From positions 34,011 to 98,010 of IMG/VR virus record IMGVR_UViG_3300047499_000102: DNA of 64,000 nucleotides. One strand, 5' to 3'. The notes beneath the pieces are model-generated. The model had not been told where the DNA came from, ran no database searches, and saw nothing but the letters and a program-made list of their open reading frames with translations. Numbering within the stretch: the stretch's first letter is position 1; each line of letters begins with the position of its first letter. Positions 1 through 64,000 of this stretch are shown one piece after another. This DNA is from a virus. The translations under genes and the position numbers were made by a program.

Positions 1-254
1 GGAGACGGGGCGGGAGTGGGGGCCGGCGACGGGGTGGCGGCGGGCGTGTTCGCCGTGATGGCGGCCGCCAGGTCGGTCGCGCTCTTCGCGAGCTCGGCCT
101 GCAGGTTGGGCAGCGCGGCGGTGTCGCCGGCGGCGTTGGCCGCGATCGCTGCCTGGAGCTGGGTGGCGAGCCCGTTGATGAGGATGACCGCGGACTCCTC
201 CACGGAGGTGTTCTGCGCGACCTGGGCCTGGAGAGCGGTGAGCTGGGTGGACAT
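1..254 (-). CDS. Small Ala-rich phage protein, 3' end outside the window
   Basis: The reverse frame is open from an ATG at 254 through base 1, so the C-terminus is missing. AAGGAG lies 8 nt before the ATG. The protein begins MSTQLTALQAQVAQNTSVEE, is helical and Ala/Gln-rich for about 70 residues, then becomes Pro/Ala-rich. Short proteins of this style (an N-terminal helix with a TSVEES-like motif) are common near phage tail and lysis genes; their role is unknown. An in-frame GTG at 344 would add 30 residues containing LDRIEGMLRLLLERQG, and that stretch also looks coding, so the true start may be further upstream. Confidence 0.65.
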   Translation of the reverse strand, partial: MSTQLTALQAQVAQNTSVEESAVILINGLATQLQAAIAANAAGDTAALPNLQAELAKSATDLAAAITANTPAATPSPAPTPAPS

Positions 255-362
255 GGACGTGACTCCTTCGAGGGTGAGGCCCTGACGCTCGAGGAGAAGA
301 CGGAGCATCCCTTCGATGCGATCGAGCTGGTGCACGAGGGGCACCCTACCGCATCCGCCGCG

Positions 363-533
363 TCATGGCACGAGTGACGTCGTCACCTGGATTGTCACGC
401 CGATGCCCATGTCGCCCAGGTCCGCCGCGGGACGCACGCCGATGTGGAGGCGGTCTGGATCGCTGTCGCGAACGCCTGGCACCGTCACCACACGGCCGCC
501 GCTCCACCAACGCGGGAGCGGCGGGTCGAACGG
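363..533 (-). other. Coding-like stretch behind an in-frame amber codon
   Basis: After the TAG at 534-536 the same reverse frame stays open to a TGA at 363-365. It reads like protein (RVVTVPGVRDSDPDRLHIG, then a Val/Thr-rich end), with GC-rich third positions. No ATG starts it; GTG codons occur about 17 codons in. It may be the rest of the 534-599 ORF behind an amber codon, a separate GTG-started gene, or decayed sequence. The remaining bases between 255 and 362 show only the possible upstream extension of the first gene. Confidence 0.3.
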
Positions 534-599
534 CTAGGCGATGGGCAGCTGCCAGAGCAGGTGGACGACGAGCGCGTGGAGCACCGCGCGCAGCATCAT
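534..599 (-). CDS. Possible 21-residue hydrophobic peptide
   Basis: The ATG at 599 overlaps the stop of the PTH2-like gene (ATGA), the coupling used throughout this operon. The peptide MMLRAVLHALVVHLLWQLPI is almost entirely hydrophobic and could be a single membrane segment, which would suit a lysis accessory. It is very short and could be chance. The frame continues after its TAG stop, which may mean it is only the front part of a longer gene. Confidence 0.3.
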   Translation of the reverse strand: MMLRAVLHALVVHLLWQLPIA

Positions 600-1012
600 T
601 CGATGATTGGAGCAGGCGATGGATCTGTCGGTGGCGGTGGCGGGTCCGTGTTCATCACCGCGCTGGCGGGAATGGGCACGCTGGAAGCGGGCCTCAGATG
701 CCAGAATAACTTCCCGAGCGCGTTGAGCCGCTCCGAGGACGGCTCCGTGCCGAGCGCCGTCGCCTGACCTGCAAGCGAGCCGTCGGTCTCCTCGACGAGC
801 GCCACCCGAAAGCCCTTGGCGACCAGGCGGCCGTGATAGGCGCGCAGCTCGGCCTCGTCGGCGACGTGTAGCAGACGCAGGATGGTGCGCTTCGAGATCG
901 GCGCCACGAGGATGCTCTCGCCCGCGGCGTGACCAACGTGAACCATCTGCGCCTCGTGGGTCATGTCGCGCCGCACGAGCACGTACTGGACCGGGTCCTG
1001 AGCGCCTCTCAT
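596..1012 (-). CDS. Peptidyl-tRNA hydrolase PTH2-like protein
   Basis: 138 residues. The N-terminus QYVLVRRDMT and the motif DGSLAGQATALGTEP fit the PTH2 (archaeal/eukaryotic-type peptidyl-tRNA hydrolase) fold, in which the first strand and the G-Q-x-T-A-x-G loop are hallmarks. The C-terminal 20 residues are Pro-rich and disordered. The ATG at 1012 overlaps the stop of the upstream lysin gene by 4 bases, so the two are translationally coupled. PTH2 domains are found in some phages, but their role there is not settled; activity on peptidyl-tRNA is possible but not shown by the sequence. Confidence 0.7.
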   Translation of the reverse strand: MRGAQDPVQYVLVRRDMTHEAQMVHVGHAAGESILVAPISKRTILRLLHVADEAELRAYHGRLVAKGFRVALVEETDGSLAGQATALGTEPSSERLNALGKLFWHLRPASSVPIPASAVMNTDPPPPPTDPSPAPIIE

Positions 1013-1866
1013 GCGGCCACCGAACCGGAAGGATCGACGTGTGGATCCGGCGGATTCGATTCGGGCGACGGCGCGATCTCGGCCACGAGTGCCATGCCGA
1101 ACAGTTGGCGCCCGCGCGCGTCGTGTCCGTAGCAGCGATCGGGATCGACGATGATCCCGGCCACCTTGGTCTGGGCCTGCTGCTTGGCCACGAAGCCGAC
1201 GCCATCGGGGGCCACGCGCGGCCCGTAGTCGCTCCAGAGGACGTCGACGGTCCCTTCGCTCACGAGCTGCGAAAGCTGCGCGAGGAGCAAGCCGTCGCTG
1301 TAGCCGACGTACAAGCAGAGTTTGAAGCCGGCGGCGATCACGGGCGCTGCGCAGTCGCGCACGTAGCTCAGCACCGGGGCGCCCGTGTCGCCGAGCCCCT
1401 CCAGGTCGAGCGCGAGATGGGCACCCTTCGGGTACTCGAGGCGCGTCGCGTCGGAGACCATCCTTGCGCCGTGCTTCGCCCCGAGCGCCCCCGTGGCCTG
1501 CCAACCAGGCCGCAGGACGTGGAAGACCAGCAGCAGAATCCAGCCCACACCGAGCTCGGCATCGCGCTCCGCAATGCTCATGTCCTCGCCGTACCGCCAC
1601 AGAAACACGAGAGGCTTGCCCTCGATGGCCTGACCGTGCAGTTGGCTCGACGTCGCTGGGTTGAACACGAAGATGGTGTCGGCGCCCATGCTGTCGGGCA
1701 CCGGGGTCGCTGCGAAAGACATGGTGGCTCTCCTGGGTCGTCTTCGATGAAATCCTTCGAGGCTGTAGCCGCCCGCGAGCATGTGAGCCATGGCCGCTTC
1801 CAACCACTCCACGCGTTCGCGGAGCTCGTAGTTCTCAAGCTCGATGTCTTCGGCCGACCGTTCCAT
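1009..1866 (-). CDS. DUF1906 (Rv2525c-like) glycoside-hydrolase-like protein, candidate endolysin
   Basis: 285 residues from the ATG at 1866, or 237 from the ATG at 1722. The core from about residue 57 (GADTIFVFN, FLWRYGEDMS, HLALDLEG, KLCLYVGYSDGL) matches the DUF1906 TIM-barrel family, which is related to GH25-type lysozymes; the LDLEG strand carries the expected acidic residues. Position in the lysis cassette suggests cell-wall cleavage. Start choice is open. The 1722 ATG has AGGAGAG at good distance. The 1866 ATG lies 9 bp after the previous gene, and its first 37 codons are coding-like with a short acidic coiled coil, but codons just before 1722 lose third-position GC. A separate small gene or a frameshift there is possible. 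Confidence 0.75.
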   Translation of the reverse strand: MERSAEDIELENYELRERVEWLEAAMAHMLAGGYSLEGFHRRRPRRATMSFAATPVPDSMGADTIFVFNPATSSQLHGQAIEGKPLVFLWRYGEDMSIAERDAELGVGWILLLVFHVLRPGWQATGALGAKHGARMVSDATRLEYPKGAHLALDLEGLGDTGAPVLSYVRDCAAPVIAAGFKLCLYVGYSDGLLLAQLSQLVSEGTVDVLWSDYGPRVAPDGVGFVAKQQAQTKVAGIIVDPDRCYGHDARGRQLFGMALVAEIAPSPESNPPDPHVDPSGSVAA

Positions 1867-1875
1867 GGTCCCCGA

Positions 1876-2160
1876 TCAACGTCGTCGGCCCTGGCCCAGC
1901 GCGTGGTGCCTGGCGTACTGCTCTCGGCTCACGTACCCCGTGGGGTTGCCTTCGACCATGCACTCACGGCACTGCTCCGAGATCGCCTTCGCGACGGTGC
2001 CGTCCTCGTTGCGCTCTAGGATGGTGAGCACCGCCTTCTCGCCGAGGCAGACGTAGCAGCGGATGCGCGCGCCCGGTAGCGCCGGCTTCGTCGGGGGCTC
2101 CTCGGGCACCTCCGTGTAGAGCGGCGTCGGCCTCCGATGGATGTCGTCCTCGCCGCTCAT
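1876..2160 (-). CDS. Small zinc-ribbon-like phage protein
   Basis: 94 residues with two Cys pairs, CYVC near residue 35 and CREC near 65, spaced as in a zinc ribbon. GGAGG lies 5 nt before the ATG at 2160. The C-terminus is His/Arg-rich. No specific family is recognised. It sits between a Cys-rich lipoprotein and the DUF1906 lysin candidate, so it is transcribed with the lysis cassette. Confidence 0.75.
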   Translation of the reverse strand: MSGEDDIHRRPTPLYTEVPEEPPTKPALPGARIRCYVCLGEKAVLTILERNEDGTVAKAISEQCRECMVEGNPTGYVSREQYARHHALGQGRRR

Positions 2161-2270
2161 GTCGACCTCCTACGGTGAGTCCGGGCTCCCCTTCCTCCAT
2201 CCAGACCCCCGCGGCCGCCGCCAGCACGACGGCGACCAGGCGGCCAGGATGAGGCGCAACGCGCCCGCAA

Positions 2271-2576
2271 CTACGGGGCGCAGACGAAGCCCATGCGCTG
2301 GGCGTCGGCCACGGTCTTCACCGTCGACGACGTGACGTCGGCGCAACTGAAGACCTTGCCCGTGGTCGGGTTGCGATGGTCGTGGTCGACGCTGTAGCCC
2401 ATCAGGAAGGTCGGGCAGTCCGACTCGCCCCCGATGGAGCATGTCGCCGCCTTGAGCGCTTCGCATGCCGTCTTGCACTGCTGCGTCGTGGGCAGCGACC
2501 CGTCAGAGACGCTGCTCGCGCTGGGCGTCTGGCACGCCATCAGCGCGATCACGGTAATGGCAATGGCCGCTCTCAC
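2271..2576 (-). CDS. Cys-rich lipoprotein
   Basis: 101 residues. The GTG start at 2576 overlaps the stop of the protease gene (GTGA). The first 15 residues form a short signal peptide ending in the lipobox LMAC, so the protein should be lipidated and envelope-anchored. The mature part has further Cys residues (QCKTACEALKAATC, DCPTF, SCADV, FVC) that could form disulfides. Function is unknown. It belongs to the run of lipoproteins in this cassette. Confidence 0.7.
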   Translation of the reverse strand: MRAAIAITVIALMACQTPSASSVSDGSLPTTQQCKTACEALKAATCSIGGESDCPTFLMGYSVDHDHRNPTTGKVFSCADVTSSTVKTVADAQRMGFVCAP

Positions 2577-3511
2577 GTCGTCCCCGTGATCGCCAGCACG
2601 CACGCGTCCTGGATCGAGCTGTCCAGGGCGGTGACGTCGCACTGCCAGAGCCCTCCTCGGATGCCAGGCACGTCGGACGTCCCGAAGCCGTCCTCGCCCC
2701 AGCTGTTGCCGTTCCAGAAGGACAGCTTGTTGTCGAGGCCGGGCGCGCCCTGCAGCCACGAGGTGAGCTCGGCCTGGGTCCCGGACCACTCGTAGTCCAG
2801 CAGGTAATTCGCATGGTCGACGTCGCCGGTCAGGTCGACGGCGCGCAGGATGCCGCCGCGGTACGCCTGGAAGGTCGCCCCCGATGCGGGGATGGCCATG
2901 CTCACGGGGCGGCCCACGGCGAGCGCGGACATGATGTCGATGCGGCGCTGCAGCCCGCTCGACTGGACGAAGAAGGCTCCGTCGACCCTGATGGGCGACT
3001 CGGCCTTGAACTTCTCGGGCGCGGGCTCGATGAGCTCCGCATCGGTCGTGCCAGGCACGTACATGGTGGCCGAGCTGGCGGGGTACTGGCCCCACACGCT
3101 CGCGCCACACCCGCCCCAGCGACCGAGCGCCGAGAGCACCGACGACGGCATCGAGCCGACGTCGAAGAGTGGCACGAGAGTGCCGTCCGGCGCCGGCGGG
3201 GGGCGGTCGATCGTGTACATGCCGTATGCGATGCCCACGGGCGACAGTAGCTCGGGCAGCGGCTTGCCGAGGACCGCGTAGTACAGCGTGATCGCGGCCG
3301 CGTGGGCATGCGCCTCACACGTCTCGGTGTCGTTCTGGTTGAGGATGCCCGGGCCGCCGAGCGACGGCAGCAGCTTTTGCCGGTTGCTCGTCTTCAGGGG
3401 CAGCGACTGCGCCGCGGCGCGCATGGCGCCGATGCCGTGGTGCAGGTGCAGCCCCATGCGCGCGGCGACGACCGCGGGAGCATCGGCGATGTGTCCGGTG
3501 TGGAAGGTCAC
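2573..3511 (-). CDS. Papain-like (C1 family) cysteine protease
   Basis: 312 residues from the GTG at 3511, which overlaps the stop of the upstream gene. The catalytic set of clan CA is visible: Gln59 and Cys65 in NQNDTETCEAHA (the six-residue spacing of papain Gln19/Cys25), a His near 233 in DVDHANYLLDY, and an Asn near 269 in NGNSWGEDGFG, the classic NSWG motif. No signal peptide is seen. A C1 protease among phage lysis genes may cleave cell-envelope protein or host defence protein; which is not shown by the sequence. The catalytic call is strong; the target is unknown. Confidence 0.85.
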   Translation of the reverse strand: MTFHTGHIADAPAVVAARMGLHLHHGIGAMRAAAQSLPLKTSNRQKLLPSLGGPGILNQNDTETCEAHAHAAAITLYYAVLGKPLPELLSPVGIAYGMYTIDRPPPAPDGTLVPLFDVGSMPSSVLSALGRWGGCGASVWGQYPASSATMYVPGTTDAELIEPAPEKFKAESPIRVDGAFFVQSSGLQRRIDIMSALAVGRPVSMAIPASGATFQAYRGGILRAVDLTGDVDHANYLLDYEWSGTQAELTSWLQGAPGLDNKLSFWNGNSWGEDGFGTSDVPGIRGGLWQCDVTALDSSIQDACVLAITGTT

Positions 3512-4317
3512 TTCGCGCTCCCGTGCGCCACGCTCGCATGCACCGCGCGCGGCTCCGACTGGTCGAGCGCGTTGACGACGTTGAGGAGACTGCCTCCGCA
3601 GGCTGCCACGCCGTCCTCGAGCACGGTCAGGATGGGCGTTCCCGCAGGCTCCTTCGCGTACGTCGTGGCGACGCAGGCCACGAAGGCCGCGTCCACGGGC
3701 ACGCTGTTGATGGCGGTCTGCCCCTGCTGGGCAGTGCAGCCGGTCTGGGTCGCGACGGTGCCGCCGAGCAGGCCACCGAGGCCGAGCAGCACGAGCGCGG
3801 TCATGCTCGCCTTCACGGCGACGGCCTTGGCGATCTTGCCGGCCGTGGTCGCGTTGGTGTTCCCTCCGCTCAGATCGTCGATGAGGAAGACGGCCGCCTG
3901 CGCCCACTTCGGTGCCGCGCCATGGTTGACGATCGCCGTCAGGATGCCATCGAAGAAACCGCTGCCGCCGGCCAGCACGATGCACGAGAGGATGGCCGAG
4001 CCGATGGGTGTGCCGTTCTGCAGAGCGGAGACCACGCCGTACACCAGGCCGAGGAAGGCGGACACCGACGGCAGCCACTGCGCGGGCAACTTGATTGGGA
4101 AACGACTGTCGGGCCCGCAGAGCTTGCGTGCGTACAGCAGGGCGAAGCCGAACAGGGGCAGCCATCCGTGGGAGCTCACGAGGGCGACGATGTCCTGCAG
4201 AGGCGAGATCGCGACCGGGGTGGTGGTCCCCTGGGCGAAGGCGGTGGTGGTGGCGCAAAGGCTGGCGAACGTCGCCACGACGAGGAACACGGAAGTGAGA
4301 CTACGACGAGGTGACAT
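3508..4317 (-). CDS. Multi-pass membrane protein with signal peptide, holin candidate
   Basis: 269 residues. The ATG at 4317 has GGAGA 7-9 nt upstream. An N-terminal signal sequence (SVFLVVATFASLCATTTAFA) is followed by hydrophobic segments near residues 45-55, 80-100, 105-125 and a Gly/Leu-rich segment near 185-200. Its position beside the protease and lysin genes makes a holin or inner-membrane lysis role possible, but no holin family is recognised and the length exceeds typical holins. Confidence 0.65.
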   Translation of the reverse strand: MSPRRSLTSVFLVVATFASLCATTTAFAQGTTTPVAISPLQDIVALVSSHGWLPLFGFALLYARKLCGPDSRFPIKLPAQWLPSVSAFLGLVYGVVSALQNGTPIGSAILSCIVLAGGSGFFDGILTAIVNHGAAPKWAQAAVFLIDDLSGGNTNATTAGKIAKAVAVKASMTALVLLGLGGLLGGTVATQTGCTAQQGQTAINSVPVDAAFVACVATTYAKEPAGTPILTVLEDGVAACGGSLLNVVNALDQSEPRAVHASVAHGSAK

Positions 4318-4383
4318 GATGGGTTCTCCTTGATGACGCTTCGCAGGCAATCGTGGCTGTCGCAGCAGCCGAGGTCAACTGGG

Positions 4384-4641
4384 TCAGGCCAGCGCCTTGA
4401 AGAACTGGAACGCCGATCCCACGCCGGTCGCGTCGCCGGCGATGGTGGCCGCGACGCCGAGGAACGCGAGCATGCTGTCCCATACGGTGGGGCCATCGTC
4501 GCGCTGGAAGATCGCCGTCTTCACCAGCAGCGCCTCGGACTGCTGGAGCTCAATACCCTGGCTGAAGAAGTCGTCCCACTCCTCGGGCGACTTCACCGGC
4601 GCCTTCTCGGCCATCGTCGAGCAAATCTCGTCGTAGGTCAT
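4384..4641 (-). CDS. Small protein with C-terminal membrane segment
   Basis: 85 residues from the ATG at 4641, which overlaps the stop of the upstream lipoprotein gene (ATGA). Another ATG, three codons earlier at 4650, is possible. The N-terminal half is acidic and soluble (EEWDDFFSQG); the C-terminal 30 residues (SMLAFLGVAATIAG and following) form one likely membrane helix. No family is recognised. The context suggests an accessory lysis or envelope protein. Confidence 0.65.
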   Translation of the reverse strand: MTYDEICSTMAEKAPVKSPEEWDDFFSQGIELQQSEALLVKTAIFQRDDGPTVWDSMLAFLGVAATIAGDATGVGSAFQFFKALA

Positions 4642-4928
4642 GGGCGACATCCCGCGTCTGCAGGGTACCCGGCCACGTGCCTGTACAGCATGGCGCTCGC
4701 GTTGAGGCACATCGAGCCCTCGATCGATCTCACCGCCCCCCCGGGACAGGGGCCACCGTCGCGCGCGCACACGCTCTCCAGTTGGATGGATGCGTTGCGC
4801 TGGGCCTCGGCCGCAGCGGTGTCCGCATCGGTCCACTTGTCCAGCTGCGAGCCGCCGCACGACAGCGCCGCGACAGCGACAGTGACCGCTCCCAGCATGG
4901 CGAAGAAATAGCGATCGGCGAGACTCAT
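4638..4928 (-). CDS. Small lipoprotein
   Basis: 96 residues. The ATG at 4928 overlaps the stop of the coiled-coil membrane protein gene. The signal peptide ends in lipobox AALSC (Cys near residue 24). The mature part has four more Cys residues and no recognised domain. Next to a single-pass coiled-coil membrane protein, it is a candidate outer-membrane partner (o-spanin-like), which is inference from order and lipidation only. Confidence 0.7.
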   Translation of the reverse strand: MSLADRYFFAMLGAVTVAVAALSCGGSQLDKWTDADTAAAEAQRNASIQLESVCARDGGPCPGGAVRSIEGSMCLNASAMLYRHVAGYPADAGCRP

Positions 4929-5740
4929 GGCGACGGGTACCTCCCTGGCTTGTGCGGTGATGCTGGCGCCGCCGTGGCGGGCACCGGAGCGGCGGGGATG
5001 GGATCGATGAACGCTGGCGAGGTCGCTGGTGCGGAAGTGGGTGGTGGCTGACGATTGACGCCCTCGAGGAGGCCCTGCTCGTGCGCCTTCGCGACCTCGG
5101 CGGACAACTTCCACATGAAGCCGAGGATGCTGATCACGACGGCGACGGCCACGCCCGCGGCCACGCCCCAGAACCATTTTCTGATCCGCCGCAGGGTCCG
5201 CCCATCGGCCGCAAGATGCTCGTCGGCGATGACCTCGCGGACCCGATCGCTGTCGCTTTTCTGGTCCGGCACCGGGGGCGGTGGCGGGAAGCCGGGGAGG
5301 GTTGTCAGCCGAAGACCCGGATTGGTTTTCTCGATCATGTCGTCGAAGGCCTCGCTGGCGGCGCGCTTCACCCCAGCCTCCATGTCCTCGACGCTCGGAA
5401 GCTCGTCGCGCATGCCCTCGACACGCGCCTTCAACTCATCGCGCAACTGCTCCGCGTGCTGCTCGAGCGCGTCGTTCAGAGCGCCCGCCACGCTCTCCTT
5501 GACCATGTGCTCAAGTCGCGCAGGGATGGTGTTTATGGCAGGACGGATCTCGTCCAACTCCTTGTAGATCGCCTTGAGGTGCTGGTGGTCCTGGGCGACA
5601 ACGTTCGCGTAAACGCGCGCGAGTTCCTCCCACGACGCCCGCGGGAGGTTGCGAGGCACGTCTGTCATCATGGGCCGCTGGGGGGGCAACGGGGCGATGA
5701 GCGGATCGCGGCCGTTGCCGCGGTGCTCGCGGTTACTCAT
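4925..5740 (-). CDS. Coiled-coil protein with one membrane segment and Pro/Ala-rich tail
   Basis: 271 residues; GAGGAG lies 8 nt before the ATG at 5740. Residues about 35-135 are long amphipathic helices rich in Glu/Lys/Leu (LEQHAEQLRDELKARVEGMR). One membrane helix follows near residues 190-212 (FWGVAAGVAVAVVISILGF), then a Pro/Ala-rich C-terminal tail. This resembles inner-membrane spanins in layout but is longer. It is co-transcribed with the lipoprotein at 4638-4928. Function is not proven. Confidence 0.75.
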   Translation of the reverse strand: MSNREHRGNGRDPLIAPLPPQRPMMTDVPRNLPRASWEELARVYANVVAQDHQHLKAIYKELDEIRPAINTIPARLEHMVKESVAGALNDALEQHAEQLRDELKARVEGMRDELPSVEDMEAGVKRAASEAFDDMIEKTNPGLRLTTLPGFPPPPPVPDQKSDSDRVREVIADEHLAADGRTLRRIRKWFWGVAAGVAVAVVISILGFMWKLSAEVAKAHEQGLLEGVNRQPPPTSAPATSPAFIDPIPAAPVPATAAPASPHKPGRYPSP

Positions 5741-5776
5741 GGTGTCGTTCTCCTCGGCAGGCGTGTGGAGCGAAAG

Positions 5777-6091
5777 CTACTGCGATACGTCCGGGCGCCG
5801 CTTCGGGGTGTGTCGGCTCGCCCCGATCTCGTTACCGACGTCGCAGCACTCGTTCGGATCCGGGCACCCGACCGTCGGGAACGCTCCGCCGCAGACCTGT
5901 CCCTGCGAACAGCAGCCGTCTGGCTTGCCCGTCCCGTCGGGTGTGCCAGGCGCGTAGCACTCGACCTCGACCTCGCTGCACAGGTGGCCGGGCAGCGGCT
6001 TGATGGTCGGGTCGACCCGGTTGATCCAGTCGCACGCGGGGGCGAGCGTGATGGCGAGGACGGCGACGAAGGCGACGGCGATGGGCTTCAT
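5777..6091 (-). CDS. Cys-rich lipoprotein
   Basis: 104 residues. The ATG at 6091 overlaps the stop of the next gene upstream (ATGA). A signal peptide ends in lipobox LAPAC. The mature chain is Cys-dense (GCCSQGQVCGG, GCPDPNECC), like small secreted knot proteins. The CC-x5-CGG pattern is shared with its neighbour at 6088-6381, so the two are probably related by duplication. Function unknown. Confidence 0.7.
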   Translation of the reverse strand: MKPIAVAFVAVLAITLAPACDWINRVDPTIKPLPGHLCSEVEVECYAPGTPDGTGKPDGCCSQGQVCGGAFPTVGCPDPNECCDVGNEIGASRHTPKRRPDVSQ

Positions 6092-6381
6092 GGGCAGCAG
6101 GCTCCAGGACACGTGCCTGCGGCTCCCCCGCAGAGGGTACCCGCGGCGCAGCATCCGCCGGCGGAGCGATCGGGGTTGGCGCAGGTGTCCTGGCCCGACG
6201 CGCAAGCCGGCAGAGGGCTCGGCTGCGTGGGCAGCCACGGCGCGGCTGCGCCCCCCTCGTGGGCGCTCGCGTCGACGTCGAGCGAGTCGCCCATCCGCTG
6301 CGCGTGGCGCGCGGCTGTCGGACCCGATGCGCACGCGGCAAGGACCGCGGCGGCGGTGAGGATGGCGATGGTGGTCTTCAT
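6088..6381 (-). CDS. Cys-rich lipoprotein, related to its neighbour
   Basis: 97 residues. The ATG at 6381 overlaps the stop of the upstream gene. A lipobox (VLAAC) closes a 16-residue signal peptide. The C-terminal part has the pattern GGCCAAGTLCGGAAGTC, similar to the CC...CGG pattern of the adjacent 104-residue lipoprotein. No known domain. Confidence 0.7.
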   Translation of the reverse strand: MKTTIAILTAAAVLAACASGPTAARHAQRMGDSLDVDASAHEGGAAAPWLPTQPSPLPACASGQDTCANPDRSAGGCCAAGTLCGGAAGTCPGACCP

Positions 6382-7166
6382 GGTAGGACCTCGAGCAGTT
6401 TGCCGCCCACGTCGATGTGGGCCCCATGCAGCAGCTCGGGCGAGTAGTCGCCCATGTGAGCCTTGCCGACCCACACGCGCATGTTGCCGTCGGGCAGCGC
6501 CTGAAGAACCGCGTGGCGCGCGCCCTTCGTGTCCGCGTTGAGCGGGACCGAGAGGACGACGTTGCCCGGCTTCGCGTTCGCCCAGGCCTTCGGCTGCGAG
6601 GTGATGACGATGCTCCCGTCTCCCGCGGTGACGGTGCCGCTGACCGTGATGCCGCCGCCGTCGTCCAGGGTGATGCCGGTGGGCGGCTTCCAGTCCGGCC
6701 CGTGTGTGATCTCCGGCACGAGCCCGCAGCGCTGGAAGCACTCGATCCCCTCGGTGATGAGGGCTCCCTTGGTGTCCACGTACCCACCAGCGTCATCGCG
6801 AGGCCACGTTGCCCACCGCGCCGCCGAGACGTCTTCGCAAGCCTTCACGCACGGACTGCCCGATGGGTACCGAAACGCCCAGCGCGTGTGGTCGTCGTGG
6901 TCGCGGTCGCTCCATCCCGTCTGGCACGACGTCGTCTCGCCGGTCTGCGCGACGGTCCAGTTCGTCGAGGACGGCACGACGTCCCCGACGTAGATGACGC
7001 CGCCGCCGTCCGGGTACTGCGCCGTTTGCAGGATCGTCGGGCCACCTCGCTGCACGTCGTACTCGACCCGCTCGGTCGGCACCGGCTGCGACTGCTCCAA
7101 TGGAGCCGCAGTCGGGCGCGCGCACGCCGCGAGCGCCAGCAGCGCGGCTGCGAGCGGCGCCCTCAC
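6378..7166 (-). CDS. Lipoprotein with beta-rich C-terminal region
   Basis: 262 residues from the GTG at 7166 (GTGA overlap with the upstream stop). The signal peptide ends in LALAAC. The middle region has several Cys residues and aromatic/Asp-rich stretches; the last 110 residues (GITLDDGGGITVSGTVTAG onward) look like beta strands of a fibre or cargo-presenting type. Function unknown. Part of the four-lipoprotein run 7645-5777. Confidence 0.7.
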   Translation of the reverse strand: MRAPLAAALLALAACARPTAAPLEQSQPVPTERVEYDVQRGGPTILQTAQYPDGGGVIYVGDVVPSSTNWTVAQTGETTSCQTGWSDRDHDDHTRWAFRYPSGSPCVKACEDVSAARWATWPRDDAGGYVDTKGALITEGIECFQRCGLVPEITHGPDWKPPTGITLDDGGGITVSGTVTAGDGSIVITSQPKAWANAKPGNVVLSVPLNADTKGARHAVLQALPDGNMRVWVGKAHMGDYSPELLHGAHIDVGGKLLEVLP

Positions 7167-7645
7167 CGCGACCCCGGCCAGTAGACGTGGTCGGCGACCT
7201 TGCAGCTCTTGGTGCAGGCCTCGTAGTCGTGCAGGTAGGCCGCGTAGTCGCCCGGCGAGACCTCCGACAGCGGCTTGCCGAAGCGCTGGTAGACGGTCTG
7301 CCCGACGCTCGCGTAGGCCGCGGTGCAGCCGTAGTCGCACGGCCGCTCGTTGCCATCGACCACCGCGTAGGAGCCTCCATCGATCGTGGGGACGACGGTG
7401 CGGCCCGTCGGCAGCATGAGGCGGTAGTCCCCTACGTGGTAGGCCGGGGGCGCCGCCGCTGCGCTGGGGGCGGTGGTCGCGACGGGCGCGGATGCCTCGA
7501 CAGTGGCCTCGGCCACCCCGGCGTCGACAACGAGCACTGAGGCAGTGGGCGCAGGGGGTGGCAGCGGTGGGACGGGGGGTGGCAGCGTCGCCATGCAAGC
7601 GACCATGGCGAACGTGAAGAGCGACAGCGCGAGCAGGAATCGCAT
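7163..7645 (-). CDS. Lipoprotein with Pro/Ala-rich linker
   Basis: 160 residues from the ATG at 7645, with GGAGG 9 nt upstream; this ATG is preferred to an earlier one at 7675. The lipobox AMVAC is followed by a long Pro/Ala/Val linker that could span the periplasm or peptidoglycan, then an 80-residue Tyr-rich domain with four Cys residues (PCDYGC, EACTKSC). It is the first gene of the envelope cassette and has promoter-like sequence just upstream. Confidence 0.7.
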   Translation of the reverse strand: MRFLLALSLFTFAMVACMATLPPPVPPLPPPAPTASVLVVDAGVAEATVEASAPVATTAPSAAAAPPAYHVGDYRLMLPTGRTVVPTIDGGSYAVVDGNERPCDYGCTAAYASVGQTVYQRFGKPLSEVSPGDYAAYLHDYEACTKSCKVADHVYWPGSR

Positions 7646-7665
7646 CGGAAGTGACCTCCGGGCCG

Positions 7666-7694
7666 AGGCTAGCACCGCGCATGCGCTGCGTGAA
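7666..7694 (-). promoter_or_regulatory. Possible sigma-70-type promoter for the envelope/lysis cassette
   Basis: On the minus strand TTCACG (7694-7689) and TAGCCT (7671-7666) are separated by exactly 17 bp and end 20 bp before the ATG at 7645. This is one of the few real gaps (102 bp) in an otherwise overlapping gene chain. The -10 match is weak (3/6), so this is tentative. Confidence 0.3.
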
Positions 7695-7747
7695 CGACCA
7701 TCAGATCGCGTCCCGCAGCGGCACCGCGTCGTTCGCGGGCGCCGCCT

Positions 7748-9649
7748 TCACTGGGTCATCGCCGTCCCAACGAGCCGCGCCACGCCCGCCGAATAGCAGA
7801 CGTGCGGCGTCTGGGTGGACGCCGTCGCCGTGATGGTGGTGCCCCAGTTTTGGCTGTTGGCGATGAGCGTGACGCCGTTGGACAAGCCGGTGACCGCCGT
7901 GAAGTCCAGGTCCCAGCACGCTCCGTCGGTCGCCGGGAAGGTGACCGTGGTGCCAGCTCCCGAAAGCGTCCCGGTGAACTTGATGTGGGGCGAGTTGTAG
8001 ACCGTGTTCGCCAGGACGTTAGAGGCGCCCGAGGTGAGGGCCTGGGAGGTGCTCATCCAAGAGAAAGCATTCGTGCCGCTCACCCCGCCTACAGGTACAC
8101 GGTGCTGTTCGTTGACGTTCGACAAGGCAACATACGTCGAACCACCAAGACTGAACCCAATGTTTTCGTTGGCTGGTCCATTGAGAGTGAGCGACGTGCT
8201 TGAGTACGCGATTGCGTAATTCGTGGAACTTGGAGTAACTCCGTTGAAATAGATAGCGCCCTGCGAAGTGGTCCCCACCTGCGCCCCCATCGCCACGAGA
8301 GTGCTGCCTGCACGCTGCACGTTGACGTACGCCTCCGTGCCACCGCTGTTCGGCGCGTTCACCTGGAGGTTGATCGAGCCTGAAGTGAAAGTAGCGTTAG
8401 AGGCCGCGCCTGCTCCGGCTGCAAGATTGAGTGAGCCACCAGTGACGTTTGTGGTCGCAGTAGCAAAAGCCGATTGAGCGGAGATAGTCGTGCTGTTCGT
8501 CGCCGTGTCCGTGGTCTGGGCCGCCTGATTGAGCGCGGGAGTCAGCGTCTTCGCCCACTGCACCGTCGCCTGCGAGTCGAGGAAGAACGTGTTGCCTGAG
8601 AAATGCGCCAGCGCGCTTCCCAACTGCGTGATGTACACGCTGCCGCCCGTGCCGGCGTTGACGTTCGTCTCCGAGGCGCCGTTCGACATGATCGCGTAGT
8701 TGCCAGTCCCCGGAGTGATCCCACCCGTGCCAGCTAGGTACAGGGCGCCGTAAGCGGTCACCGAGCCGACGAGAGGTTGGACGTTGCCGAACTGCGAGCC
8801 GCCCGACTGGAAGACGATGGACCCGTTCAGGCCCGCCGTAGCCGATCCGCTAGTGCCTCCAGCCCCAGAGCTGAGCACGAGGTTTCCACCCGTGCCGCCG
8901 TTGTTGCTCGCACCTGTTGCAGCCTGTCCCGCCTGCGCGCTGAGCGTCATGGTGACGCCGGCAGCACCAGATCCCGCGGATGTAGAAGACAGAGCTGACT
9001 GGGTGAACGTCGGATTCGCGATGCTAGAGATCCAGGCCCACGTGCTCGCCGTTAGATTAGCTTCCGCAACGTTAGCCACTGCAAATTGCAGAGTGCTGCC
9101 CGGCGCATTGATAATGGTTGTTGAGCCGTTGCAGGCGAGACTGTAGTTCGAGCTAGATGCAGAAAGGTTACTCAGCCAAATAGCTCCGTAGCTGCTTCCG
9201 TTTGACTCTTGCCCCATCTGCACATAGTTCGAGCCACCACTCTGAACTTGGACAGCACCTGGAGATCCAGTACTGTTCGGAGCTGGTGTGTTCAGGATGA
9301 TGTTGCCGGGAGTGTTGGTGCCGGCGTTGAGCGGGGCCTGAGACGCGATGGTGAGGTTGACGCCGTTGCCGGTCGTCGAGGTGGCCTGCGTCAGCGTCGG
9401 ACTCGTGGTCCCCGCGGTCCACTGGAGCGACGCGGGGGTGATCGTGATGGGGCTCGTCCCCGAGATGCTCACGACCGTCTGGGAGGTGCTCGTGGAGCCC
9501 GCGAGATCGCCCGCCCACGTGACGGAGCCGCCCGAACCGCTGCCGCCCACCGGGCCGTAACCGTTGCTCTGCGCGCTCACCGTGCTTGAGGCAAGCATGG
9601 CGAAGACGGTCAGGCAGAGCGCGAGCAGAAGTAGTTTGGACTTCGTCAT
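7748..9649 (-). CDS. Secreted Gly/Ser/Thr-rich fibre-like protein
   Basis: 633 residues. A clear Sec signal peptide (KLLLLALCLTVFAMLASSTVSA) is followed by a long beta-type, Gly/Ser/Thr/Asn-rich chain with repeats such as QVQSGGSNYVQMG, VFQSGGSQFGNVQ and LNVQRAGSTLVAMG-like blocks, as in phage tail fibres. The C-terminal 90 residues (TGTLSGAGTTVTFPATDGACWDLDF) resemble a fibre tip. Parts of the gene (about 8.2-9.3 kb) are noticeably lower in GC than its neighbours, suggesting recent acquisition. A signal peptide on a fibre-like phage protein is unusual. Confidence 0.7.
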   Translation of the reverse strand: MTKSKLLLLALCLTVFAMLASSTVSAQSNGYGPVGGSGSGGSVTWAGDLAGSTSTSQTVVSISGTSPITITPASLQWTAGTTSPTLTQATSTTGNGVNLTIASQAPLNAGTNTPGNIILNTPAPNSTGSPGAVQVQSGGSNYVQMGQESNGSSYGAIWLSNLSASSSNYSLACNGSTTIINAPGSTLQFAVANVAEANLTASTWAWISSIANPTFTQSALSSTSAGSGAAGVTMTLSAQAGQAATGASNNGGTGGNLVLSSGAGGTSGSATAGLNGSIVFQSGGSQFGNVQPLVGSVTAYGALYLAGTGGITPGTGNYAIMSNGASETNVNAGTGGSVYITQLGSALAHFSGNTFFLDSQATVQWAKTLTPALNQAAQTTDTATNSTTISAQSAFATATTNVTGGSLNLAAGAGAASNATFTSGSINLQVNAPNSGGTEAYVNVQRAGSTLVAMGAQVGTTSQGAIYFNGVTPSSTNYAIAYSSTSLTLNGPANENIGFSLGGSTYVALSNVNEQHRVPVGGVSGTNAFSWMSTSQALTSGASNVLANTVYNSPHIKFTGTLSGAGTTVTFPATDGACWDLDFTAVTGLSNGVTLIANSQNWGTTITATASTQTPHVCYSAGVARLVGTAMTQ

Positions 9650-9652
9650 GAC

Positions 9653-10210
9653 TCAGCTCCCCCCGTAGTAGAAGAGCGTGACCGTGTAGTTCGCGATGCC
9701 CGACGAGAAGACGATGGTGGACCCCGCGCCCAACTCGTTCGGGCTGCCCTGCAGCACGGGCCTGCCGAGCGTGAAGGACTGGTTGGCCTGCAGCGTGATG
9801 GGCGGGTTTATCTGCGCGTCGGTGATGCTCGGTCCCGCCGGGGTGATCGTGATCGTCCCCGTGCCGCCCGAGCCAGCCGACCCGGAAAGCATCGTCACGT
9901 AGCTGCCTGCCGGCACCGTGACGGTCGCTGGTGTCGACGTGCCAGCGGTCAGGTAGAAGGTGCCGTTGCCATTCTGGTATCCCGCGTCGTACACGCCGCC
10001 GATGCGAACCCATGGCGCGGGGGGCGGGGGAGGCGACGGAGGACGCGATGTCGGCGACGGGCTCAGCCCCGCCTCCTCGACGTACACGTAGACGGGCATC
10101 GGCTTGGCGCCGATGTACCAGGAGATGCCGCATGCGGAGAGCGAGAACAGGAAGAGCGCGAGCAGCGACACGGCGAGCCAGGTGCCTCGAGCGGCTTGGA
10201 AGCGATTCAT
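9653..10210 (-). CDS. Lipoprotein with beta-sandwich-like C-terminus
   Basis: 185 residues from the ATG at 10210; AAGGA lies about 9 nt upstream. The hydrophobic N-terminus ends in lipobox SLSAC. A Pro-rich linker follows (SPSPTSRPPSPPPPPAP), then a beta-rich domain with Gly/Thr strands. It lies 3 bp upstream of the secreted fibre-like gene, so the two are probably made together. Role unknown; it could display or anchor fibre-like material in the envelope. Confidence 0.65.
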   Translation of the reverse strand: MNRFQAARGTWLAVSLLALFLFSLSACGISWYIGAKPMPVYVYVEEAGLSPSPTSRPPSPPPPPAPWVRIGGVYDAGYQNGNGTFYLTAGTSTPATVTVPAGSYVTMLSGSAGSGGTGTITITPAGPSITDAQINPPITLQANQSFTLGRPVLQGSPNELGAGSTIVFSSGIANYTVTLFYYGGS

Positions 10211-10242
10211 GGGGTGGCGTCCTTCGGTCATGATGGAGTTGG

Positions 10243-10791
10243 TCAGGCGATCTGGACCCATACGTTCGTCGCGACCTGCACGACGGTCGCCTTGGCGTGG
10301 GCGGCGGCCAGCACGAGTGTCGCGGCGCCGTTGATGGTGGCTCCGGTGGGCGTGATGGTGAGCGTGTTGGCGCCGGACATGCTTCCGTCGCCGTCGACGA
10401 AGGTGATGGGAATGCCGACGGGGAGCCCAGCTGGCAACGTCGCGATGCGCGCGGCGGTCAGCCCCGTCGTCGCGTATGTCGCCCTCGCGCCCGAAGCCGA
10501 GAAGTTCTGGTTGGCCACCTCCACCACGACGGGCGACTGGATGACGAAGTTGCCGCCGCCCGCCGCCGCGGTCGCAGCCACGACGGTGGCGCCTTCGGGA
10601 GTCAGGAGAGAGGACTGTTGGAGTTGCCACGTCTGCATCCCCGCCTGGACGTAGAAGAGGCTCCCATCGGGGTACGCGCTCGTGGGCGACAGCGCCTCAA
10701 GGGCGACAAGGCTCGCAACGCTGCCCGCCAGCGGCCCCGGTGGCCCCTGGACGTACTCGGTGACGACGGTCTCGATGACAGGGTTGGTCAT
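10243..10791 (-). CDS. Phage fibre/tip-type structural protein
   Basis: 182 residues. It begins MTNPVIETVVTEYVQGPPGP, a start and GPPGP collagen-like motif common in phage tail-fibre proteins. The rest is Ala/Val/Thr-rich with beta strands (NTLTITPTGATINGAATLVL). No signal peptide is seen. It lies between a lipoprotein and a small baseplate-type protein. Probable virion surface component. Confidence 0.65.
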   Translation of the reverse strand: MTNPVIETVVTEYVQGPPGPLAGSVASLVALEALSPTSAYPDGSLFYVQAGMQTWQLQQSSLLTPEGATVVAATAAAGGGNFVIQSPVVVEVANQNFSASGARATYATTGLTAARIATLPAGLPVGIPITFVDGDGSMSGANTLTITPTGATINGAATLVLAAAHAKATVVQVATNVWVQIA

Positions 10792-10798
10792 GGCTGCC

Positions 10799-11158
10799 TC
10801 AGCTGCCGCTCACGATGAAGGGTCCCGAAAGGAACTCTTGGATGGTGCCGTTGGCCCAGGTGATGAAGAGCTTCGCGAGGTACACTCCCGTCGCGAGCCC
10901 CGCTGTGGTTGCGTTGTCGATGGCGAGCGCGATCGTGCCGGCGCTGCCGCCAAGGACGATCGAGCCTTGCCCGTTGGGCGTCGTCGACACGCTGACCACC
11001 GGCGTTCCGGGGACGGTGGGCGACGTCACCTGAAAAGTCGCCGTGGCGCCCGTAAGATTGACGGGTGAGACCGCGCCGACTGCGCCCGTCTCCCACAGCC
11101 ACGTGCGTGCATAGTCGGCCCCCTGGTCTACGTAGAGGCGACGACGGATGACGGGCAT
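10799..11158 (-). CDS. Small baseplate/upper-fibre-type protein
   Basis: 119 residues. The pattern YVDQGADYARTWLW, VNLTGATATFQV, GSIVLGGSAGTIALAI and GVYLAKLFITWANG fits a widespread phage beta-sandwich family found next to tail-fibre genes (BppU-like or Ig-like proteins). Likely a virion protein linking fibre and baseplate. Assignment rests on motif resemblance only. Confidence 0.65.
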   Translation of the reverse strand: MPVIRRRLYVDQGADYARTWLWETGAVGAVSPVNLTGATATFQVTSPTVPGTPVVSVSTTPNGQGSIVLGGSAGTIALAIDNATTAGLATGVYLAKLFITWANGTIQEFLSGPFIVSGS

Positions 11159-11224
11159 GCTCGCTCTTCCTTCCTATGGCTGCGCGGGCTCGCGCGGCAT
11201 CGATGACGTGACTGGAGCGAACGC

Positions 11225-11326
11225 CTACTGGAGCGCGCCGTAGCGCAGCGACCGGAACTCGCGCAGGTGGCCGAGCGCGTTGGTCGTGCCCTGGCACTGC
11301 CTGCGCATGGTGCGGTCCTCACTCAT
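11225..11326 (-). CDS. Tiny protein of 33 residues
   Basis: The ATG at 11326 overlaps the stop of the upstream secreted protein gene (ATGA), the usual coupling here. The product is basic (MSEDRTMRRQCQGTTNALGH...). No family can be named. Confidence rests on the overlap and GC-rich third positions. Confidence 0.4.
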   Translation of the reverse strand: MSEDRTMRRQCQGTTNALGHLREFRSLRYGALQ

Positions 11327-12303
11327 GGCTTGTAGTCGACGCGCAGCCTTGCGAACGTCACGACGAGCGACGTGCCGGAGCCGGACCGTTGCGCCCCGAT
11401 GCCAGCCTTCAATGTCTTGCCGTTTGCGAGTTCCCAGTTGTTGGATGAGCTGCTGGAAGTCCAAACCTGCTGAATAGTAAGGCTGGCGAGAGTGGGCCAC
11501 CCGCTAGAGTAGCTGCCCCTGTAAGAGAAGAACTGAGGGTAGGACGACAGCTTCGACACTTCCAAAACCATCACGTTATTGGATGAGCTGATGGAAAATA
11601 AGTCACTGACGAAGCCAGAGTTGTTGCTGTTGTTGTACTCGAAAAAGGTAGCGACGCCGACTCCAGCAGTTCCGTACCCTCTCTTGTACCCGTAGCCGTA
11701 GCTCGTCGCGTTTTCGCCAGTGTCCAGGGACAATACAGCGTTGTCGTAGTTGGCAGAGAAGTTGCCAGCCGAGTTATAGGCCCAAACGCGCACGGAGATC
11801 GAAGGGTCGTAGAGCGGCAGAAGCGACGCTAGGTCGACGTAGAGACCTGGATACGTCTTGCCGGTGTTGTAGTCGCTGGTGGATGCCGGCGTGAACGTGA
11901 TACCGGAGCTGCTCAGCGTGGCGTGCGTGACTTCATTCGCAGAGTTGAACTTAGTAAACGTGTAAGCGCCGATGGTGTAGGTGCCGTCGGAGGTGAACGT
12001 CTGCGACCCCTGCGCCGTCAGGTCCAGGTCCATCAGGGTCGTCCACCCGCCGCTAACGCCACCCGAATCAGAACCAGAACTCGAAGGCGGGTATTGCCAA
12101 CTCCACGTCGAGCCATTGCTGCCGAGAAAGGACCCGTCGGGACCAGGGGACGGGATGAGGGGCGACGCGCCAACCTTCGCCGATGCGTCTGGTCCATCGG
12201 CGTGACCAGCAGGGGCGATGTCTCGCCCGAGGCCGACGAGAACGAGCAGCGCCGCCGACAGGAGGGCGACCGCGAGCGCGACGAGGATGCGAGTCTTGGT
12301 CAT
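11323..12303 (-). CDS. Secreted or membrane-anchored fibre-like protein
   Basis: 326 residues. The N-terminus (MTKTRILVALAVALLSAALL) is a signal peptide or anchor, then a Pro/Gly/Ser-rich linker. From about residue 85 the chain is Ser/Asn/Tyr-rich and beta-structured, with lower GC than neighbouring genes. It resembles a lectin- or jelly-roll-type surface protein but no family is named. Like the 633-residue fibre-like gene it combines a signal peptide with virion-fibre style sequence. Confidence 0.65.
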   Translation of the reverse strand: MTKTRILVALAVALLSAALLVLVGLGRDIAPAGHADGPDASAKVGASPLIPSPGPDGSFLGSNGSTWSWQYPPSSSGSDSGGVSGGWTTLMDLDLTAQGSQTFTSDGTYTIGAYTFTKFNSANEVTHATLSSSGITFTPASTSDYNTGKTYPGLYVDLASLLPLYDPSISVRVWAYNSAGNFSANYDNAVLSLDTGENATSYGYGYKRGYGTAGVGVATFFEYNNSNNSGFVSDLFSISSSNNVMVLEVSKLSSYPQFFSYRGSYSSGWPTLASLTIQQVWTSSSSSNNWELANGKTLKAGIGAQRSGSGTSLVVTFARLRVDYKP

Positions 12304-12312
12304 GGGTGTCTT

Positions 12313-13206
12313 TCAGCAGAGGTACAGGCCGGCGGCGACCGAGTAGGTGAACCGGAAGCGCCCGCGCGCGGTGGTGAGCGTCACCGGCGAGTTGGTGGCC
12401 CCCGTGCTGCCCACGTAGTTCGGGTCGACGACGGCGATGCCGTTGCCGCTCACGAGCAGCGGGTTGGACTGCCAGCCCGACTTCCCGAGCGGGTGGCCTC
12501 CCGAGGTCGCGAGCGGCACGTCCACGACTTCCCACCAGAGGCCGTTGCCGCCGTTGCTCGCCGCCGCCAGCGAGGCCGCGTTGGGCAGCGTCACGGTGAA
12601 TCCGCCCGCGCTCGTGTCGACCAGGAAGATCGTGCCGGCCTGGGCGACCGTGAACACCGTGGCGGCGTTCACGTACTGCATCGAGCCGCCACCACCCCCG
12701 GAGCTGCCCGCGTCGACGAGGCGAAACATGCGCATCACGCCGCCGGCCCAATTTCGAAGCACGTCCCACTGGTTCGCCTCGGTTGCGCCCAGGCCCTCCA
12801 TGGCGAGGTTCGGGCTACGAATGGACATCACGAGCGACGTGTCCGTGAGCGCCGGGTTGTACGCCGGGTTGGCTGCGCCGTTGGCCAGCAGACGCGCCGG
12901 GTTGTTGTTCACCGTCAGGCGGACGGGGATCTTGCCCCAGTTGTTGGCCCCGGCCGCTGGCGCGTTGAATGCCGGCGGCAGCGTCGTGGGGTTCGCTGGC
13001 TGGAAGTAGTAGTTCCCCATCGCGTCGGTCGACCAGCCAGCCGGGCAGGCCATGCCAGGTGGGTAGTCGACCATCTGCCAAAGCGCGGACGTCCACCCGC
13101 TGGTGTTCGCGGCCGAGAGTTGGACCGAGCTTCCGAAGGGGACCGTGACCGGTCCGGTCACGACGGCGCCGCCGGCAATGGAAACTTGGACGTTGGCGCT
13201 GGTCAC
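12313..13206 (-). CDS. Tail-fibre-type protein
   Basis: 297 residues from the GTG at 13206; AAGGTGA lies 4-5 nt upstream. The N-terminal part is beta-rich (ITGPVTVPFGSSVQLSAAN-like). The C-terminal half contains TVFTVAQAGTIFLVDTSAGG and FTVTLPNAASL, a pattern seen in the tip domains of many phage fibres. No signal peptide. Its 5' end is divergent from the plus-strand lipoprotein at 13252, with 45 bp between them. Confidence 0.65.
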   Translation of the reverse strand: MTSANVQVSIAGGAVVTGPVTVPFGSSVQLSAANTSGWTSALWQMVDYPPGMACPAGWSTDAMGNYYFQPANPTTLPPAFNAPAAGANNWGKIPVRLTVNNNPARLLANGAANPAYNPALTDTSLVMSIRSPNLAMEGLGATEANQWDVLRNWAGGVMRMFRLVDAGSSGGGGGSMQYVNAATVFTVAQAGTIFLVDTSAGGFTVTLPNAASLAAASNGGNGLWWEVVDVPLATSGGHPLGKSGWQSNPLLVSGNGIAVVDPNYVGSTGATNSPVTLTTARGRFRFTYSVAAGLYLC

Positions 13207-13251
13207 TTGATCACCTTGTCCCTCACGGCAGGAAGTCGTACCTTCAAAAGC

Positions 13252-13896
13252 ATGCGCAACGCATACACACTGTTCGTGATCGCTTTCATCGGCTGTGGCG
13301 GCGCGTCGTTCTCGGCCGCGCCCCCAGGTCCCCTCGCCATAGAGCAAGACGCCGGCGTCCAGATGCCTATCGAGGCTGGGGCGTCGGACGCGTGGCCCGT
13401 GTGGATTGAGGGTGGCGCCGAGCTCGGCGACGACGGCGGCTCCGACGCAGCGCCCGTCGAGGCGACCGCTCCCATCGCCTTCGCGAACCTCGTCGCCTGC
13501 CTGGTCGATCCGTCGACCATCGTCGTCGGCTGCAACGCCATGCCCCTGCAGCGGTGGGGCGTGCCACCCGTCGTCTACGGTGGCGACGCTGGCCCAGAGA
13601 ACCCGATGGACTGTCCCGATGGCGGGGACACGTGCTCGTCGGCGTGCACATCGGGCGGCGCCACCGTCGCCAACTGCGTGGCGGGAACACCCTGCGGCGC
13701 TGGCTTCATCAACAGCCCCACCGCCGTGTGCGTGTCCTGCGTGGCAGCGGCTGACGTCGTTCGCGATCCGCCTGCGTGCCCCGCGAGTTTGACCGCTGTG
13801 CTGTGCAACGCGCAGCCGACTCAGAGCGGCTGTACGAGTGCGGGAGGGCCCTTCTTCTGCTGCCCAAGCAACGGACCCGCGCCCGCGGTCGAATGA
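13252..13896 (+). CDS. Plus-strand Cys-rich lipoprotein (moron candidate)
   Basis: 214 residues, on the opposite strand to every surrounding structural gene. The signal peptide ends in lipobox FIGC (Cys15). The next 70 residues are Ala/Gly/Asp-rich, a style typical of myxobacterial lipoproteins, and the C-terminal 110 residues carry many Cys residues (CPDGGDTCSSACTSGG, CVSCVAAA). A weak promoter-like pair (TTGTCC, 17 bp, TACCTT) precedes it in the 45-bp gap. Independent orientation and a host-like product fit a lysogenic-conversion gene. Confidence 0.75.
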   Translation: MRNAYTLFVIAFIGCGGASFSAAPPGPLAIEQDAGVQMPIEAGASDAWPVWIEGGAELGDDGGSDAAPVEATAPIAFANLVACLVDPSTIVVGCNAMPLQRWGVPPVVYGGDAGPENPMDCPDGGDTCSSACTSGGATVANCVAGTPCGAGFINSPTAVCVSCVAAADVVRDPPACPASLTAVLCNAQPTQSGCTSAGGPFFCCPSNGPAPAVE

Positions 13897-13897
13897 C

Positions 13898-14956
13898 CTA
13901 CTCGAAGCCGAGCAGCAAGATCCCGCCGAAGTGGAACTCCACGGAGTGGAGGAGGATGTTCACGAACGGCGCCGTGGACCCGCTCACGTCGACCGCGCCC
14001 GAGACCAGGATCTGGTAGGCGGTCTGCGCGACGTCGACGGTGGGCAGGTTGTTCGGGTCGAAGTCGAGCTCCAACGACTGCGGCTGTCCATCGTTGTAGT
14101 ACGTCGATGCGTTCGAAGAGGGGAGCAGCTGTCCCGACAGCCCGACGCATGTCCACGTGATTTGGTTGGCGCCTGGGTTGTCGATGACCGTCGCGCCCAC
14201 GACGGTCGGCCATGTCGGCTGCGTCGTGCTGCTCGATGTGCCCGTGCCCGCGATGGCCGTCGCCTTGTAGTAGAAGCCGGTGGCGTTGACGGTCTGCGGC
14301 AGTATGTACGTGCCGACCGGGTACACCGTGGAGGGTAGCCAGCTCGTGGCCGCTGGTGCGAGGAGCGAGTAGCTATCGGTCGCCGAGTCCCAGCCGACAA
14401 TGGCGAAGGAGAGCGGGCTCGCCGAGGCGAAGGCCGGTGGTTTCGTGACCACCCGGTAGTGGAGGATTATCTTCACGAGTTGAGCGCTGGCGTGGAGGCT
14501 CCGACCCGGGATGGTCAAGGTCATGTACTGCCCGCCGTAGACCGACTGGGCGCCGACCGTGGAGGGCACCGTGGACACGGCGAGGTAGTCGTCGGGAAGC
14601 CACGAGTAATTGCCCGAGATCGTCGACCCGCCAAGGGGCACCTGCATGTCGGTCATCGACAGCACGATGACGTCGGTGCCAGCGGAAGTGAGCTTTGGAC
14701 TGTTGCCTGCGACCGCATCGACCAGCACGCGGCCGCCGGGCCCAGTGCTCACGTTGCCCGTGAAGAGCGTCCCCGTGGTGATGAATTGCATGCCCGCGCC
14801 GCCGATGATGACTGGCGAGCTCGGGGCGTAGGCGCCTCCCCCGTCGCCGCTCACGGTGCGGCTCATGCGGTCGTCGAGGGTGCGATAGTCCTGGGCACCC
14901 GGCACGAACTCGCCTACCCATCGCCCTGACGGCCTTACGAAATCGAAGTGGCTCAC
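13898..14956 (-). CDS. Virion surface protein with cysteine-type repeat module
   Basis: 352 residues from the GTG at 14956 (GTGA overlap with the upstream stop). It carries the block GDGGGAYAPSSPVIIGGAG shared with the next two genes, and one copy of a ~60-residue module (WLPSTVYPVGTYILP ... QPTWPTVVGATV ... WTC) found again in other virion proteins of this window. Probably a fibre or baseplate-proximal protein. Its stop lies one base from the stop of the convergent plus-strand lipoprotein gene. Confidence 0.65.
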   Translation of the reverse strand: MSHFDFVRPSGRWVGEFVPGAQDYRTLDDRMSRTVSGDGGGAYAPSSPVIIGGAGMQFITTGTLFTGNVSTGPGGRVLVDAVAGNSPKLTSAGTDVIVLSMTDMQVPLGGSTISGNYSWLPDDYLAVSTVPSTVGAQSVYGGQYMTLTIPGRSLHASAQLVKIILHYRVVTKPPAFASASPLSFAIVGWDSATDSYSLLAPAATSWLPSTVYPVGTYILPQTVNATGFYYKATAIAGTGTSSSTTQPTWPTVVGATVIDNPGANQITWTCVGLSGQLLPSSNASTYYNDGQPQSLELDFDPNNLPTVDVAQTAYQILVSGAVDVSGSTAPFVNILLHSVEFHFGGILLLGFE

Positions 14957-15825
14957 TGCGGCCTCATGTCGGCGATGCCCGTGAAGGAGGCCACGCACTC
15001 AAGCCAGATGTTGCCGGCCACCGCGTTGTTCCCCGCCTCGTCGATGATCTCGGCGAAATAGAAGAACTGCGAGGTGTCGATGATCACGTTTGGCACACAC
15101 GTGAGGGTGTAGGACTGCGGGTTGCCTCCGTTGTTCCATTGCGCGAGGTTCGGCGTCGGATGGAAGACCTCGAAGCCGTCGCCGACGGTGCCGGATCCCA
15201 AGGCGGTGATGTTGCCGTAGACGTCGATCTGGTGGACGCGGAAGAGGGGGAGGCTCGTCGGCACCCCAGTGTGCGTCGCCGTCGCGAACCAGAAGGTCAC
15301 CGTCGCAAGCGTGGCGCCGTTGTGCACCCGCAGCGGCACGAGTAGGCGCCCACCTAGGCGGTAGGCAAACGCCGAGTTGGTGTTGATGACGCCACCTGTC
15401 AGCACGGGGTTCGGGAGCATCACCGCATAGCCACCGACCGCGTCTCCGGCGGCGTCGACGATCTGGCAGCCCGAGGCGTCCTTGCCCAAGGACATGGGCG
15501 TGTTCAACGTCCGGGTGTTCATCGCCTGCCCGGTCGCCAACTCGATGAAGTCGCTGTCGCCGTGCGTCAGGCTGTTCACGTTCTCGAACGTGAGCAGGTT
15601 GCGCGCGAAGTGGACGCTGGTCTGGGTCGCGGGCGGCTCCAGATACCACGGCCCCGCGCACCACATGCCCGCGCCACCGATACCGAGCGGCGCGGCAGGC
15701 GCCCACGTGCCTCCAGCGTCGCCATCAATCGCGGCGACCTGTCCAGCGTCCAGCGCCGTGAAGTACGAAGCTGGGATGGGCACGCCGTTGACGTAGAAGC
15801 TGTCGGCGAAGATTCGTGCGGGCAT
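14953..15825 (-). CDS. Virion surface protein, paralogue of its neighbours
   Basis: 290 residues. The block DGDAGGTWAPAAPLGIGGAG (about residues 34-53) is shared with the proteins on either side. The remainder is beta-rich (TVTFWFATATHTGVPTSLPL; QSYTLTCVPNVIIDTSQFFYF), also resembling the neighbours, so the three genes probably arose by duplication. No known domain. Likely fibre or receptor-contact protein of the tail tip. Confidence 0.65.
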   Translation of the reverse strand: MPARIFADSFYVNGVPIPASYFTALDAGQVAAIDGDAGGTWAPAAPLGIGGAGMWCAGPWYLEPPATQTSVHFARNLLTFENVNSLTHGDSDFIELATGQAMNTRTLNTPMSLGKDASGCQIVDAAGDAVGGYAVMLPNPVLTGGVINTNSAFAYRLGGRLLVPLRVHNGATLATVTFWFATATHTGVPTSLPLFRVHQIDVYGNITALGSGTVGDGFEVFHPTPNLAQWNNGGNPQSYTLTCVPNVIIDTSQFFYFAEIIDEAGNNAVAGNIWLECVASFTGIADMRPQ

Positions 15826-15828
15826 GGG

Positions 15829-17427
15829 CTACTGCCACTCGTTGAAGCGGATGTCGGAGTACGTCATCGTCGCGGTGTGGAAGACCGTGCCGTACGCGTT
15901 GGCAGCCTCGCCACCGGTGTACAGGTCGACTGCGGGGCGCGTCACGAACGGAAGCGGTGTCGCCGCGGGACCGATGCACGTCCAAACAACGGTGCCGTCC
16001 TTCACGGTCTGCCCTGGCTGCGACGGCCACGGCGGCTCATGAGCTCCCGTGGTGCCTGCCGTCGTGCAGAGGTACCAGTAACCGGTCGTCGAGGCCAAGG
16101 GCAGGATCGGCGTGTTCGCCGTGTAGCCCGACGTCGCCAGCCAGGCGCCGCACGGTGGCGTCGTGCCTGGCGACCACGTGTCGATCTCCGAGGCCGCCGC
16201 CCAGTAGGTCCCGCCGAAGCTGTTGCCCTGCTGGATGCCGACGACGAAGCCCTGTCCGAACTGCGAGGCCTGATTCAGATCGGTCGACCGCACCCAGTCG
16301 CCCGCGCTCGCGATGTAGATGCCGGTCTCGCAGCTGCCGCCGTTGAAGGGGCTGTCCACGACGAGCACGCGGTCGCCGGCGGCGGGGGTGTAGCCGTCGA
16401 TGGCCGCCAGCCCCGCGAGGGGGAAGCTCGGGCCGTAGCTGAGGACCCGGCACGGCTGCATCAGCGGCACGGTCCAGGGGAACGCGGTCACGCCCTGCTC
16501 GTCGCGCACCTCAAGGACGTAGGTGTAGAGGCTGCGGATGACGTAGCCGTTGTCCACGGCGAAGGTGAACGACTGCGCGTTGCCTGCGTTGTACCAGGCG
16601 GTGACGTTCGCGGGCGTCGGGACGTAGCACCACCCGTCGACGTCGGCACCAGCGGCGACGCTCGTGCAGGGCGTCGCGTTGCCGTTCTCGTCGACCACGA
16701 GCAGGCGAAAGGAAGGCATCGTCGTCGGCAGCGACGTGTGCAGCGTGACCACGGAGAAGGTCACGGTGACCGAGGTGATGCTCGCATACTGCACCCCGCG
16801 GATGCGCAGCGCGAGCCTCGAGGGCAGCGTTGTCCCGTTCTGCACGTACTGGGGCGCCACGCTCTGCAGCGAGCTGGTGCCGCGCCGTACGACCCACATC
16901 GAGTATGGGATGGGGCGCGCGTCGACGAACGAGTAGACGACCTTGCGCGTGTTCCAAGAGTGCGTCGGGCCGAGCAGAGGGAAGTTGCCGGGGTCGAAGG
17001 CGAGCACCCCGGTGTTCGAGTGGAGCACTCCGCCGCGCGCGACGACCAGGGGGCCGGTCAACTGCAGCCCGGCGCCGCCGATGACGATGGGCGTGGCCGG
17101 CGCCCAGCATCCGCCGTCCACGCCGTTGATGCTGCTCTTCAGGTTGCCATCGAAGGTGGCAAAGTCCGAGGTCAGCACGGACGTGTAGTACATGCACGTC
17201 CACGTCACGCCGCCGTCGACCACGGTCGCGCCACGCACCAAGGGCCACGCGGGCTCCGCGGCACCGCTCTGCCCGGTCGTGATGGCCGTCGCCTTGTAGT
17301 AGAAGCCGGTGGCGTTGACGGTCGTGGGGATGACGTACGCGCCGACCGCGTAGCCCTGCAGCGCCGCCCACGTCGACCACATCGACGGGCCTACCCATTC
17401 GGTGCGCTGTTGCGTGTGATGGGCCAT
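15829..17427 (-). CDS. Large virion surface protein with two repeat modules
   Basis: 532 residues. It has one copy of the ...G-Y-Y-K-A-T ... EPAWPLV.GATVVDGGVTWTC module near the N-terminus (about residues 18-75) and another at about 430-485 (GYWYLCTTAGTTGAHEPPWP ... VVWTCIG). Between them lies the shared block DGGCWAPATPIVIGGAG and beta-rich sequence. It lies directly after the gp48-like baseplate gene, the position of tail fibres in Mu. No signal peptide. Confidence 0.7.
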   Translation of the reverse strand: MAHHTQQRTEWVGPSMWSTWAALQGYAVGAYVIPTTVNATGFYYKATAITTGQSGAAEPAWPLVRGATVVDGGVTWTCMYYTSVLTSDFATFDGNLKSSINGVDGGCWAPATPIVIGGAGLQLTGPLVVARGGVLHSNTGVLAFDPGNFPLLGPTHSWNTRKVVYSFVDARPIPYSMWVVRRGTSSLQSVAPQYVQNGTTLPSRLALRIRGVQYASITSVTVTFSVVTLHTSLPTTMPSFRLLVVDENGNATPCTSVAAGADVDGWCYVPTPANVTAWYNAGNAQSFTFAVDNGYVIRSLYTYVLEVRDEQGVTAFPWTVPLMQPCRVLSYGPSFPLAGLAAIDGYTPAAGDRVLVVDSPFNGGSCETGIYIASAGDWVRSTDLNQASQFGQGFVVGIQQGNSFGGTYWAAASEIDTWSPGTTPPCGAWLATSGYTANTPILPLASTTGYWYLCTTAGTTGAHEPPWPSQPGQTVKDGTVVWTCIGPAATPLPFVTRPAVDLYTGGEAANAYGTVFHTATMTYSDIRFNEWQ

Positions 17428-17430
17428 GCG

Positions 17431-18438
17431 TCACATCGACTGGAAGAAGGTGAACGGCGAGATCGGCTGGGTACCCATGGCGCCGCCCACGACGACCGGA
17501 CCCACGGTGAACTTCATGCCAGCGGTCGACGTCGGCGCCACGATGGCCCATGCGTCGCTCGTGCGCATGATCTTTGCCAGTTGCGCGTCGATCGCCGCGC
17601 GCGTCGTCCGCGAGGTCGCCGCCGCTGCTGTTAGGACGATGTAGCTGAGTCGCTGCGAAGACCACCAGTACGGAAAGTTTCCGGTCGTGATTGGCGCGCC
17701 GATGTCGTGCGAGTTCGCGAAGGTCGCCTGGAAGTAGTTGTATCCGGGCGTGCAGCCGGCCGGCGCGGTCGTCGCGGTCCCCGTCACGGTGACGCGCTCC
17801 ATCTGCGCGGTGTTGCCCGCGCCGACGATGATGGTGTCGCCGAGGAGGAGTAGCTCCGGGACGACGATCGTGGTGTCGAGGTTCTGGTAGGCGCACCAGA
17901 CCGCACCCGCGGTGACGACGGGGTCGACCAACTGCACGAACCGCGGCGGGACGCGCACGTCGAGAAACTGGCCCGGGCCGGCGCCCGGCGCTGCCGGGTA
18001 GATGGACGGCGCCGGCGCCGTGGGGCTCGGTACGTAGCCGAGGAAGTTTCCGGCGCCCGCCAATCTCTTGACGGTGTTGACGATGTTGCTCGGGATGGCA
18101 CCGAGCGGTAGCGCCATCGCCGCGGCAAGCGCGTTCTGTCGCGTGCGGATGTTGTCCGTGGGCCCCGGTGTGAGCCCGTAGTCCTGCTCCAGCAGGGGCA
18201 ACAGGTCGTAGACCGCGAGCGGGTTGGCCTGGTTGCCCGCCTTCTCCGACTCGTAGAGAGCGCTGCCCAGCACGACGGCGGTCGCGTACAGTTGCAACTC
18301 GTCGTCGCTGCCCACTTCCGTGAAGTCGATCTCGCTGCCCCACAGCGATGGCAGAAGCTCGTAGAAGACCTGGATGTGGGTCTTGTTGCTGGAGAAGTCG
18401 AAGGCTCCGGGCCAGGTGAAAGCGGACGGCTGCGGCAT
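17431..18438 (-). CDS. Baseplate/tail protein, Mu gp48-like (YmfQ/DUF2313 type)
   Basis: 335 residues. The N-terminal third (YELLPSLWGSEIDF, then a helical region through NIVNTVKRLAGAG, residues 27-128) fits the Mu gp48/YmfQ family, which connects baseplate to fibres. The C-terminal half is longer than in Mu and beta-rich. Gene order, just after the gp47-like baseplate J protein, supports the call. Confidence 0.7.
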   Translation of the reverse strand: MPQPSAFTWPGAFDFSSNKTHIQVFYELLPSLWGSEIDFTEVGSDDELQLYATAVVLGSALYESEKAGNQANPLAVYDLLPLLEQDYGLTPGPTDNIRTRQNALAAAMALPLGAIPSNIVNTVKRLAGAGNFLGYVPSPTAPAPSIYPAAPGAGPGQFLDVRVPPRFVQLVDPVVTAGAVWCAYQNLDTTIVVPELLLLGDTIIVGAGNTAQMERVTVTGTATTAPAGCTPGYNYFQATFANSHDIGAPITTGNFPYWWSSQRLSYIVLTAAAATSRTTRAAIDAQLAKIMRTSDAWAIVAPTSTAGMKFTVGPVVVGGAMGTQPISPFTFFQSM

Positions 18439-18447
18439 GCTTTCTAC

Positions 18448-18954
18448 CTAGAAAAAGTCGACGCCAAACGAGATGTCGGCGAGAGCGCCGTCGATGGTCG
18501 TGGTGACCTGCACGCCGTTGGCGATGTTCACGACGCCGATGCTGTAGCTATGGGCGCCAAGGATCGCGGTGATGGTCGCGCGCGGGTTGCCCACCGGCGC
18601 GGGAAAGACACCGGCCGCCGTGGTGATGGAGTAGTTCCCCACCGAGTTGCGGACGACCGTGAAGGGGTTGGCCGTGACGTTGTTCGCCGCCACTCGCCAG
18701 TTGGTGATGGTCGGACCGACGCCCGCGGCGACGTCGCATGCACCCCACGGGATCATCCGCGAGACGGAGATGAGTTGCCAGCCCTCGGTGTTGGTGAGTC
18801 CCGCGCTGGGGATGTAGCGCGGGTTGGGCGGTGCGCTGCCGAGGTCCTCAAACTCTGCGCCGTCGAAGTCGTCCTGCCCAGGGCGGTAGCCCTGGGTCGT
18901 GGGGATCGGCAGGTTCGGGTTGCCGTCAAACGTGGAACATCCGGGCGCCGGCAT
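18448..18954 (-). CDS. Hypothetical tail protein between gp47- and gp48-like genes
   Basis: 168 residues; soluble, Asn/Gly/Val-rich and beta-type (VVRNSVGNYSITTAAGVF; HSYSIGVVNIANGVQVTTTI). No family recognised. It sits between two baseplate genes in the same operon, so it is probably a baseplate or fibre-attachment component. Confidence 0.6.
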   Translation of the reverse strand: MPAPGCSTFDGNPNLPIPTTQGYRPGQDDFDGAEFEDLGSAPPNPRYIPSAGLTNTEGWQLISVSRMIPWGACDVAAGVGPTITNWRVAANNVTANPFTVVRNSVGNYSITTAAGVFPAPVGNPRATITAILGAHSYSIGVVNIANGVQVTTTIDGALADISFGVDFF

Positions 18955-19021
18955 GCTGTTACTCTCCGTTCACGTCTCACGCGGTGGTGTGCACGTCATC
19001 GAGAAGGCGGACATGCCGTCG

Positions 19022-20641
19022 TCAGCCACCAGGGAAGACGACGAGGTTGCCCAGCGTGAGCAGGTACACGAAGACCCCGGGAGTGCCCGTGGGAGCGGCG
19101 TACGGCACGGTGGGTTCCTCGAGCAGTACATCCGCGATGCTGTCCGTCGAGAAGAGTGTGGGCACCGGGGGCTGAGTCTGCTGCGCGCCCTGCGGCGGCT
19201 GGTTCGTGATGGTGCCGCCCAGCAGGCGGTTGGTGATCGATGACGGCCAGTATTGCGGGTTGGCGGGACTGCGCTTCTGACGCAGTCCAGGGTCGAAGAA
19301 GGTCGCGAACTGCTCGCCGGGGCCGATGGTGTCGAAGTAGCTCACGACCGGGGCCAGGGCGTCGTTGAGCGACGGGCTCCAAGGACAGCATGCTTGACCA
19401 GCGATCGGCGTGTAGCTCGTGTCGGAGATGCCGTTCGTCGTGTCCACGGTGATGTCGTACGTGGTCGTGGAGATGACCGTGACCGTGAGGATCTTCTTCT
19501 GCCGGAAGGTCAGGTTCGGCAGGTCGAGGAAGGCGATGTTCTGGCCGACCTGCGGCGCCGTGGCAGCGGTGAGCTCGGGGCTCGACAGCCGGAAGGCCAA
19601 GGCGGTAAGGCTGCCCGCGGCGTTCGCACTTGCGACGACACCATTGGTCGCGATGGGGCCCAGATACGGGGGGAAGGTCGTGGTGTCCGCCCAGCTGTCG
19701 GCCGAGTTGTTCCACAAGATCTCGAGGACAACGGTGACCGGAGAGGCCACGATCGTGCACATGAAGATGCCGTCGGTGGCAGGCATCTGCCCGCCGAGCA
19801 GTTGCGCGGCGAGCGCAAGATGCGTCGCGGTAGGGATTCGGCTCGCCCCTGGCTGTCCTGGGCGCAGGGTGAAGAAGACGGCCGTGGTCCCAGGGCCCAT
19901 CGCATCGGGGATAGTGAAGGCCTGCTCGATGGGGATCGTCGTGGCGCTCATCAGGAGCGCCTGGTACTGGGCATCGTTGCCGCTCGCGGGGGGGTTCGCG
20001 GCGAGGTAGTCGAGGCGTCGGCGAACCTGATCGTCGGTCTCGACGGGTGCGCCACCTACGAGTCCCTGCCCGTTCGACTGGATGACGACGTTGCACGTGA
20101 GCGAGCTGCCAGGCCTTGGCGAGGCCCATGTGAGCACCGAGTCGGCCGGCAGGTTCGTCTGCAGGCCCGTGTCGATGCCCGTGATCGGGATGGGCGTGCC
20201 CGAGCCCGCGATGGCGGGATTGGCTGGCAGGTAGAGACCCGTCTGGGTGCACTGGAACTGCAGCCCCGTCGGCAGATGTGTGAGGACGTCGCCGGCGAAG
20301 ATGGTCGCTCCGCTCGAAGAGCCTCCCTGGTTGATCGCGGCGCCGGATCCACCCACGGCGGGCAGCGGTGCCGTGGTGCCAAGGATCGTGGCCCAGTCGT
20401 ACAGGTCCTGACCCGTTGCCGTGGAACGGCGCACGCCCTTGGCGATCGTGATGGAGTTGGCGTCGATGCTGCCAGCGACGTCGGATGTGGCGCGGGCGTC
20501 GAGGTCGACCTTGCTGCCCGGTCGCATGTCGGGCGGGGTATTGCCGATGGGCACGCGCGCCGAGATCGCCCGCTTGTAGAGCGCGATGCGCTGGTCGCGC
20601 GATGGGATGACCAGCTTTCCGGCGAGCTTGTCGAGCGGCAT
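19022..20641 (-). CDS. Baseplate J-like protein (Mu gp47 type)
   Basis: 539 residues. The middle region (GLVGGAPVETDDQVRRRL, then LAANPPASGNDAQYQ) is the signature of the baseplate J/gp47 family that forms the baseplate wedge. The N-terminal region holds the usual beta domain (PGSKVDLDARATSDVAGSIDA-like). Length is above the ~360 residues of Mu gp47 because of an extended C-terminal part. Placed exactly between gp46- and gp48-like genes. Confidence 0.85.
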   Translation of the reverse strand: MPLDKLAGKLVIPSRDQRIALYKRAISARVPIGNTPPDMRPGSKVDLDARATSDVAGSIDANSITIAKGVRRSTATGQDLYDWATILGTTAPLPAVGGSGAAINQGGSSSGATIFAGDVLTHLPTGLQFQCTQTGLYLPANPAIAGSGTPIPITGIDTGLQTNLPADSVLTWASPRPGSSLTCNVVIQSNGQGLVGGAPVETDDQVRRRLDYLAANPPASGNDAQYQALLMSATTIPIEQAFTIPDAMGPGTTAVFFTLRPGQPGASRIPTATHLALAAQLLGGQMPATDGIFMCTIVASPVTVVLEILWNNSADSWADTTTFPPYLGPIATNGVVASANAAGSLTALAFRLSSPELTAATAPQVGQNIAFLDLPNLTFRQKKILTVTVISTTTYDITVDTTNGISDTSYTPIAGQACCPWSPSLNDALAPVVSYFDTIGPGEQFATFFDPGLRQKRSPANPQYWPSSITNRLLGGTITNQPPQGAQQTQPPVPTLFSTDSIADVLLEEPTVPYAAPTGTPGVFVYLLTLGNLVVFPGG

Positions 20642-20642
20642 C

Positions 20643-21131
20643 TTAGGTGTTCACTCCGACGACGGAGATTGATCGCTTGTTCGAGGTGGGGAACCGCGGG
20701 TTGGTCGCCGGGTCGCGCAGGTTCACGTAGGCGACGGCGAAGACGTTCTGTCCACGGAGTTGCTTCACGGTCACGCTCAGTAGGAGCACATCGCCGTTCG
20801 TGATGAGGTCCTGCATGACGCTGCGCACTTCGTTGTAAGCGGTCTGCAGGACCTTCGGCGCGGGCAAGCGCGCGCAAACGATTGCCAGGCGCGTTCCGAG
20901 TGACGTCGCGCTCTTGCTCTGCCCCTTTCGTGTCGTGAGTCGAAGGGTCACGATCTGATCGATCGGGTGCATGTCGATCGGGTTGCCGTTCTCGTCCAGC
21001 GTGAGGAACTGGTTGATGGACGGGTCGAAGAACGGCGCGCGCGGCAGGAACGGAGGCGATGGCGTGGCGGGCACGTACACGGGATCGAAGCCCGCGGGAC
21101 CGGCGCCAGCTTGGAAGTCTCCAGCACCCAT
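20643..21131 (-). CDS. Baseplate wedge protein, Mu gp46 / T4 gp25-like
   Basis: 162 residues. The core (DQIVTLRLTTRKGQSKSATS, LQTAYNEVRSVMQDLITNGD, LLLSVTVKQLRG) fits gp46/gp25-type wedge proteins in length and strand-helix order. It lies 1 bp upstream of the gp47-like gene, as in Mu. Its start codon overlaps the previous stop (TGATG). Confidence 0.65.
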   Translation of the reverse strand: MGAGDFQAGAGPAGFDPVYVPATPSPPFLPRAPFFDPSINQFLTLDENGNPIDMHPIDQIVTLRLTTRKGQSKSATSLGTRLAIVCARLPAPKVLQTAYNEVRSVMQDLITNGDVLLLSVTVKQLRGQNVFAVAYVNLRDPATNPRFPTSNKRSISVVGVNT

Positions 21132-21388
21132 CAGGACCTCGGGCAGTTGAGCGGCAACTGGTTGATGAGCGCCTCGAGCATGTCGAACGCTTCCTGCACG
21201 GGCTCAAGGAAGGCGAAGTTGATGGTCAGCGGCGGGAGCGGAAGCGAGAGGACGATCGTGATCGCCTCTGGGAGTAGGCAGCACGGGTTCGGGAGGCTCA
21301 GCGAGACGGACGGCAGCTGCGGCGACAGGGAGATCCCCGATGGGAGCGACGGGAACGGCAGCTTGGGAATGGGGATGCAGGTGGACAT
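21131..21388 (-). CDS. Small Pro/Leu-rich tail protein
   Basis: 85 residues, starting MSTCIPIPKLPFPSLPSGIS. The first half is made of LP/SLP repeats; the second half is one amphipathic helix (EPVQEAFDMLEALINQL). No domain is recognised. It sits between the spike-like and wedge genes of the baseplate block, with TGATG coupling to the wedge gene. Confidence 0.6.
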   Translation of the reverse strand: MSTCIPIPKLPFPSLPSGISLSPQLPSVSLSLPNPCCLLPEAITIVLSLPLPPLTINFAFLEPVQEAFDMLEALINQLPLNCPRS

Positions 21389-21392
21389 GGGC

Positions 21393-22334
21393 TCACCCGA
21401 TGTTCGTGGCGGTCGCGATGGTCTCCAGCGCCGTGCCGATCGCCGACTCTGCGGTCCCGAGCAGCGCTGCCAGCGCTGCGACAGGGCCAGCCGATCCAGA
21501 GCCGCCGCCGAGCTTCACGATCTCGGCCTGCAGCGCAACGATCGCGGCCGACTGCGCCGCAGCGAGCGCGCCCATCGCGCCGAGTACGCCGACCAAGGGC
21601 TCGGCTTGGGCGACGGGGCCGACCACGGATCCCGTCGGTCCGATCGAGATGACCGGGGCGACGACGCGCACCATGTCCGCCTGCAGACTCGCGGTCGACC
21701 CGAGCCCGGGCAGAATGCCACCCATGTATCCGAGGGTGAACCGAGCCCCGCCACCTGCCTGCATCGAGTAACCGGTGAACAGCACGTCGCCGTTGTCGTC
21801 AGCGAACTGCCCGAACATCTCGCGCCCCCAGGGCGACGCGCGCACGAAGCCGTATCGGCTCACCTCCTCGAAGATGGTCTGCCCATCCCCACCGCCGCCC
21901 GTCGACGTCGTCGCGAGGCTGATGCGCCCGTCGGAGTGCGTGCGGACGAAGCTGCAACCGAGGATGTCCGAGCTTGCGCCGGCCGTTGGGTTCACGCCGT
22001 AGAAGACCGCGCAGCCCGGATCGGGGATGGGGATGATGGCCAACACCCGAGGGTCTTCCATCGTCCACGCGTGACCCTGGCTGCCCTCGTACGCGTAGAG
22101 GAGCTGGGCGCCCTTGGTCGGATCTGGCTGGCCGTTGCCTGGCTTACCGGGCGGTGCGGTGTTGAGCGCGGGGTCGAGGGCGCGACCCCATAGGCCGTAG
22201 AAGTGATGACGCTCGATGGGCGATGCGCCGCTCGCGCCCTCGCCCTCGGCATCGTACTGGACGTCCTCGAAGCCCTGGTCGTCCATGACGGATGCGATCT
22301 GGACGCCGATGTCCCATTCGAGAGGTCGGGGCAT
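21393..22334 (-). CDS. Baseplate spike/assembly protein, Mu gp45-like by position
   Basis: 313 residues. It sits between the gpP/gp44-like hub and gp46-like wedge, where Mu encodes the spike protein gp45. The N-terminal half carries an OB-like, beta-rich segment (GAQLLYAYEGSQGHAW, RVLAIIPIPDPGCAVFYGV), followed by a ...SIGPTGSVVGPVAQAEPLV stretch and an Ala-rich helix. Sequence resemblance to gp45 is weak; the assignment is mainly gene order. Confidence 0.6.
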   Translation of the reverse strand: MPRPLEWDIGVQIASVMDDQGFEDVQYDAEGEGASGASPIERHHFYGLWGRALDPALNTAPPGKPGNGQPDPTKGAQLLYAYEGSQGHAWTMEDPRVLAIIPIPDPGCAVFYGVNPTAGASSDILGCSFVRTHSDGRISLATTSTGGGGDGQTIFEEVSRYGFVRASPWGREMFGQFADDNGDVLFTGYSMQAGGGARFTLGYMGGILPGLGSTASLQADMVRVVAPVISIGPTGSVVGPVAQAEPLVGVLGAMGALAAAQSAAIVALQAEIVKLGGGSGSAGPVAALAALLGTAESAIGTALETIATATNIG

Positions 22335-22344
22335 TCGTCGACTC

Positions 22345-23574
22345 CTACTCTTCGTCCGCCCCGAAAATTAGGTCTGTCAAGCGCATCAATCGGATGGTCG
22401 TTGTCGTCTGCGGTCCGCGCTGGCGGTCGAGGGATTCCAGGTAGAAGTTCTCGTGGAACCCGAGCTCGTCATCGTCGACATGCACGACGGTGTCGGGCAC
22501 GAGCACGGCTCGCTGTCCGCCGCCGGCGGCGTTCGAGGCGCTCGCCAATGGCAACGTGTGACCGTCGACGGTGTACTCCAGCTTCCAACCCGAGCGACGC
22601 TCCTCGGCGAGCTTGCGTCGCGCGAAGAACTCCGCCTCGGCCTGGTTGTGGCAGTTGGCATCGCGGAACACGATCGGCTGGTTGTATCCGCTCGCCTGCA
22701 TCTCGTCGTCGTCGAAGGCGCCCTTGCTCTTCACGCGACCGAATGCCTTGCCTCCGCCCTTGGCGTAGACGATCGCTTCGGAATGGCGGTGCGTGCGGTC
22801 GTCCTGAAAGCTCATGCCCACAACATTCGCGCGCAGACTGTCCTTCGGCTGCCCCGTCTTGCGGCGCAGTAGGTACGTGGGTGCCTGGTTGCCGTTGGGC
22901 GCGGCGAGGACGAAGCTGCCGTCGTTGGCGGCCCAGAAGAAGAGCCCCGCGCGATCGAAGTGACGCCGCAGGAACTGGTGCCACGTCTCATGCAGCCGCG
23001 CCTGCGGGTGAGAGGCGATGGAGCCCGCAGAGATTTCCTGTCCGGCCTGGCTCGCCTTCGTCTCGGCGACGTTCACGCCCGCTTTTGCGCTGCGGTTCGC
23101 GGTGTTGTCCGTCTGCAGGATGTTCGGGTCGATGGGGCCAGAGGGCGCAAGCTTCACCTGCTGCAGCGCGAACCACGCCAGCTGCGCGCAGGTCTTCACG
23201 TTCGCCGCGATGACCCCGGTCACGAAGGTGTCCTGCAGCGGCGCGAGCGAGTCGCGCCCCTTGAGTGTCACCTTCGTCGCCGAGCCAGGGGGCTGCCCGG
23301 CCATCACCGCGTCGAGGTAACCGCTCTGCTGCAGGACGTTGCCGACCAAGAGCTGAAAGATGTAGTTCGGACCTGGCTGGAAGGTCTGGATGAGCGATGC
23401 GGCGAGGTCGCCGCTGCCGATGGTGATCGAGAAGCCCGCGGGCTGCGAGAGGACGCCTTCGTTGACGTTCCAGCTTTCGGCGATGAGCAACTGTTGCCCG
23501 TTGACCAGGAGCTTTACGCTGTCATCGCGTCCGCCCAGTCCCTGGATCAGCGCCTGCGGCGTGGGGTTGCTCAT
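22345..23574 (-). CDS. Baseplate hub protein, gpP/gpD-like (Mu gp44)
   Basis: 409 residues. The N-terminus (VKLLVNGQQLLIAESWNVNE) and the later motif HETWHQFLRRHFDRAGLFFW plus the LYRR.TGQPKDSL-type strand fit the gpD/gp44 hub family that caps the tail tube. The ATG at 23574 overlaps the stop of the gpN-like gene by 4 bp. Position and length (Mu gp44 is about 380 residues) agree. Confidence 0.8.
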   Translation of the reverse strand: MSNPTPQALIQGLGGRDDSVKLLVNGQQLLIAESWNVNEGVLSQPAGFSITIGSGDLAASLIQTFQPGPNYIFQLLVGNVLQQSGYLDAVMAGQPPGSATKVTLKGRDSLAPLQDTFVTGVIAANVKTCAQLAWFALQQVKLAPSGPIDPNILQTDNTANRSAKAGVNVAETKASQAGQEISAGSIASHPQARLHETWHQFLRRHFDRAGLFFWAANDGSFVLAAPNGNQAPTYLLRRKTGQPKDSLRANVVGMSFQDDRTHRHSEAIVYAKGGGKAFGRVKSKGAFDDDEMQASGYNQPIVFRDANCHNQAEAEFFARRKLAEERRSGWKLEYTVDGHTLPLASASNAAGGGQRAVLVPDTVVHVDDDELGFHENFYLESLDRQRGPQTTTTIRLMRLTDLIFGADEE

Positions 23575-24527
23575 CCTGCGGTGTTCGACTGGCCGGCGCC
23601 CGCGTTCGGGCTGTCCGGGTAGTAGTAGATGATGGTGGTCGCAGGCACGTTTAGGACGTCAGCCAGCCCGGGGTTGAGGCCGAGAAGATCACTCACTCGA
23701 GACGCGTCTCCGTAGATCGAGACGGCGCAGTCCACGAGGGTCTGGGTCTGCTCGACGATGTACTGGTTCAGCGGTACCTGCTTGGACTGCAGGTCCTGCA
23801 GCGCGAGGGACGCGCCGTTCCATAGGTCGAGGAGCACGTTGACGACCGGCCAAGCCCGGGCGTCTTGCATCGACAGCGCGCCCTCAAGCTGTTGGCAGAG
23901 CCCCGCGAGGTCCTGCAGCTTCGCCGAGTAGTCGTTGCCGTACAGCTGCACGGTGTCGCCGATGGCGAGGATCTGGGTGACCGTGCTCTGGATGACATCG
24001 AACAGGCTCTCGTCCTCGTCGCTCAAGGCGAGGTCGGATTCGACTGCCGCGAGCTCGGCGGCGAGGCGCGCGGCACTCGGACCGATCGATGTGTCGTCGA
24101 GATCCGTCACCACGTTGTTCAGAGCGTACTGCGCGCTTTGGTCCTCCAGGAAGGTGATGTCCACCTTCTCGCCGCTCAGCATCCTGGCGTCCTTGACCTG
24201 CTCCCACCCGATGATGAAGGCGGGGAAGCTGCCGATGGTCGGATGGACGAATGTCAGGGTCTGCATCTGCTCGGCGTAGCCTCGCAGCGTGTTCATCCCG
24301 TTGGGGTATAGGTCGGGGAACGCCGGGAAGGTCGCCTGGAAGTTGCCCCGAACGGTGACCTTGTAGAGCGATCGCCCGAGCTTCTCGACGTTGCCGCCGG
24401 GCGAATGCGGGTACTCGTGCACGTGATGCCGAAGCACGAGCGACACGTGGTGGGTCTCGCCCGGGAACTTGATGTCCCCGAACTGCGTTTGAGGCAGGCC
24501 GGTCTGCGCGGTCACCTTGCTGGGCAT
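23571..24527 (-). CDS. DNA-circularisation-protein N-like tail protein (Mu gp43)
   Basis: 318 residues. The N-terminal 130 residues (FPGETHHVSLVLRHHVHEYP, GEKVDITFLEDQSAQYAL) match the gpN family N-terminal domain. The C-terminal 50 residues (AVSIYGDASRVSDLLGLNPG, then NVPATTIIYYY) look like a LysM-type unit, as in other hub proteins. It follows the tape-measure gene by 3 bp. In Mu this protein is part of the baseplate hub. Confidence 0.8.
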   Translation of the reverse strand: MPSKVTAQTGLPQTQFGDIKFPGETHHVSLVLRHHVHEYPHSPGGNVEKLGRSLYKVTVRGNFQATFPAFPDLYPNGMNTLRGYAEQMQTLTFVHPTIGSFPAFIIGWEQVKDARMLSGEKVDITFLEDQSAQYALNNVVTDLDDTSIGPSAARLAAELAAVESDLALSDEDESLFDVIQSTVTQILAIGDTVQLYGNDYSAKLQDLAGLCQQLEGALSMQDARAWPVVNVLLDLWNGASLALQDLQSKQVPLNQYIVEQTQTLVDCAVSIYGDASRVSDLLGLNPGLADVLNVPATTIIYYYPDSPNAGAGQSNTAG

Positions 24528-24530
24528 CGG

Positions 24531-26741
24531 CTACTCCGGCGGCGCGGCGTTCGCAGGCTCTTTGCCGCCTTGCCCTGGCGGAGGAGTGCCCCCGGTAGAC
24601 TGCGCGATGGCGTTGCCGGTGTTGATCGCACGAAGAATCTCGCCGAGGACGCGCGTCTGGTCGTCGGCTGCGCGCTGCGCGGCCTGGAGCTTGAGGGAGT
24701 CCTCGCCCGTTTGCGCGTTCAGGCGCTCGGCTACGGAGCCGCGCGTTTCCATGCCGAACAGCTTCCGCAAGCCATCCTCGTGCTTGCCTTGCTCGCGCGC
24801 CTCCGCGGCCTCTGCCCCTTCGGTCTTCACCTGGGTACCCAACTCCGCGATGGCGGCGTTGCGCTGCGCCCAGTGCTGCTTGGCGACGTCGATGGCCTCC
24901 TGGCTGTAGATCTTCTTCCCTGTCTTCTTGTCGACCTTCGATGTCGACTCCAGCAGGCGCATGTCCTCGTTGACCTGCTTGTCGTTCACGTTGTCGAGCG
25001 TCGCGAGGGCGCCCTCTCGCTTCGCGCCCGTGACCTGCGCGATCAGATTGGCGAAGCTGCTGATACCCTGCTCGATGCCCGGCGCGATCTTCAGGAATGC
25101 GGGAAGGACGGCGGTCGTGATGGAGTCGGCCATCTCGTCGAGCTTGTTGTTCATGATGGCTGCCGCCGACTGGCTGCTCGTTAGCGTGGTCTTGAACGCG
25201 CGCTGAACCTCCTCGGTGTCGAGCATCGCACTCTTGAGGCGATTGAACTCGTCCTCCACCGCCTTGATGCCCGCGTCGCCACCGCCAGCGCGGTTGTAGA
25301 CGGCCTGCCATCCCGTCGCCGCTCGCGCGGCTTGTGCGCTACCGAAGAGCTGTCCAAACGTCGTCTCGTTGGACTTGCCCTGTCCGTTCGCACCCGAAGA
25401 GGCGCGAAGGGCGTTCTTCACGATGGTCAGCGGGTCCATCAACTCGGACCGACTCGCATCGGTGAAGGCTCCGTTGGCGAAGCCATGCGCCTGCCACTGC
25501 TTGACCGTCTTGGGCGTGGCGAGAGCGCGCGCGAAGCTGGAGACGCTCGTCGCCGCCGTCGTGCTGCTTGAGGCGCCGCCTTCGAGCTTCGCCTCCTGGG
25601 CGAAGACACCAAGAGTCGCGATGTTCGCAGCGGCGCCTCCCTTGAAGAAGTTGCCCGACGCGGCCACCTTCGCCATCTGCCGCGCGAGATCCTTGACCTC
25701 GATCGCGCCGAGCTTGCCCTGCCCGGCTATCTGCCGCATGACCTTGTCGACAACCTCCGCCTTGTTCGGCATGTCGCCGAGGTGGTTCGCTACCTCCGCC
25801 GATGCGTCGGCCATGTCCTCAAGGCTTGAGCCCGTCGCCTTCGACAGGATGGCCATGCCCTTGAGGCTCTCCTGTCCGAGCTTCAGGTCGCCCGTCTTGC
25901 CCACGAAGGCCTTCAGGGCGTCGAGCGCGTCCTGCGTCTCGGTGCCCGTCTCCTCGCCGACCTGGCGCGCCTGCTTGAGGATCTCGCCCGGCGCCACCAG
26001 CGCATTGCGCCCCGGGATGTAGCCCGCGTTGGAGATCTTGCGGGCGGTGTCGTTCTGTTCCTGCGACTTGCGGACGTGCGAGGTGAAGTCGGTTTCGACC
26101 CCGATCCCTCGGAGCATGTCCTCGCCGAAACCCTCGGCGGCGTGGATGGCCGCACCGCCGTAGCCGTAGATGGCTGCGGCGCCACGCCCGACCCGGATGC
26201 CCGCGCGGCGTCCGATACCGATGGCGCCGCCATGGCCGGACAGCTTGCCGATGTCCTTGGCGTACCAGGGTGTGGACTTCGCCGCTTTCGCCCGCTCGGC
26301 TTCGATGGCCTTGGCCGCACGCGCCGCGGCGCGGATCTCGGCCGCGGCCTGTTTGGCGGCCTCGCGCCCCGCCATCTCCGACGAGCGGCGGCGGATCGCC
26401 TCGCGGCGTTTCTCCTCCTTCTCGACCTCCGAAGTCTTCTTCTTTTCGGTCGCGATGACCTCGCCGGCGCTCTTCTTGGCGACCGCTGCCGCCTGCTTCT
26501 CGGCCTTCTCGCGGGCCCGCAGGATGCGAGTCGCCTCGCGCTCGAGTTCCTTCTCGACCTTCTCCCACTCGGAGAGCACCGGACGTGCTGAGCGGGCGCC
26601 GGTCTGTCCCGCAGCGTTGAGGTTGCGCTCGATGATCGTTCGCGCTCGCGCGCTTGATCTCTCAAGCGGCTCGAACGCCTTCAGCGCGGCCTGGTCGAGG
26701 TAAGCCCCGACCTTGATCCTCAGCGAGCCGGAGCTGGGCAT
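24531..26741 (-). CDS. Tail tape-measure protein (Mu gp42-like)
   Basis: 736 residues. The N-terminal 140 residues are a long charged coiled coil (RAREKAEKQAAAVAKKSAGE...). A hydrophobic Gly/Ala segment lies around residues 170-215, followed by a helical region typical of tape measures (GVFAQEAKLEGGASSSTTAA) and a charged C-terminus. Length implies a rather short tail of roughly 110 nm at 1.5 A per residue, an estimate from the usual rule. Position between tail chaperones and gpN-like gene supports the call. Confidence 0.85.
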   Translation of the reverse strand: MPSSGSLRIKVGAYLDQAALKAFEPLERSSARARTIIERNLNAAGQTGARSARPVLSEWEKVEKELEREATRILRAREKAEKQAAAVAKKSAGEVIATEKKKTSEVEKEEKRREAIRRRSSEMAGREAAKQAAAEIRAAARAAKAIEAERAKAAKSTPWYAKDIGKLSGHGGAIGIGRRAGIRVGRGAAAIYGYGGAAIHAAEGFGEDMLRGIGVETDFTSHVRKSQEQNDTARKISNAGYIPGRNALVAPGEILKQARQVGEETGTETQDALDALKAFVGKTGDLKLGQESLKGMAILSKATGSSLEDMADASAEVANHLGDMPNKAEVVDKVMRQIAGQGKLGAIEVKDLARQMAKVAASGNFFKGGAAANIATLGVFAQEAKLEGGASSSTTAATSVSSFARALATPKTVKQWQAHGFANGAFTDASRSELMDPLTIVKNALRASSGANGQGKSNETTFGQLFGSAQAARAATGWQAVYNRAGGGDAGIKAVEDEFNRLKSAMLDTEEVQRAFKTTLTSSQSAAAIMNNKLDEMADSITTAVLPAFLKIAPGIEQGISSFANLIAQVTGAKREGALATLDNVNDKQVNEDMRLLESTSKVDKKTGKKIYSQEAIDVAKQHWAQRNAAIAELGTQVKTEGAEAAEAREQGKHEDGLRKLFGMETRGSVAERLNAQTGEDSLKLQAAQRAADDQTRVLGEILRAINTGNAIAQSTGGTPPPGQGGKEPANAAPPE

Positions 26742-26744
26742 GGG

Positions 26745-27413
26745 CTACCCGGAGCGCGCGACGTGCACGCTTTCAACACCGCTGCCAGCGACGCCCTCGT
26801 CCATCAACTCGAGCAGGATGTTGTCCATCGCAATCTCTTCCTCGTCGGGCGTGTCGGGCATTGCCTCCTGAAGGTTCGAGAGTAGGTAGGCGCATAGGTG
26901 TCGCCCCTCGGTCGTGATGATGCGGCGTCCCAGATCGCTGCGTAGGCAGCGCGCGAGCAGCTTCAACTCCTCGTCAGAGGCCACGACCATCGTGCTGCGG
27001 GCGCCGCGCTGCATGATCGTGTACTCCGACCAGAGCCATCGGAGGCTCTCGCTCGTGAGCGCGTCTCGAATGGTCACCGTGGCGTTGTCGAAGTACGGCT
27101 CGCCGACGTTGTTCGGGTTGCACGCGGCTCGAGCCAAGGCCTCGCATAGCAGGACCTCGTTGTAGGTCTCGATGCCGATCTCCTCGATGAAGGCGTCGGC
27201 GCCGCCATGCTTCGGCTGCTCCTCGTAGAAGCCGGTGGCCTCTCGCTTCGCTTCGACCCGGCAGTCCTTGAGCTCTGCGATCGACAGAGGGCGCAGACCC
27301 ATGGCGACATCGACGGCGGGTCGATCCTTCCAGGTAGGCTCCCACGCGTCGACGGGCACCTTGACCACGCGCGGCGGGGTGAGCTTCTTCTTGACCTGCG
27401 CGAACGCGGTCAC
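26745..27413 (-). CDS. Tail assembly chaperone-type protein
   Basis: 222 residues from a GTG at 27413 that overlaps the stop of the preceding gene. Acidic, helical (YNEVLLCEALARAACNP, LTSESLRWLWSEY). It directly precedes the tape measure, the conserved place of tail-assembly chaperones. A stop/start overlap rather than an obvious frameshift fusion joins it to the gene before it. Confidence 0.65.
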   Translation of the reverse strand: MTAFAQVKKKLTPPRVVKVPVDAWEPTWKDRPAVDVAMGLRPLSIAELKDCRVEAKREATGFYEEQPKHGGADAFIEEIGIETYNEVLLCEALARAACNPNNVGEPYFDNATVTIRDALTSESLRWLWSEYTIMQRGARSTMVVASDEELKLLARCLRSDLGRRIITTEGRHLCAYLLSNLQEAMPDTPDEEEIAMDNILLELMDEGVAGSGVESVHVARSG

Positions 27414-28048
27414 GAGACCGCCTCGCTATCCGCCTTCGTCCTCTGCAGCACTTCCTCCAGGGACGTCCGTATCCGCCTCACCAACTCGTCGGCGGGCAAC
27501 GCCGTATCCGAGGAGATGAGCGAACGCCACAGCTTGTAGCCGGGTGAGTTGCACAGCAGGACAGCCGTAAAACGCTGCAGCAGCCATCGCATGCTTGGCG
27601 AGAAACGGGCGAAGGCGAAAGGGTCCCCGCGTTCGCACACCTCCTCGGCATGCTTGAAGAGATCCTTGGTGCTCACCTCGTGGATGCTGGGCGAGCATTC
27701 TTGCTGCCACATCGCTTGCTGTTCGCAGAGGATGGCGACGGTGTCCTGATCCAGTTGCAGGACCTCCTTCGTGTCGGCGAACGTCGGCGTGCGAGCGCCC
27801 TCGGGAGAGTCTGGATCGAGGCATGCGAGGAGCAGCGTCTCGGCCTGTGCGTGGGCCTCGTAGATGGGATCACCGGGCCTGGGCTCGCGCACGCCTTCCT
27901 TCTGCGCGATCTTCACGGCGCGCGCGATGATGCCGATCTCCTCCTCGAAGCTGAGGGGACAGAGCAGCACCGGGATGGACTTGCCGCCGTAGGAGAACGC
28001 CGACGCCTTCTCGGCTTTCGTGCCCTTGGCGACGTCGGAGAACTTCAT
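27410..28048 (-). CDS. Tail assembly chaperone-type protein (Mu gp41-like position)
   Basis: 212 residues. The N-terminus (FSYGGKSIPVLLCPLSFEEE) and helical middle resemble tail-tube-associated chaperones. It is coupled by overlaps to the 51-residue gene before it and to the second chaperone after it. No slippery frameshift site was seen at the junction. Confidence 0.65.
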   Translation of the reverse strand: MKFSDVAKGTKAEKASAFSYGGKSIPVLLCPLSFEEEIGIIARAVKIAQKEGVREPRPGDPIYEAHAQAETLLLACLDPDSPEGARTPTFADTKEVLQLDQDTVAILCEQQAMWQQECSPSIHEVSTKDLFKHAEEVCERGDPFAFARFSPSMRWLLQRFTAVLLCNSPGYKLWRSLISSDTALPADELVRRIRTSLEEVLQRTKADSEAVS

Positions 28049-28200
28049 GCAGCCTCAAGGAAGGTGACGTGGAGACGGGCGCCATTCGGGTCCCGCACGT
28101 CGTTCCACTCGGTGATGTGCGCCTTGATGGAGCCCACGTTCGGGCTCGCCAGCTTGGCTTCGGTCTCGTTGGCGAACGTGAGAGACGTGGCGACCATCAT
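28045..28200 (-). CDS. Small 51-residue tail protein
   Basis: Begins MMVATSLTFANETEAKLASP and ends ...HVTFLEAA. The ATG at 28200 overlaps the tail-tube stop (ATGA) and its own stop overlaps the chaperone ATG. Overlaps on both sides and GC-rich third positions make it a real gene although short. No domain recognised. Confidence 0.6.
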   Translation of the reverse strand: MMVATSLTFANETEAKLASPNVGSIKAHITEWNDVRDPNGARLHVTFLEAA

Positions 28201-28571
28201 GTCCTCTTCGTCTCACCGCCGCCGAACTCGAAGTTGCCCTCGAGGCGGCCTGTCTTCTGGTCGGTGTCGTACTCCGCCTTGATGGTGCGGAAGGTGGCGG
28301 TGTAGATGTTCGGGCCGATGGGGATGGCAACGTCGATGTCCTGCTTACCGATGAGCAGGTTCGGCAAATCCACGTCCATCTGGGTCGTCGCGGGCTGGAT
28401 CGCTGTGCAGGTCAGCATCGTCTGCGAGGCTCCGTCGGAGTAGCCAAGTAGCCCCCCGTCGCCGAACTGCGGCTCGTCGCCGCTCTGCAGGGTGAACTTC
28501 GCCTGGTGCATCTGCCCCAGCTTCTTCCCGTTGATGTAGATCGAGAACGGACGGATGCGAACGTTGGCCAT
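28197..28571 (-). CDS. Tail tube protein (Mu gpM-like)
   Basis: 124 residues from the ATG at 28571. The pattern FSIYINGKKLGQMHQAKFTL, SGDEPQFGDGGLLGYSDG and IGPNIYTATFRTIKAEYD fits Mu-type tube proteins of about 118 residues, built as a small beta barrel that stacks inside the sheath. It follows the sheath gene with three small genes between, as in Mu-like phages. Confidence 0.8.
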   Translation of the reverse strand: MANVRIRPFSIYINGKKLGQMHQAKFTLQSGDEPQFGDGGLLGYSDGASQTMLTCTAIQPATTQMDVDLPNLLIGKQDIDVAIPIGPNIYTATFRTIKAEYDTDQKTGRLEGNFEFGGGETKRT

Positions 28572-28753
28572 GGCGGCGGGCTCCGGTGGGTAGGTGGGAC
28601 GCAACGCAGATCACCCCGTTCAGCCGGGAGACCGGCATACGGGGGAGGCCATCGTGCCGATCCTCGAAGCGCAGCGACGGCTCCCAGCGAGCGCCCACCA
28701 TGGGGGGACGCGCGAGAGCCTCGCCTCTTGGCGCGAGGACGGGCAGTGGTTCT

Positions 28754-28957
28754 TCAGTGAGAGCGGCCGCGGCGCACTTCGCGCTGGGCGTCACGGAGCA
28801 ACTGGGCCTCACGCTGGGCGCGCTGGCGTCCGAGCGCCGCCGGGATGGCGTCGCCGGGGCCCGCGATGGCCACGGCCTTTGTCGGCTGCCCATGGGCGTT
28901 GTAGTCGAGGAGCCGCACAAGCATGCGGCTCGGTGGGTGCCATGCGTACAACACCAT
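28754..28957 (-). CDS. Small basic protein between sheath and tube genes
   Basis: 67 residues (MVLYAWHPPSRMLVRLLDYN...). GGAG lies 6 nt before the ATG at 28957, and the ATG overlaps the previous stop (TGATG). The C-terminus is Arg/Gln-rich and helical. No family recognised. The 180 bp between it and the tube start (28572-28753) shows no convincing gene. Confidence 0.55.
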   Translation of the reverse strand: MVLYAWHPPSRMLVRLLDYNAHGQPTKAVAIAGPGDAIPAALGRQRAQREAQLLRDAQREVRRGRSH

Positions 28958-29283
28958 CAGGACTCCGTGGCGGGAGGGGGAGGCAGCAACTTCGCGAGCC
29001 GCTCGACAGCGTCGGCGTCGGCCGCCTCGTCCTTCTCCCGAAGGCCCATGCGCCGTTCGATGATGGCGAGCCGCCAGCCGAGGGCATCCACGCGTGGGTC
29101 CGAGGTGAGCTTGTTGCTGCCCGGCGAGACCTTGCTCCAGAAGGAACTGGAGCGGTCGATCTCGATGCTCACCTCGGCCGACGCGTGCTCGTGCGCCCCG
29201 TCGACGCTGTCCCGAACAACCATTCGAGTTGCCCGATGCAACTCGAAGGTCATGCGAGGCCCGTGGCAGCGAATGACCGCCAT
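28957..29283 (-). CDS. Hypothetical protein downstream of the tail sheath
   Basis: 108 residues from the ATG at 29283, which overlaps the sheath stop (TGATG). The N-terminal half is beta-like (MTFELHRATRMVVRDSVDG); the C-terminal half is a charged helix ending in Pro-rich sequence. No domain recognised. Conserved position between sheath and tube suggests a tail-assembly role. Confidence 0.6.
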   Translation of the reverse strand: MAVIRCHGPRMTFELHRATRMVVRDSVDGAHEHASAEVSIEIDRSSSFWSKVSPGSNKLTSDPRVDALGWRLAIIERRMGLREKDEAADADAVERLAKLLPPPPATES

Positions 29284-31040
29284 CAGGCCGCCTGCCGGAC
29301 GCTGATGCCCAGCTGCGCGTCGTTCGCCTTCACGCGGACGTTGGCGGTGACCATGATGCGCTTGGCGACGTTGTCGTATACCGCCTGGACGTCGCCGACC
29401 TGCGGAGCATCGACGATGGGCGCAACGCTGCCGCCCGTCGAGTTCGGCGTGGCCGAGGATGGGCCGAGGATTCCCCTGGAGTAGTCGACCAGGCGGGAGA
29501 AGAAGATGTTCTGTACGCGCTGCGGGTAGAGGACGCCGGCGGGCGGCTCCTTCTCGCCCGCCGAGATGTTCGGGTTGTCCTGCACGCGCGGGTTGTTCGG
29601 CGCGAGGAACGAGTTGTAGTAGAGGCGCCAGTCGGTGAGGACGAAGTCGGGGACCGATGCCTGACCCGTGTCGAAGGTGGCATAGTTCGGGCTGCCGCCG
29701 GTGAGCGACAGCGTGGTGATCGACCGCACCACGTTCATGAAGTTGTCGCCCCGGTTCGTGCTCATCACGGTCACCGAGTTGTTCAGCGCCGAGATCTTGG
29801 TCGACAAGGTCGGCCAGTCGGGCGACTGCGACTGCGGCGCCACCGTGAGCAGCGGGAAGTTGTTGTAGGCGGCGTCCGGGTCCTGCTGCTCGCTCAGCGC
29901 GCGCTGCGCAGCCATGGCTGCTGCGATGCGCGAGGGGTGCGTTTCGCAGTTGAGCGCCCACAGGTGCTGGAAGCGGGCGTTGTTCAGGTTCGTCTGGGCG
30001 ATGGTCGTGGCCGCGGTCAACGTGCCGTTGCTCGCCGTGACCACGTGCTGGAGCAGATCGAAAGGCGCTGCGGCTTGCTGCGTGATCTGCGTAACCCAGA
30101 GTCCGAGACTCGTGGAGTCGTTCGCCGCCAAGGCGATCCGGTTGTACTGGGTGTTGACGATCGTACCGAGGAGGTTCGTGTACGTCTCCAGTCCAGTGGC
30201 GTTGCCCAGCCCGATGCCGATGACGTTGCTCGTCGAGGTGACAGTGACACCCCAGCACGTCCAAACGGCGCTACCGTCGGTGACGGTGCTGCCGATCGTC
30301 GTGGGCCAGGTGGGAGCGGTCGCGCCCGATGTCCCCGCGGTCGTGCACTTGTAGTAGTACCCGGTCGCCGCGACGGGAACCACGGTCTGGCCGGAGGTGT
30401 ACGCGGTCGACACTGCGGCCGTCGTGTACCACGTGGCCGTGAGCCCAGACGGGATCTGGGTGTTGTCCACGAAGACGATGTGCTGCATGCCACGCACGCC
30501 CGCGGTGCGGCACGTGACCGTGACCACGCCCGCTACCGCCGTCGCAGTGCACGGCAGGCGGCCGCCGTTGTAGCCGGCGATCGCCGCGGCGATGTTCGTC
30601 GCAACGGTCGACACGGAGTCGGTCGCGCCGACGGTGACAGGAACGGACACGCCAGCCACGCGCACGGTGATCTGGCCTGCGTTGGTCCATGTGCCAGCGA
30701 TGGTGAGGTAGCCGGCCGCCGACGTCGCTCCGACCGCGGGCAGCGGCGAGGCGTAGTACAGCGGGACGCCCGCGTTGCCTGCGATGGTCAGCGCGTCGTA
30801 AAGCATGCACGCGCCTTCGCCGCCAGCGCCCGCGTACGTGTCGGCGTCCGCCTGCGAACGGATCGGCTGCACCATGGTGTCGGCCGTGATGGTGCCCGCG
30901 GCGAGCTTCAGCCCGACCACGAGCAGCAGAAGAGGCAGGCTTGCTGCGGTCTGGCCGGCGGTGCCGAAGAGCACCTCACCGAATGCGCCGGGGACGCGGT
31001 TGCTGCTCGGAAAGCCGGCAATGATCGGAACTAGGGCCAT
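29283..31040 (-). CDS. Tail sheath protein (Mu gpL-like) with inserted module
   Basis: 585 residues. It starts with the sheath-type N-terminus (VPIIAGFPSSNRVPGAFGEV). The C-terminal third (QNIFFSRLVDYSRGILGPSS ... RIMVTANVRVKANDAQLGIS) is the conserved sheath core that polymerises around the tube. Mu gpL is about 495 residues. The extra length includes a ~55-residue insertion (GYYYKCTTAGTSGATAPTWP ... VWTCWG) of the module seen in other virion proteins here, probably exposed on the sheath surface. Gene order supports the call. Confidence 0.85.
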   Translation of the reverse strand: MALVPIIAGFPSSNRVPGAFGEVLFGTAGQTAASLPLLLLVVGLKLAAGTITADTMVQPIRSQADADTYAGAGGEGACMLYDALTIAGNAGVPLYYASPLPAVGATSAAGYLTIAGTWTNAGQITVRVAGVSVPVTVGATDSVSTVATNIAAAIAGYNGGRLPCTATAVAGVVTVTCRTAGVRGMQHIVFVDNTQIPSGLTATWYTTAAVSTAYTSGQTVVPVAATGYYYKCTTAGTSGATAPTWPTTIGSTVTDGSAVWTCWGVTVTSTSNVIGIGLGNATGLETYTNLLGTIVNTQYNRIALAANDSTSLGLWVTQITQQAAAPFDLLQHVVTASNGTLTAATTIAQTNLNNARFQHLWALNCETHPSRIAAAMAAQRALSEQQDPDAAYNNFPLLTVAPQSQSPDWPTLSTKISALNNSVTVMSTNRGDNFMNVVRSITTLSLTGGSPNYATFDTGQASVPDFVLTDWRLYYNSFLAPNNPRVQDNPNISAGEKEPPAGVLYPQRVQNIFFSRLVDYSRGILGPSSATPNSTGGSVAPIVDAPQVGDVQAVYDNVAKRIMVTANVRVKANDAQLGISVRQAA

Positions 31041-31061
31041 GGGTTGCTGGTCTCCTGCAGG

Positions 31062-31757
31062 CTAGGCGTGGGGGGCGACTTCGTGGGCGGCTTTGGCGAC
31101 GCGAGCGGCTGCCTCTTTGGCGCGCAGCTGCTCGGCCTCTTGCTCGGCCTTGGCGCGTGCCTGGAGGTGCTTCTCCTTGTGCGGCGCGAGCACCGCGGCC
31201 CACTTGGGCTCGGGCGAAACGGGTGGCTCGGGCAGATCGCCCGCGCCAATCTCGACCGGCACCTCGGGCTCCTCGCCCTCCTCGCCAGAGATCACGGGCG
31301 GCGCCGGCGGCGGCTCGAGCTCGCCGAAGTGCGCGGGCAGCAGGTCGCCGTGCTCGATCGACTTCTGGGCGATGTACGCATGAGGATGCACGAAGCCCTT
31401 CTTGGAGCCGAAGGCGTAGGCGTGGGTGTCCTCGTCCGCTGCGAGAAGCTCACGGGAGAGGAGTGCGCGGCGGTAGTATTCGCTGCGGTTGACCGTCTGC
31501 ACCTCGTGCGTGAACTCGAAGGCGCGGATGTGCACGGACGGCATGCGCGATCTGTCATCGCCCTCGGAGACCAAGGCGACGACGCGCTTGGCGCCGACAT
31601 GGCGCACCTGCTCGTCGCCGAAGACGCGATCGGGCTCGTGGGGGAACGCTCCGAGGCAGCGCAGCTCGCCCTCGTCGCCGTCCTCGACCAACTGCACGAC
31701 CGCGAAGGGGTTGCACGTGACCTTCAGCGTCCGAGTCTTCTTCTTCAGAGTCGCCAT
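31062..31757 (-). CDS. Hypothetical head-tail connector region protein
   Basis: 231 residues from the ATG at 31757. The first 25 residues are basic (MATLKKKTRTLKVTCNPFAV), the middle is mixed, then an acidic Pro/Glu-rich linker (ISGEEGEEPEVPVEIGAG) and a Lys/Ala/Glu helix at the end. AAGGA lies about 13 nt upstream, a rather long spacing. No family recognised. It lies directly upstream of the sheath gene. Confidence 0.6.
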   Translation of the reverse strand: MATLKKKTRTLKVTCNPFAVVQLVEDGDEGELRCLGAFPHEPDRVFGDEQVRHVGAKRVVALVSEGDDRSRMPSVHIRAFEFTHEVQTVNRSEYYRRALLSRELLAADEDTHAYAFGSKKGFVHPHAYIAQKSIEHGDLLPAHFGELEPPPAPPVISGEEGEEPEVPVEIGAGDLPEPPVSPEPKWAAVLAPHKEKHLQARAKAEQEAEQLRAKEAAARVAKAAHEVAPHA

Positions 31758-31809
31758 CGCTCGGGGTGCTTTCCTTGAAGGATGAGGGAGAGGGGGGGGT
31801 GGAGAGCCC

Positions 31810-32796
31810 CTACAGGGGCCCGGAGTCGGTGACGTTTCCGTTGGGCGCCATCGTGCCGGTGCACGTCCACACGACGCTTCCGTCCTGCACGGTCTGGCCG
31901 ATCGTGGTGGGCCACAAGGGCTGCACGTTCGCGCTCGTGCCAGCGGTCGTGCACGTGTACACGTAGCCGTTGCCGGCTTGGATCTGATAGCCGACGCCCT
32001 GGGGCGGGAAGACCATCGCGTTGATGGCATAGGCGACGTTGGCCGACCACTCGCTGCTGCCCGAGGCGTCGTACAGCGTGGCGCTACCGCTGGTCATCAC
32101 GAAGAACCGGGTGATGCCGCGGATCTGGTTCTCCTCGAGGTCGAAGCTCATCTCGACCGCCGGGTAAGCGATCGACTCTTGCGGCCCCTTTGGCACGAGC
32201 AACTTGCTTCGCTTGAAGCTTCGAAGCGTGAAAGACTCGAACCCCGCGAACGGGTAGAAGACCGAGCCCTCGTACTGGGCTCGCGCCTCGGTGTCGGTCG
32301 GCTGCAGCCAACTCGGTGTGCGCCCGCGCTCGATGGCGTTCACGATGCCCTCGATGAGGGCGTGCATGAACGGCTCTCGCGTCTTCTGCTGCGACTGCCC
32401 ACCGAGAGGCAACACCCAAAGGCCCGTGACCTTCGATGTGTCTCGGTTCCATTCGTCGGCGGCGTAGGCGAGCGAACCCGTTTCCCGCCAGAGGTAGAGC
32501 GCCGGCAGGTAGCTGACCTGGAAGACGTTCTCGCCAGGGTTGTGAGCGAACACGCGCTTGAGGACCAGATCGCTCGCGAGACTCTGCACGTCCTGCCACG
32601 CCGGCTCGAGGATGCCGTCGACGTTGATGGCGGTCGCTAGGAAGTCGAGGATGACAGCGAGGCACGGGTCAGAAGCTGCGATGCGTGCTGGCTCAACCCA
32701 CATCGCCTGGGCGATCGGCGTGAAGCTGTATCCGGGCTGCGTCGGGATGCTGAGAGCGCCCCATGTGTCTTGAGCGATGGGGACGGGGTTGGTCAT
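31810..32796 (-). CDS. Virion protein with C-terminal repeat module
   Basis: 328 residues. Residues 1-245 are a mixed fold without a recognised family (WGALSIPTQPGYSFTPIAQA at the start; several Trp/Phe-rich strands), in the position of Mu gp37/gp38 tail-terminator or connector proteins. The C-terminal 70 residues carry one copy of the Y.CTTAGTSANVQPLWPTTI...VVWTC module. Its ATG region overlaps the stop of the gp10-like gene. Confidence 0.6.
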   Translation of the reverse strand: MTNPVPIAQDTWGALSIPTQPGYSFTPIAQAMWVEPARIAASDPCLAVILDFLATAINVDGILEPAWQDVQSLASDLVLKRVFAHNPGENVFQVSYLPALYLWRETGSLAYAADEWNRDTSKVTGLWVLPLGGQSQQKTREPFMHALIEGIVNAIERGRTPSWLQPTDTEARAQYEGSVFYPFAGFESFTLRSFKRSKLLVPKGPQESIAYPAVEMSFDLEENQIRGITRFFVMTSGSATLYDASGSSEWSANVAYAINAMVFPPQGVGYQIQAGNGYVYTCTTAGTSANVQPLWPTTIGQTVQDGSVVWTCTGTMAPNGNVTDSGPL

Positions 32797-33266
32797 CGTT
32801 CGAAGGCCGCTTGCGCGCGTTCAGCGGCGAGCCAGACTTCCCTCTCCAACACCCTCTCGGCTTTGAGGTAGGCGGGGCCCATGAACGGCAATGGCTGGGT
32901 GCCAGGGTGCTGCACGCTGCGCGCGAAGTGCCAGTCGCCCTGGCCACCTTCTCCCTCCCACGCGAGCATTCGCGCTCGTCGCGGCACGATATGGTGCGGC
33001 TTCGTGCCGCCCTCGACGAACTTGGCGTAAGGCGCGGTCGCCTCGATGACACCTTCGGCGCCCAGGGCCCCGATACTCGTGAGGCGATCGCCGATCGACT
33101 TGGTCAGCGTGCCCGTGCGGTCCTTGTAGAGGTGCGTGCGGCGGGCCTCGTCGGCGCCTTCTTCGCATGCCTTGTCGACGGCGCCGCGGATGCCGTAGAC
33201 CAGCAGCTGGCACGCGTGTCCGAAGTCCTCGCGGAGGGTCGATTCGAGGGTGACTTGGTAGGGCAT
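32793..33266 (-). CDS. HK97 gp10-like head-tail completion protein
   Basis: 157 residues. The stretch YAKFVEGGTKPHHIVPRRAR and then FARSVQHPGTQPLPFMGPAY are hallmarks of the HK97-gp10/minor tail protein family that helps close the head-tail joint. Length is typical. Overlaps the next gene by 4 bp. Confidence 0.8.
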   Translation of the reverse strand: MPYQVTLESTLREDFGHACQLLVYGIRGAVDKACEEGADEARRTHLYKDRTGTLTKSIGDRLTSIGALGAEGVIEATAPYAKFVEGGTKPHHIVPRRARMLAWEGEGGQGDWHFARSVQHPGTQPLPFMGPAYLKAERVLEREVWLAAERAQAAFER

Positions 33267-33272
33267 GAGCTT

Positions 33273-33506
33273 TCAGCGCTCCCGGAATCGCACGATGCTG
33301 CCGTCGCGCCGGAGCACGGTGATGAGCGTCGACGTCTTCGGCTTGCCCATCGCCTTGGTGTGCCAGCTGTTGAGGATGGCCTGACGCTTCGAGCATCCGC
33401 CGCACGGCGCGATACCCAAGGCCTTGGTCCCTTGAGCGACCACGTCGCCAATGGGCATGCCGAAGAAGCCGTGCAGCCAGATGAGCAACCAGCGAACGAA
33501 CCGCAT
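33273..33506 (-). CDS. Small phage protein with CGGC motif
   Basis: 77 residues from the ATG at 33506 (TGATG overlap). The N-terminus is hydrophobic (FVRWLLIWLHGFFG); the motif GIAPCGGCSKRQAILN (two Cys residues followed by a basic helix) is shared by many small phage proteins near head-completion genes. Function is unknown; the Cys pair could bind a metal. Confidence 0.65.
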   Translation of the reverse strand: MRFVRWLLIWLHGFFGMPIGDVVAQGTKALGIAPCGGCSKRQAILNSWHTKAMGKPKTSTLITVLRRDGSIVRFRER

Positions 33507-33988
33507 CAGTAGTCGCCTGAGTTGGTCGTCCCGTCGGCGTTGTCGACGTAGATGCGCGCTCCGTTGTCGACGGTCGCGCCACCCACGGCGGTCGTTGGCT
33601 GCGTCGTCTGAGCCGGCCGCTGGCGTGCATCGAGGATGCGCTCCATGCGCTCCTCGCACTTCTTTAGGCGATCTTGCTGCGCTGTCGCGCTCGTGCGGAG
33701 GTACTCCGGGTGCCGGTCGAAGACGAAGTACTTGGCGTACTCCAGCGCGGCCGACCGCAAGAAGTAGTCGGCGCCCAGCGCCGCCAGGGTCTGGGCCGAG
33801 AAGGGCGGGGGACCGTAGTCCCCCAGCCACGACATGACCTCGACCTCGGCCTGCTTGATGATCGAGGCCAGCGCGCTCGCCTCGAAATTGCCATTGCCGT
33901 CGTCGAAGCAAGCGAGGAGCGTGGCGCGGTTGATGGCGTCCTCGATGTCCTTCTCCGTGAGCCAGATCGGGGTCCAGGTCGCCGCCAC
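33506..33988 (-). CDS. Mu gpJ (gp36, DUF1320)-like head completion protein
   Basis: 160 residues from the GTG at 33988. It opens with WTPIWLTEKDIEDAINRATL and contains EVEVMSWLGDYGPPPFSAQT and FDRHPEYLRTSA, fitting the DUF1320/gp36 family of about 140 residues that lies after the capsid genes in Mu-like phages. The C-terminal 35 residues are low-complexity. Confidence 0.75.
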   Translation of the reverse strand: MAATWTPIWLTEKDIEDAINRATLLACFDDGNGNFEASALASIIKQAEVEVMSWLGDYGPPPFSAQTLAALGADYFLRSAALEYAKYFVFDRHPEYLRTSATAQQDRLKKCEERMERILDARQRPAQTTQPTTAVGGATVDNGARIYVDNADGTTNSGDY

Positions 33989-34000
33989 CGACTGCGCCCC

Positions 34001-34408
34001 TTACTTCCCGTCGCCGGGCTTCACCTCGGCCTTGGCCTCGGTCGTCGACTTCGCGGGCTTGCGGTCCGGCGCGGTTGCCTGGGGCGACGAGGTCATGTCG
34101 GCGTCGGGCGCCTTTGCGAACACGACGCCCTTGCGGCGGTTCCACTCGGCGGCGAGGCGATTGTACTGCGCGTGGATGCGCTGCTCGAACTCCGCGATCT
34201 CCTGAGCGCGGAACTCCGCGAAGCTCGGCAGGCGGTCGGTCGAGAGATCCTCCCGGGAGGCGTCGGCCGGAACGACGGACGCCCCTGCCATCGTCGCCTC
34301 CTCTTCCGTGAGCTCCACTTCGGTCCCGGGGTCGATGCGCTTGAGGGCGCCTTCGCGGGTGATGTGCAGAAGGTGAATGGCTTGGAACTTCTTCATGTCG
34401 ATGCTCAT
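34001..34408 (-). CDS. Hypothetical structural-region protein
   Basis: 135 residues. The first 55 residues (FQAIHLLHITREGALKRIDP, then an acidic LTEEEATMAG) are small and beta/alpha mixed, a pattern seen in short capsid-region proteins. The middle is helical and the end is Lys/Ala/Pro-rich. The ATG at 34408 overlaps the previous stop by 4 bp. No family named. Confidence 0.6.
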   Translation of the reverse strand: MSIDMKKFQAIHLLHITREGALKRIDPGTEVELTEEEATMAGASVVPADASREDLSTDRLPSFAEFRAQEIAEFEQRIHAQYNRLAAEWNRRKGVVFAKAPDADMTSSPQATAPDRKPAKSTTEAKAEVKPGDGK

Positions 34409-34917
34409 GCTCGGCTCTCCGCGGTCTTCGCCGGGGGGTTGGCGGGCAGGCCGCTGAATTGCTGCACGACCTTGGGCGGGGAGAACACCTTGCCGACCCG
34501 GCTCGGCTTGGCATCCAGCTCCTCGACCAAGCCCTGCTCCAGCGCTCGGAACGCGTCGTCGACGGAGAGGCGCACGATGTCGCCCTCCTTCGCTGTCACG
34601 AACGGCTTCTCGTTCTCCTTGCGAGAGCCGTCCGGGTTGTAGATCTCCTCCAGGGGGCGGGGCACGTGCATCGTGCCGTGGATGATACGAAAGTCGCCAC
34701 CGCCCGCCTCCTTGATCTTCGCGTAGCGCTCCTTGCGCGCCTCCGTCTCGGCCTGGATTTGGTCGGGGTCGGTGGTCCGCAGACCGATCAGGGGGTCGAT
34801 GGTCTCGAGTCCCTCGGGCCGAGGGCGCATCTTGAGGATGGAACTGCGCTCGACGACGGCGGGACGCTCGGGGAACGTTTCGGTGCTCGCTGCGGGTGCC
34901 TTCTTCGTGGATGCCAT
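34405..34917 (-). CDS. Hypothetical structural-region protein
   Basis: 170 residues from the ATG at 34917, with AGGAG 9 nt upstream. Highly charged and probably partly disordered, with a central segment (GGGDFRIIHGTMHVPRPLEE) and an acidic helix (RLSVDDAFRALEQGLVEELD). It follows the tRNA gene. No family recognised. Confidence 0.6.
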   Translation of the reverse strand: MASTKKAPAASTETFPERPAVVERSSILKMRPRPEGLETIDPLIGLRTTDPDQIQAETEARKERYAKIKEAGGGDFRIIHGTMHVPRPLEEIYNPDGSRKENEKPFVTAKEGDIVRLSVDDAFRALEQGLVEELDAKPSRVGKVFSPPKVVQQFSGLPANPPAKTAESRA

Positions 34918-34958
34918 GTGCGTGTGCTCCTTGTGGACGCAGCGTGACCTCGCTGCAG

Positions 34959-35031
34959 GGGCTCGGGCAGGATTCGAACCTGCGATCTGCTGCTTATGAG
35001 GCAGCCGGGATGACCTCTTCCCCACCGTGCC
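34959..35031 (-). tRNA. tRNA-Met (anticodon CAU), or Ile2 if modified
   Basis: Cloverleaf by eye: acceptor GGCACGG/CCGAGCC (6 of 7 pairs, A-A mismatch at position 4), D-stem GGGA/TCCC, anticodon stem GCTGC/GCAGC around CTCATAA (anticodon at 34996-34998), 5-nt variable loop, T-arm GCAGG-TTCGAAT-CCTGC. No encoded CCA follows discriminator C. The anticodon stem lacks the three G-C pairs of initiator tRNA, so elongator Met, or Ile2 with lysidine, is more likely. It sits inside the capsid operon, between the zinc-ribbon gene and the 170-residue gene. Confidence 0.85.
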
Positions 35032-35036
35032 GAATC

Positions 35037-35213
35037 TCAGGCCGCGTCGAGCATCGTCCAGATGGGACACAGCGTTCGCCCTGCATCGGGCTCGGTTGCA
35101 CTCGATGCAGGGCATCGCCACGCCGTACGTTCGATCGTCTTCTCCTTGCCGCAGCGCGTGCACACGCGCTTGGTCGGGTCGGAGGGCTGTTGAACGACTC
35201 GCGCGAACGTCAC
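35037..35213 (-). CDS. Small zinc-ribbon protein
   Basis: 58 residues from a GTG at 35213 (MTFARVVQQPSDPTKRVCTR...). One CTRCGK pair and two further Cys residues (WRCPAS, TLCPIW) fit a treble or ribbon-type zinc site. The GTG lies in the 3' arm of a strong hairpin that ends the capsid gene, so translation could be controlled. It ends 5 bp before the tRNA. The start is the weakest part of this call. Confidence 0.55.
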   Translation of the reverse strand: MTFARVVQQPSDPTKRVCTRCGKEKTIERTAWRCPASSATEPDAGRTLCPIWTMLDAA

Positions 35214-35254
35214 CAGTAGCAGCGTACCGAGCGGTACGCGTCGATGCTACTGGT
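35212..35254 (-). terminator. Strong hairpin across the capsid stop codon
   Basis: Inverted repeat: outer arms ACCAGTAGC (35212-35220) with GCTACTGGT (35246-35254), inner arms GCGTACC (35222-35228) with GGTACGC (35233-35239). The capsid TAG (35249-35247) lies in one arm. No T-run follows on the minus strand, so it is not a standard Rho-independent terminator. It may attenuate transcription or stabilise the abundant capsid mRNA, or mask the start of the following 58-residue gene. Confidence 0.6.
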
Positions 35255-36560
35255 AGGCATTCAAAATGAGACCACCGACGTAGCCGGAGGTCATCACCTC
35301 GGCGTCGTTGTGCGCGCAGACCACGACCGTCGAGCCGCGCGGACCGCGCTTTTGGTCGAAGTAGGTGCGCACGAGGAAGCCGCCAGTCAGTCCGCCGTCC
35401 GGGGGCACGTCGCCTCCGGTCCACCGAAAGGTCAGCGCGGTCTGGACGTCCATCTGGTTGGTGGGAGGCATGGAGCTCGGTTGCGAGATGAGGACCACGT
35501 GAGCGCCCCAGGCGAAGGCCAGGGTCTGGTTCACCGTGTACTTCATCTCGGCGACGTAGAACGGGGGCAGCTTGAGCTTGTCCGCGAGCGCCTCGGGCGT
35601 CGGGATGCCGTCGACCATGTCCTTGTAGGTGAAGAACTTCTGCACCGCGGCGTTACGGACGAACGCGCGCCACATCTGACCGCTTATCCCGATGCCCGTG
35701 ATGGGCTTGTAGGACGCGTCGATGGCCTGGTGGATGTTCAGGATCGGGTTGCTCGCCGCACCTTCGTCCCACTGGGCACCGGCGAGCAGCGTCTGGACGA
35801 GTGACGTCTGCCAGTTGCCCGAGGCCTCCAGCTGGGCGACGACGCGCACCTCGCGCTCGAGCCGCAGCGCGTCGGTGAGGACCTGCATGAGCTTCGGCAG
35901 GGGCGCGAACGGGGTGTCCGCGTTGGCGAGGACCTCCGTCGGCAAAGCGCCGGCGAGGGCATACGGAAGCGCGTTGTACTGCGAGAAGCTCAGGCCCGGG
36001 TTGACCTCGGCGACCTGTCCGCCCACGGCGTTGAGGTTCGCCATCTTCCGGCTGAAGTCGGAAGAGACGTTCCACGTGCCGTAGTAGTCGGCCTGCTTCC
36101 CGACGGGCACGACGGGCGACATGATGTCCGCGATGCCGTCGGAGATGCGGTAGCCAGCGGCGTACGGCATCACCGCGGGCTGGTGGACGTCGGTCGGCGA
36201 CAGATCCAGGGTGACGATGTCCCCGTTCTCGTCGCGGACCTTGCACTGCACTTTCGTGCCGCGGAGGTTCGCGACCTTCTGGTGGTAGTGGATCGTCGCC
36301 TCCATCACGAGGTCGGCGACATGCGAGGGGCGTCCGCTCGGGTGCCGAAGCACGCGAGCCTTGGCGGCGCCCGGCGAGGAACCGAGACCGCAGAGGATCA
36401 TCCCCTCGTCGGACGGCTCGACCGAGCGCAGATAGTGAGACCCGTCCTTGTCCGAGTAGACCCTGCAGGTCTCCTCGTCCAGATACACGGTTTGCATCGG
36501 ACTGCCGTCCTCGTTCCTTTCGGACTCGTGCGGCTTGATTCGGAGGAGGGTAGCAACCAT
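35247..36560 (-). CDS. Major capsid protein (Mu-type head, copy 1)
   Basis: 437 residues. Helix-rich N-terminus, then the stretch EVNPGLSFSQYNALPYALAG, LTDALRLEREVRVVAQLEAS and a C-terminal GGFLVRTYFDQKRGPRGSTV, the layout of Mu-like HK97-fold capsid proteins. It lies in the expected place after protease/scaffold and decoration genes. A second protein at 37218-38441 has the same order of motifs. This copy is followed by the hairpin and tRNA. Confidence 0.8.
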   Translation of the reverse strand: MVATLLRIKPHESERNEDGSPMQTVYLDEETCRVYSDKDGSHYLRSVEPSDEGMILCGLGSSPGAAKARVLRHPSGRPSHVADLVMEATIHYHQKVANLRGTKVQCKVRDENGDIVTLDLSPTDVHQPAVMPYAAGYRISDGIADIMSPVVPVGKQADYYGTWNVSSDFSRKMANLNAVGGQVAEVNPGLSFSQYNALPYALAGALPTEVLANADTPFAPLPKLMQVLTDALRLEREVRVVAQLEASGNWQTSLVQTLLAGAQWDEGAASNPILNIHQAIDASYKPITGIGISGQMWRAFVRNAAVQKFFTYKDMVDGIPTPEALADKLKLPPFYVAEMKYTVNQTLAFAWGAHVVLISQPSSMPPTNQMDVQTALTFRWTGGDVPPDGGLTGGFLVRTYFDQKRGPRGSTVVVCAHNDAEVMTSGYVGGLILNAYQ

Positions 36561-36686
36561 GGCTCGGTGACTCGCTTTCGTGGGGGAAGGGTGATGAGAC
36601 GTTGATGGATGGTGAGCGCGCGCCGCGCACCAAGCGCGGACGTGTGAAGGCAGCGCGCCGACGCTACGCGCGCTCGCCAGCCGGGA

Positions 36687-37130
36687 TCAGTACGTGGTGC
36701 AGGTGATGCGAACGCCGATGGGATCGGCCGTGGCGGTGCCAGCGCTCCACGCCTTGCCAAGCACTCCGTCGCCAGCGGCCGCAGTGGCCGTGGTGACGGC
36801 GCCGGCGACGACTGCCGACGGGCCGACGAGCGCGCCGGCCGCGATGTTTCCGCCCGAGTCCTGGTAGACCGTGGCGAATCCGCCGACCTGGATCGAGCCC
36901 TGCTGGCCGGCAGGGGTGTCCGAGACCACGACGCCATCCGGCACGTCGGTGACGAGCGAAGAGAGCACCATGCCCGCGGTCATGAGGGTCGCCGACATGG
37001 GGTTGGCCGTGTCGAGCTTGACGACCTGGCCGGGGGTCATCTGCGTGCCCGTCGTGTTCTTGAAGGGGAGATCGAGCGAGCCCTGGGCGGGGATTCGCGG
37101 CCAGATGAAGTCCTTGGGGACGGCAGCCAT
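36687..37130 (-). CDS. Capsid decoration protein (DUF2190-like)
   Basis: 147 residues, Ala/Gly/Thr/Val-rich with beta strands (LPFKNTTGTQMTPGQVVKLD; QQGSIQVGGFATVYQDSGGN; VLGKAWSAGTATADPIGVRI). This pattern fits small head-decoration or cement proteins. GGAG-type site (TAAGGAG) lies 7-8 nt upstream of the ATG at 37130. It sits between the two capsid-type genes. The 126 bp after it (36561-36686) show no gene. Confidence 0.75.
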   Translation of the reverse strand: MAAVPKDFIWPRIPAQGSLDLPFKNTTGTQMTPGQVVKLDTANPMSATLMTAGMVLSSLVTDVPDGVVVSDTPAGQQGSIQVGGFATVYQDSGGNIAAGALVGPSAVVAGAVTTATAAAGDGVLGKAWSAGTATADPIGVRITCTTY

Positions 37131-37217
37131 AGCGGTTGCTCCTTACTGATGGTTGTGTGGGAGTGGAGTTACAGAGACGGGCGCCGTTCCGCGCCAGGAC
37201 ATGGACGGTGCCTCGCG

Positions 37218-38441
37218 CTACGCGATGGCGCCGGTGATGATCGCGCCGACCGTTGCGCCAGCTCCCGAGGTGTTGCTGGGCGTGATCTCGATGTCGTTCA
37301 TCGCGACCACGATCCACCTCACGCGCCCGCCGCCTCGAAGGCCAGGCTCCTCGAACTCGCGAACGAGGACGCCTCCGACGCGGGCGCCGTCCTTCGCGCT
37401 GTCGCCTAGCCACCGAAGAGTATGACTCGTGCCGATGTCGGTGATGGAGTCGTTGGGTTCGAAGTCGCGCCCATCGAGCGCCCAGTCCTTCGCCGGCGGC
37501 TTGCGTCCCGACCGCGGGGTGGGCAGGGGGTAGCGCTCGTGCACCGTCGTGCGGACCAGCGGGATGTTGCCGACGCCCGTGGGCATCCACACGTACGCCG
37601 GCCCTCCTCCCGAGAACTGCTTCGCCTTGGCGTACAGGATGCGAGGAAGTTGACCACCGCCTTGGACGAAGTCGCGCACCTGCGGACCGCTGCCACCCAC
37701 GCCACCCGTACCGCTGTAGGCGAAGTACGGCGCAGCGATCTCGGGCATGATCAAGGTGTCTGCAGGCAGGTACGACGCATGCAGTGCCGCAAACAGATCG
37801 GTGACCGGCGCGCCGCTCGCGGCGCCATCCCACTTGCCGCTCGTGACGGCGATCTGATTCGCCGCGAGGAAGGTCGCCGCCGTCGTCAGCTGCTTGGCGA
37901 CTCGAGCCTCACGTCCGCGACGAAGTGCGTCCACGAGGAAGCGCGTGGTGCGCTTGCGCATGTCGAAGTCGGCGTTGGTCCACACGGGCATGGGCACGCG
38001 CGCCGCGAGCGCGTAGCCTTGTGCAACGAACTGCGTCGCGGCGAACCCAGGGTTGACCTCGGTGGGCGCGCTGACGAGGTTTGCCTGAGCCTGCACGATC
38101 TGGATTCCGTCGGCCACGTTCTCGCAAAAGAACGATCCACGATCGTGGGCGATGTAGGTGACCGGGCTCACCTCGTCGGCGATGAACTCTGCCCACCCGC
38201 CGGGAATGCCGAAGTCGGCTCGCATCGCGAGACCCGACACGACGTCGCCCGGTGCGAGGTCGAGCGTGAGAGCGCCGTCCATGCGACGCGCGGCGAACAG
38301 CGACAGATCATGCAACTCCTCGTCCTTGCCTGCGCGCACGGCGACACGCTTGCCAGAGTCATCGCGCAACTCGGCGTCGTCGGCCTCCATGTGGAACAGC
38401 ACGCGCCCGCGTGTGTCCCTGACGGTGAGCGGGGAGGACAT
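37218..38441 (-). CDS. Second major-capsid-type protein (copy 2)
   Basis: 407 residues from the ATG at 38441. Motifs line up with copy 1: EVNPGFAATQFVAQGYALAA, FLVDALRRGREARVAKQL, KWDGAASGAPVTDLFAALHA and a C-terminal GARVGGVLVREFEEPGLRGG. The N-terminal 60 residues (SSPLTVRDTRGRVLFHMEAD) are shorter and acidic. It lies directly after the protease/scaffold gene, the normal capsid place, so it may be the main or a minor (penton or mosaic) shell subunit. Confidence 0.75.
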   Translation of the reverse strand: MSSPLTVRDTRGRVLFHMEADDAELRDDSGKRVAVRAGKDEELHDLSLFAARRMDGALTLDLAPGDVVSGLAMRADFGIPGGWAEFIADEVSPVTYIAHDRGSFFCENVADGIQIVQAQANLVSAPTEVNPGFAATQFVAQGYALAARVPMPVWTNADFDMRKRTTRFLVDALRRGREARVAKQLTTAATFLAANQIAVTSGKWDGAASGAPVTDLFAALHASYLPADTLIMPEIAAPYFAYSGTGGVGGSGPQVRDFVQGGGQLPRILYAKAKQFSGGGPAYVWMPTGVGNIPLVRTTVHERYPLPTPRSGRKPPAKDWALDGRDFEPNDSITDIGTSHTLRWLGDSAKDGARVGGVLVREFEEPGLRGGGRVRWIVVAMNDIEITPSNTSGAGATVGAIITGAIA

Positions 38442-38448
38442 GGTCGAC

Positions 38449-39087
38449 CTACTTGGCCGCCCCGTGGACGGCACCGTCTTCCATCGCCTTCAGCTGGCGG
38501 GATGCTTCGTCCTGCGCGTCGCGGTAGCTGAGGCTCTTCTCGGTCATGAGCTTCGCCGTCAGGGCTGCGTGTGACAGGACGACCTTGTCGCTCTTGGGCG
38601 TCGGCATCGCGCGCTTCGGGGGGTTGCCCTGGGGCGAGTTGGTGAGCAGGCGTACCGCGTCGGTCAGCTGCTCGCGGGTCATGATGGGGTAGCTGTCCCT
38701 GAACGACTCGGGCGACTCCCGACGGTGCTTGAGCAGCGCCGGCTTGCGGTCCTCGCCGAAGTGCTTCAGCCCTGCAGGACCGTACTGCTCGATCACGAGC
38801 GCGACGTCCGCGAGGATGTCGGCCTCGTCGCGGTCGGTCTTCGCCTTCAGGAGCACCGCATTCGTCTCGATCAGGTTCTTGACGAGGTCCACCACGGTGC
38901 CTTCGGCCTTGATGCCAGCGGCCTTGCAGAGGGTCATGGCCTCCTCGTGCGCCTTCGTGAGCACCTCGTGGGTCGTCCGCAGCGTGACGAGCTCCTTGTC
39001 CTTCGTGGAGACGTGGCCGCTCAGCGTGGTCACCTCGGACTCCAGGCTCGTGATCTTCGCGGTCAGGTCGGCGGGCTTGGGCTCCAT
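38449..39087 (-). CDS. Likely nested scaffold protein from an internal start
   Basis: An in-frame ATG at 39087 (MEPKPADLTAKITSLESEVT), preceded by GAAGAGGAA, lies exactly where the protease domain ends and the coiled-coil scaffold begins. Phage Mu makes its scaffold (gpZ) from a nested start within gene I, so the same arrangement is likely. The nested product would be 212 residues. The internal start itself is inferred. Confidence 0.5.
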   Translation of the reverse strand: MEPKPADLTAKITSLESEVTTLSGHVSTKDKELVTLRTTHEVLTKAHEEAMTLCKAAGIKAEGTVVDLVKNLIETNAVLLKAKTDRDEADILADVALVIEQYGPAGLKHFGEDRKPALLKHRRESPESFRDSYPIMTREQLTDAVRLLTNSPQGNPPKRAMPTPKSDKVVLSHAALTAKLMTEKSLSYRDAQDEASRQLKAMEDGAVHGAAK

Positions 39088-40368
39088 GTGTTCCTCTTCG
39101 GGCGTGATGATCGTGGTGGTGGTGGTCGTGTCGCTCGGCTGCTTTGCGCTCAGGTTCGCGCTGCCGCCCTCGTGGTAGCTGTCGACGTGCTGGTCGATGG
39201 CGACGTCGATCATGTCCTGCACGGTGTCGAGGATGTCCTGCATCGTCGCGCCGCCAGATACACCGGCGCACTCCGCGAGCCCGTTGAGGTATGTCGACCG
39301 GAGGTCCACACCCTCGTGCTTGCCCGTGGCGTCGGCCAGCGCGCACCGCTCGCTCAGGCGGGTCATCTGGGCGCACACCTCGTCATGCGTCGAAAGCTCG
39401 GTCAGCCCCAGGCACGCGCGGATGACGGGCATGTAGTCCGACGGCGCGCGCAACGTCTGGGTGAGGAAAGGCTTCGCGAGCATCACCGCGGACGGCGTCG
39501 CTCCGCCATCGCCTGCGCGCGCTTGCCCACCATCTCGCCGCGCCGCCAAGGGACGCATCCCGTCGAGGAAAGGTTGGTTCGTCAGCCCCGCGCTCGACAC
39601 GTACGCGCCGATCTCCAGCCCGGTCTCCCGATCCTTCATGCGCAGGTGGATGGCCGGCGAGATGTACCTGTAGGCGCCCTCGCGGATGTACTGTCGCGCA
39701 AGAGCGCCCCACTCGACCTTGGCGTACAGGTTGCCGTCGTCGCCGAGCTTCATGTCGACGATCCACCCGCGCGCAGGCGCGCCGCTGACCGGGATGCTGC
39801 CTTCGGCCGCGTCCTGCTCCGAGGCGTGCTCGAAGTCGATGGGGAGTCGCCCGTCCTTGTTGCCGCGGAAGTTCGCGACGATCTGCTCGAAGACGGTGCG
39901 GTTCAGGACGAACGGCTTGCCAGACGGATGACCGCGGAACGAACCTGGCTTCGCCAGCTGAATCCAGACGGGCTTCGGGGCTTCGTCGGTGCCGAGGTCT
40001 TCGGGCTTGATGGACAGGAGCTGGGTTTCACCCCAGCCCGCGAGGGACAGATTGTGCCGCACGTGGATGGCTCCTCCGGGCGCGATGTCGGCTCGGATGT
40101 GGATGGACTGGGGGACACGCGCTCGGCCGTTCTTGCCGCCTTTCGCGGCTCGGCGGGCGTCTCGCGCCTTCTTCTCCTCGAGCTTCTTCGCCGCGCGGGC
40201 CGCCCGTCGTTCCTCGGGGCTTCGGCTCGTCGACTCCTTCGGCGGGCCGTCGGGGAACGCATTACCGAGCGTGGTCGTGCCCGTTCTCTTGTCCTCTTCG
40301 CCGGCCGACGCCGTTGGCACGTGCACGTTGCCGACGCCGAGGTCGAGGGTGGTCGCGTCGCTGGCCAT
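38449..40368 (-). CDS. Capsid maturation protease fused to scaffold (Mu gpI-like)
   Basis: 639 residues. Residues about 100-290 match the Mu gpI protease family (LPIDFEHASEQDAAEGSIPV, APARGWIVDMKLGDDG, YRYISPAIHLRMKDRETGLE, LTNQPFLDGMRPL). The C-terminal 210 residues are a Glu/Lys/Ala coiled coil of scaffold type. An Ala/Lys/Arg-rich N-terminal extension (RRAARAAKKLEEKKARD) is unusual. Processing of the capsid during head assembly is the expected role. Confidence 0.85.
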   Translation of the reverse strand: MASDATTLDLGVGNVHVPTASAGEEDKRTGTTTLGNAFPDGPPKESTSRSPEERRAARAAKKLEEKKARDARRAAKGGKNGRARVPQSIHIRADIAPGGAIHVRHNLSLAGWGETQLLSIKPEDLGTDEAPKPVWIQLAKPGSFRGHPSGKPFVLNRTVFEQIVANFRGNKDGRLPIDFEHASEQDAAEGSIPVSGAPARGWIVDMKLGDDGNLYAKVEWGALARQYIREGAYRYISPAIHLRMKDRETGLEIGAYVSSAGLTNQPFLDGMRPLAARRDGGQARAGDGGATPSAVMLAKPFLTQTLRAPSDYMPVIRACLGLTELSTHDEVCAQMTRLSERCALADATGKHEGVDLRSTYLNGLAECAGVSGGATMQDILDTVQDMIDVAIDQHVDSYHEGGSANLSAKQPSDTTTTTTIITPEEEHMEPKPADLTAKITSLESEVTTLSGHVSTKDKELVTLRTTHEVLTKAHEEAMTLCKAAGIKAEGTVVDLVKNLIETNAVLLKAKTDRDEADILADVALVIEQYGPAGLKHFGEDRKPALLKHRRESPESFRDSYPIMTREQLTDAVRLLTNSPQGNPPKRAMPTPKSDKVVLSHAALTAKLMTEKSLSYRDAQDEASRQLKAMEDGAVHGAAK

Positions 40369-40374
40369 CGAGGA

Positions 40375-40959
40375 TCAGCGGAGAGTGGTGAAGCACGCCA
40401 GCATGCCGATGGGCACGATCACACCCGATCCAGTCTCGGTCACGGTGAAGGTGATCGAGTCGCCGGGGCTCACGTATTCGATAGCCGCTGCCAGGGGCAG
40501 CGGGATGTTCGTGAAGGCCGCCCAGTTTCCGGTACCTCCTGCGGCAGCGAGCTTCGTGTTTGCGGTGGCAATGGTCGTGGCGCTACTACCGTTCGTGCGC
40601 TTCGCGACGGTCAGCGTTGCGTAGTTCGAGGAGTTGGCGGTGAGGGTGCCTTGGGTGTGGTAGTAGCAGGTGCCGATCGAGATGGACTGCGGTCCAGGGC
40701 CGAACAGCCCGACTGGGGTTTCGGTCAGGCCGCCCGTCGGAATGGCCGCGGTGGCGGGCCACTGGAACAAGTCCGTCTCGACGGCGATGGCGCCCATCTC
40801 GAAGGCATTGTTGATGTCGGAACCGATGCCAGCATGACTCGCCGATGGCGCCGGGCCCGGCGCCGGGGGCGCGCTACCTTGGCACGCGTAGATGCCGAGC
40901 GGCAGCACCGCGATGGCGAACACGGCGACGAGCGGGAGGAGGAACTTCTTCAGCGACAT
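40375..40959 (-). CDS. Lipoprotein inside the head-gene cluster
   Basis: 194 residues from the ATG at 40959, with AAGGA about 10 nt upstream. The signal peptide ends in lipobox IYAC (Cys26), then a Pro/Ala linker. The C-terminal 150 residues are beta-rich (TLTVAKRTNGSSATTIATAN; YVSPGDSITFTVTETGSGVI), like a phage tail-fibre or cell-surface beta-sandwich. It lies between portal and protease genes, an unexpected place for an exported protein. Confidence 0.7.
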   Translation of the reverse strand: MSLKKFLLPLVAVFAIAVLPLGIYACQGSAPPAPGPAPSASHAGIGSDINNAFEMGAIAVETDLFQWPATAAIPTGGLTETPVGLFGPGPQSISIGTCYYHTQGTLTANSSNYATLTVAKRTNGSSATTIATANTKLAAAGGTGNWAAFTNIPLPLAAAIEYVSPGDSITFTVTETGSGVIVPIGMLACFTTLR

Positions 40960-40988
40960 GGCATCGATCCTTCGAGGTTGGGTGAACG

Positions 40989-43820
40989 TCACTGCGCCGC
41001 TGTTTCGCCAGCGGGTGGGGCGAGAAGACCGCGCGCCATCAACTCGCGGATGGTGTCGCGGAACAGTACGGACCTCGCGAAGAAGTCCGAGACATTCATC
41101 CAGCGCACGACACTCGCGGGCTCGGCGGCGTAGGCCGTGCCCGTGTAGCGCGTGACGCGGAAGACGTAGAGCGGTCGGCCGTCCGTGGGCGAGGCTGTGG
41201 TGAAGAGCGGCTCGACCAGAGGCGTGCCATCGGGTTCGCGCTCGCACACGAGCCCCGTTTCTTCATGCAGTTCCCGCGCGACCGTCTCCTCGATGGTCTC
41301 ACCGGGGTCGTTCATGCCGCCGGGGAAGGCTTGCTCGCTCGGCGGCTCTGGACGTGAGACGGTGAGGATCTCACCCGCCTCGTTGAAGACGACGGCGATG
41401 GCGGCCGCTCGCAGGGTGACATTCGGACGCGCCGTCATCTCGATGGATGCCTCGACCGAGCCCTCCAGCGGATGCGGACCGGGGCCCTGGTACGACGCGG
41501 GCGCCTTTGCCCAGGACGGCATGTTGTCCACGCGCCAGCTGGTCGAGTTCTCGTCCGCCCAGCTGCCCTTCGACGTGCCCTTCTTTTGCATGTCGTGCAC
41601 GGCGTCCCAATCGCCCACCTCCGTGGGAACCTGGGCAACGTAGGCGAGTACGGGCCAGCCGAGCTTGCGGTAGCCGAGCACTCGGTGATGCCCGTCAACG
41701 ATCATGAGCTTGGACTTGCCTGGCCGCTTGACGAGTACGACGGGCTTCCACTGCCCCTTGGCCTTGCGGATCTTCTCGACGTACGGGTCGATGTCGTCGT
41801 GGCTCGCCTGCCACTTGTTCGCGTTCGAGAAATCGATGTCATCGATCGACACCTCGACGGGTCCGCCCCACGGGCCGACGTCGTGGATCCAGCGCAGGGC
41901 CTTGGGCGGGTAGTCCTCGAGGAGGTGCTCGTACACCGCCACGGCGACGTCGCGGTCGCCGATGTCCGCGTCGGCCTTCGCACTGAGCTTCAGGAAGAAG
42001 CTCGTATCGTCGGCGTCGTCCTCCGCTGTCCAGGCCCCCCATGTCATCTTCTTCGGCCTGGATGGCTTGCTCTTCTTCGCGGCACCCTTCTTCGCGGCCG
42101 CCTTGCCAAGACCGGTCTTGCCCGCGGTCTTGCCAGGCCCTGTCTTTTTGCCACCCGAGTCGTTCGTGTTGGCCGACTGATTTGACCCAGGCGGGGCGAC
42201 GATAGGCTGGCTCGCCTTGATCTTCGCGACCTCGTGGTCGTTGTCGACCTGCTGTTGCTCGATGTCCTTCTGCTCCTCGCTCTTCAGGTCGGAGTACACC
42301 ATCGTCGGATCAAGGACGTCGCTCAGGAACGAGCCGACTGGCTTCGCGTCGCCCGTCTCGTCGTCCTCCTCCTGCTCGATGATGGGGATGCCCGTCTGGT
42401 CGCTGACCTTCTTCAGGTCGACGCGTGCGCCGATGGCGGTGAGCCCCTTGGCGTTCTCGATCACCGTCTTGGCGTCGGGCTCGCGATCCACGTTCACGAA
42501 CACGTGCGGAAGCACCCGCAGCGCGTCGGGCATGTTCTGCTTCACCAGCCAGTAAACGACGTCCCTGCGGAAGCTCTCGGCGAAGGACGTCGCGTCGTAC
42601 TGTTGGAGATCGACCTCGCTACGTTCTTGAACCTCGGCGGTGCCCGAGCCTCCCAGTCCGCCAGACCCAGCATGGTCGGTGCTGAGCGTACCGCCCAGGG
42701 CGATCTTGCTCATCTCGGAGTTGCAGAAGGCGCTCCATTCGAGGTACGTGACCTTCGACGTACCCGTGCCGTCGTAGCCGATCGCCTTGATGCTGGTACT
42801 GTCGGGCAGCATCGCATACGAGCCGCTCCCGGGTCCGACCTGCGCGAGGGCCTGCGCAAGCACCGCCTCGTCCTCGGGGCTGGCTTCGCGGGGCTTGCCG
42901 TCGTCCTGCGTCGAGTAGGTGCCGAGCAGAAAGCCCGTGGCGAATCGCTCGAGGTACTTCATGCCGCCACGGACGCCAGCGCGCTTGAACAGCGACCAGA
43001 TCGCCATCTGGCGACCGATGCCCTCGCGCGTCGGATAGTCGCCTCTCAGCTGCGGCGCGTACACGATGAACTTCCCCGGCCAGTCCGCGATCCTCGTGCC
43101 AAAGGTCGAGATGTTCGTGGGCGAAGTCCCGAAGGAATCGTTTCCGAGGACCTGCCCCTGGTCCCAAATGTAGAGCGAGTAACTCTGCATGTCGGGGTAG
43201 GCGATTCGCCGCGAGTGGATGAAGTCGAAGCGATCGATGTGCCAGCCGTCGCTGTCCTTCGTCCAGAAGATCTCGGCCGCCGTCGGGCCGTAGTACACGC
43301 CCCACAACAGCGTCGCGACCGTCTGTGTCAGGTTCGGGATCCGGTCGATCTCGGCCTGCACCATCACCGCCGCCTTCTCGGCGAGCTCGCGGTCTGGATG
43401 CTCCTCTGGCAAACGCAGAGGACGCACGTCGATGCGACCGTTCGCGGTGGCGACGATTCGCTTCTCCATGACGGAGAAGCAGTGCCCGTCCATCTCCAGC
43501 AACTCGTCGAGGAGGTCGACCAGCTGCTGGCGGTAGCCGGTGATGGCCAGCCGCATGCAGGATGCGAGGTAGCCCGTGGTGAGCGATACCCCGATGATGA
43601 AGGGGTAGCGGTCGATCAGCGGCCAGGGCGCAACTGCGCGCTGGTCCCTGCGGGTCTCGATGGGCGGCACCGCGGGCGTAGCGCCGGCGGGCGAGGGGAA
43701 GTCCGTTCCCGTGACCTTGCCGGTGCTTCGACGAGGCGGGGGCACGAGGTTCGCCCGCATCGTTACGGCCTTCGGCTTCTTGGCCGCCGCGCGCGCCCTT
43801 GTCTGATGTCGTGCGGCCAT
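40989..43820 (-). CDS. Portal protein (Mu gp29/DUF935-like) fused to ParB-like and NUDIX domains
   Basis: 943 residues from the ATG at 43820. Residues about 60-510 match the DUF935 portal family (VATLLWGVYYGPTAAEIFW, WDQGQVLGNDSFG, KYLERFATGFLLGTYSTQDD, KIALGGTLSTDHAGSGG), the dodecameric head vertex. A Lys/Ala/Gly-rich linker lies near 550-590, then a ParB/sulfiredoxin-type domain with IVDGHHRVLGYRKLG near 706-720. The end is a NUDIX hydrolase whose box (about 828-850) fits G-x5-E-x7-RE-L-x-EE-x-GL. No stop or frameshift separates the parts. No separate gpF-like morphogenesis gene is seen. Confidence 0.85.
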   Translation of the reverse strand: MAARHQTRARAAAKKPKAVTMRANLVPPPRRSTGKVTGTDFPSPAGATPAVPPIETRRDQRAVAPWPLIDRYPFIIGVSLTTGYLASCMRLAITGYRQQLVDLLDELLEMDGHCFSVMEKRIVATANGRIDVRPLRLPEEHPDRELAEKAAVMVQAEIDRIPNLTQTVATLLWGVYYGPTAAEIFWTKDSDGWHIDRFDFIHSRRIAYPDMQSYSLYIWDQGQVLGNDSFGTSPTNISTFGTRIADWPGKFIVYAPQLRGDYPTREGIGRQMAIWSLFKRAGVRGGMKYLERFATGFLLGTYSTQDDGKPREASPEDEAVLAQALAQVGPGSGSYAMLPDSTSIKAIGYDGTGTSKVTYLEWSAFCNSEMSKIALGGTLSTDHAGSGGLGGSGTAEVQERSEVDLQQYDATSFAESFRRDVVYWLVKQNMPDALRVLPHVFVNVDREPDAKTVIENAKGLTAIGARVDLKKVSDQTGIPIIEQEEDDETGDAKPVGSFLSDVLDPTMVYSDLKSEEQKDIEQQQVDNDHEVAKIKASQPIVAPPGSNQSANTNDSGGKKTGPGKTAGKTGLGKAAAKKGAAKKSKPSRPKKMTWGAWTAEDDADDTSFFLKLSAKADADIGDRDVAVAVYEHLLEDYPPKALRWIHDVGPWGGPVEVSIDDIDFSNANKWQASHDDIDPYVEKIRKAKGQWKPVVLVKRPGKSKLMIVDGHHRVLGYRKLGWPVLAYVAQVPTEVGDWDAVHDMQKKGTSKGSWADENSTSWRVDNMPSWAKAPASYQGPGPHPLEGSVEASIEMTARPNVTLRAAAIAVVFNEAGEILTVSRPEPPSEQAFPGGMNDPGETIEETVARELHEETGLVCEREPDGTPLVEPLFTTASPTDGRPLYVFRVTRYTGTAYAAEPASVVRWMNVSDFFARSVLFRDTIRELMARGLLAPPAGETAAQ

Positions 43821-43880
43821 GGGTGTGGTTCCGGATGCCTTCTGCGGTAGGCTGGGCCTCCCAAGGAGGCTCAGAGGGGT

Positions 43881-44312
43881 ATGAAGATTCGAAGCAACCT
43901 CGCCGGCTACATCGAGAAGGTGTTCGGCGTGCGCATTGGGCTGCGAGGTTCGTTCGGCAGGATGCCGGAGAGGAAGCGGTACGAGTTGCGCCCCGACGAG
44001 ATCGCCCAGGTGCAGGCAGCGGTGCGTCGCGCCTCGATGGCTGCGCCCGTGAAGGTCGAGGACGACCGGATCCTCGTCGACGAGGTGCGCGCGCGCCAGT
44101 TCACCGGCCCGATGGGGCCCGAGATCGGCGCCCGGCACGTGGTCTTCATGGGCGATGCGGCGTGGCGCAACATCGCGCGGGCCAGGGGCATCGACGTCGC
44201 GAGCATCCAGCCCGACGAGGAGAAGGGCTTCCCGTATTTCACCGCTGTGCCGCTGCCGGACGACGAGCGCGGATCTGGCGGCATCCTGATCCGTCCAGTG
44301 GGGCCGAAGTGA
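43881..44312 (+). CDS. Plus-strand gene between terminase and portal
   Basis: 143 residues from the ATG at 43881; a GAGGGG and, further up, GGAGG precede it. Basic N-terminus (MKIRSNLAGYIEKVFGVRIG), then a mixed region ending GILIRPVGPK. Protein-like composition and codon use favour this strand; the reverse reading is Ser/Arg/Thr junk. It is opposite to the flanking packaging genes and converges with the terminase gene, 15 bp apart. No family recognised. A moron-type insertion is likely. Confidence 0.6.
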   Translation: MKIRSNLAGYIEKVFGVRIGLRGSFGRMPERKRYELRPDEIAQVQAAVRRASMAAPVKVEDDRILVDEVRARQFTGPMGPEIGARHVVFMGDAAWRNIARARGIDVASIQPDEEKGFPYFTAVPLPDDERGSGGILIRPVGPK

Positions 44313-44327
44313 TTCCGCTGCCGTCTC

Positions 44328-45773
44328 TCAGCCGTAGCCCATCGGCTGGTCCTCGAGTTGGGTGCCGGGGCGGATGCGGCCACCGCCATGTGGCGGCTTC
44401 GGATTGCGGTCGATCATCAGGTCGGTAAAGAGCCAGACCCGCGCGTCCAGAAGGTCCGGCGAGTCCATCCCGAGGTCCGGCTCCCAGACGCAGAGTTGGT
44501 CTTCCAGTTCCCCGAGGGCGCCCACGTGGTGGATGCGATGCTGCTCGTCGAGCGAGGCGATGGGCTCGGCGCGGGTGACCTTGCCCTTCGACGCGGTGAC
44601 CTCGACGATCTTCACCTCGCGCCGAATGGTGCGCAGGTTGGCCGCGACGAGATCGCCACCCTGGTTGCGCTCGATGACGAAGTAATCGGCCTGGACGGCG
44701 TCGAAGACCTCGAAGGCCTTCTTCGCCCACTGCTCCGGGCTCCACTCGCCCTGGATGGCCTCAAGGACGTAGCCGTGCAGGCGCTTGTCCTTCACGCCGG
44801 CCGGCGGGGGGGCCGTGCAGCCCGCGACGATCGCGGTCTTGTTCGGGCGGCGGTCGCTGAGGTTCGCCGCGCGCGCCTTCGTTGTCTGCTGCGACTGCTG
44901 CGAGGTGCTCGTTGCGTGGTCGACGGCGACCGCGGTGCGCGCGATGTCGATGGGCGCTTCGAGGACGCGGTCTTCGTCCAGCTGCTGGCGCTTCCAGAGC
45001 GCGCTTGGCGCGTCGTCGAGGATGTCCGCTTCGAGCTCTTGGCGGCCGAGGCGTGTGCCCTCGTGCGGCTTGATGACCGTCTCGAACCACTGCTCGTTGA
45101 GGTTCGCCACGTTCTCGTAGCTCGACCCCTTGATGACGCGCACGTGGGTCGGCGCTCGCGAGACGAGCCACCTGATGAGCGGGGTAGGGCGCGGCGTCGT
45201 CGAGATGACCCCGCGCAGGTCGTCGCCCACGCGGAAGCTCATCATCAGCTGGTCCCACGCCGCCTGGGCGTAGCGCCACGCTGCCAGCTCGTCTGCCCAG
45301 AAGGTGTCGCAGTTCGGGCCGCGGAACTTGTCGGGCTTGTCGGCCGAGATGAGGCGCGCCCACGAGCCGTTCTTCCACGTGACGCGCGCCTTGGACGGGT
45401 TGTAGATCGGGCGCTCGCCAGGGGGCGCGCAAACGAGGAGCCCGCTGTCGCCCTCGATCATCGTGTCGCGGATGTCTCCCGCGGTCGCGCCAGCGAGGAT
45501 GATGTGCCGACGCTTCTCCATCGCCCGCTGATGGATGAACTCCGCGCCCGTGCGGGTCTTGCCGAAGCCTCGCCCGGCGAGCAGGAGCCAGATGATCCAG
45601 CGCCCCTCGGGAGGAAGCTGCTTCGGTCGCGCCCAGAAGCGCCACGCGTACTTCAGGTGTCGCAGCTGCGCCGGACTGAGGGCGCCGATGATGCGCGCGC
45701 GCTCCTCGTGTGGCAGTCGCGCGAGATCGTGGACGGTCGGGAAGCCGGCCGGGAACGCGAGGGCCGCGCTCAT
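44328..45773 (-). CDS. Terminase large subunit
   Basis: 481 residues. Walker A AGRGFGKT (residues 66-73) and Walker B TFWADE (D161/E162) mark the ATPase motor. TTPRPTPLIRWLVSRAP is the following coupling region, and the C-terminal half (VAVDHATSTS, VIERNQGGDLV, VTASKGKVTRAEPI) holds the RNase-H-like nuclease with the usual acidic positions. It overlaps the small subunit gene by 4 bp. A ~25-residue Gln/Ser/Lys insert after the first nuclease strand is unusual. Confidence 0.9.
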   Translation of the reverse strand: MSAALAFPAGFPTVHDLARLPHEERARIIGALSPAQLRHLKYAWRFWARPKQLPPEGRWIIWLLLAGRGFGKTRTGAEFIHQRAMEKRRHIILAGATAGDIRDTMIEGDSGLLVCAPPGERPIYNPSKARVTWKNGSWARLISADKPDKFRGPNCDTFWADELAAWRYAQAAWDQLMMSFRVGDDLRGVISTTPRPTPLIRWLVSRAPTHVRVIKGSSYENVANLNEQWFETVIKPHEGTRLGRQELEADILDDAPSALWKRQQLDEDRVLEAPIDIARTAVAVDHATSTSQQSQQTTKARAANLSDRRPNKTAIVAGCTAPPPAGVKDKRLHGYVLEAIQGEWSPEQWAKKAFEVFDAVQADYFVIERNQGGDLVAANLRTIRREVKIVEVTASKGKVTRAEPIASLDEQHRIHHVGALGELEDQLCVWEPDLGMDSPDLLDARVWLFTDLMIDRNPKPPHGGGRIRPGTQLEDQPMGYG

Positions 45774-46507
45774 GGCGCCGAACTCGGAGGGGGCGCCCCC
45801 TCCTCGTCGAGGTCATCGTGCTCAAGCGGGACGATCGGCTCGTCGTCGAGATCGTCCGATTCGCCCGGGAGGGGGACGGCGCCGTTGGCGCCCTCGGGCG
45901 CTTCCGTGTCCGTGGCTGCCGTGGGCTCGACGGCTGCAGGTACCGCGACGGGCTGACTCTTCTCGCCGGCCACCGCTGCGATGCGCGCGAGCACGTCGTT
46001 CACGGTAACGATCTCGACCTGGATGCCGCCGCCGTCGTCCCCGCCCATGACCTGATGCTTGGTCGGGGCGAAGGTTCCCTGAATCTTCGCCTGCATCTCG
46101 TGCACGCGATCGAGTTCCGCGCGGGCGTCGTGAATGCGCTTTCGCTCGTGCTCGTGCTGCGGGAGGTTCTTGCGGGTGACGTCGCCGAGCCGCTTGCGGG
46201 CCTGCCGCGCCTCGGCGATCTCGACCCGGGCGTCACGCTCGCGCCGCTCGAGCTTGTCGAGCAGCAGGGCGCGCTTCTCTTCGAGGCCCTCGATGGGCCG
46301 GTCTTCCATCTCCGACTTCCAGAGCTTGTGCGCCTGGGCGCGAGAGATGCCGACCTCAAGGCCAACCTGCGCCCACGAGAGCCCACGCACGCGCGCGGCG
46401 ACGACGAGCTTCGTTCGTTCGCGGGACAGCGCGATGCGCGCGTCTGTCTTGGGGTCGGAGTGCTGCCTGGCCTCACCAGGGGGGCGGTACGGGTCTCCGT
46501 GACTCAT
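45770..46507 (-). CDS. Terminase small subunit-like protein
   Basis: 245 residues. A helix-turn-helix (VRGLSWAQVGLEVGISRAQA, residues 40-60) at the N-terminus would bind packaging-site DNA. A long Arg/Glu coiled coil follows (residues 70-140), then an acidic Pro-rich tail. Position just before the large subunit, with a 4-bp overlap, supports the call. Confidence 0.75.
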   Translation of the reverse strand: MSHGDPYRPPGEARQHSDPKTDARIALSRERTKLVVAARVRGLSWAQVGLEVGISRAQAHKLWKSEMEDRPIEGLEEKRALLLDKLERRERDARVEIAEARQARKRLGDVTRKNLPQHEHERKRIHDARAELDRVHEMQAKIQGTFAPTKHQVMGGDDGGGIQVEIVTVNDVLARIAAVAGEKSQPVAVPAAVEPTAATDTEAPEGANGAVPLPGESDDLDDEPIVPLEHDDLDEEGAPPPSSAP

Positions 46508-46510
46508 GCA

Positions 46511-46762
46511 TCACCGTCCGTCTGGAGACGGGGTAGGTGGGCGCGTAGAGCCGGTGTCGAGCGGCAGAGCGTAGCCGGCAGCGATGGCGTTCGTCTCGGC
46601 GGCGCGGAGCATGTCGAGCAACTCGGGGAGCGGCACCTCCTCCTCGGCGATCACGTGCCCGTCGACGGCGTCGCGCTGCCGGACGGTGACCGTGAGGACC
46701 GTGCCCGCGCTCGCGGGGCCGGTGAGCAACCTGCTTTGACCCATGCCGCTCATGCTGCTCAT
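46511..46762 (-). CDS. Small hypothetical protein
   Basis: 83 residues from the ATG at 46762, which overlaps the stop of the ABC-GNAT gene by 4 bp. A small beta part (GTVLTVTVRQRDAVDGHVIA) and a helix (PLPELLDMLRAAETNAIAAG) can be seen. No family recognised. It links the modification-type operon to the terminase genes. Confidence 0.6.
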   Translation of the reverse strand: MSSMSGMGQSRLLTGPASAGTVLTVTVRQRDAVDGHVIAEEEVPLPELLDMLRAAETNAIAAGYALPLDTGSTRPPTPSPDGR

Positions 46763-47892
46763 GCTGCCGTGCCGAGCACCGCGCGTCCAGTGGCTGCGTC
46801 GAGGGCGGGGCCGACGTACTCGAAGGACGCCGTGAGCCGGTCGAACGCCCGCGTGTCGTGCTTCGCGTAGCCCGTGCGCCCGCGCGAGTCCTTCGCGCCC
46901 ATGCTCGGCTGCCGCGTCATCTTCCACCGCGGCGACCTCGCCCGAGCTCGGATGATGGCCGGGTGCCCCGCCGTGGCGAATGCGCGGAAGCCCTGCCCCT
47001 TCCAGAGCGAGGCCGAGAACTCGATGAGGGCGTTGCCGATGCCGGCGCCCTGGTAGTCGGGCAGGCACACCGTGCGGTGACTGCGCTTGCCGCCGCGGCT
47101 GTCCTTCAGCCGCCCGACGAACGGCAGCCACGCGTCGAAGGCGACGGGCACCCCGCGCCAGAAGGCAACGAAGCACACGGCCGCGTGGGAGCACTCGGCG
47201 CTCAAATAGTGATGACGACCGAAGTGCCGCCATGCCGAGTGATGGACGCGCCGGATTTCGAGGTCGATCGCTGGGCGCCGTTGAAGCGACCTCCATGCGA
47301 ACCGCTGCTCGCTTGGGAGGTACACCCAGTCAGGCTGCAGCCACTCCTCGACGTCGGCGTGGCACGTGACCGCGACGAACTTCTGCCCGCGGCGACGAAC
47401 GGTCTTCGCCAGGGCCGAGCTGCCGATCTGCGCCACGGTGCGATCGACCACCGAGGTGAACTCGTCGACGACGGCGAGATCGGGAAGCTCGGCGAGCAGC
47501 CGCGCGAGGGATACTCGAAACTGCTCCCCGTTGGAGAGCACGTGGAAGGGTCGCACCCATGAGGGCGGCGACGAGAAGCCGACGGAGCAGAGAAGCTCGA
47601 CGACGTCCTTCACCCCCATCGCCTTCGGGAAGGCATCGAGCAGGCTGCGGTCGGCGGGCCAGTCGAACGTGCGAGCCATCGGCTCTTTGAAGAAGTGGCG
47701 GGCGACGGTCGACTTGCCGCAGCCGCTCGGCCCGACGATGAGGCCCACGTTCCAGGGCTTGTCCTCGATGGGCAGGTCGGCGCTCCAGCGCAGCTCCGAG
47801 CGCTCCGCCGGCGGCACGTCGAAGAGCCCCTCGACCTGCGCCACGCGCGGGCTGCGCACGACGTCGGACGAGACGGTGATCTCGGCCTTCAC
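46759..47892 (-). CDS. ABC ATPase fused to GNAT acyltransferase
   Basis: 377 residues from the GTG at 47892. ABC part: Walker A GPSGCGKS (54-61), signature LSNGEQFRVSLA (119-130), Walker B DLAVVDEFTS (D143/E144). No membrane segments, so it is not a transporter subunit. The C-terminal ~170 residues look like a GNAT fold: VCFVAFWRGVPVAFDAWLPF, then the acyl-CoA loop LPDYQGAGIGNALIEF. This ABC-GNAT fusion is a known class (COG2401-type). Mu Mom, a DNA-modifying enzyme, is also GNAT-fold, so DNA modification is a reasonable but unproven idea. Confidence 0.8.
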   Translation of the reverse strand: MKAEITVSSDVVRSPRVAQVEGLFDVPPAERSELRWSADLPIEDKPWNVGLIVGPSGCGKSTVARHFFKEPMARTFDWPADRSLLDAFPKAMGVKDVVELLCSVGFSSPPSWVRPFHVLSNGEQFRVSLARLLAELPDLAVVDEFTSVVDRTVAQIGSSALAKTVRRRGQKFVAVTCHADVEEWLQPDWVYLPSEQRFAWRSLQRRPAIDLEIRRVHHSAWRHFGRHHYLSAECSHAAVCFVAFWRGVPVAFDAWLPFVGRLKDSRGGKRSHRTVCLPDYQGAGIGNALIEFSASLWKGQGFRAFATAGHPAIIRARARSPRWKMTRQPSMGAKDSRGRTGYAKHDTRAFDRLTASFEYVGPALDAATGRAVLGTAA

Positions 47893-48068
47893 GATGGCGC
47901 CCCACTGCGCTTCGGCAGCAGACCGAAGAGGCCGCGCGGCAGCGCCAAGAGCGTCAGCTTCGGCGGCGCCAGAGGCGCGATCGACTTCGCGACCTGCACC
48001 TGCCCGGGCTCCCCTTCGGGGCCCTCGCTGTAGCCGACGAACACGTCGCGGGGCACTCGCGCGCTCAT
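47889..48068 (-). CDS. Small 59-residue protein coupled to ParB and ABC-GNAT genes
   Basis: Begins MSARVPRDVFVGYSEGPEGE, followed by a Leu/Pro/Ala stretch. Its ATG overlaps the ParB stop (ATGA) and its own stop overlaps the GTG of the ABC-GNAT gene (GTGA). Overlaps on both sides make it a real member of this operon. No domain recognised. Confidence 0.6.
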   Translation of the reverse strand: MSARVPRDVFVGYSEGPEGEPGQVQVAKSIAPLAPPKLTLLALPRGLFGLLPKRSGAPS

Positions 48069-48751
48069 CCGACGAGCGCTCTACACTTCAGACCCTCGGC
48101 CATGAGCCGCTCGATCAACTCGGCCTGCTGCCCCTCGGTCGTGCACTCGATGATGACCTGATAGGTCTCCTCGATGTCGGCCTCCTCGTTGGGCGAGGGG
48201 GTGTCGCCGTCCTCGTCGATGCCCAGCGAGGCGTCGATCTCTTCCTCGTCGAGCCCCGTCGCGGCGAGGTCCTCGTCCGCGGCGTCGAGGTCGCGGACGA
48301 TCGCGTCGCGCTTCTCCTCGACCCACTCGCTGTCCTCGCCCACGCGGTTGTCGGCGATGGCGAGACCGTGAGCCTTCAACTCGTCGAGGCTCATGTACCG
48401 CACGGGCAGCTTGTCGAGCCCATGCATCCCGCGCTTCCGAAGAAGCATCGCGGCCTGGATGCGCGTGTCGCCGGCAATCAACTCGCGATTGTCGATGCGC
48501 GCGAGCAGCGGGGCGCCGAATCCGTACGTGCGGATGGACCGCATCGCCTTGCGGACGCTCGCGGTGTTGTCGCGCGGGTTGCCTGCCCAGCGCACAAGCT
48601 CGTCGATGGGCACGAGCACGGCAGCTGCCTCGTAGCCCTCGGGCTGCGGGTGCTGCGGGATGGTGCGGGGGCGTTGCGTGGCGGGCGTCAGCGTCGGAGC
48701 AGCGTCGGCCAACGTCGTATGCGCCTTCGCGGCGGATTGTCTCGCGCCCAT
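48065..48751 (-). CDS. ParB-like N-terminal-domain protein
   Basis: 228 residues from the ATG at 48751; AAGGAT lies 7-8 nt upstream. The domain (residues ~45-130) has the ParB/sulfiredoxin pattern PIDELVRWAGNPRDN, FGAPLLARIDNRELIAGDTR, then a basic helix. The C-terminal half is very acidic (DEEEIDASLGIDEDGDTPSP). There is no HTH after the ParB domain, so it is not a standard chromosome partition protein. Phages carry such proteins near DNA-modification genes. Confidence 0.8.
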   Translation of the reverse strand: MGARQSAAKAHTTLADAAPTLTPATQRPRTIPQHPQPEGYEAAAVLVPIDELVRWAGNPRDNTASVRKAMRSIRTYGFGAPLLARIDNRELIAGDTRIQAAMLLRKRGMHGLDKLPVRYMSLDELKAHGLAIADNRVGEDSEWVEEKRDAIVRDLDAADEDLAATGLDEEEIDASLGIDEDGDTPSPNEEADIEETYQVIIECTTEGQQAELIERLMAEGLKCRALVG

Positions 48752-48756
48752 GGAGT

Positions 48757-48870
48757 CTATCCTTGGCCATCGGGGTACAGGAACGCGTTGAAGACTTCGA
48801 CGACAAGCCCGGCATCGTCCACTACAACGTGCAGGTGGCACCGCCTCAAGGCGGCATCCTCAGAGGGCAC
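48757..48870 (-). CDS. Possible 37-residue protein
   Basis: The GTG at 48870 has GGAG about 6-8 nt upstream. Sequence: 15 mixed residues, then HLHVVVDDAGLVVEVFNAFL. It starts inside the end of the 51-residue gene and stops just before the ParB ribosome site. Too short for a family call. Confidence 0.4.
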   Translation of the reverse strand: MPSEDAALRRCHLHVVVDDAGLVVEVFNAFLYPDGQG

Positions 48871-49015
48871 GGTAGGACTCCAGGCGTCCGCCGTGGGCGA
48901 GGGCCGAGACGGAAGCCGAGCGGTAGCCGGCCTCGTAGAGATCGGACCGGAGGCCCGAGCGGACCTCCACGCGGTGGGCGCCCGCCCACTCACCGTTCCG
49001 GTCGGTGAGGGCCAC
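48860..49015 (-). CDS. Small 51-residue protein
   Basis: Begins at a GTG (49015), 2 bp after the stop of the C5-methyltransferase-like gene (MALTDRNGEWAGAHRVEVRS...). Arg/Ser-rich and soluble. Its position in the operon and codon use support it. No family recognised. Confidence 0.45.
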   Translation of the reverse strand: MALTDRNGEWAGAHRVEVRSGLRSDLYEAGYRSASVSALAHGGRLESYRAL

Positions 49016-49017
49016 GA

Positions 49018-49635
49018 TCAGTGCTCCGCTCGGGCGTTTTGGGTGCGTTGCGAAGCTCGAGCTAGGTCGAGCAGCATGTCGCGGAACGCCACCGGAGTTG
49101 CCATCGCCTCCCGTTTCGAGAGGGTTGGCTTGATGCGGTCGAACCATCCAACCTGCGCGACGCCTGGACGTCGATCCCATCGGAGCTCGGGTGGCCGAAC
49201 GAGCTTCAGGGCGTCGTGCGGTGTTGTGACTGCATAGAGCCACGTCCTCTTGCGGGCCTTGTGCCCATAGGCACTTTGCCACACCTCGGCGACCCACCCG
49301 CCCATCCAAGGCAGCCACATACCCTCTTGCGGAGGGTGCAAGCCGAACCTCTCCCACGCCCTGGAGTGCGCGGGGTGCTCCAGCACGCCTCCCCACTTCC
49401 GCACGGAGGCAAGCGCCGATGCGAAGCAGCCGCCATCGTTCCCCGGCCGGTTGTGCTCCCCACCCCATCGCTTGAAGTTGAGCGCGGCGAAGTTCACCCA
49501 GAGCTGGCACGGCGGATGCGCGACGACCGGCCACGGCCCGGCGTACTTCCGCGCGTCGCGCTTCTCGTCCCACGGGTCCACGTCGGGCAGTCCGAAGTAG
49601 CAGCCGCCGGTCGCGACGAAGAGGGCCGCGATCAT
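49018..49635 (-). CDS. Small protein with C5-cytosine-methyltransferase-like motifs
   Basis: 205 residues. ALFVATGGCYFGL (motif I-like, LF...GG...GL), VAHPPCQLWV (PPCQ, as in the catalytic PCQ of C5-methyltransferases and related enzymes) and [12 protein letters not shown] (motif VIII-like) appear in the order of a C5-methyltransferase, but the chain is only half as long and lacks a target-recognition region. The family is widespread in phages; its enzyme activity is not known to me. The ATG at 49635 overlaps the previous stop. A decayed copy lies at 53396-53696. Confidence 0.7.
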   Translation of the reverse strand: MIAALFVATGGCYFGLPDVDPWDEKRDARKYAGPWPVVAHPPCQLWVNFAALNFKRWGGEHNRPGNDGGCFASALASVRKWGGVLEHPAHSRAWERFGLHPPQEGMWLPWMGGWVAEVWQSAYGHKARKRTWLYAVTTPHDALKLVRPPELRWDRRPGVAQVGWFDRIKPTLSKREAMATPVAFRDMLLDLARASQRTQNARAEH

Positions 49636-49784
49636 GTACTCGCCGACTTTCGCACCATCTCGTCCCGCACCGCATCGAGCGCCTTCACGAGGCGACGCCG
49701 GTCAAACTCGTCGCCTTCCGGGCCAAGCGAAAACCACCCGCGAGAGGTCGCGTAGTTACCTCTCCCTCGCGATGTCCCTGCCAT
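49632..49784 (-). CDS. Small 50-residue protein
   Basis: Starts MAGTSRGRGNYATSRGWFSL and ends in an amphipathic helix (RRLVKALDAVRDEMVRKSAS). Its TGA overlaps the ATG of the methyltransferase-like gene. No clear ribosome site. No domain recognised. Confidence 0.5.
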   Translation of the reverse strand: MAGTSRGRGNYATSRGWFSLGPEGDEFDRRRLVKALDAVRDEMVRKSAST

Positions 49785-50220
49785 GCCCAACGGTGATACC
49801 AGCAGGTGCCGGTCGCTGTCGAATCGGCGGGGCCCTGGTCCACCGCCCCCCTGCAGTCCGGGGAGGCGGTCGACCTCAGAGACTCGTCTCTCCCACCCCC
49901 CGTGGTCTCAAGACTGGAAGTGGCGGTCGTCGACTGCCGGCGTCCATCCCGATGTCGTGCTCGGGGGCGAGAGTGAAGAGCCCGAGCGCGCGGCCTGGGC
50001 GGCGTCTCGCGGGTGGAGGGTCAGTTCCACGCCACCGTCACACCACAAGGAGGGCTGTCTGCGCGTCAGCGGCACACCGCGTTCGCTGCCCCGTTCCTGC
50101 GTCTCGTGCCCTTCGTCCTATTGATGCGGCTGCCCCCAACATGCCTTGGTGGCAGAGGCTGGAAGCCGACCGGGCGCCCCCTCCTTGAGAGATCCACGCC
50201 CATGGCGTCGTCGGCCGTTT
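49785..50220 (-). other. 436-bp stretch without a convincing gene
   Basis: No long open frame with coding character was found on either strand. One minus-strand frame, 50203 to 50066, could encode a very basic 45-residue peptide (starts MGVDLSRRGRPVGFQPLPPR), but without a good ribosome site. This is the longest gap in the operon and may hold a promoter for the genes at 49.8-44.3 kb. I could not identify a site with confidence. Confidence 0.35.
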
Positions 50221-50529
50221 TCAGCGATGGCCCTGCGCGAGCACGTTGAGGCGCCGCTCCATCAGGTCGACGCGTTCTTCCAAGGCTTGGATACGGCTCA
50301 GCAATTTCTCGGTGTGCGTGACCTGCACGAGGCGCGTCACGACCGCAGTGGGCACCGTCCACACGCCGTCGACCTTGAGCATGTGCGCCTTGGCGTTCCG
50401 CAACAGCCATTCGTTCGCGGCCACCTTGGTGGTCCCCCTCATTCGGGCGACCTCCGCGATGGTCATGCGGACCTTGCGGCGAGGGCGCTGACGAACGCCG
50501 AGATCCTGCGTGTCGAGGGCATCAGCCAC
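50221..50529 (-). CDS. Small DNA-binding-type protein with coiled-coil tail
   Basis: 102 residues from a GTG at 50529 (AAGG about 10 nt upstream), or 81 from the ATG at 50466. MTIAEVARMRGTTKVAANEW looks like a helix-turn-helix of excisionase/MerR style; KVDGVWTVPTAVVTRLVQVT could be the wing. The C-terminal 35 residues are a leucine-zipper-like helix (LLSRIQALEERVDLMERRLN). A phage regulator is likely. Confidence 0.6.
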   Translation of the reverse strand: MADALDTQDLGVRQRPRRKVRMTIAEVARMRGTTKVAANEWLLRNAKAHMLKVDGVWTVPTAVVTRLVQVTHTEKLLSRIQALEERVDLMERRLNVLAQGHR

Positions 50530-50546
50530 CGCGCGTCGACCTTCGT

Positions 50547-51077
50547 TCAGGCGGCACGGGTTCGTCCCTTCGAGCGGCGCTGGGTCCACGGCTCGGCGAG
50601 CCGCTGCACAACGTCGCCGATGGCGAGCGTGGAGCCCGCGAGGGAGAGCGCGTAGTGGGCGCCGATGGGGCGCACGGCGAGGACCTGTCGCCGGCCGAGA
50701 CGCTCGGCGACGATGGTCAGGATGCCGCCCGGGCTCTCGATGCTCTCGCGCAGGTGGATGCCACGGGCTTCGAGCCGACGTCGCACGGCCTGGGCGAAGG
50801 TCTCGTCGAGGAGCGTCGGTCGCGGGGTTGGGGCGGGCGTGGTCGCGGGCGCCGAGTTCGGAGGGGGTACTGCCTCGCCGCTCGAATCGCACCAGCGCAC
50901 GCCGAAGGCGCCATACCCGCCGCGCCTCTTGAAGACGCCCGCGGTCCAGAGCCAGCAGGGGCCCAACTCGTGGCGGACCACGGGCCCCGCCTTGTCGACC
51001 TTCGTCCAGAACCTACGCGCGATGCGGATGGCGTCGCGCAGCAGGACCAGTGCCGCGTTCGCATTCATGGGAGCCAT
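50547..51077 (-). CDS. Protein with HNH-endonuclease-like N-terminus, catalytic part missing
   Basis: 176 residues. RFWTKVDKAGPVV...GPCWLWTAGVF...GGYGAFGVRW is the front part of many phage HNH endonucleases, but the His-Asn-His core that should follow is absent. After a Pro/Ala linker (PNSAPATTPAPTPRP) comes an unrelated 85-residue region (LDETFAQAVRRRLEARGIHL; a later strand ...HYALSLAGSTLAIG). It is either a fused remnant or a new two-part protein. Nuclease activity is not expected. Confidence 0.6.
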   Translation of the reverse strand: MAPMNANAALVLLRDAIRIARRFWTKVDKAGPVVRHELGPCWLWTAGVFKRRGGYGAFGVRWCDSSGEAVPPPNSAPATTPAPTPRPTLLDETFAQAVRRRLEARGIHLRESIESPGGILTIVAERLGRRQVLAVRPIGAHYALSLAGSTLAIGDVVQRLAEPWTQRRSKGRTRAA

Positions 51078-51085
51078 CCTTGGCT

Positions 51086-52282
51086 TCAGGACGGCGCGAC
51101 TGACCTTCGCGCTTCCTTGTAGGCGAGCGACGACTCGCCGACGACTTCATCGCACGATCGACGCAGCTGGTCCAGCCACGACTCGTCGTGCTCGCGCGAG
51201 CGCAGCAGGGTGACCACGGTGGGGGCACCGACCGCCTTGGTCGCGACCTGCGCCCTCTCCGTAAACTCCGCGACACATAGAAGCTCGTCGGTGGCGTGCA
51301 GCCAGTCTGCCTGCCAGCCTTTCTGGACGCATGCGAGGAAGCTCGGCCCGCGCTCGAAGTAGAAGCGGCGCAGGATGCGCCGGTGGGTCGGCATGATGAG
51401 CGAGAGCGCCGATCCCGCACGCTCCATGCCTGCGCGCTGTCGCGACGAAACGCCATCGTGCCCGTCGCTCGTGGCGTAATGGCCCGCCTGGTTGTCGGAG
51501 CAGTAGCACTGGTGGAGTTCCGCTTCGAGCGCCTCGTCCTGCTTGCGCCACTGATCCATCTTGAGGGCGAGGCGCCGCTCGTGAATGGTCGAGCGCACGC
51601 GAGCGAGCGTGGACATCGTAAGGTCGCCGCGCTCGCGCGCGGGATCTTCCGCCGGCGACAGAGCTTCGTCCTCGGGCCTGCGCACGATCCTCACCTCGTA
51701 GCCCGTCCACTCCCGCTGGGCATCGGTGAGGCGATCTGGCGCGAAGGTCATCGTCATCGACACGATGCCGGTCCCGTCGCCGGGAGGTGTCTTCGAGGAT
51801 CGCTCCATCTTGATCGCGTCCGGCATGGGCGGCACATCGACGGCTACCCGCTCCACCTTGCCGTAGACCTGGAGCATCTTGAGGGCGCGGCGAGCCTCGT
51901 AGACCGTCGCCTTGCCCTTCTGCGCCGCGACGATGCGAAGCAGCGCGCCTTCAGGCATCCGACCACCGGCGCGCAGAAGCTCGTCGAGGATGTCGCTCCG
52001 TACCTCGTCGCGAGGGGGAGCGCGAAGCAGGCGCGCCTCGACGGCGCCGTGCACGCTGCGCTGGCCGATGCTGGAGTCGTACATGCCCCAGAGGTCATTC
52101 AACTCGTCGAGCTCCACGCGATTCAGGCGGTCGAACCGCCGACGCTGCGCGGGCTTCTGCCTCCCCTCGAAGCTCTCCGTCCCCCGTGTCCCTCCGACAG
52201 CGCGGACGACCCGCTGTCGTACCCCCTTGCTGCGAACAGCCGACCCGGCCTCCAGGTCGTTCACGTCGAAGGCAATCGCCAT
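51086..52282 (-). CDS. Phage protein with winged-helix-like middle, possible regulator
   Basis: 398 residues from the ATG at 52282 (AAGGAG 9 nt upstream). Residues about 80-145 look like a winged helix (SDILDELLRAGGRMPEGALL, RALKMLQVYGKVERV). The C-terminal 200 residues are helical, with a CYC pair (LHQCYCSDNQAGHY) and a YFERGP motif. No known family. As first gene of the long minus operon, divergent from the plus-strand early genes, it might act in late-gene control. That is inference. Confidence 0.65.
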   Translation of the reverse strand: MAIAFDVNDLEAGSAVRSKGVRQRVVRAVGGTRGTESFEGRQKPAQRRRFDRLNRVELDELNDLWGMYDSSIGQRSVHGAVEARLLRAPPRDEVRSDILDELLRAGGRMPEGALLRIVAAQKGKATVYEARRALKMLQVYGKVERVAVDVPPMPDAIKMERSSKTPPGDGTGIVSMTMTFAPDRLTDAQREWTGYEVRIVRRPEDEALSPAEDPARERGDLTMSTLARVRSTIHERRLALKMDQWRKQDEALEAELHQCYCSDNQAGHYATSDGHDGVSSRQRAGMERAGSALSLIMPTHRRILRRFYFERGPSFLACVQKGWQADWLHATDELLCVAEFTERAQVATKAVGAPTVVTLLRSREHDESWLDQLRRSCDEVVGESSLAYKEARRSVAPS

Positions 52283-52531
52283 GTGACCCGCTCCTTGGCG
52301 CCAGCGAGTCCAGCTCGCTACCGCTACTGCATCTTGTACGCCAAGAGGGATCTGTCGTCCACCCAACCTCACGAGATCGTGGCTGGTTCTTCGGGCACCA
52401 ACAGGTGACGGTGACGTCGGCCGCAGGACGGGCAGCACGTGGTTTCGCATCGCTGAGCGTCTTGATCTACCGTGGAAGAGCGTGCGCAATCTCAGCCTTC
52501 GAGAAATCGTCCACCTGCTTCGGAACAAGCG
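52283..52531. promoter_or_regulatory. Divergent intergenic region
   Basis: 249 bp between the first gene of the long minus operon and the first gene of the plus-strand early cluster. Divergent promoters are expected here, but no -35/-10 pair with good spacing and match could be defended by eye on either strand. Confidence 0.35.
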
Positions 52532-52723
52532 ATGAGCCTCGACGACCGACTCGCCATCGCCGAGGACATCATCTCGCCATTCCAGCTCCACGGGCGCATC
52601 GCGATCGCGGCGATCCGGGAGGCGAGGGCGAGGCTGAAGGAGCTGGAGCCGAAGGTGTGCGAGAAGTGTGGGTACGCCGACAGCGCGTACGTGCCTAGCG
52701 GCATTCACGTGTGCGGAGCCTAG
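52532..52723 (+). CDS. Small early protein with Cys pair
   Basis: 63 residues from the ATG at 52532 (MSLDDRLAIAEDIISPFQLH). The N-terminal helix is followed by CEKCG and a single later Cys, a possible zinc site. First gene of a plus-strand cluster of short genes. An upstream ATG at 52472 would extend it by 20 residues, but those look non-coding. Confidence 0.55.
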   Translation: MSLDDRLAIAEDIISPFQLHGRIAIAAIREARARLKELEPKVCEKCGYADSAYVPSGIHVCGA

Positions 52724-52725
52724 CC

Positions 52726-52950
52726 GTGACGCTCGACGAACGCCTGCACCACGTCATCAAGATGCTCGACGTGGCCGAACGGGTCACGGGCGGCAGCTTC
52801 TTCGAGGAGCGGCAGGCGGTGGAGGAAGCTCGCGCGCTGCTGCGGGCGAACCTGACGCCGGGGTTCATGTGCGGCGCATGCGGCGTGTTCACCGGGACCG
52901 CGAAAGAAAACCACCAAGCATGCCGCGCGTGCGGAAAGGAGAGACCGTGA
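52726..52950 (+). CDS. Small zinc-ribbon protein
   Basis: 74 residues from the GTG at 52726, with GGAG 8 nt upstream. An N-terminal helical part (TLDERLHHVIKMLDVAERVT) and two Cys pairs, MCGACG and CRACGK, fit a zinc ribbon. It follows the previous stop by 2 bp. Confidence 0.6.
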   Translation: MTLDERLHHVIKMLDVAERVTGGSFFEERQAVEEARALLRANLTPGFMCGACGVFTGTAKENHQACRACGKERP

Positions 52951-53142
52951 GCGCAAAGGAGCAATCGATCTTCGAGGCCCTGCTCATCATGAGCTTACAA
53001 CGCCGGCCGCTCGCACGGCGAGACCAACACGATGCCGGTGGCTGAAGGTCGACAGGTCGTCGTCGAGCAACTGTCGAAGCTCGTAGAGCACGTGGACCCA
53101 GGCGACCTGGTTCTGCCTGTGAAGGGGCTCATCACGCCATGA
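52947..53142 (+). pseudogene. Short gene with a one-base frameshift
   Basis: GTG at 52947 (GTGA overlap with previous stop) gives MSAKEQSIFEALLIM. One base later the adjacent frame reads AYNAGRSHGETNTMPVAEGR and ends at TGA 53142, whose bases overlap the next ATG. Removing one A at about 52992 joins the two into a 64-residue protein of normal composition. As it stands translation would end at 53045 (32 residues), and an internal ATG at 53032 could give the 36-residue end. Sequencing error, real decay or slippage are all possible. Confidence 0.6.
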
Positions 53143-53399
53143 ACCTCGACGACATCTCCGTCACCGCAGGCGTCGGCCGCGACGTCCTTGAATCCAGGAT
53201 CGCGCTACTGGTCGCGCGCGTCCGTCAACTGCAGGCCGACATCGCCCAGACCGACGCCGTGCTTGCGCGAGTGACGGCGAGCAACGCGCAGCTCGTCGAG
53301 AACATGGGCAGCACGCAGCGGCGCTGTACGGAGCTGCTGGAGCAGACCAGGACGCTGCTGGCGTGTGGGTACCCGATCGGCAGCAAGAGCCAGACGTGA
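53139..53399 (+). CDS. Small coiled-coil early protein
   Basis: 86 residues, ATGA-coupled to the previous gene. Heptad-like helix (RIALLVARVRQLQADIAQTD) for about 50 residues, then CGYPIG near the end. No family recognised. Its TGA overlaps the GTG of the following pseudogene. Confidence 0.65.
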   Translation: MNLDDISVTAGVGRDVLESRIALLVARVRQLQADIAQTDAVLARVTASNAQLVENMGSTQRRCTELLEQTRTLLACGYPIGSKSQT

Positions 53400-53696
53400 A
53401 GACGGTCGCCGCCCTATTCGTCGCCACGGGCGGCTGCTACTTCGGTCTGCCCGGAGTTGACCCGTGGGACGCCATGAGGGACGCGCGGCTGTACGCCGGG
53501 CCTCACCCGGTGGTGGTCGACCCATCGGGCCCGGCTGGAGTCTGACGGCACGACCGAACGAGTGGACCTGCGAGGTCTGGCAGAGCGCCTACGGGCACGC
53601 GGCACGCAAGCGCACGTGGCTGTACTATGTCGGCAACACTCGACCGCCCGAGCTCCGACGGGAGGCATCGGCAACTCCGGTGGCGTTCCGAGACAT
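53396..53696 (+). pseudogene. Decayed second copy of the C5-methyltransferase-like gene
   Basis: From the GTG at 53396 it reads [20 protein letters not shown], nearly the same as the gene at 49018-49635, then stops at 53545. The frame after it still resembles the C-terminal part of that gene ([18 protein letters not shown] ... ATPVAFRDM). The middle, including the PPCQ motif, is deleted. Homology ends at 53696, where a repeat element begins. Opposite strand to the intact copy. Confidence 0.7.
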
Positions 53697-53836
53697 GGGG
53701 CGCAGGCAAGCGCGCAGCGCGAGGCGAACGGCTCGGGAACGGTCGGGAGCTGGTGCCCCTGGTCGCACCGTTGCCCGAGATCGGTCGAGCCAAGAGCACG
53801 CTCGCTCGCGCGGAGGCACTGAACATAGGAATCGGC
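53697..53836. repeat. Partial copy of the 56.7-kb inverted-repeat element
   Basis: About 130 bp (53703-53832) match, in reverse orientation, bases 56746-56876 with only a few differences, ending in CACTGAACATAGGAAT, which is also the inner end of both 66-bp arms at 56.7-57.0 kb. It sits exactly where two convergent genes lose their ends, so it marks an insertion or recombination event. No ORF of convincing character. Confidence 0.7.
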
Positions 53837-53944
53837 GCGGCCCATGTCATCAGCGAACAGGCTCTTGGCAAGCTTCTCGGCGGTCATCGTCTCATCCTCC
53901 GTCCGGGCTCCGTGCCCGGCATCTGTTGTCGTACACATGCTCAT
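53837..53944 (-). pseudogene. Truncated 5' end of a small gene
   Basis: ATG at 53944 overlaps the stop of the ASCH gene (ATGA). A second ATG at 53887 has GGAGGATGAG upstream. The frame reads [16 protein letters not shown] and then runs into the repeat element, where it becomes repeat-derived sequence (open to 53414). The original 3' part is probably lost. Confidence 0.55.
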
Positions 53945-54423
53945 CGCCTCCTGATGTGCGGCAGCGGGGCGACCCCTGGCCTCACGAGCGCGCCCTCGAA
54001 GTCGAAGAAGTTCAGGCGCCCCTTGACGGGCACGCGCTCGACGGTGCGCACGCTGCGCAGCTCCCAGACGTACTCACGCGGCAGCTGGCAGCGCAGGCAG
54101 CGCTCCTTGCCCCTGCCGTCCCACTCATGCAGCCCGTCTTGCGCGTCCCCGCGCAGGCACGTCGAGGGTGAGCACCACGCCCCGTCAGCGTCGCTCGCCT
54201 CGAACGGGCGGCAGTCGACGAGATCGACGATGCACATGGTCACCCCGAGCGCGGGCGGGCCCTCGATCTCGATGCGGCTCGCGTCGACGTCGCGCGAGGG
54301 CGAAGCGCTGGAGCAGATGAGCAGCTGCCCGCGCATCTTCGTCCGCCACGTTCGGATCTCGTAGGGCTTGAGCCCCCACGAGATGAGCCCCGACCACGGG
54401 TGCTTGACCATCAGGGCACGCAT
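53941..54423 (-). CDS. ASCH/PUA-like domain protein
   Basis: 160 residues from the ATG at 54423. The opening [20 protein letters not shown] and [15 protein letters not shown] are typical of ASCH domains (beta-barrels that bind RNA or modified bases). [15 protein letters not shown] is the next conserved strand. Two Cys pairs follow (CSPSTC; CLRC). Such proteins are frequent in phages; the ligand here is unknown. Overlaps the preceding gene by 13 bp. Confidence 0.75.
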
Positions 54424-54689
54424 GTGGCGCCTCCCTCCTCGTACTCGAAGCAGGCGAGCATGTAGCCGTCCCGCGCGTAGACTTCGACGCTCTTGCCTAT
54501 CTTGTTGGCGAGCGCCTGAGCCCCGAGCGCGTACGCGCGACGCACCCCGGACCAGATACGGGCGTCCACGTTCTCGGGCCACACGTGGCGCAGCGTGACC
54601 ACGCGCCTTGAGCGCGACACGCGCGCGACGTCGGCGAGCGTCAGCGGCAACCCGCTGAGGCCGCAGTTTTCGATCGTTGTCTTGTTCAT
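54411..54689 (-). CDS. Small early protein
   Basis: 92 residues from the ATG at 54689; GGAGG lies 6-8 nt upstream. Begins MNKTTIENCGLSGLPLTLAD; a mixed fold ending with an acidic EYEEGGATC tail. No family recognised. It is coupled by overlap to the frameshifted gene before it and to the ASCH gene after it. Confidence 0.6.
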   Translation of the reverse strand: MNKTTIENCGLSGLPLTLADVARVSRSRRVVTLRHVWPENVDARIWSGVRRAYALGAQALANKIGKSVEVYARDGYMLACFEYEEGGATCVP

Positions 54690-55194
54690 CGTCCGTCCTC
54701 CCTCGCAGCAGGCGCGAAACTCGCCAACTCGCGCTTCAGCAGATCGGCGGCGGCGGCGAGCTTCTGCTTCGCGCGCCACTCGGCCATCCCCGGCAACTCG
54801 GGCTCCCCAGGGGACGGCGCGAGCACGAGCGGCGCGGCCCCTTCGTTCAGTATCGACTGGCGCATCAGGCGGCTCCTCGGCGGTTCAATCATGGTAGCGA
54901 TCTTCTCGTCGGCTGCGTCCTGCAGCGCGGCGACGACTTCGTTGGGGTGGCTCTCGGCGTAGTTTGCGGTCAGCCCACGGCTCGGCGAGCGCCCGGTGTA
55001 GGCGCTCGACGCGTGCTCGTTCTGGGCTCGCGCGAGCGGCAGTAGCCGCTGCCCCCCGCGCAGCTGCGCCCCGGGCGGTTGTACGGGGCCCCTCGCTCGT
55101 AGTCGGGCGAGACGATCGCGGTGATCGGCTTCGCGCTACGCAGCAGGCGCGGCGGGATCTCGCGGGTGAACTGGCGGGCCATGGCGGCGTTCAT
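54686..55194 (-). pseudogene. Small early gene with a frameshift in a run of six G
   Basis: Start ATG 55194 (MNAAMARQFTREIPPRLLRS, then ITAIVSPDYERGAPYNRPG). At the minus-strand G6 run (55057-55052) the good reading moves to another frame: LLPLARAQNEHASSAYTGRS, GLTANYAESHPNEVVAALQD, continuing into MIEPPRSRLM and ending at 54686. One extra G, or a -1 slip on GGGGGG, would make one protein of about 168 residues. Without it the first frame ends at 54970. No start codon opens the second frame before 54892. Confidence 0.65.
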
Positions 55195-55273
55195 CGGTGA
55201 CTCCTTGTGGGCGACTCAGTGTCGCGACGTCTGCCCCCCTCACGTCGAGAGGGGCAGGGGGTCGCGACGCGAG

Positions 55274-56290
55274 CTACGCGGCAGCGGCCATCGCGCAGGC
55301 GGTCGAGAGAAACTGGCGGTTGTACTGCATGGCGTCGTTGAACTGCGCGGCGAGGCGGTTCTCGTCGGTCTTGCCGCGCTGGTGGGTGAGGTACTCGGTG
55401 GCGGCGTTGTACGCGGCCCACCACGTGCCCTTCACGCCTCGCATCGTGTTGCCCTTGCCGCTCTCGAAGTTCTCGCGGATGGCGTCGACGCAGCGGGAGG
55501 AGAAGTCGTTTTCGCTCGTCGCGGCGGTCGCGTCGTCGAGGATGGCGTTGACAAGCTCGCTCGACGTCTCGGGGGCCTTCGCCTTCTTCCCGACGGGCGC
55601 GGGGCGCTTGAACACCACGTTGACGTACTTCGCGAGATCGTCGCCCGTGCACTTCACGCGGGCGAGGAAGCGATACCGCTCGGCGGTCGCTTCGAACTGG
55701 GCGTTGGCGAGGTTCATCGCGTCGCGCACGGCGACGAGCACGTCCTCGACGTTGCGCGTGTGGCGGACGCGAATGAGCTTGCTGTTGGTGGCCATCGAGA
55801 GCGTGTTGGCGCAGACGACGCGAACAGGCGTGAACCCGACGCGCACGGCGAACTTGCCATCGTGGGCGTTCGACAGGATGACGTACTTCAGCACGTCGTC
55901 CCCCTTGACGATGGTCATGGGGTCTCGGTTCAGCTTCGCAAGCACCCAGATGCGTGAGCCCCCGAAGAGCGATCCCGCGGTCTCGATGCTGGCTTCCTTC
56001 GCCTCGAGGAACGGGTCGAACCAAGAAAACGCCTCGGCGTTCTGCAGGGGCGTCCACGCGGGGCCGACAACGCCGAAGATCTTCCCGTCGCTCTTTCGGT
56101 AGCAGGCCTTGTGGCTGACGGGCTCCCCGTCGCTCGTCTGCAGAGCCTTCAGGCCGACTTCCCAGTCCATCCCCGCGCACTTCATCGCTTCGGCAGTCGT
56201 GGGTGGCGCGTCGAGCTTGATCCCGAGCTTGTGCCACGGGGTCTTGCCAACGTAGATCATCGAGCGAGCGCTTTCGAGCATGTGAGCCAT
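55274..56290 (-). CDS. DUF932 family phage/plasmid-like protein
   Basis: 338 residues; AAGGAGA lies about 10 nt before the ATG at 56290. The start MAHMLESARSMIYVGKTPWH, and later VGPAWTPLQNAEAFSWFDPF, KYVILSNAHDGKFAVRVGF and RVVCANTLSMAT are hallmarks of DUF932 (TIGR03299-type), often present in phages and plasmids. The molecular function is not established. Length is typical. Confidence 0.85.
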   Translation of the reverse strand: MAHMLESARSMIYVGKTPWHKLGIKLDAPPTTAEAMKCAGMDWEVGLKALQTSDGEPVSHKACYRKSDGKIFGVVGPAWTPLQNAEAFSWFDPFLEAKEASIETAGSLFGGSRIWVLAKLNRDPMTIVKGDDVLKYVILSNAHDGKFAVRVGFTPVRVVCANTLSMATNSKLIRVRHTRNVEDVLVAVRDAMNLANAQFEATAERYRFLARVKCTGDDLAKYVNVVFKRPAPVGKKAKAPETSSELVNAILDDATAATSENDFSSRCVDAIRENFESGKGNTMRGVKGTWWAAYNAATEYLTHQRGKTDENRLAAQFNDAMQYNRQFLSTACAMAAAA

Positions 56291-56311
56291 AATGATTCGG
56301 TCTCCTTGTTG

Positions 56312-56677
56312 TCATGCAGCCGCGAGCATGCGGCCCAGTTGGCGATTGAGGGGGGCGCGCGTCAGACGACGCACGCGCGCGGCGACACCCGTCGTGTCGA
56401 CGTGACGCATGCGCAAGAATGCGAGGAACGCGCGAAGCGACAGCGCGCGCTTCGCGCTGTTGCAGCTGAGACACGCGGTTACGAGGTTCGCGTGGTCGTT
56501 CGTCCCCCCGAGCTCGCACGGCAGAACGTGGTCGATCGTCAGAACGGCCCCGCGCTTCGCGCTCGCGCGACAGTAGACGCAGCAAAAGCCGTCGCGCGCG
56601 TACAGCGCAAGGCGCGTCGAGCGACGCAGCCACTTCGACCCCTGCCCCGGCTTGCGTGCTCGCGCGTTCGTCGTCAT
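56312..56677 (-). CDS. HNH endonuclease
   Basis: 121 residues from the ATG at 56677. ALYARDGFCCVYC, then LTIDHVLPCELGG and NLVTACLSCN carry the two CxxC-type pairs and the catalytic D-H ... N of HNH enzymes (IDHV; NLVTACLSCN). The N-terminal part is basic. Its start is preceded closely by the left 66-bp repeat arm with promoter-like sequence. Could be a homing or nicking enzyme or aid packaging. Confidence 0.8.
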   Translation of the reverse strand: MTTNARARKPGQGSKWLRRSTRLALYARDGFCCVYCRASAKRGAVLTIDHVLPCELGGTNDHANLVTACLSCNSAKRALSLRAFLAFLRMRHVDTTGVAARVRRLTRAPLNRQLGRMLAAA

Positions 56678-56711
56678 CACGAGATACACAATAACGCACC
56701 CCACCCGGGGT

Positions 56712-56725
56712 GCAATATCTTTGCC
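56712..56725 (-). promoter_or_regulatory. Sigma-54-like -24/-12 site in the left arm
   Basis: On the minus strand GGCAAAGATATTGC has GG and GC separated by exactly 10 nt, with TTGC at the -12 box, followed by A. It points to the HNH gene, whose ATG is 35 bp downstream. The same 14 bases occur in the other arm, pointing outward. Match to TGGCAC-N5-TTGC is partial. Confidence 0.4.
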
Positions 56726-56969
56726 TGCTGTCGATGGGCTTTTCCATTCATACGTTCAGTGCTTCCGCGCGAGCGAGCGTGCTCTTGGCTCGACCGATCT
56801 CGGGCAACGGTGCGACCAGGGGCACCAGCTCCCGACCGTTCCCGAGCCGTTCGCCTCGCGCTGCGCGCTTGCCCTGGCTTTTCCGGGGAACCGCCACGAT
56901 CGCGCGGGAGTGCGACATGGACACGCACCCGAGCACTGAACATAGGAATGGAAAAGCCCATCGACAGCA

Positions 56970-56983
56970 GGCAAAGATATTGC
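56970..56983 (+). promoter_or_regulatory. Sigma-54-like -24/-12 site in the right arm
   Basis: GGCAAAGATATTGC, identical to the left-arm copy and facing the plus-strand genes that begin at 57050. GG-N10-GC spacing is exact. It leads into a short 11-codon ORF (57012) and then the 42-residue gene. Confidence 0.4.
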
Positions 56984-57049
56984 GCCCCGGGTGGGGTGTA
57001 TGCTCGACACGATGACGCGCGCGAGCGCAAACACTGAGGAGTGCTGACC

Positions 57050-57178
57050 ATGATCTCGCTGTCCCCCTTCGCTGCTCTCGCTCTCGTCGCTCTCACCCCC
57101 GACCGCGTCGAGCGCAGCCTGCATTACTCGTGCGGCGTCTTTTCTCCCGCCGTGCAGTCTGTCGAGGCCGCCTCGTGA
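57050..57178 (+). CDS. Short leader-type gene, 42 residues
   Basis: ATG at 57050 with GAGGAG about 9 nt upstream. Product MISLSPFAALALVALTPDRV... ends in EAAS, with TGA overlapping the GTG of the next gene (GTGA). The last 16 bases, CGAGGCCGCCTCGTGA, form a small hairpin that contains the GAGG ribosome site of the following gene. The same 16 bases end the leader of the restriction gene at 58.9 kb, suggesting translational coupling. Confidence 0.55.
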   Translation: MISLSPFAALALVALTPDRVERSLHYSCGVFSPAVQSVEAAS

Positions 57179-57408
57179 AGACCGACCGCCTCGACGTCGT
57201 GCGTGCCGCCTGCGCTGCGCTCGGGCTGCGCCCCGCGTACCTCGGAGAGATCGAGACCGCGATCGTCATCGTCGACGGCGTGAAGGTCGCTGCGACCGAC
57301 GCGCCCTCGCCGACCTTTCTCGCGGGGCCCGGGCTCATCGAGCGCGAGTGCCAGCCCGTGAGCCGCATCCACTCCGATCTCTACGCCTACGAGAACGGTC
57401 GCCGATAA
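57175..57408 (+). CDS. Small early-type protein
   Basis: 77 residues from the GTG at 57175, coupled to the previous stop. MKTDRLDVVRAACAALGLRP, then EIETAIVIVDGVKVAATDAP: a small alpha/beta protein. No family recognised. Confidence 0.6.
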   Translation: MKTDRLDVVRAACAALGLRPAYLGEIETAIVIVDGVKVAATDAPSPTFLAGPGLIERECQPVSRIHSDLYAYENGRR

Positions 57409-57427
57409 GCGCCAGTACGTCGAGGAA

Positions 57428-57544
57428 GTGCAGGGGCGGATCTACAGGTTCCGGCGGGCTATGCACCCACCGAACATCCACGACTGGCACCAGGGGATCG
57501 ATGCCGTCGAGTGCTCGCCGCGGAAAGCGTGCGCGTCGTGCTGA
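57428..57544 (+). CDS. Small Cys-containing protein, start uncertain
   Basis: The frame reads QGRIYRFRRAMHPPNIHDWH, then VECSPRKACASC to TGA 57544. The frame looks coding already from about 57398 (VADKRQYVEEV), where no ATG/GTG/TTG is present, so either a GTG at 57428 is used (38 residues) or a start or frameshift was lost. C-x5-C-x2-C at the end could bind metal. Confidence 0.45.
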   Translation: MQGRIYRFRRAMHPPNIHDWHQGIDAVECSPRKACASC

Positions 57545-57894
57545 CGTGGCAAGCCGTGCACGACGAGCTCGCGCGTCGGCCGCCGCGAACGGTGGTCACG
57601 CTGGCGCGCGACGCTCTCCCCGATCCTCGCGCGCTGGGAGCTCGCGCGAGCATCGGGCTTCCCCGTGGCCAGGGGGCCGATCTGCGATTTGCCCCCGATG
57701 CTTCGTGCCGTGGCCTGCACGTGCAGGCGTTCGGCGATCACTGGGAAGCGCACCTCGACCAGGTGCACCCGGAGTGCGACTTGCTCGGCCACCTGCGGCG
57801 CGATGCGCCGGCCGCGCTCGTCGCGCTCGTGGCGGGTGGAACGTTGGCTTTCATCGCCGCCGCGACGCACTACCGCGCCGCGCGGCTCGCGTAG
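57538..57894 (+). CDS. Protein with C-terminal membrane segment
   Basis: 118 residues from the GTG at 57538, which overlaps the end of the previous gene; GTGs further up (57511) are possible. Soluble N-terminal part (LTWQAVHDELARRPPRTVVT), then one hydrophobic helix near the end (AALVALVAGGTLAFIAAA). No family recognised. Confidence 0.55.
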   Translation: MLTWQAVHDELARRPPRTVVTLARDALPDPRALGARASIGLPRGQGADLRFAPDASCRGLHVQAFGDHWEAHLDQVHPECDLLGHLRRDAPAALVALVAGGTLAFIAAATHYRAARLA

Positions 57895-57908
57895 AGACGG
57901 GGTGATCC

Positions 57909-58628
57909 ATGCCGGTAGCCAAGGCGCTCGACAAAAAGTGGCTTCTTCGTGAGCTCGAACGCGATCGGAAGAAGAAGGCGCGCGAGAAGATCGCGAGCCT
58001 CGCCGCGCAGCTCCGCGAGGCACGACAACGCCGAAAGGTCGCGCTCCGCGAGGCGAAGGAACGTTGCCGCGCCGAGCGCATCGCCGCGCGCGAGAGGGCC
58101 CGCGCGATGCGCTTGCGCGTGCTCGAGGAGCTCCGCGAGTCGATGCGCGCCGAGCGCCTGGGCGCGCGCCAGGCGTGCACGGTGCGCCTCGGCGAAGCCC
58201 GTGGGATCAAGGACTCCATTTTGCGAGCTCGCGCCGAGCTCCAGGCGGAGAAGAAATTCGAGGCGGACCTACGGCGCATCGAGCGCTCGAACCGCAAGCG
58301 TCGCCAAGAGGCCCCGCGGGTGACGCGCATCGAGCGCCAGTCGGAGAGCGACGACGAGGTCCGCGCGAACATCCCGCCCGAGCTCGTGGCCCTCTTCGAG
58401 CGTGTGAAGCGTGGGATCAAGGCTTCGCCGCGCATGTCGCGCACCGAAGCGTTTCTCCATTACGCGGAGGAGAACCCGGCCGACGTGCTCGACTCCATGG
58501 ACGACAAGACCGACGCCTTGATCCGCGAGCTCGAAGCCCAGCACAAGGAGGCGCGTCGTTCGCTTCGCCGGCCGGCCCCTCGCCGCCCGCAGTACAGCCC
58601 CGAGCAGCTCGCGGAGGTGCCGTTCTAG
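57909..58628 (+). CDS. Basic coiled-coil protein
   Basis: 239 residues from the ATG at 57909; GGGG-type site upstream. Residues 10-145 are a very long Arg/Glu/Ala helix (REKIASLAAQLREARQRRKV...). A small compact region follows (ANIPPELVALFERVKRGIKA, MSRTEAFLHYAEENPADVLD), then a basic Pro-rich end. DNA-binding or structural role possible; no family recognised. Confidence 0.7.
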   Translation: MPVAKALDKKWLLRELERDRKKKAREKIASLAAQLREARQRRKVALREAKERCRAERIAARERARAMRLRVLEELRESMRAERLGARQACTVRLGEARGIKDSILRARAELQAEKKFEADLRRIERSNRKRRQEAPRVTRIERQSESDDEVRANIPPELVALFERVKRGIKASPRMSRTEAFLHYAEENPADVLDSMDDKTDALIRELEAQHKEARRSLRRPAPRRPQYSPEQLAEVPF

Positions 58629-58641
58629 GGGGGCGATGGAA

Positions 58642-58771
58642 AAAGTGCCCTCGTAAACGGCCCGCTGACGCGCGATCGCGAGGCGCCTGGGGGGGTGGGT
58701 GCCTCCCCGACGACGGCCTCTCTAAAGCCCGCGTAGCTCGCGTATCATCCGGCGCCAATCGGGGGCACTTT
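58642..58771. repeat. Short inverted repeat before the restriction operon
   Basis: AAAGTGCCC (58642-58650) and GGGCACTTT (58763-58771) are perfect 9-bp inverted copies about 110 bp apart, in a 161-bp gap without a gene. They may be regulatory binding sites or the scar of an insertion. Confidence 0.35.
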
Positions 58772-58789
58772 CACTGCTCCCCCTCGCCC

Positions 58790-58888
58790 ATGCTCTACCC
58801 GAACCTCTCCTCCATCCCCCCCTTCATCCGGTCCGTCATCGCGCGGCGCCTCGCTTCCCCCGGCGAGCCGTGCGAGGCCGCCTCGTGA
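58790..58888 (+). CDS. 32-residue leader coupled to the restriction gene
   Basis: ATG at 58790: MLYPNLSSIPPFIRSVIARR..., ending in EAAS; its TGA overlaps the GTG of the Type ISP gene (GTGA). The terminal 16 bases, CGAGGCCGCCTCGTGA, equal those at 57163-57178 and fold into a hairpin covering GAGG. Translation of the leader would open the hairpin and expose the ribosome site. No clear site of its own was seen. Confidence 0.5.
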   Translation: MLYPNLSSIPPFIRSVIARRLASPGEPCEAAS

Positions 58889-61800
58889 GCGCCCTTCACG
58901 ATCTCCTCGACCGTTTCCGCTCCGCCGCGGCGACCCACCGCGAGTCAGGCACGTATTTCGAGGAGCTGACCGTCGCGTACCTGAAGAACGAGCCCGTGTA
59001 CCGCGAGCTCTATCGGAGCGTCGAGCCCTACGCCGTGTGGGCCGAGCGACAGGGGCTCGACAAGCGCGACGCCGGTATCGACCTCGTCGCCGAGACGTTC
59101 ACCAACGAGGCCCACGCGATCCAGTGCAAGCTGTACGCGGCGGACTACGAGGTCAGGAAATCCGACATCGACAGCTTCTTCACCGCATCCGGCAAGAAGC
59201 CGTTCACGCACCGGATCATCTTCGCGACGACGAGCCACTGGTCCGAGCACGCGGAGGATGCTCTCCGCGGTCAGCACATCCCAGTCACCAAGGTCGACCT
59301 CAACGCGCTCGAGATCAGCGCGATCGATTGGTCCAGTTTCACGCCCCGCGAGCCGGTCGTCCTCAAGGCGAAGAAGACGCCTCGCCTTCACCAGCGCGAC
59401 GCGCTTGCCGCTGTTCGCGCGGGCCTCCAGGACGCCGACCGCGGGAAGCTGATCATGGCGTGCGGCACCGGGAAGACCTTCACGAGCCTGAAGATCGCCG
59501 AGGAGCTCGCGGGGGCAGGAAAGCGCGTGCTCTTCCTCGTCCCGAGCCTCGCGCTGCTCTCGCAGACGCTCACCGAGTGGACGCAGGAGAGTGACACGAA
59601 GCTCCAAAGCTTCGCGGTCTGTTCTGACAGCGACGTCGGGAAGAAGCGCAAGAAAGATGACGACACCGTGCAAACGTTCGTGCACGAGCTCCAGTACCCG
59701 GCGACGACGGACGCGAAGCGCCTCGCCGCCGAGATGAAGGCGCGGCACGACGCGAAGCACATGAGCGTCGTCTACGCGACGTACCACTCTATCGAGGTCG
59801 TGCATCGCGCCCAGCAGGAGCAGGGTCTCCCTGCCTTCGATCTCATCGTCTGCGACGAGGCGCACCGGACCACCGGCGCCACGTTCGACGGCGAGGATGA
59901 GAGCCCGTTCGTGCGCGTGCACGACGCCAAGTACATCCGCGCGAAGAAGCGCCTCTACATGACGGCGACGCCGCGCATCTTCGGCAACCTCGCGAAGGCG
60001 AAGGCGGAGCAGGACAGCGTCGAGCTCTGCTCGATGGACAAGGAGGAGCAGTACGGCAAGAACCTCCACGTCCTCACGTTCAACAAGGCGGTCACCGCGG
60101 GGTTGCTCGTCGATTACAAGGTCATCGTCCTCGCCGTCGACGAGGCGCACGTGAGCCGCCGCATCCAGGAGCTGCTGAAGTCGCCCGACAATACGCTCCG
60201 CGTCGACGACGCGTCGAAGATCATCGGCTGCTGGAAGGCGCTCTCCAAGCAGGGCATCGTCGAGGGATTGCACGGCGACGGTACGCCGATGAAACGCGCC
60301 GTCGCCTTCTGCCAGGTCATCGAGCGCCAGCCCAATGCGAGGGTGCACAAGGTCAGCTCGAAGGAGATCGCGGAGATCTTTGAGGCCGTCGTCAAGGCGT
60401 ACCAGGAGAGCGAGCCCACCGAAGACGGTGACACCGCGAAGCGGCTCCGCTGCGAGGCCGCGCACGTGGACGGCAGCATGAACGCGACGCAGAAGGAGGA
60501 GAAGATCGACTGGCTCAAGGCGGAGACGCCCGAGGACACGTGCCGCATCCTCAGCAACGTCCGCTGCCTCTCCGAAGGCGTAGACGTGCCGGCGCTCGAC
60601 GCGGTCCTCTTCTTGACGCCGCGTAACTCGCAGATTGACGTCGTCCAATCCGTCGGGCGCGTGATGCGCAAGATCGACGGCAAGAAGCGCGGGTACGTCG
60701 TGCTTCCGGTCGTCATCCCCGCCGGGAAGGAGCCGCACGAAGCGCTCAACGACAACGAGACCTATCGCGTCGTGTGGCAGGTGCTGAACGCGCTCCGCGC
60801 ACACGACGATCGCTTCGACGCGATGGTCAATAAGCTCTCCCTCATCGGCCAGGACACGACGAAGATGGAGGTCATCGCGATCTCCGACAAGATCGCACGT
60901 CGGCCGCGCTCGCGAGGCGGTTCCGAGGGCACGCGAATCGCCGCGCGGAAGCGAAGCGCCGTAGGCGGAAACACGATCGGCGTCGCCGGTCCGGGTGGGG
61001 ATGCGGACGCACCTGCTGCGCAAGCGACCTTGGAGTTCAACATCGGCGAGATCGAGCGCGCGATCTACGCGAAGCTCGTCGACAAGGTCGGCAACCGCCG
61101 CCACTGGGAGGAGTGGGCGAAGGACATCGCTGAGATCGCCGCCACGCACATCGATCGGATCAAGGGCATCCTCGAGAACAAGAAGAACAGGCGTGAGATC
61201 GATGCGTTCGAGAGCTTCCGCGACGAGCTCCGCGACGACTTAAACCCCAGCATCAGCGACGACGACGTCATCGAAATGCTGGCGCAGCACATGGTGACGA
61301 AGCCCGTCTTCGACGCGCTCTTCGCCGGCCACAGCTTCGCCACCGAGAACTCGATGTCGCGCGCCATGCAGAGCGTCCTCGACGTGCTGCACGAGCACCA
61401 TCTCGAGAAGGAGTCGAGCACCCTGAAGGCGTTCTACGACTCGGTGAAGCTGCGCGCGGAGGGAATCACGAACGCCGAGGGCAAGCAGAAAATCGTGCTC
61501 GAGCTGTACGACAAGTTCTTCAGCCACGCGTTCAAGAAGATGAGCGACCGGCTCGGCATCGTGTACACGCCGGTCGAGATCGTGGACTTCATTTTGAAGA
61601 GCGTCGATCACCTGCTGCGCACGGAGTTCGGGCAGACGCTTGGCGCCAAGGGCGTGCACATCCTCGACCCGTTCACGGGCACTGGCACGTTCATCACGCG
61701 CCTGATGCAGACTGGGCTCCTCTCGAAAGAGGAGCTCGCGCGTAAATACCGGGACGAGATCCACGCGAACGAGATCGTGTTGCTCGCCTATTACATCGCG

Positions 61801-63897
61801 GCGATCAACATCGAGGCCGCGTACCACGACGTCGTGGGGGGCGAGTACGCGCCGTTCGAGGGGATCTGCCTCACGGACACCTTTCAGCTCCATGAGAAGG
61901 ACGACCTCATCTCGCGTGTGCTCGTGGACAACAGCGCGCGCCGGACGCGGCAGAAGAAGCTCGACATTCGCGTCATCGTGTCGAACCCGCCGTACTCGAT
62001 CGGGCAGGAAAGCGAGAACGACAACAACGCGAACGTCGAGTACGAACACCTCGACGGACGCATCGCAGAGACTTACGCCGCGCGCACCAGCGCGAAGCTC
62101 GCGAAGGGACTCTACGACAGCTACGTGCGCGCCATCCGATGGGCGAGCGACCGTATCGGCGACCGCGGGGTCATCGGCTTCGTCACGAACGCAAACTTCA
62201 TCGAGGCGAACACGACGGACGGCCTCCGCAAGTGCCTCGCCGAAGAGTTCAGCGACCTCTACATGTTTCACCTGCGAGGCAACCAACGCACCGCGGGCGA
62301 GCGATCGAGGAAGGAGGGGGGCAAAATCTTCGGCAGCGGAAGCCGTGCGCCGGTGGCGATCTCGTTGCTGGTTAAGAACCCCAACGCGGCGCGGCGGGGC
62401 CGAATATTTTTCCGCGACGTCGGCGACTACCTTACGCGCGAGCAGAAACTCGCGACGGTGAAGGAGTTCGGGAGCGTGGAGGGGGTCACCAAAGGGAATG
62501 GCTGGACGGCCATCACGCCCGACGCGCATGGCGACTGGTTGAAGCAGCGGGACGAGAGTTTCGGTCGCCACATCGTCCTGGGCGACAGGAGCGGGGCGGA
62601 GCCCGCCGTGTTCGACGTCTTCTCCCTGGGCGTGAACACGAACCGCGACGCCTGGGTGCGCAGCCCCTCAGAGACCGGCCTTTCTGCGAATGTCGCCAAG
62701 ATGATCCGGTTCTACGAGGCTGAACGCGCGCGGTTCAACGCTCAACACCGAGCGCTGGATAAGAAGGCCCGCGCTGCGCGCGTCGATGACTTCGTGGACA
62801 CGGATCCCACGAGGATCAGCTGGACCGTGAACCTGAAGAGCGATCTCGCGCGGGACACGAAGCTTGCGTTCGATGCAACGCGCATCGTGCCGAGCCTCTA
62901 TCGACCGTTTTCGAAGGAATGGTTGTACTTCGATCGAAAGCTGAACGAGCGCGTGCTCCAGATGCCCCGCTTGTTTCCGTCGTCGAAGACGACGAACAGG
63001 GTCATCGGCGTGTCCGCTGGCGAGTCGCGGTCGGGATTTTCGGCCCTAATGGCCGACGTCGTTCCCAGCCTTCACGCCGCGGACATGGTTGGCTCGCAGT
63101 TTTTCCCGCTCTACGTGTACGAGGCGGACGACGATGGATCCGGCGCCGACCTGTTCGCGTCAACGAAGAGCAAGAAGAGTGCTGCTCCCACGCGCCGTGA
63201 CGCGATCACCGACGCTGGCCTGGCGCACTTCCGGGACGCGTACCCCGGCGAGAGGATCACGAAGGAGCACGTCTTCTACTACGTCTACGGCGTCCTCCAC
63301 TCGACCCAGTACCGCGAGCGCTACGCCGACAATCTCGGCAAGGAGCTCCCACGCATCCCGTGCATGAAGACGGCGGTGGATTTCTGGGCGTTCAGCAAGG
63401 CGGGGCGCGCGCTGGCGGATCTGCACGTCGGCTATGAGCGCGTGCCCGAGTATCAGGGCGTCACGATCGAGGGACCGAAGAAGCCGACGGGAGCGCAGTA
63501 CCGCGTCGAGAAAATGGCGTTCGGGAAGGGCAAGGACAAGACGATCATTCACTACAACGAGATCATCACCGTCCGCGAGATCCCGCTCGAGGCCTACGAG
63601 TACGTTGTGAACGGCAAGTCGGCGATCGAATGGGTGCGGGAGCGGCAGTGCGTCTTGACCGAGGACCCGAGCGGCATCGTGAAGGATGCGAACGCTTGGG
63701 CGACGGAGACCGTCGGCGACCCGCGCTACCCGCTCTCGCTGTTACTCCGCGTGATCACCGTGAGCCTCGAGACGATGAAGATCGTGCGCGGCCTTCCGCC
63801 GTTGAGCGAGGCCACGGTGTATCCGAAGACGGAGGGGCGCGAGTACCTCATGGTGGCAGAGCCGGTGGCGCCGCTCGGTAGGACTAAAGGCACATAG
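58885..63897 (+). CDS. Type ISP restriction-modification enzyme (nuclease-helicase-methyltransferase)
   Basis: 1670 residues from the GTG at 58885; a GTG at 58870 is less likely. Order matches single-chain Type ISP enzymes (LlaGI/LlaBIII type, ~1570 residues). Mrr-like nuclease: AGIDLVAE and IQCKLY (D66, Q80-x-K82). SF2 translocase: Walker A ACGTGKT near 192, DEAH near 323, MTATPR, and QSVGRVMRK near 588. N6-adenine methyltransferase: DPFTGTGTF near 927 and NPPYS near 1034. The last ~350 residues are the target-recognition region. All catalytic motifs are intact. It would cleave unmodified foreign DNA and protect its own site by methylation. Confidence 0.92.
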   Translation: MSALHDLLDRFRSAAATHRESGTYFEELTVAYLKNEPVYRELYRSVEPYAVWAERQGLDKRDAGIDLVAETFTNEAHAIQCKLYAADYEVRKSDIDSFFTASGKKPFTHRIIFATTSHWSEHAEDALRGQHIPVTKVDLNALEISAIDWSSFTPREPVVLKAKKTPRLHQRDALAAVRAGLQDADRGKLIMACGTGKTFTSLKIAEELAGAGKRVLFLVPSLALLSQTLTEWTQESDTKLQSFAVCSDSDVGKKRKKDDDTVQTFVHELQYPATTDAKRLAAEMKARHDAKHMSVVYATYHSIEVVHRAQQEQGLPAFDLIVCDEAHRTTGATFDGEDESPFVRVHDAKYIRAKKRLYMTATPRIFGNLAKAKAEQDSVELCSMDKEEQYGKNLHVLTFNKAVTAGLLVDYKVIVLAVDEAHVSRRIQELLKSPDNTLRVDDASKIIGCWKALSKQGIVEGLHGDGTPMKRAVAFCQVIERQPNARVHKVSSKEIAEIFEAVVKAYQESEPTEDGDTAKRLRCEAAHVDGSMNATQKEEKIDWLKAETPEDTCRILSNVRCLSEGVDVPALDAVLFLTPRNSQIDVVQSVGRVMRKIDGKKRGYVVLPVVIPAGKEPHEALNDNETYRVVWQVLNALRAHDDRFDAMVNKLSLIGQDTTKMEVIAISDKIARRPRSRGGSEGTRIAARKRSAVGGNTIGVAGPGGDADAPAAQATLEFNIGEIERAIYAKLVDKVGNRRHWEEWAKDIAEIAATHIDRIKGILENKKNRREIDAFESFRDELRDDLNPSISDDDVIEMLAQHMVTKPVFDALFAGHSFATENSMSRAMQSVLDVLHEHHLEKESSTLKAFYDSVKLRAEGITNAEGKQKIVLELYDKFFSHAFKKMSDRLGIVYTPVEIVDFILKSVDHLLRTEFGQTLGAKGVHILDPFTGTGTFITRLMQTGLLSKEELARKYRDEIHANEIVLLAYYIAAINIEAAYHDVVGGEYAPFEGICLTDTFQLHEKDDLISRVLVDNSARRTRQKKLDIRVIVSNPPYSIGQESENDNNANVEYEHLDGRIAETYAARTSAKLAKGLYDSYVRAIRWASDRIGDRGVIGFVTNANFIEANTTDGLRKCLAEEFSDLYMFHLRGNQRTAGERSRKEGGKIFGSGSRAPVAISLLVKNPNAARRGRIFFRDVGDYLTREQKLATVKEFGSVEGVTKGNGWTAITPDAHGDWLKQRDESFGRHIVLGDRSGAEPAVFDVFSLGVNTNRDAWVRSPSETGLSANVAKMIRFYEAERARFNAQHRALDKKARAARVDDFVDTDPTRISWTVNLKSDLARDTKLAFDATRIVPSLYRPFSKEWLYFDRKLNERVLQMPRLFPSSKTTNRVIGVSAGESRSGFSALMADVVPSLHAADMVGSQFFPLYVYEADDDGSGADLFASTKSKKSAAPTRRDAITDAGLAHFRDAYPGERITKEHVFYYVYGVLHSTQYRERYADNLGKELPRIPCMKTAVDFWAFSKAGRALADLHVGYERVPEYQGVTIEGPKKPTGAQYRVEKMAFGKGKDKTIIHYNEIITVREIPLEAYEYVVNGKSAIEWVRERQCVLTEDPSGIVKDANAWATETVGDPRYPLSLLLRVITVSLETMKIVRGLPPLSEATVYPKTEGREYLMVAEPVAPLGRTKGT

Positions 63898-64000
63898 CCC
63901 TCTAGGCACCTGGCCACGCCGCCGAAGGCCCTCGAGCTCGACGCCGGCTGATGCTCCGCCACCCCGGCGCTGAGGGCCGCAGGAGGACGCGCGACGCGCT

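Follow-up and report, generated by a model that had tools for sequence, protein, structure and literature searches.

A phage portal protein joined to a ParB/sulfiredoxin-fold module and a NUDIX domain, and the distribution of these domains among related phages

The fusion gene and its head gene block

The window, i.e., the whole stretch of 64,000 nucleotides that was analyzed, corresponds to bases 34011–98010 of a 98,010-base virus record (IMGVR_UViG_3300047499_000102). One of its minus-strand head genes joins a portal protein, a ParB/sulfiredoxin-fold module and a NUDIX domain in a single frame; this gene and its neighbors are listed here with coordinates counted from the first base of the window.

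44328–45773, minus strand: large terminase subunit, encoded upstream of the portal (family matches)
40989–43820, minus strand: portal-ParB-NUDIX fusion gene; 943 aa counted from ATG 43820, with the stop codon inside the coordinates
42387–43517, minus strand: Mu-type portal core, residues 102–478 (PF06074, E 7e-56)
41958–42188, minus strand: linker rich in Lys, Ala, Gly and Pro, about residues 545–621 (from composition)
41565–41957, minus strand: ParB/sulfiredoxin-fold module, residues 622–752, with DGHHR at 709–713 (relatives, profiles, fold model)
41082–41414, minus strand: NUDIX domain, residues 803–913 (PF00293, E 1.3e-16)
41250–41321, minus strand: complete NUDIX box, about residues 834–857
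40375–40959, minus strand: small protein, secreted or lipoprotein-like by visual inspection of its signal, encoded between the portal and protease genes
38449–40368, minus strand: Mu I-like head maturation protease (PF10123, E 2e-29), with LDLGVGNV at residue 8
37218–38441, minus strand: major-head-protein-like protein 1 (phrog_1005, E 1.5e-11), with LDLAPGDV at residue 60
35247–36497, minus strand: major-head-protein-like protein 2 (phrog_1005, E 3.7e-32), with LDLSPTDV at residue 97

Translation of the minus strand between 40989 and 43820 yields one open frame with zero internal stops, in agreement with the unbroken frame of 943 residues in the original prediction, which had left the strand unstated; no frame break was found, and the plus-strand frame over the same interval contains stops. 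Upstream, the frame extends without a stop as far as a GTG at 44138 (1049 aa), and an ATG at 43760 (923 aa) is favored by the coding score; all three domains are intact with any of these start codons. Two matches only were returned by Pfam (E ≤ 0.1) for the 943-aa protein, Portal_Mu (PF06074) and NUDIX (PF00293). The Mu-type portal domain that had been proposed is thereby confirmed, with profile positions 2–336 of 336 matched by the portal core, and the gene sits where a head gene was expected, between the terminase and head protease genes in a block of terminase, portal, protease and capsid. The predicted Lys/Ala-rich linker is also present; it is poorly conserved among the three relatives aligned, looks flexible and would allow proteolysis. 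The small protein encoded between portal and protease had no family match in domain family and PHROG searches; comparable small genes occupy this position in several relatives. A tail sheath gene lies downstream of the head block and a baseplate J gene further on, so that the virus looks like a contractile-tailed phage as judged from its gene content.

The head maturation protease and both major-head-protein-like proteins carry an LDLxPxDV-type motif, a pattern that was read by eye and then written as a search pattern, with a post hoc shuffle test. A search with this pattern found neither the motif nor any cleavage site in the portal; to regard the motif as a site cut by the protease is a guess.

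The ParB/sulfiredoxin-fold module

The segment behind the linker, predicted earlier to be a ParB/sulfiredoxin-type domain, matches no Pfam family at E ≤ 0.1, ParB families included; the assignment is borne out by weak PHROG ParB matches at about residues 656–723 (best 1.4e-4), by solved serine kinases, by a relative of 53% identity and by its predicted fold. In the PDB profile search, the best solved sequence match of the module was the free serine kinase (9e-7 to 1e-6), in an alignment of only about 57 profile positions that includes the VDGHHR stretch. A structure prediction had been suggested as a check; the ParB and NUDIX segments were folded separately, and each model gave the expected fold; for the ParB module (pLDDT 92.7), the fold matches were PadC, free serine kinase, sulfiredoxin and SbnI (E 4.6e-4 to 3e-3, TM-score up to 0.58). 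The NCBIfam SerK model was the top ParB-type model in all six proteins scanned but never came near its cut-off (the window protein scored 30.6 bits where 380 are required, and L020, a 95.5-kb record, gave a weak match of 4e-4). A standard partition ParB was rejected, as the protein has no helix-turn-helix or dimer-domain match in Pfam at E ≤ 0.1; at the same threshold, there was no match to the DdrB-like ParB of polyvalent proteins, a family which Pfam presumably includes. The module is likely to be nucleotide-binding, and the family it belongs to, which Pfam does not match, has the free serine kinases as its nearest relatives by sequence.

Most of the family members found are on portals. When the module was compared by tblastn with 50,697 phage records, six records matched weakly (best E 0.1), and IMG/VR, scanned with the module as the sole query, yielded one relative, of 53% identity, on a portal of family PF06381. 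Searches with alignments of two and then five members widened the family, with further members coming from the portal and NUDIX searches; by a local profile (E < 1e-30), the module occurs in at least 23 contigs, or at least 24 with the window, loci sharing one contig being counted once, and in at least 23 distinct sequences. On 14 of the 24 contigs found, the module is attached to a recognized portal (eight by Pfam, six by the portal-clade profile), and two further contigs (L018, L019) are near-identical to one of these (L017), which brings the portal-borne modules to 16 of 24. The L027 protein shows tblastn likeness to annotated portals (24%, 3e-9, two records), and L033 looks like L027. On contig L039, the module is a separate ORF that follows an ORF resembling a portal, which narrowly misses the Pfam cut-off (38.2 vs. 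39.1 bits). The family is not always head-borne, since in five of the 24 contigs the module is a stand-alone ORF of 138–156 aa, with no recognized head gene among the neighbors tested. A search of genome contigs returned four loci, one of them a module on a PF04860 portal in a Kitasatospora genome contig (L041) and the other three weaker matches. In an alignment of 21 rows, the invariant columns are W, P, W, A, P, DGHHR, G, W, H and Q; DGHHR is kept in all 21 modules at 37–60% identity to the window. The outcome is a ParB-fold family that Pfam does not match and whose role probably involves nucleotides; its 131-residue domain could be produced and assayed.

The NUDIX domain

NUDIX hydrolases are recognized by the box consensus GX5EX7REUXEEXGU, and the box of the window protein is complete at about residues 835–857, as the prediction of a perfect box implied. 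Its acidic residues, whose loss in relatives had been named as counterevidence, are kept together with the Arg in all six aligned NUDIX domains, window included, at 34–50% identity to the window; the box of L049 has a His at the last position. A mixed ParB and NUDIX alignment for folding was rejected, since its NUDIX rows, at 12–16% identity, were evidently aligned to the wrong part. The predicted model (pLDDT 85.7) had 530 PDB matches at E ≤ 0.001, and those listed were NUDIX proteins. By profile, MutT is the closest of the solved proteins; with MutT and ADP-ribose pyrophosphatases alike near the top of the profile and structure matches, the substrate is not readable from the sequence. NudE was absent among the 13 NCBIfam matches of the window protein, a comparison that does not include T4 NudE itself. 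A weak PHROG match (E 0.004) linked the NUDIX part to positions 522–606 of 794 of phrog_15528, a profile called portal, a first sign of NUDIX-bearing portals in databases.

The mere presence of a NUDIX domain is unremarkable, since the family is present in all 14 control genomes; it is the location that counts. By PF00293, eight of 11 records have one NUDIX domain each (the exceptions are L022, L032 and L036), and the single copy in the window's own record is the portal-borne one. A tree of 82 NUDIX domains places the window in a clade of nine tips (support 0.977), all of them head-borne; this is the smallest clade that holds the window, the protease-borne copies and a portal-borne copy from a 104-kb record (L053), and two of its tips are the halves of one gene of L052. 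With a short domain and midpoint rooting, the tree provides moderate evidence for this grouping.

Distribution of the domains among related phages

A search with an alignment of the portal clade and the NUDIX search (best 80 of 185) defined a clade of at least nine contigs related to the window by their portals (window, L022, L024, L026, L048, L049, L050, L051, L052). The portal carries the ParB module in seven of the nine contigs found, the exceptions being L049 and L050. A NUDIX domain is attached to the portal in the window only; in six of the nine (L024, L048, L049, L050, L051, L052) it sits at the N-terminus of the protease, which lacks it in the window. The protease-borne NUDIX precedes the LDLxPxDV-type motif in L049 and follows it in the other five, so that the clade has three NUDIX locations: on the portal, and on the protease before or after the motif. 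In L052, a TAG interrupts the NUDIX-protease frame; PF00293 detects no NUDIX on the 23-kb contig of L022, and the L026 locus ends before any protease gene. Neither domain is essential to the portal, since L049 and L050 do without the ParB module and L022 without NUDIX. Replacement of the MuF protein by the ParB-bearing portal was considered, as MuF is absent from the records of the window, L022, L024, L048, L051 and L052 and present in L050, which lacks ParB; the idea was dropped because L049 has neither, four records (L015, L017, L020, L053) have both, and many records are fragments.

The original prediction had proposed a search for the same three domains in the same order. Portal, NUDIX and ParB do recur together, in three of the 24 ParB-module contigs found (the window, L053 and L020), in three different orders and on three portal families. 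In L053, a PF06381 portal is followed by NUDIX and then ParB in a stop-to-stop frame of 1143 aa, or 1135 aa from ATG; in L020, a protein of 1739 aa consists of a PF04860 portal, MuF, NUDIX and ParB, and ends in a part with an HExGH motif. The ParB-NUDIX pair of the window and L053 may have a single origin and have passed from one portal to another, since their NUDIX domains share one clade in the tree; the NUDIX of L020 falls outside this clade, and the pairing in L020 therefore has a separate NUDIX. The ParB-NUDIX junction itself was seen in the window alone among the relatives found. Fusions of enzyme domains to head proteins are usually read one at a time, and here the same two domains come with three portal families, each time in a different order.

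Without a ParB match, the order portal-NUDIX-MuF was found in Arthrobacter phage Mufasa8 and in L098 and L115; the latter two emerged from Pfam analysis of ten long NUDIX ORFs in the search based on the best 80 of 185 matches, in which some ORFs of more than 500 aa are stop-to-stop frames and not proven genes. Among the other long ORFs, NUDIX was accompanied by a weak match to an XkdF-type protease, under its cut-off (L089), by DUF2213 (L086, L126), by an ADP-ribosyltransferase (L096, L097), by GNAT (L105) or by DUF5661 (L102); in L106, it stood alone.

Relation to known fusions

The original prediction knew of effector domains on other phage head proteins but not of this exact trio. The kind of fusion is known: NUDIX-portal, NUDIX-MuF and NUDIX-protease fusions are already published, and the trio recurs in L020 and L053. 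No description of the ParB family on portals, of the trio or of the NUDIX relocation was found in the literature covered, which includes few subscription journals. Section 3.5.2 of PMC9503650, to the extent of its available text, describes Nudix domains as fusion partners of portal, MuF and head peptidase, predicts their packaging in the head, and finds Nudix domains commonest in myoviruses. The window resembles these cases in that its NUDIX is joined directly to a head protein in a phage with a tail sheath; it differs in having a ParB module and a Mu-type portal, neither of which is named in that part of PMC9503650, and in its NUDIX, which scores nearest to MutT and ADP-ribose pyrophosphatases whereas the Nudix domains described there are T4-NudE-like. 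Gp3 of Mufasa8 (YP_009885083.1; 1000 aa), named a MutT/NUDIX hydrolase in its RefSeq record, likewise has portal and NUDIX in one chain; unlike in the window, the portal belongs to PF04860, MuF follows the NUDIX, no ParB module was found, and the NUDIX lies outside the window's clade in the 82-domain tree.

Polyvalent proteins (PMC5512222, available portions) share with the window protein the combination of several unlike enzyme-type domains, ParB-like domains included, and fusions to portals; their ParB is of the DdrB type, which Pfam does not match in the window protein, and in these portions NUDIX is named once, for InPase neighbors or fusions. In the accessible text of both PMC9503650 and PMC5512222, release into the host is what is expected of such fusions. 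SerK and SbnI are similar to the ParB module as the best sequence match (SerK), as members of the best fold matches and in the VDGHHR stretch; they differ from it in their low TM-scores (0.38–0.41) and in NCBIfam SerK scores far below the cut-off. A survey of the ParB-CTPase fold (PMC12704722), as far as its available text extends, treats the same fold, often in mobile elements and fusions; it used PF02195, which does not match the window protein at E ≤ 0.1, and its main text does not contain the words portal and Nudix.

Possible role of the fusion

A single phage protein from the head gene block here unites at least two biochemically unlike domains, as in polyvalent effectors, and the fusion is probably inner-head cargo of this type, a portal that would carry the ParB/sulfiredoxin-fold module and the NUDIX hydrolase at its C-terminus, behind a flexible-looking linker. 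The C-termini of HK97-fold portals point into the head interior; the cargo should therefore line the interior of the procapsid, in about twelve copies. The prohead protease is also enclosed in the procapsid. Since six of the eight clade relatives found bear the same NUDIX lineage on this protease, the requirement would be for an enzyme inside the head rather than one attached to the portal. From this inner-head position, which we infer along with activity and joint function, the NUDIX domain would act on nucleotides of the particle or pass into the host, and its action, early in infection or inside the particle, would be directed at a nucleotide or NDP-X compound; an ADP-ribose-type defense signal and a damaged nucleotide are candidate targets, and either is a guess. 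The ParB module would bind a nucleotide or transfer phosphate. A counter-defense role, which the original prediction called conceivable, is possible.

How the cargo would leave the particle leads to a more specific form of this explanation, in which the prohead protease cuts the portal linker and the ParB-NUDIX piece is ejected free. A portal normally remains in the phage particle, so that delivery into the host would need a cut. In its favor are the length of the linker, its richness in Lys and Ala and its lack of conservation, a Mu I-like protease gene downstream, and the protease-borne NUDIX copies, which adjoin the conserved head motif; against it stand the absence of the motif from the portal and the conjectural nature of the motif as a cleavage site, and release by proteolysis in the linker is a guess that we regard as doubtful. 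It is rather unlikely that the C-terminal domains serve head assembly or DNA packaging, through nucleotide cleansing or NTP sensing, and are never delivered to the host. The attachment of NUDIX to portal or protease, both of them assembly components, and its profile relationship to MutT, a cleaner of the nucleotide pool, would agree with such a function; yet assembly evidently does without the ParB module in two of nine clade members and without NUDIX in at least L022, and the occurrence of the domains on other portal families fits cargo better.

Recombination could also have left the domains on the portal as neutral baggage without function, and their patchy combination, with the window alone of nine clade contigs found in having a portal NUDIX, is in keeping with this. 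We consider it improbable in view of the box acidic residues and the DGHHR stretch, retained in every NUDIX (6/6) and ParB (21/21) domain aligned despite their divergence, and of the same pair on three portal families. The record is metagenomic, and searches by tblastn and in IMG/VR, from which the records closest to the window's own were possibly excluded, found no near-identical second copy of the fusion: a scan of IMG/VR with the whole 943-aa protein gave zero matches, and of 120 records matched by tblastn among 50,697 phage records, none covered more than 80% of its length. An assembly or annotation artefact that joins separate genes is nevertheless scarcely credible, and a frame break or assembly artefact was rejected on account of the relatives: L022 is continuous with the window through portal, ParB module and the following segment at 54% identity, and the trio occurs in two other records, even if their ParB-NUDIX junctions are not that of the window. 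The relatives point to a conserved design, as opposed to chance or a chimera.

Beyond the cargo role that we prefer, NUDIX and the SerK-like ParB module may, as a tentative proposal, form a functional pair: an inner-head nucleotide unit, splittable across portal and protease, that would disarm a nucleotide alarm of the host at the very start of infection. One domain would cleave an NDP-X signal and the other bind a nucleotide or transfer phosphate, and both would ride into the head on any protein that ends inside the procapsid. That sister phages place one NUDIX lineage on one or the other of two inner-head proteins amounts to a natural swap experiment, which separates the requirement of being inside the head from that of being on the portal.

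Head Proteins and Their Shared Motif

A short motif, [LMIV][DE]L[AGSV]x[GSATP][DNEGS]V, recurs in the head gene block; in a pattern search of the 144 predicted proteins of the virus record, it was found in these three and in no others:

38449-40368 (-), Mu I-like protease
37218-38441 (-), major-head-like protein
35247-36497 (-), major-head-like protein

These three occurrences compare with 0.16 expected (maximum of 2 in 200 shuffles), a post hoc figure, since the pattern was drawn up only after the motif had been seen. Relatives carry the motif in their protease frames and also in frames occupying the head-gene position; one match, in contig L052, is antisense. The motif may be where the prohead protease cuts, or it may serve as a signal for docking to the head. 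Both major-head-like proteins match the major head protein family phrog_1005 (3.7e-32 for 35247-36497 and 1.5e-11 for 37218-38441), and therefore the capsid may contain two related shell proteins; a 147-aa ORF lies between their genes (35247-38441, minus strand).

Small Genes In and Around the Head Block

40375-40959 (-), small protein whose start resembles a signal sequence and which has a lipobox-like Cys, both recognized by eye
34958-35031 (-), tRNA-Met (CAT) gene within the head block
43881-44312 (+), 143-aa ORF with a good coding score

The small protein, encoded between portal and protease, has similar counterparts in L022, L024, and L048 of the portal clade, and those of L026, L049, and L050 are without a signal-like start; the window's protein is possibly a virion or superinfection-exclusion protein. 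The tRNA gene adjoins the second major-head-like gene. The 143-aa ORF, located between terminase and portal on the strand opposite to both, had no family match in the Pfam and PHROGs scans of the window.

Possibly Nucleotide-Linked Domains and Other Genes

L015 8407-10320, inorganic-pyrophosphatase-type domain with MuF
L096 3518-6922, NUDIX with ADP-ribosyltransferase
L097 3494-5293, NUDIX with ADP-ribosyltransferase

The L015 gene follows the ParB-bearing portal and is a possible further nucleotide-linked cargo beside the ParB module. In L096 and L097, among the best 80 of 185 loci from the NUDIX search, the Pfam scan placed both domains in one long stop-to-stop frame, a combination in keeping with an ADP-ribose theme.

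58885-63897 (+), 1670-aa protein containing the component domains of a Type ISP restriction-modification enzyme
55274-56290 (-), DUF932 protein (E 7e-52)

Domain matches in the 1670-aa protein comprise Mrr-type nuclease, helicase, methylase, coupler, and specificity domains; such an enzyme seems unusual in a phage record.

Follow-up and report, generated by a model that had tools for sequence, protein, structure and literature searches.

A ParB-like protein paired with an ABC-ATPase–GNAT fusion: a probable DNA-modification module of phages

Phage Mu encodes Mom, an adenine methylcarbamoylase. Acylation of a DNA base by a family that combines a GNAT domain with an ABC-ATPase was predicted by Iyer et al. 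in 2013, a prediction restated in PMC7824862, where the example given by Iyer et al. in 2021 is QAX98348.1 of Aeromonas phage AsFcp_2. The ABC-GNAT protein described here matches the AsFcp_2 protein at 37.9% over 96% of length, carries the same fusion and belongs to the same family. Thus the suggestion of the first-pass annotation that the modification pathway encoded here could be undescribed must be withdrawn as far as base acylation by GNAT and ABC-ATPase is concerned, since it is already predicted in that restatement. The passage of PMC7824862 that deals with the family, which served for comparison in place of the 2013 text, does not name ParB, terminase, aspartate decarboxylase, CoA-transferase or formyltransferase, and a literature search on this gene set found nothing beyond the prediction of Iyer et al. 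In the Dpd 7-deazaguanine system of DNA modification, the base-modifying enzyme DpdA is aided by a ParB-like partner, the ATPase DpdB, which serves base insertion (PMC12839542). DpdA, however, is a TGT-fold enzyme of other chemistry, and the Dpd system lacks an ABC-GNAT protein.

The locus lies on the minus strand of the window, the 64,000-nucleotide stretch of viral DNA that was analysed, in which positions 46759-49635 hold genes for an ABC-ATPase–GNAT fusion, a ParB-like protein and a C5-methyltransferase-like protein, and overlapping genes lead into the terminase. The features, numbered from the start of the window, are as follows.

49018..49635, minus strand: C5-methyltransferase-like protein, 205 aa (phrog_12600), considered to be a neighbour outside the module
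48860..49015, minus strand: putative small ORF of 51 aa between the C5-like gene and ParB
48065..48751, minus strand: ParB-like partner, 228 aa from the ATG at 48751, the ORF being open from a GTG at 48841 (phrog_620)
47889..48068, minus strand: 59-aa protein encoded between ParB and ABC-GNAT, with a 4-nt overlap on either side, without family match
46759..47892, minus strand: ABC-ATPase–GNAT acyltransferase fusion, the core enzyme, 377 aa (phrog_11143)
46511..46762, minus strand: 83-aa protein whose ORF overlaps the stop codon of ABC-GNAT, without family match
45770..46507, minus strand: TerS-like HTH protein, 245 aa, a weak assignment (sub-threshold HTH matches, phrog_645/phrog_686), directly before TerL
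44328..45773, minus strand: terminase large subunit (TerL), 481 aa (Terminase_6N 6e-21, Terminase_6C 1.6e-4)

The coupled operon ahead of the terminase that the first-pass annotation had described is borne out by this arrangement, in which start and stop codons overlap at the ParB/59-aa, 59-aa/ABC-GNAT, ABC-GNAT/83-aa and TerS-like/TerL junctions. In most relatives ParB directly abuts ABC-GNAT, unlike the present locus with its intervening 59-aa gene. The fusion was likewise recovered, with the phrog_11143 match (4e-104) covering residues 4-364, and thus ABC and GNAT in one full-length chain. In Pfam the protein matched ABC_tran (5e-9), and its GNAT domain was represented only by a sub-threshold match to Acetyltransf_7 (1.4e-3). 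Across 190 relatives the Walker A motif, the S and G of the signature, the D-E of Walker B and the H-loop His are invariant, all being present in the window protein, as are the GNAT residues F224, Y229, R273, P278, G282 and W323, with H228 retained in 189. The AlphaFold model (pLDDT 86) comprises two domains, of which the ABC domain measures about 200 aa. The GNAT is kept throughout the family, being a separate but present gene in P335 and Vinitor-27, and split GNATs within the family had their top scores with ordinary acetyltransferase models, rimI included. In a PDB fold search with the whole protein, in which ABC domains dominate, the best match among GNATs was the ordinary acetyltransferase 1y9k, and the Mom structure 8bv8 was absent from the 50 matches listed.

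The ParB-like gene was also correctly recognised at first pass (phrog_620, 2.5e-29); the window protein alone reached no match to PF02195 (Pfam ParB_N), which the neighbouring ParBs of relatives do match. A homologue is present in 177 of the 182 ABC-GNAT loci with room upstream, and is directly adjacent in 158, against a background of 2/80 for the same profile in loci of the C5-like gene. The profile also detected ParB in all 72 loci of a Pickles13-type subfamily of Pfam-Mom acyltransferases (adjacent in 71) and in none of 32 Mu-type Mom loci. Beside ABC-GNAT, ParB went undetected in some relatives, namely Komp_PAO1_1, Porphyromonas phage007a and Aeromonas AsFcp_2. ParB and ABC-GNAT are a real module and, more widely, ParB-like proteins appear to be recurrent partners of DNA-modifying acyltransferases.

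The parallel with Mu Mom drawn in the first-pass annotation holds as remote similarity but not as family membership. The Pfam Mom family (PF25680), which is matched by Mu Mom and the Pickles13 protein, gave no match to the window ABC-GNAT at E<=1, and filing the protein as Mom was therefore rejected. Profile alignment of Mom with the GNAT part, however, scored 35.2, where the highest of 200 column shuffles reached 20.9, and was centred on an HY motif. This HY and an R, invariant in 8 Mom proteins, have their equivalents in H228, Y229 and R273, the last of these being matched by eye outside the scored local alignment. Mu Mom and ABC-GNAT also have the GNAT fold in common, and the Pickles13-type Mom subfamily has the same type of ParB partner. 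In contrast, Mu Mom is without an ABC domain, and Mu has Com instead of ParB. Furthermore, the acyl-CoA loop of ABC-GNAT (QGxGIG), which is missing from Mom sequences, is that of ordinary GNATs, and thus the chemistry may differ from that of Mom. The distant Mom scan used a single Mom protein as query, and the window's own record, which may be a fragment, yielded no Mom match in a search that lacked a positive control.

Related phages carry accessory genes that are almost confined to the company of ABC-GNAT. Among 27 loci with a half-size CoA-transferase, 26 have ABC-GNAT and 23 an aspartate decarboxylase, and a formyltransferase subfamily is accompanied by ABC-GNAT in 78 of 80 loci. As these scans were seeded from ABC-GNAT loci, the exclusivity applies to those accessory subfamilies only. 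It suggests that these relatives have accessory genes dedicated to the supply of acyl donors, for instance beta-alanyl-CoA. In the record from which the window comes, possibly a fragment, there was no match to Asp_decarbox, CoA_transf_3, Formyl_trans_N or CoA_trans, and host acyl-CoA is thus the likely donor there. A bolder proposal, which we advance only tentatively, is that ParB–ABC-GNAT modules might represent a broad class of ATP-dependent DNA acylation systems in which swappable donor genes set the acyl group. Aspartate decarboxylase might supply beta-alanine and the CoA-transferase convert it to beta-alanyl-CoA, giving a beta-alanyl-type base in one branch, while in another the formyltransferase might add or trim a group. 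To our knowledge no beta-alanyl-type or similarly donor-set acyl DNA base has been described. The operon of aspartate decarboxylase and CoA-transferase would turn a vague prediction of acylation into a specific beta-alanyl-type group, which could be checked in the Gordonia/Rhodococcus phage Jace.

Counted with Pfam and cluster profiles, at least 59 of 119 ABC-GNAT loci have the start of a terminase gene no more than 2.5 kb downstream, compared with 4 of 94 upstream; a single-sequence terminase search gave no matches outside the seed phages. Because of the ParB linkage, the ParB parallel in a Mom subfamily, DpdB, the HY and R residues, the accessory genes, the position before terminases of unrelated types and the published prediction, DNA modification by the ABC-GNAT and ParB pair is the reading best supported by these sequence comparisons, and the two proteins probably constitute a two-component phage DNA-modification module with DNA as its predicted substrate. 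ParB, with its DNA-binding, NTP-binding fold, would bring the enzyme to DNA, and the ABC-ATPase domain would use ATP for loading or reshaping the DNA, or for opening the site. The fused GNAT domain would then transfer an acyl group from acyl-CoA to the exocyclic amine of a base, for which adenine, the base modified by Mu Mom, is the most obvious candidate. Since the genes lie directly before the terminase, the mark would be added late, on DNA about to be packaged, and virion DNA would thereby be protected from restriction in the next host.

It might be argued that the GNAT instead acylates a protein, such as host RNA polymerase, a ribosomal protein, the terminase or the capsid, with ParB and the ABC domain regulating or localising it. 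Protein-modifying phage GNATs are known (phiKMV Rac, RimI-like GNATs), the best scores of the split GNATs point in this direction, and the terminase linkage could make the terminase itself the target. We consider this unlikely, however, as the near-obligate ParB partner and the HY and R residues are shared with Mom-family enzymes, and the terminases that follow the module belong to unrelated types, which argues against one protein substrate. The combination of ParB with an ABC ATPase, and its position before the terminase, also bring to mind a machine that, like ParB–SMC, loads, condenses or partitions DNA in preparation for packaging, the GNAT being its regulator. Such a machine is improbable, given that the ABC domain is too short for SMC coiled coils, that the GNAT is retained family-wide, even where split, and that the accessory genes indicate acyl-donor chemistry. 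Acylation of a small molecule or nucleotide by a nucleotide-pool or signalling enzyme, rather than of polymeric DNA, would suit the promiscuity of GNATs and the small-molecule enzymes encoded by the accessory genes, but is highly improbable, for both the partnership with ParB and the parallel with Mom favour DNA, and nucleotide-pool genes were not seen among recurrent neighbours. Anti-phage defence was also considered; PADLOC returned resemblances solely to ABC-motif (mad3, mad8) and ParB-MTase proteins.

The C5-like gene raises a further alternative, a three-gene pathway in which its product modifies a pyrimidine that ABC-GNAT then acylates. The genes are adjacent here in one tight operon, and the 205-residue protein does possess the C5-methyltransferase-like motifs ascribed to it, with Cys43 (PPC) and Glu86 (EHP), invariant in 29 relatives, where the catalytic Cys and Glu sit in M.HaeIII and DNMTs, the DNA cytosine-5 methyltransferases. 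All 50 PDB fold matches listed for its AlphaFold model (pLDDT 91.5) were C5-methyltransferases, the similarity being weak (best E 3e-3, TM <= 0.44). In contrast with these enzymes, however, the protein (phrog_12600 match, 1e-59) is much smaller, lacks a recognisable target-recognition domain and motif I, no canonical FxGxG (SAM motif I) being seen in the alignment of the 29 relatives, and has no Pfam match at E<=1, DNA_methylase included. The co-occurrence analysis of the three genes proposed at first pass ties ParB to ABC-GNAT but separates the C5-like gene from them, as it was found in 0/182 ABC-GNAT loci, and ABC-GNAT was nearby in 0/80 loci of C5-like relatives, where no sense-strand neighbour recurs in more than 6. 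The gene is therefore judged a stand-alone neighbour that looks like a separate orphan or passenger beside the module, and the three-gene pathway, against which a second, internally deleted C5-like copy elsewhere in the window also speaks, was rejected as very unlikely.

Matching stretches of the ABC-GNAT family number at least 594 in IMG/VR and at least 408 in bacterial genome contigs. If the pair does modify DNA, hundreds of phages and prophages would carry a predicted DNA acylation, a Mom-like reaction powered by an ABC ATPase. Named isolates with the module are Lactococcus P335, Leptospira LE4, where the LE3/LE4 paper mentions neither DNA modification nor restriction tests, and Gordonia/Rhodococcus Jace.

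The virus record is 98,010 bases long and the window (bases 34011-98010) extends through its end. Transcription on the minus strand proceeds from the C5-methyltransferase-like (C5-like) gene through two very small ORFs, the ParB-like gene, a 59-aa gene, the ABC-ATPase–GNAT fusion (ABC-GNAT), an 83-aa gene and a terminase-small-subunit-like (TerS-like) gene to the terminase large subunit (TerL), with start/stop codon overlaps at ParB/59-aa, 59-aa/ABC-GNAT, ABC-GNAT/83-aa and TerS-like/TerL. Gene order and family matches agree with the first-pass annotation, which had reported ABC-GNAT, ParB-like and C5-like genes before the terminase.

Genes of the ABC-GNAT region in the window
49635-49018, minus strand: C5-methyltransferase-like gene, 205 aa
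start 48751 or 48841, end 48065, minus strand: ParB-like gene
between ParB-like and ABC-GNAT, minus strand: 59-aa gene
47892-46759, minus strand: ABC-GNAT fusion, 377 aa
after ABC-GNAT, minus strand, in this order: 83-aa gene, terminase-small-subunit-like gene, terminase large subunit

The gene order, motifs and linkage of the ABC-GNAT module are directly demonstrated by the loci collected here. The 182 ABC-GNAT loci whose upstream flank left room for a partner gene came from 75 bacterial genome contigs, 96 IMG/VR contigs (some of these loci overlap between scans) and 11 phage records; a same-strand ParB homologue was present in 177 of them and directly adjacent in 158. The C5-like family occurred in none of the 182 and, reciprocally, ABC-GNAT in none of 80 C5-like loci, where the ParB type of the ABC-GNAT loci was found twice, ParB relatives in just three loci and any other sense-strand neighbour in at most six; in the isolate Pseudomonas phage Persinger the C5-like gene is adjoined by a different ParB. 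Because it lacks linkage to ABC-GNAT, ParB or other neighbours, the C5-like gene is an orphan, present beside the module by happenstance. Thus, of the three-gene modification set proposed in the first-pass annotation, co-occurrence analysis retains ParB with ABC-GNAT and removes the C5-like gene. A second C5-like copy (53396-53700, plus strand), internally deleted and frame-broken, lies on the opposite strand ~4 kb from the intact gene.

The 377-aa protein has a full-length match to phrog_11143, a family of unknown function (4e-104); Pfam detects the ABC part (5e-9), the GNAT part being sub-threshold. Its AlphaFold model has two domains of good confidence (pLDDT 86), with PDB fold matches to ABC ATPases and, for the second half, to GNAT 1y9k. 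The ABC motifs show no variation among 190 relatives, nor do Y229, R273, P278, G282 and W323 of the GNAT half; H228 is present in 189. The suggestion that the pathway could be undescribed does not hold: a passage in Iyer et al. 2021 (PMC7824862) restates a 2013 prediction in which a GNAT coupled to an ABC ATPase places an acyl modification, so far uncharacterised, on a DNA base. Since the example cited there, QAX98348.1, is the Aeromonas phage AsFcp_2 protein that matches the window protein in the phage collection (37.9% identity over 96% of length), the latter is assigned on sequence to an already predicted family and is ordinary in that respect. Genome contigs of Planctomycetota (Gemmataceae, Gimesia, Zavarzinella) and of Nonomuraea are unusually rich in ABC-GNAT.

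In the mechanism we propose, ParB would recruit, the ABC domain would spend ATP on loading or distorting DNA, and the GNAT domain would acylate an exocyclic amine. It could be argued that protein is acylated instead of DNA; this is the main rival, and we consider it unlikely. DpdB, the ParB-like ATPase of Dpd systems, helps to insert a modified base (PMC12839542), and a base-modifying enzyme is there accompanied by a ParB-like protein, as ABC-GNAT is by ParB. The window ParB shows similarity to the ParB portion of phage ParB-methyltransferases (phrog_498, 1e-24). The acyltransferase of Microbacterium phage Pickles13 belongs, by Pfam Mom (1e-46), to the family of Mom (structure 8bv8), the DNA modifier of phage Mu. 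A scan seeded with it gave 72 loci with room (labelled within L425-L504), all of which contained ParB according to a profile built from the neighbours of ABC-GNAT; in 71 it was adjacent and directly upstream. None of the 72 contained ABC-GNAT, and ParB was found in 0 of 32 Mu-type Mom loci. When the profile of Mom was compared with that of the GNAT half, the score was 35.2 and the highest of 200 column shuffles reached 20.9; the alignment lies around HY. All eight Mom proteins aligned share this HY and an R, and residues of this type lie at the Mom active site. Despite this HY-centred similarity, the window protein, tried as a Mom, did not match the family model.

Putative acyl-donor genes occur in relatives. 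Gordonia phage Jace and its relatives carry, in order, ParB, ABC-GNAT, aspartate decarboxylase and a half-size family III CoA-transferase, and this phage operon recurs in collected loci (L104:4456-7221, L279, L318-L343), a second ABC-GNAT following it in L335-L340 and L343. Scanning IMG/VR with the half-size CoA-transferase gave 27 loci, with ABC-GNAT in 26 (the 27th starts at a contig edge), ParB in 24 and the decarboxylase in 23. A formyltransferase subset had ABC-GNAT in 78 of 80 loci (77 of the 78 at E < 1e-50), and both remaining loci start near a contig or locus edge. It should be emphasized that, because the scans were seeded from ABC-GNAT loci, this exclusivity is of accessory subfamilies, not enzyme classes. 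The formyltransferase gene, found almost only with ABC-GNAT, overlaps its end (L314:5113-5730, L112:1814-2464, L317:5131-5604, L345-L424); in one viral contig (L242:4708-5274) another CoA-transferase (PF01144, AtoD-like) does so. The Gly-Ser processing site is retained in the decarboxylase, which points to beta-alanine as its likely product; the decarboxylase and CoA-transferase together would then probably give beta-alanyl-CoA. Alternatively, the decarboxylase supplies beta-alanine for CoA synthesis. As the donor operon makes the acylation prediction specific and checkable in existing isolates, the ABC-GNAT module is of real interest. Aspartate decarboxylase, CoA-transferase and formyltransferase were not found in the window's own record, and the acyl donor for its phage would thus be host acyl-CoA.

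The TerL start lay within 2.5 kb downstream of ABC-GNAT in at least 59 of 119 loci, a lower bound as only certain terminase types were modelled, versus 4 of 94 upstream, and within the same distance downstream of the C5-like gene in 5 of 58. The linked terminases are of unrelated types (Terminase_6, Terminase_3, HK97-type, GpA). This fits a late role of the module, on DNA soon to be packaged; late transcription in common could by itself account for the linkage as well. In the window, the Mu-type portal protein ORF (40989-44138, minus strand) has a C-terminal NUDIX domain, an uncommon fusion, and a 1675-aa Type ISP restriction-modification enzyme (58870-63897, plus strand; Mrr_cat_2, ResIII, ISP_coupler, N6_Mtase and Type_ISP_C domains) at the record end is either phage cargo or flanking host DNA.
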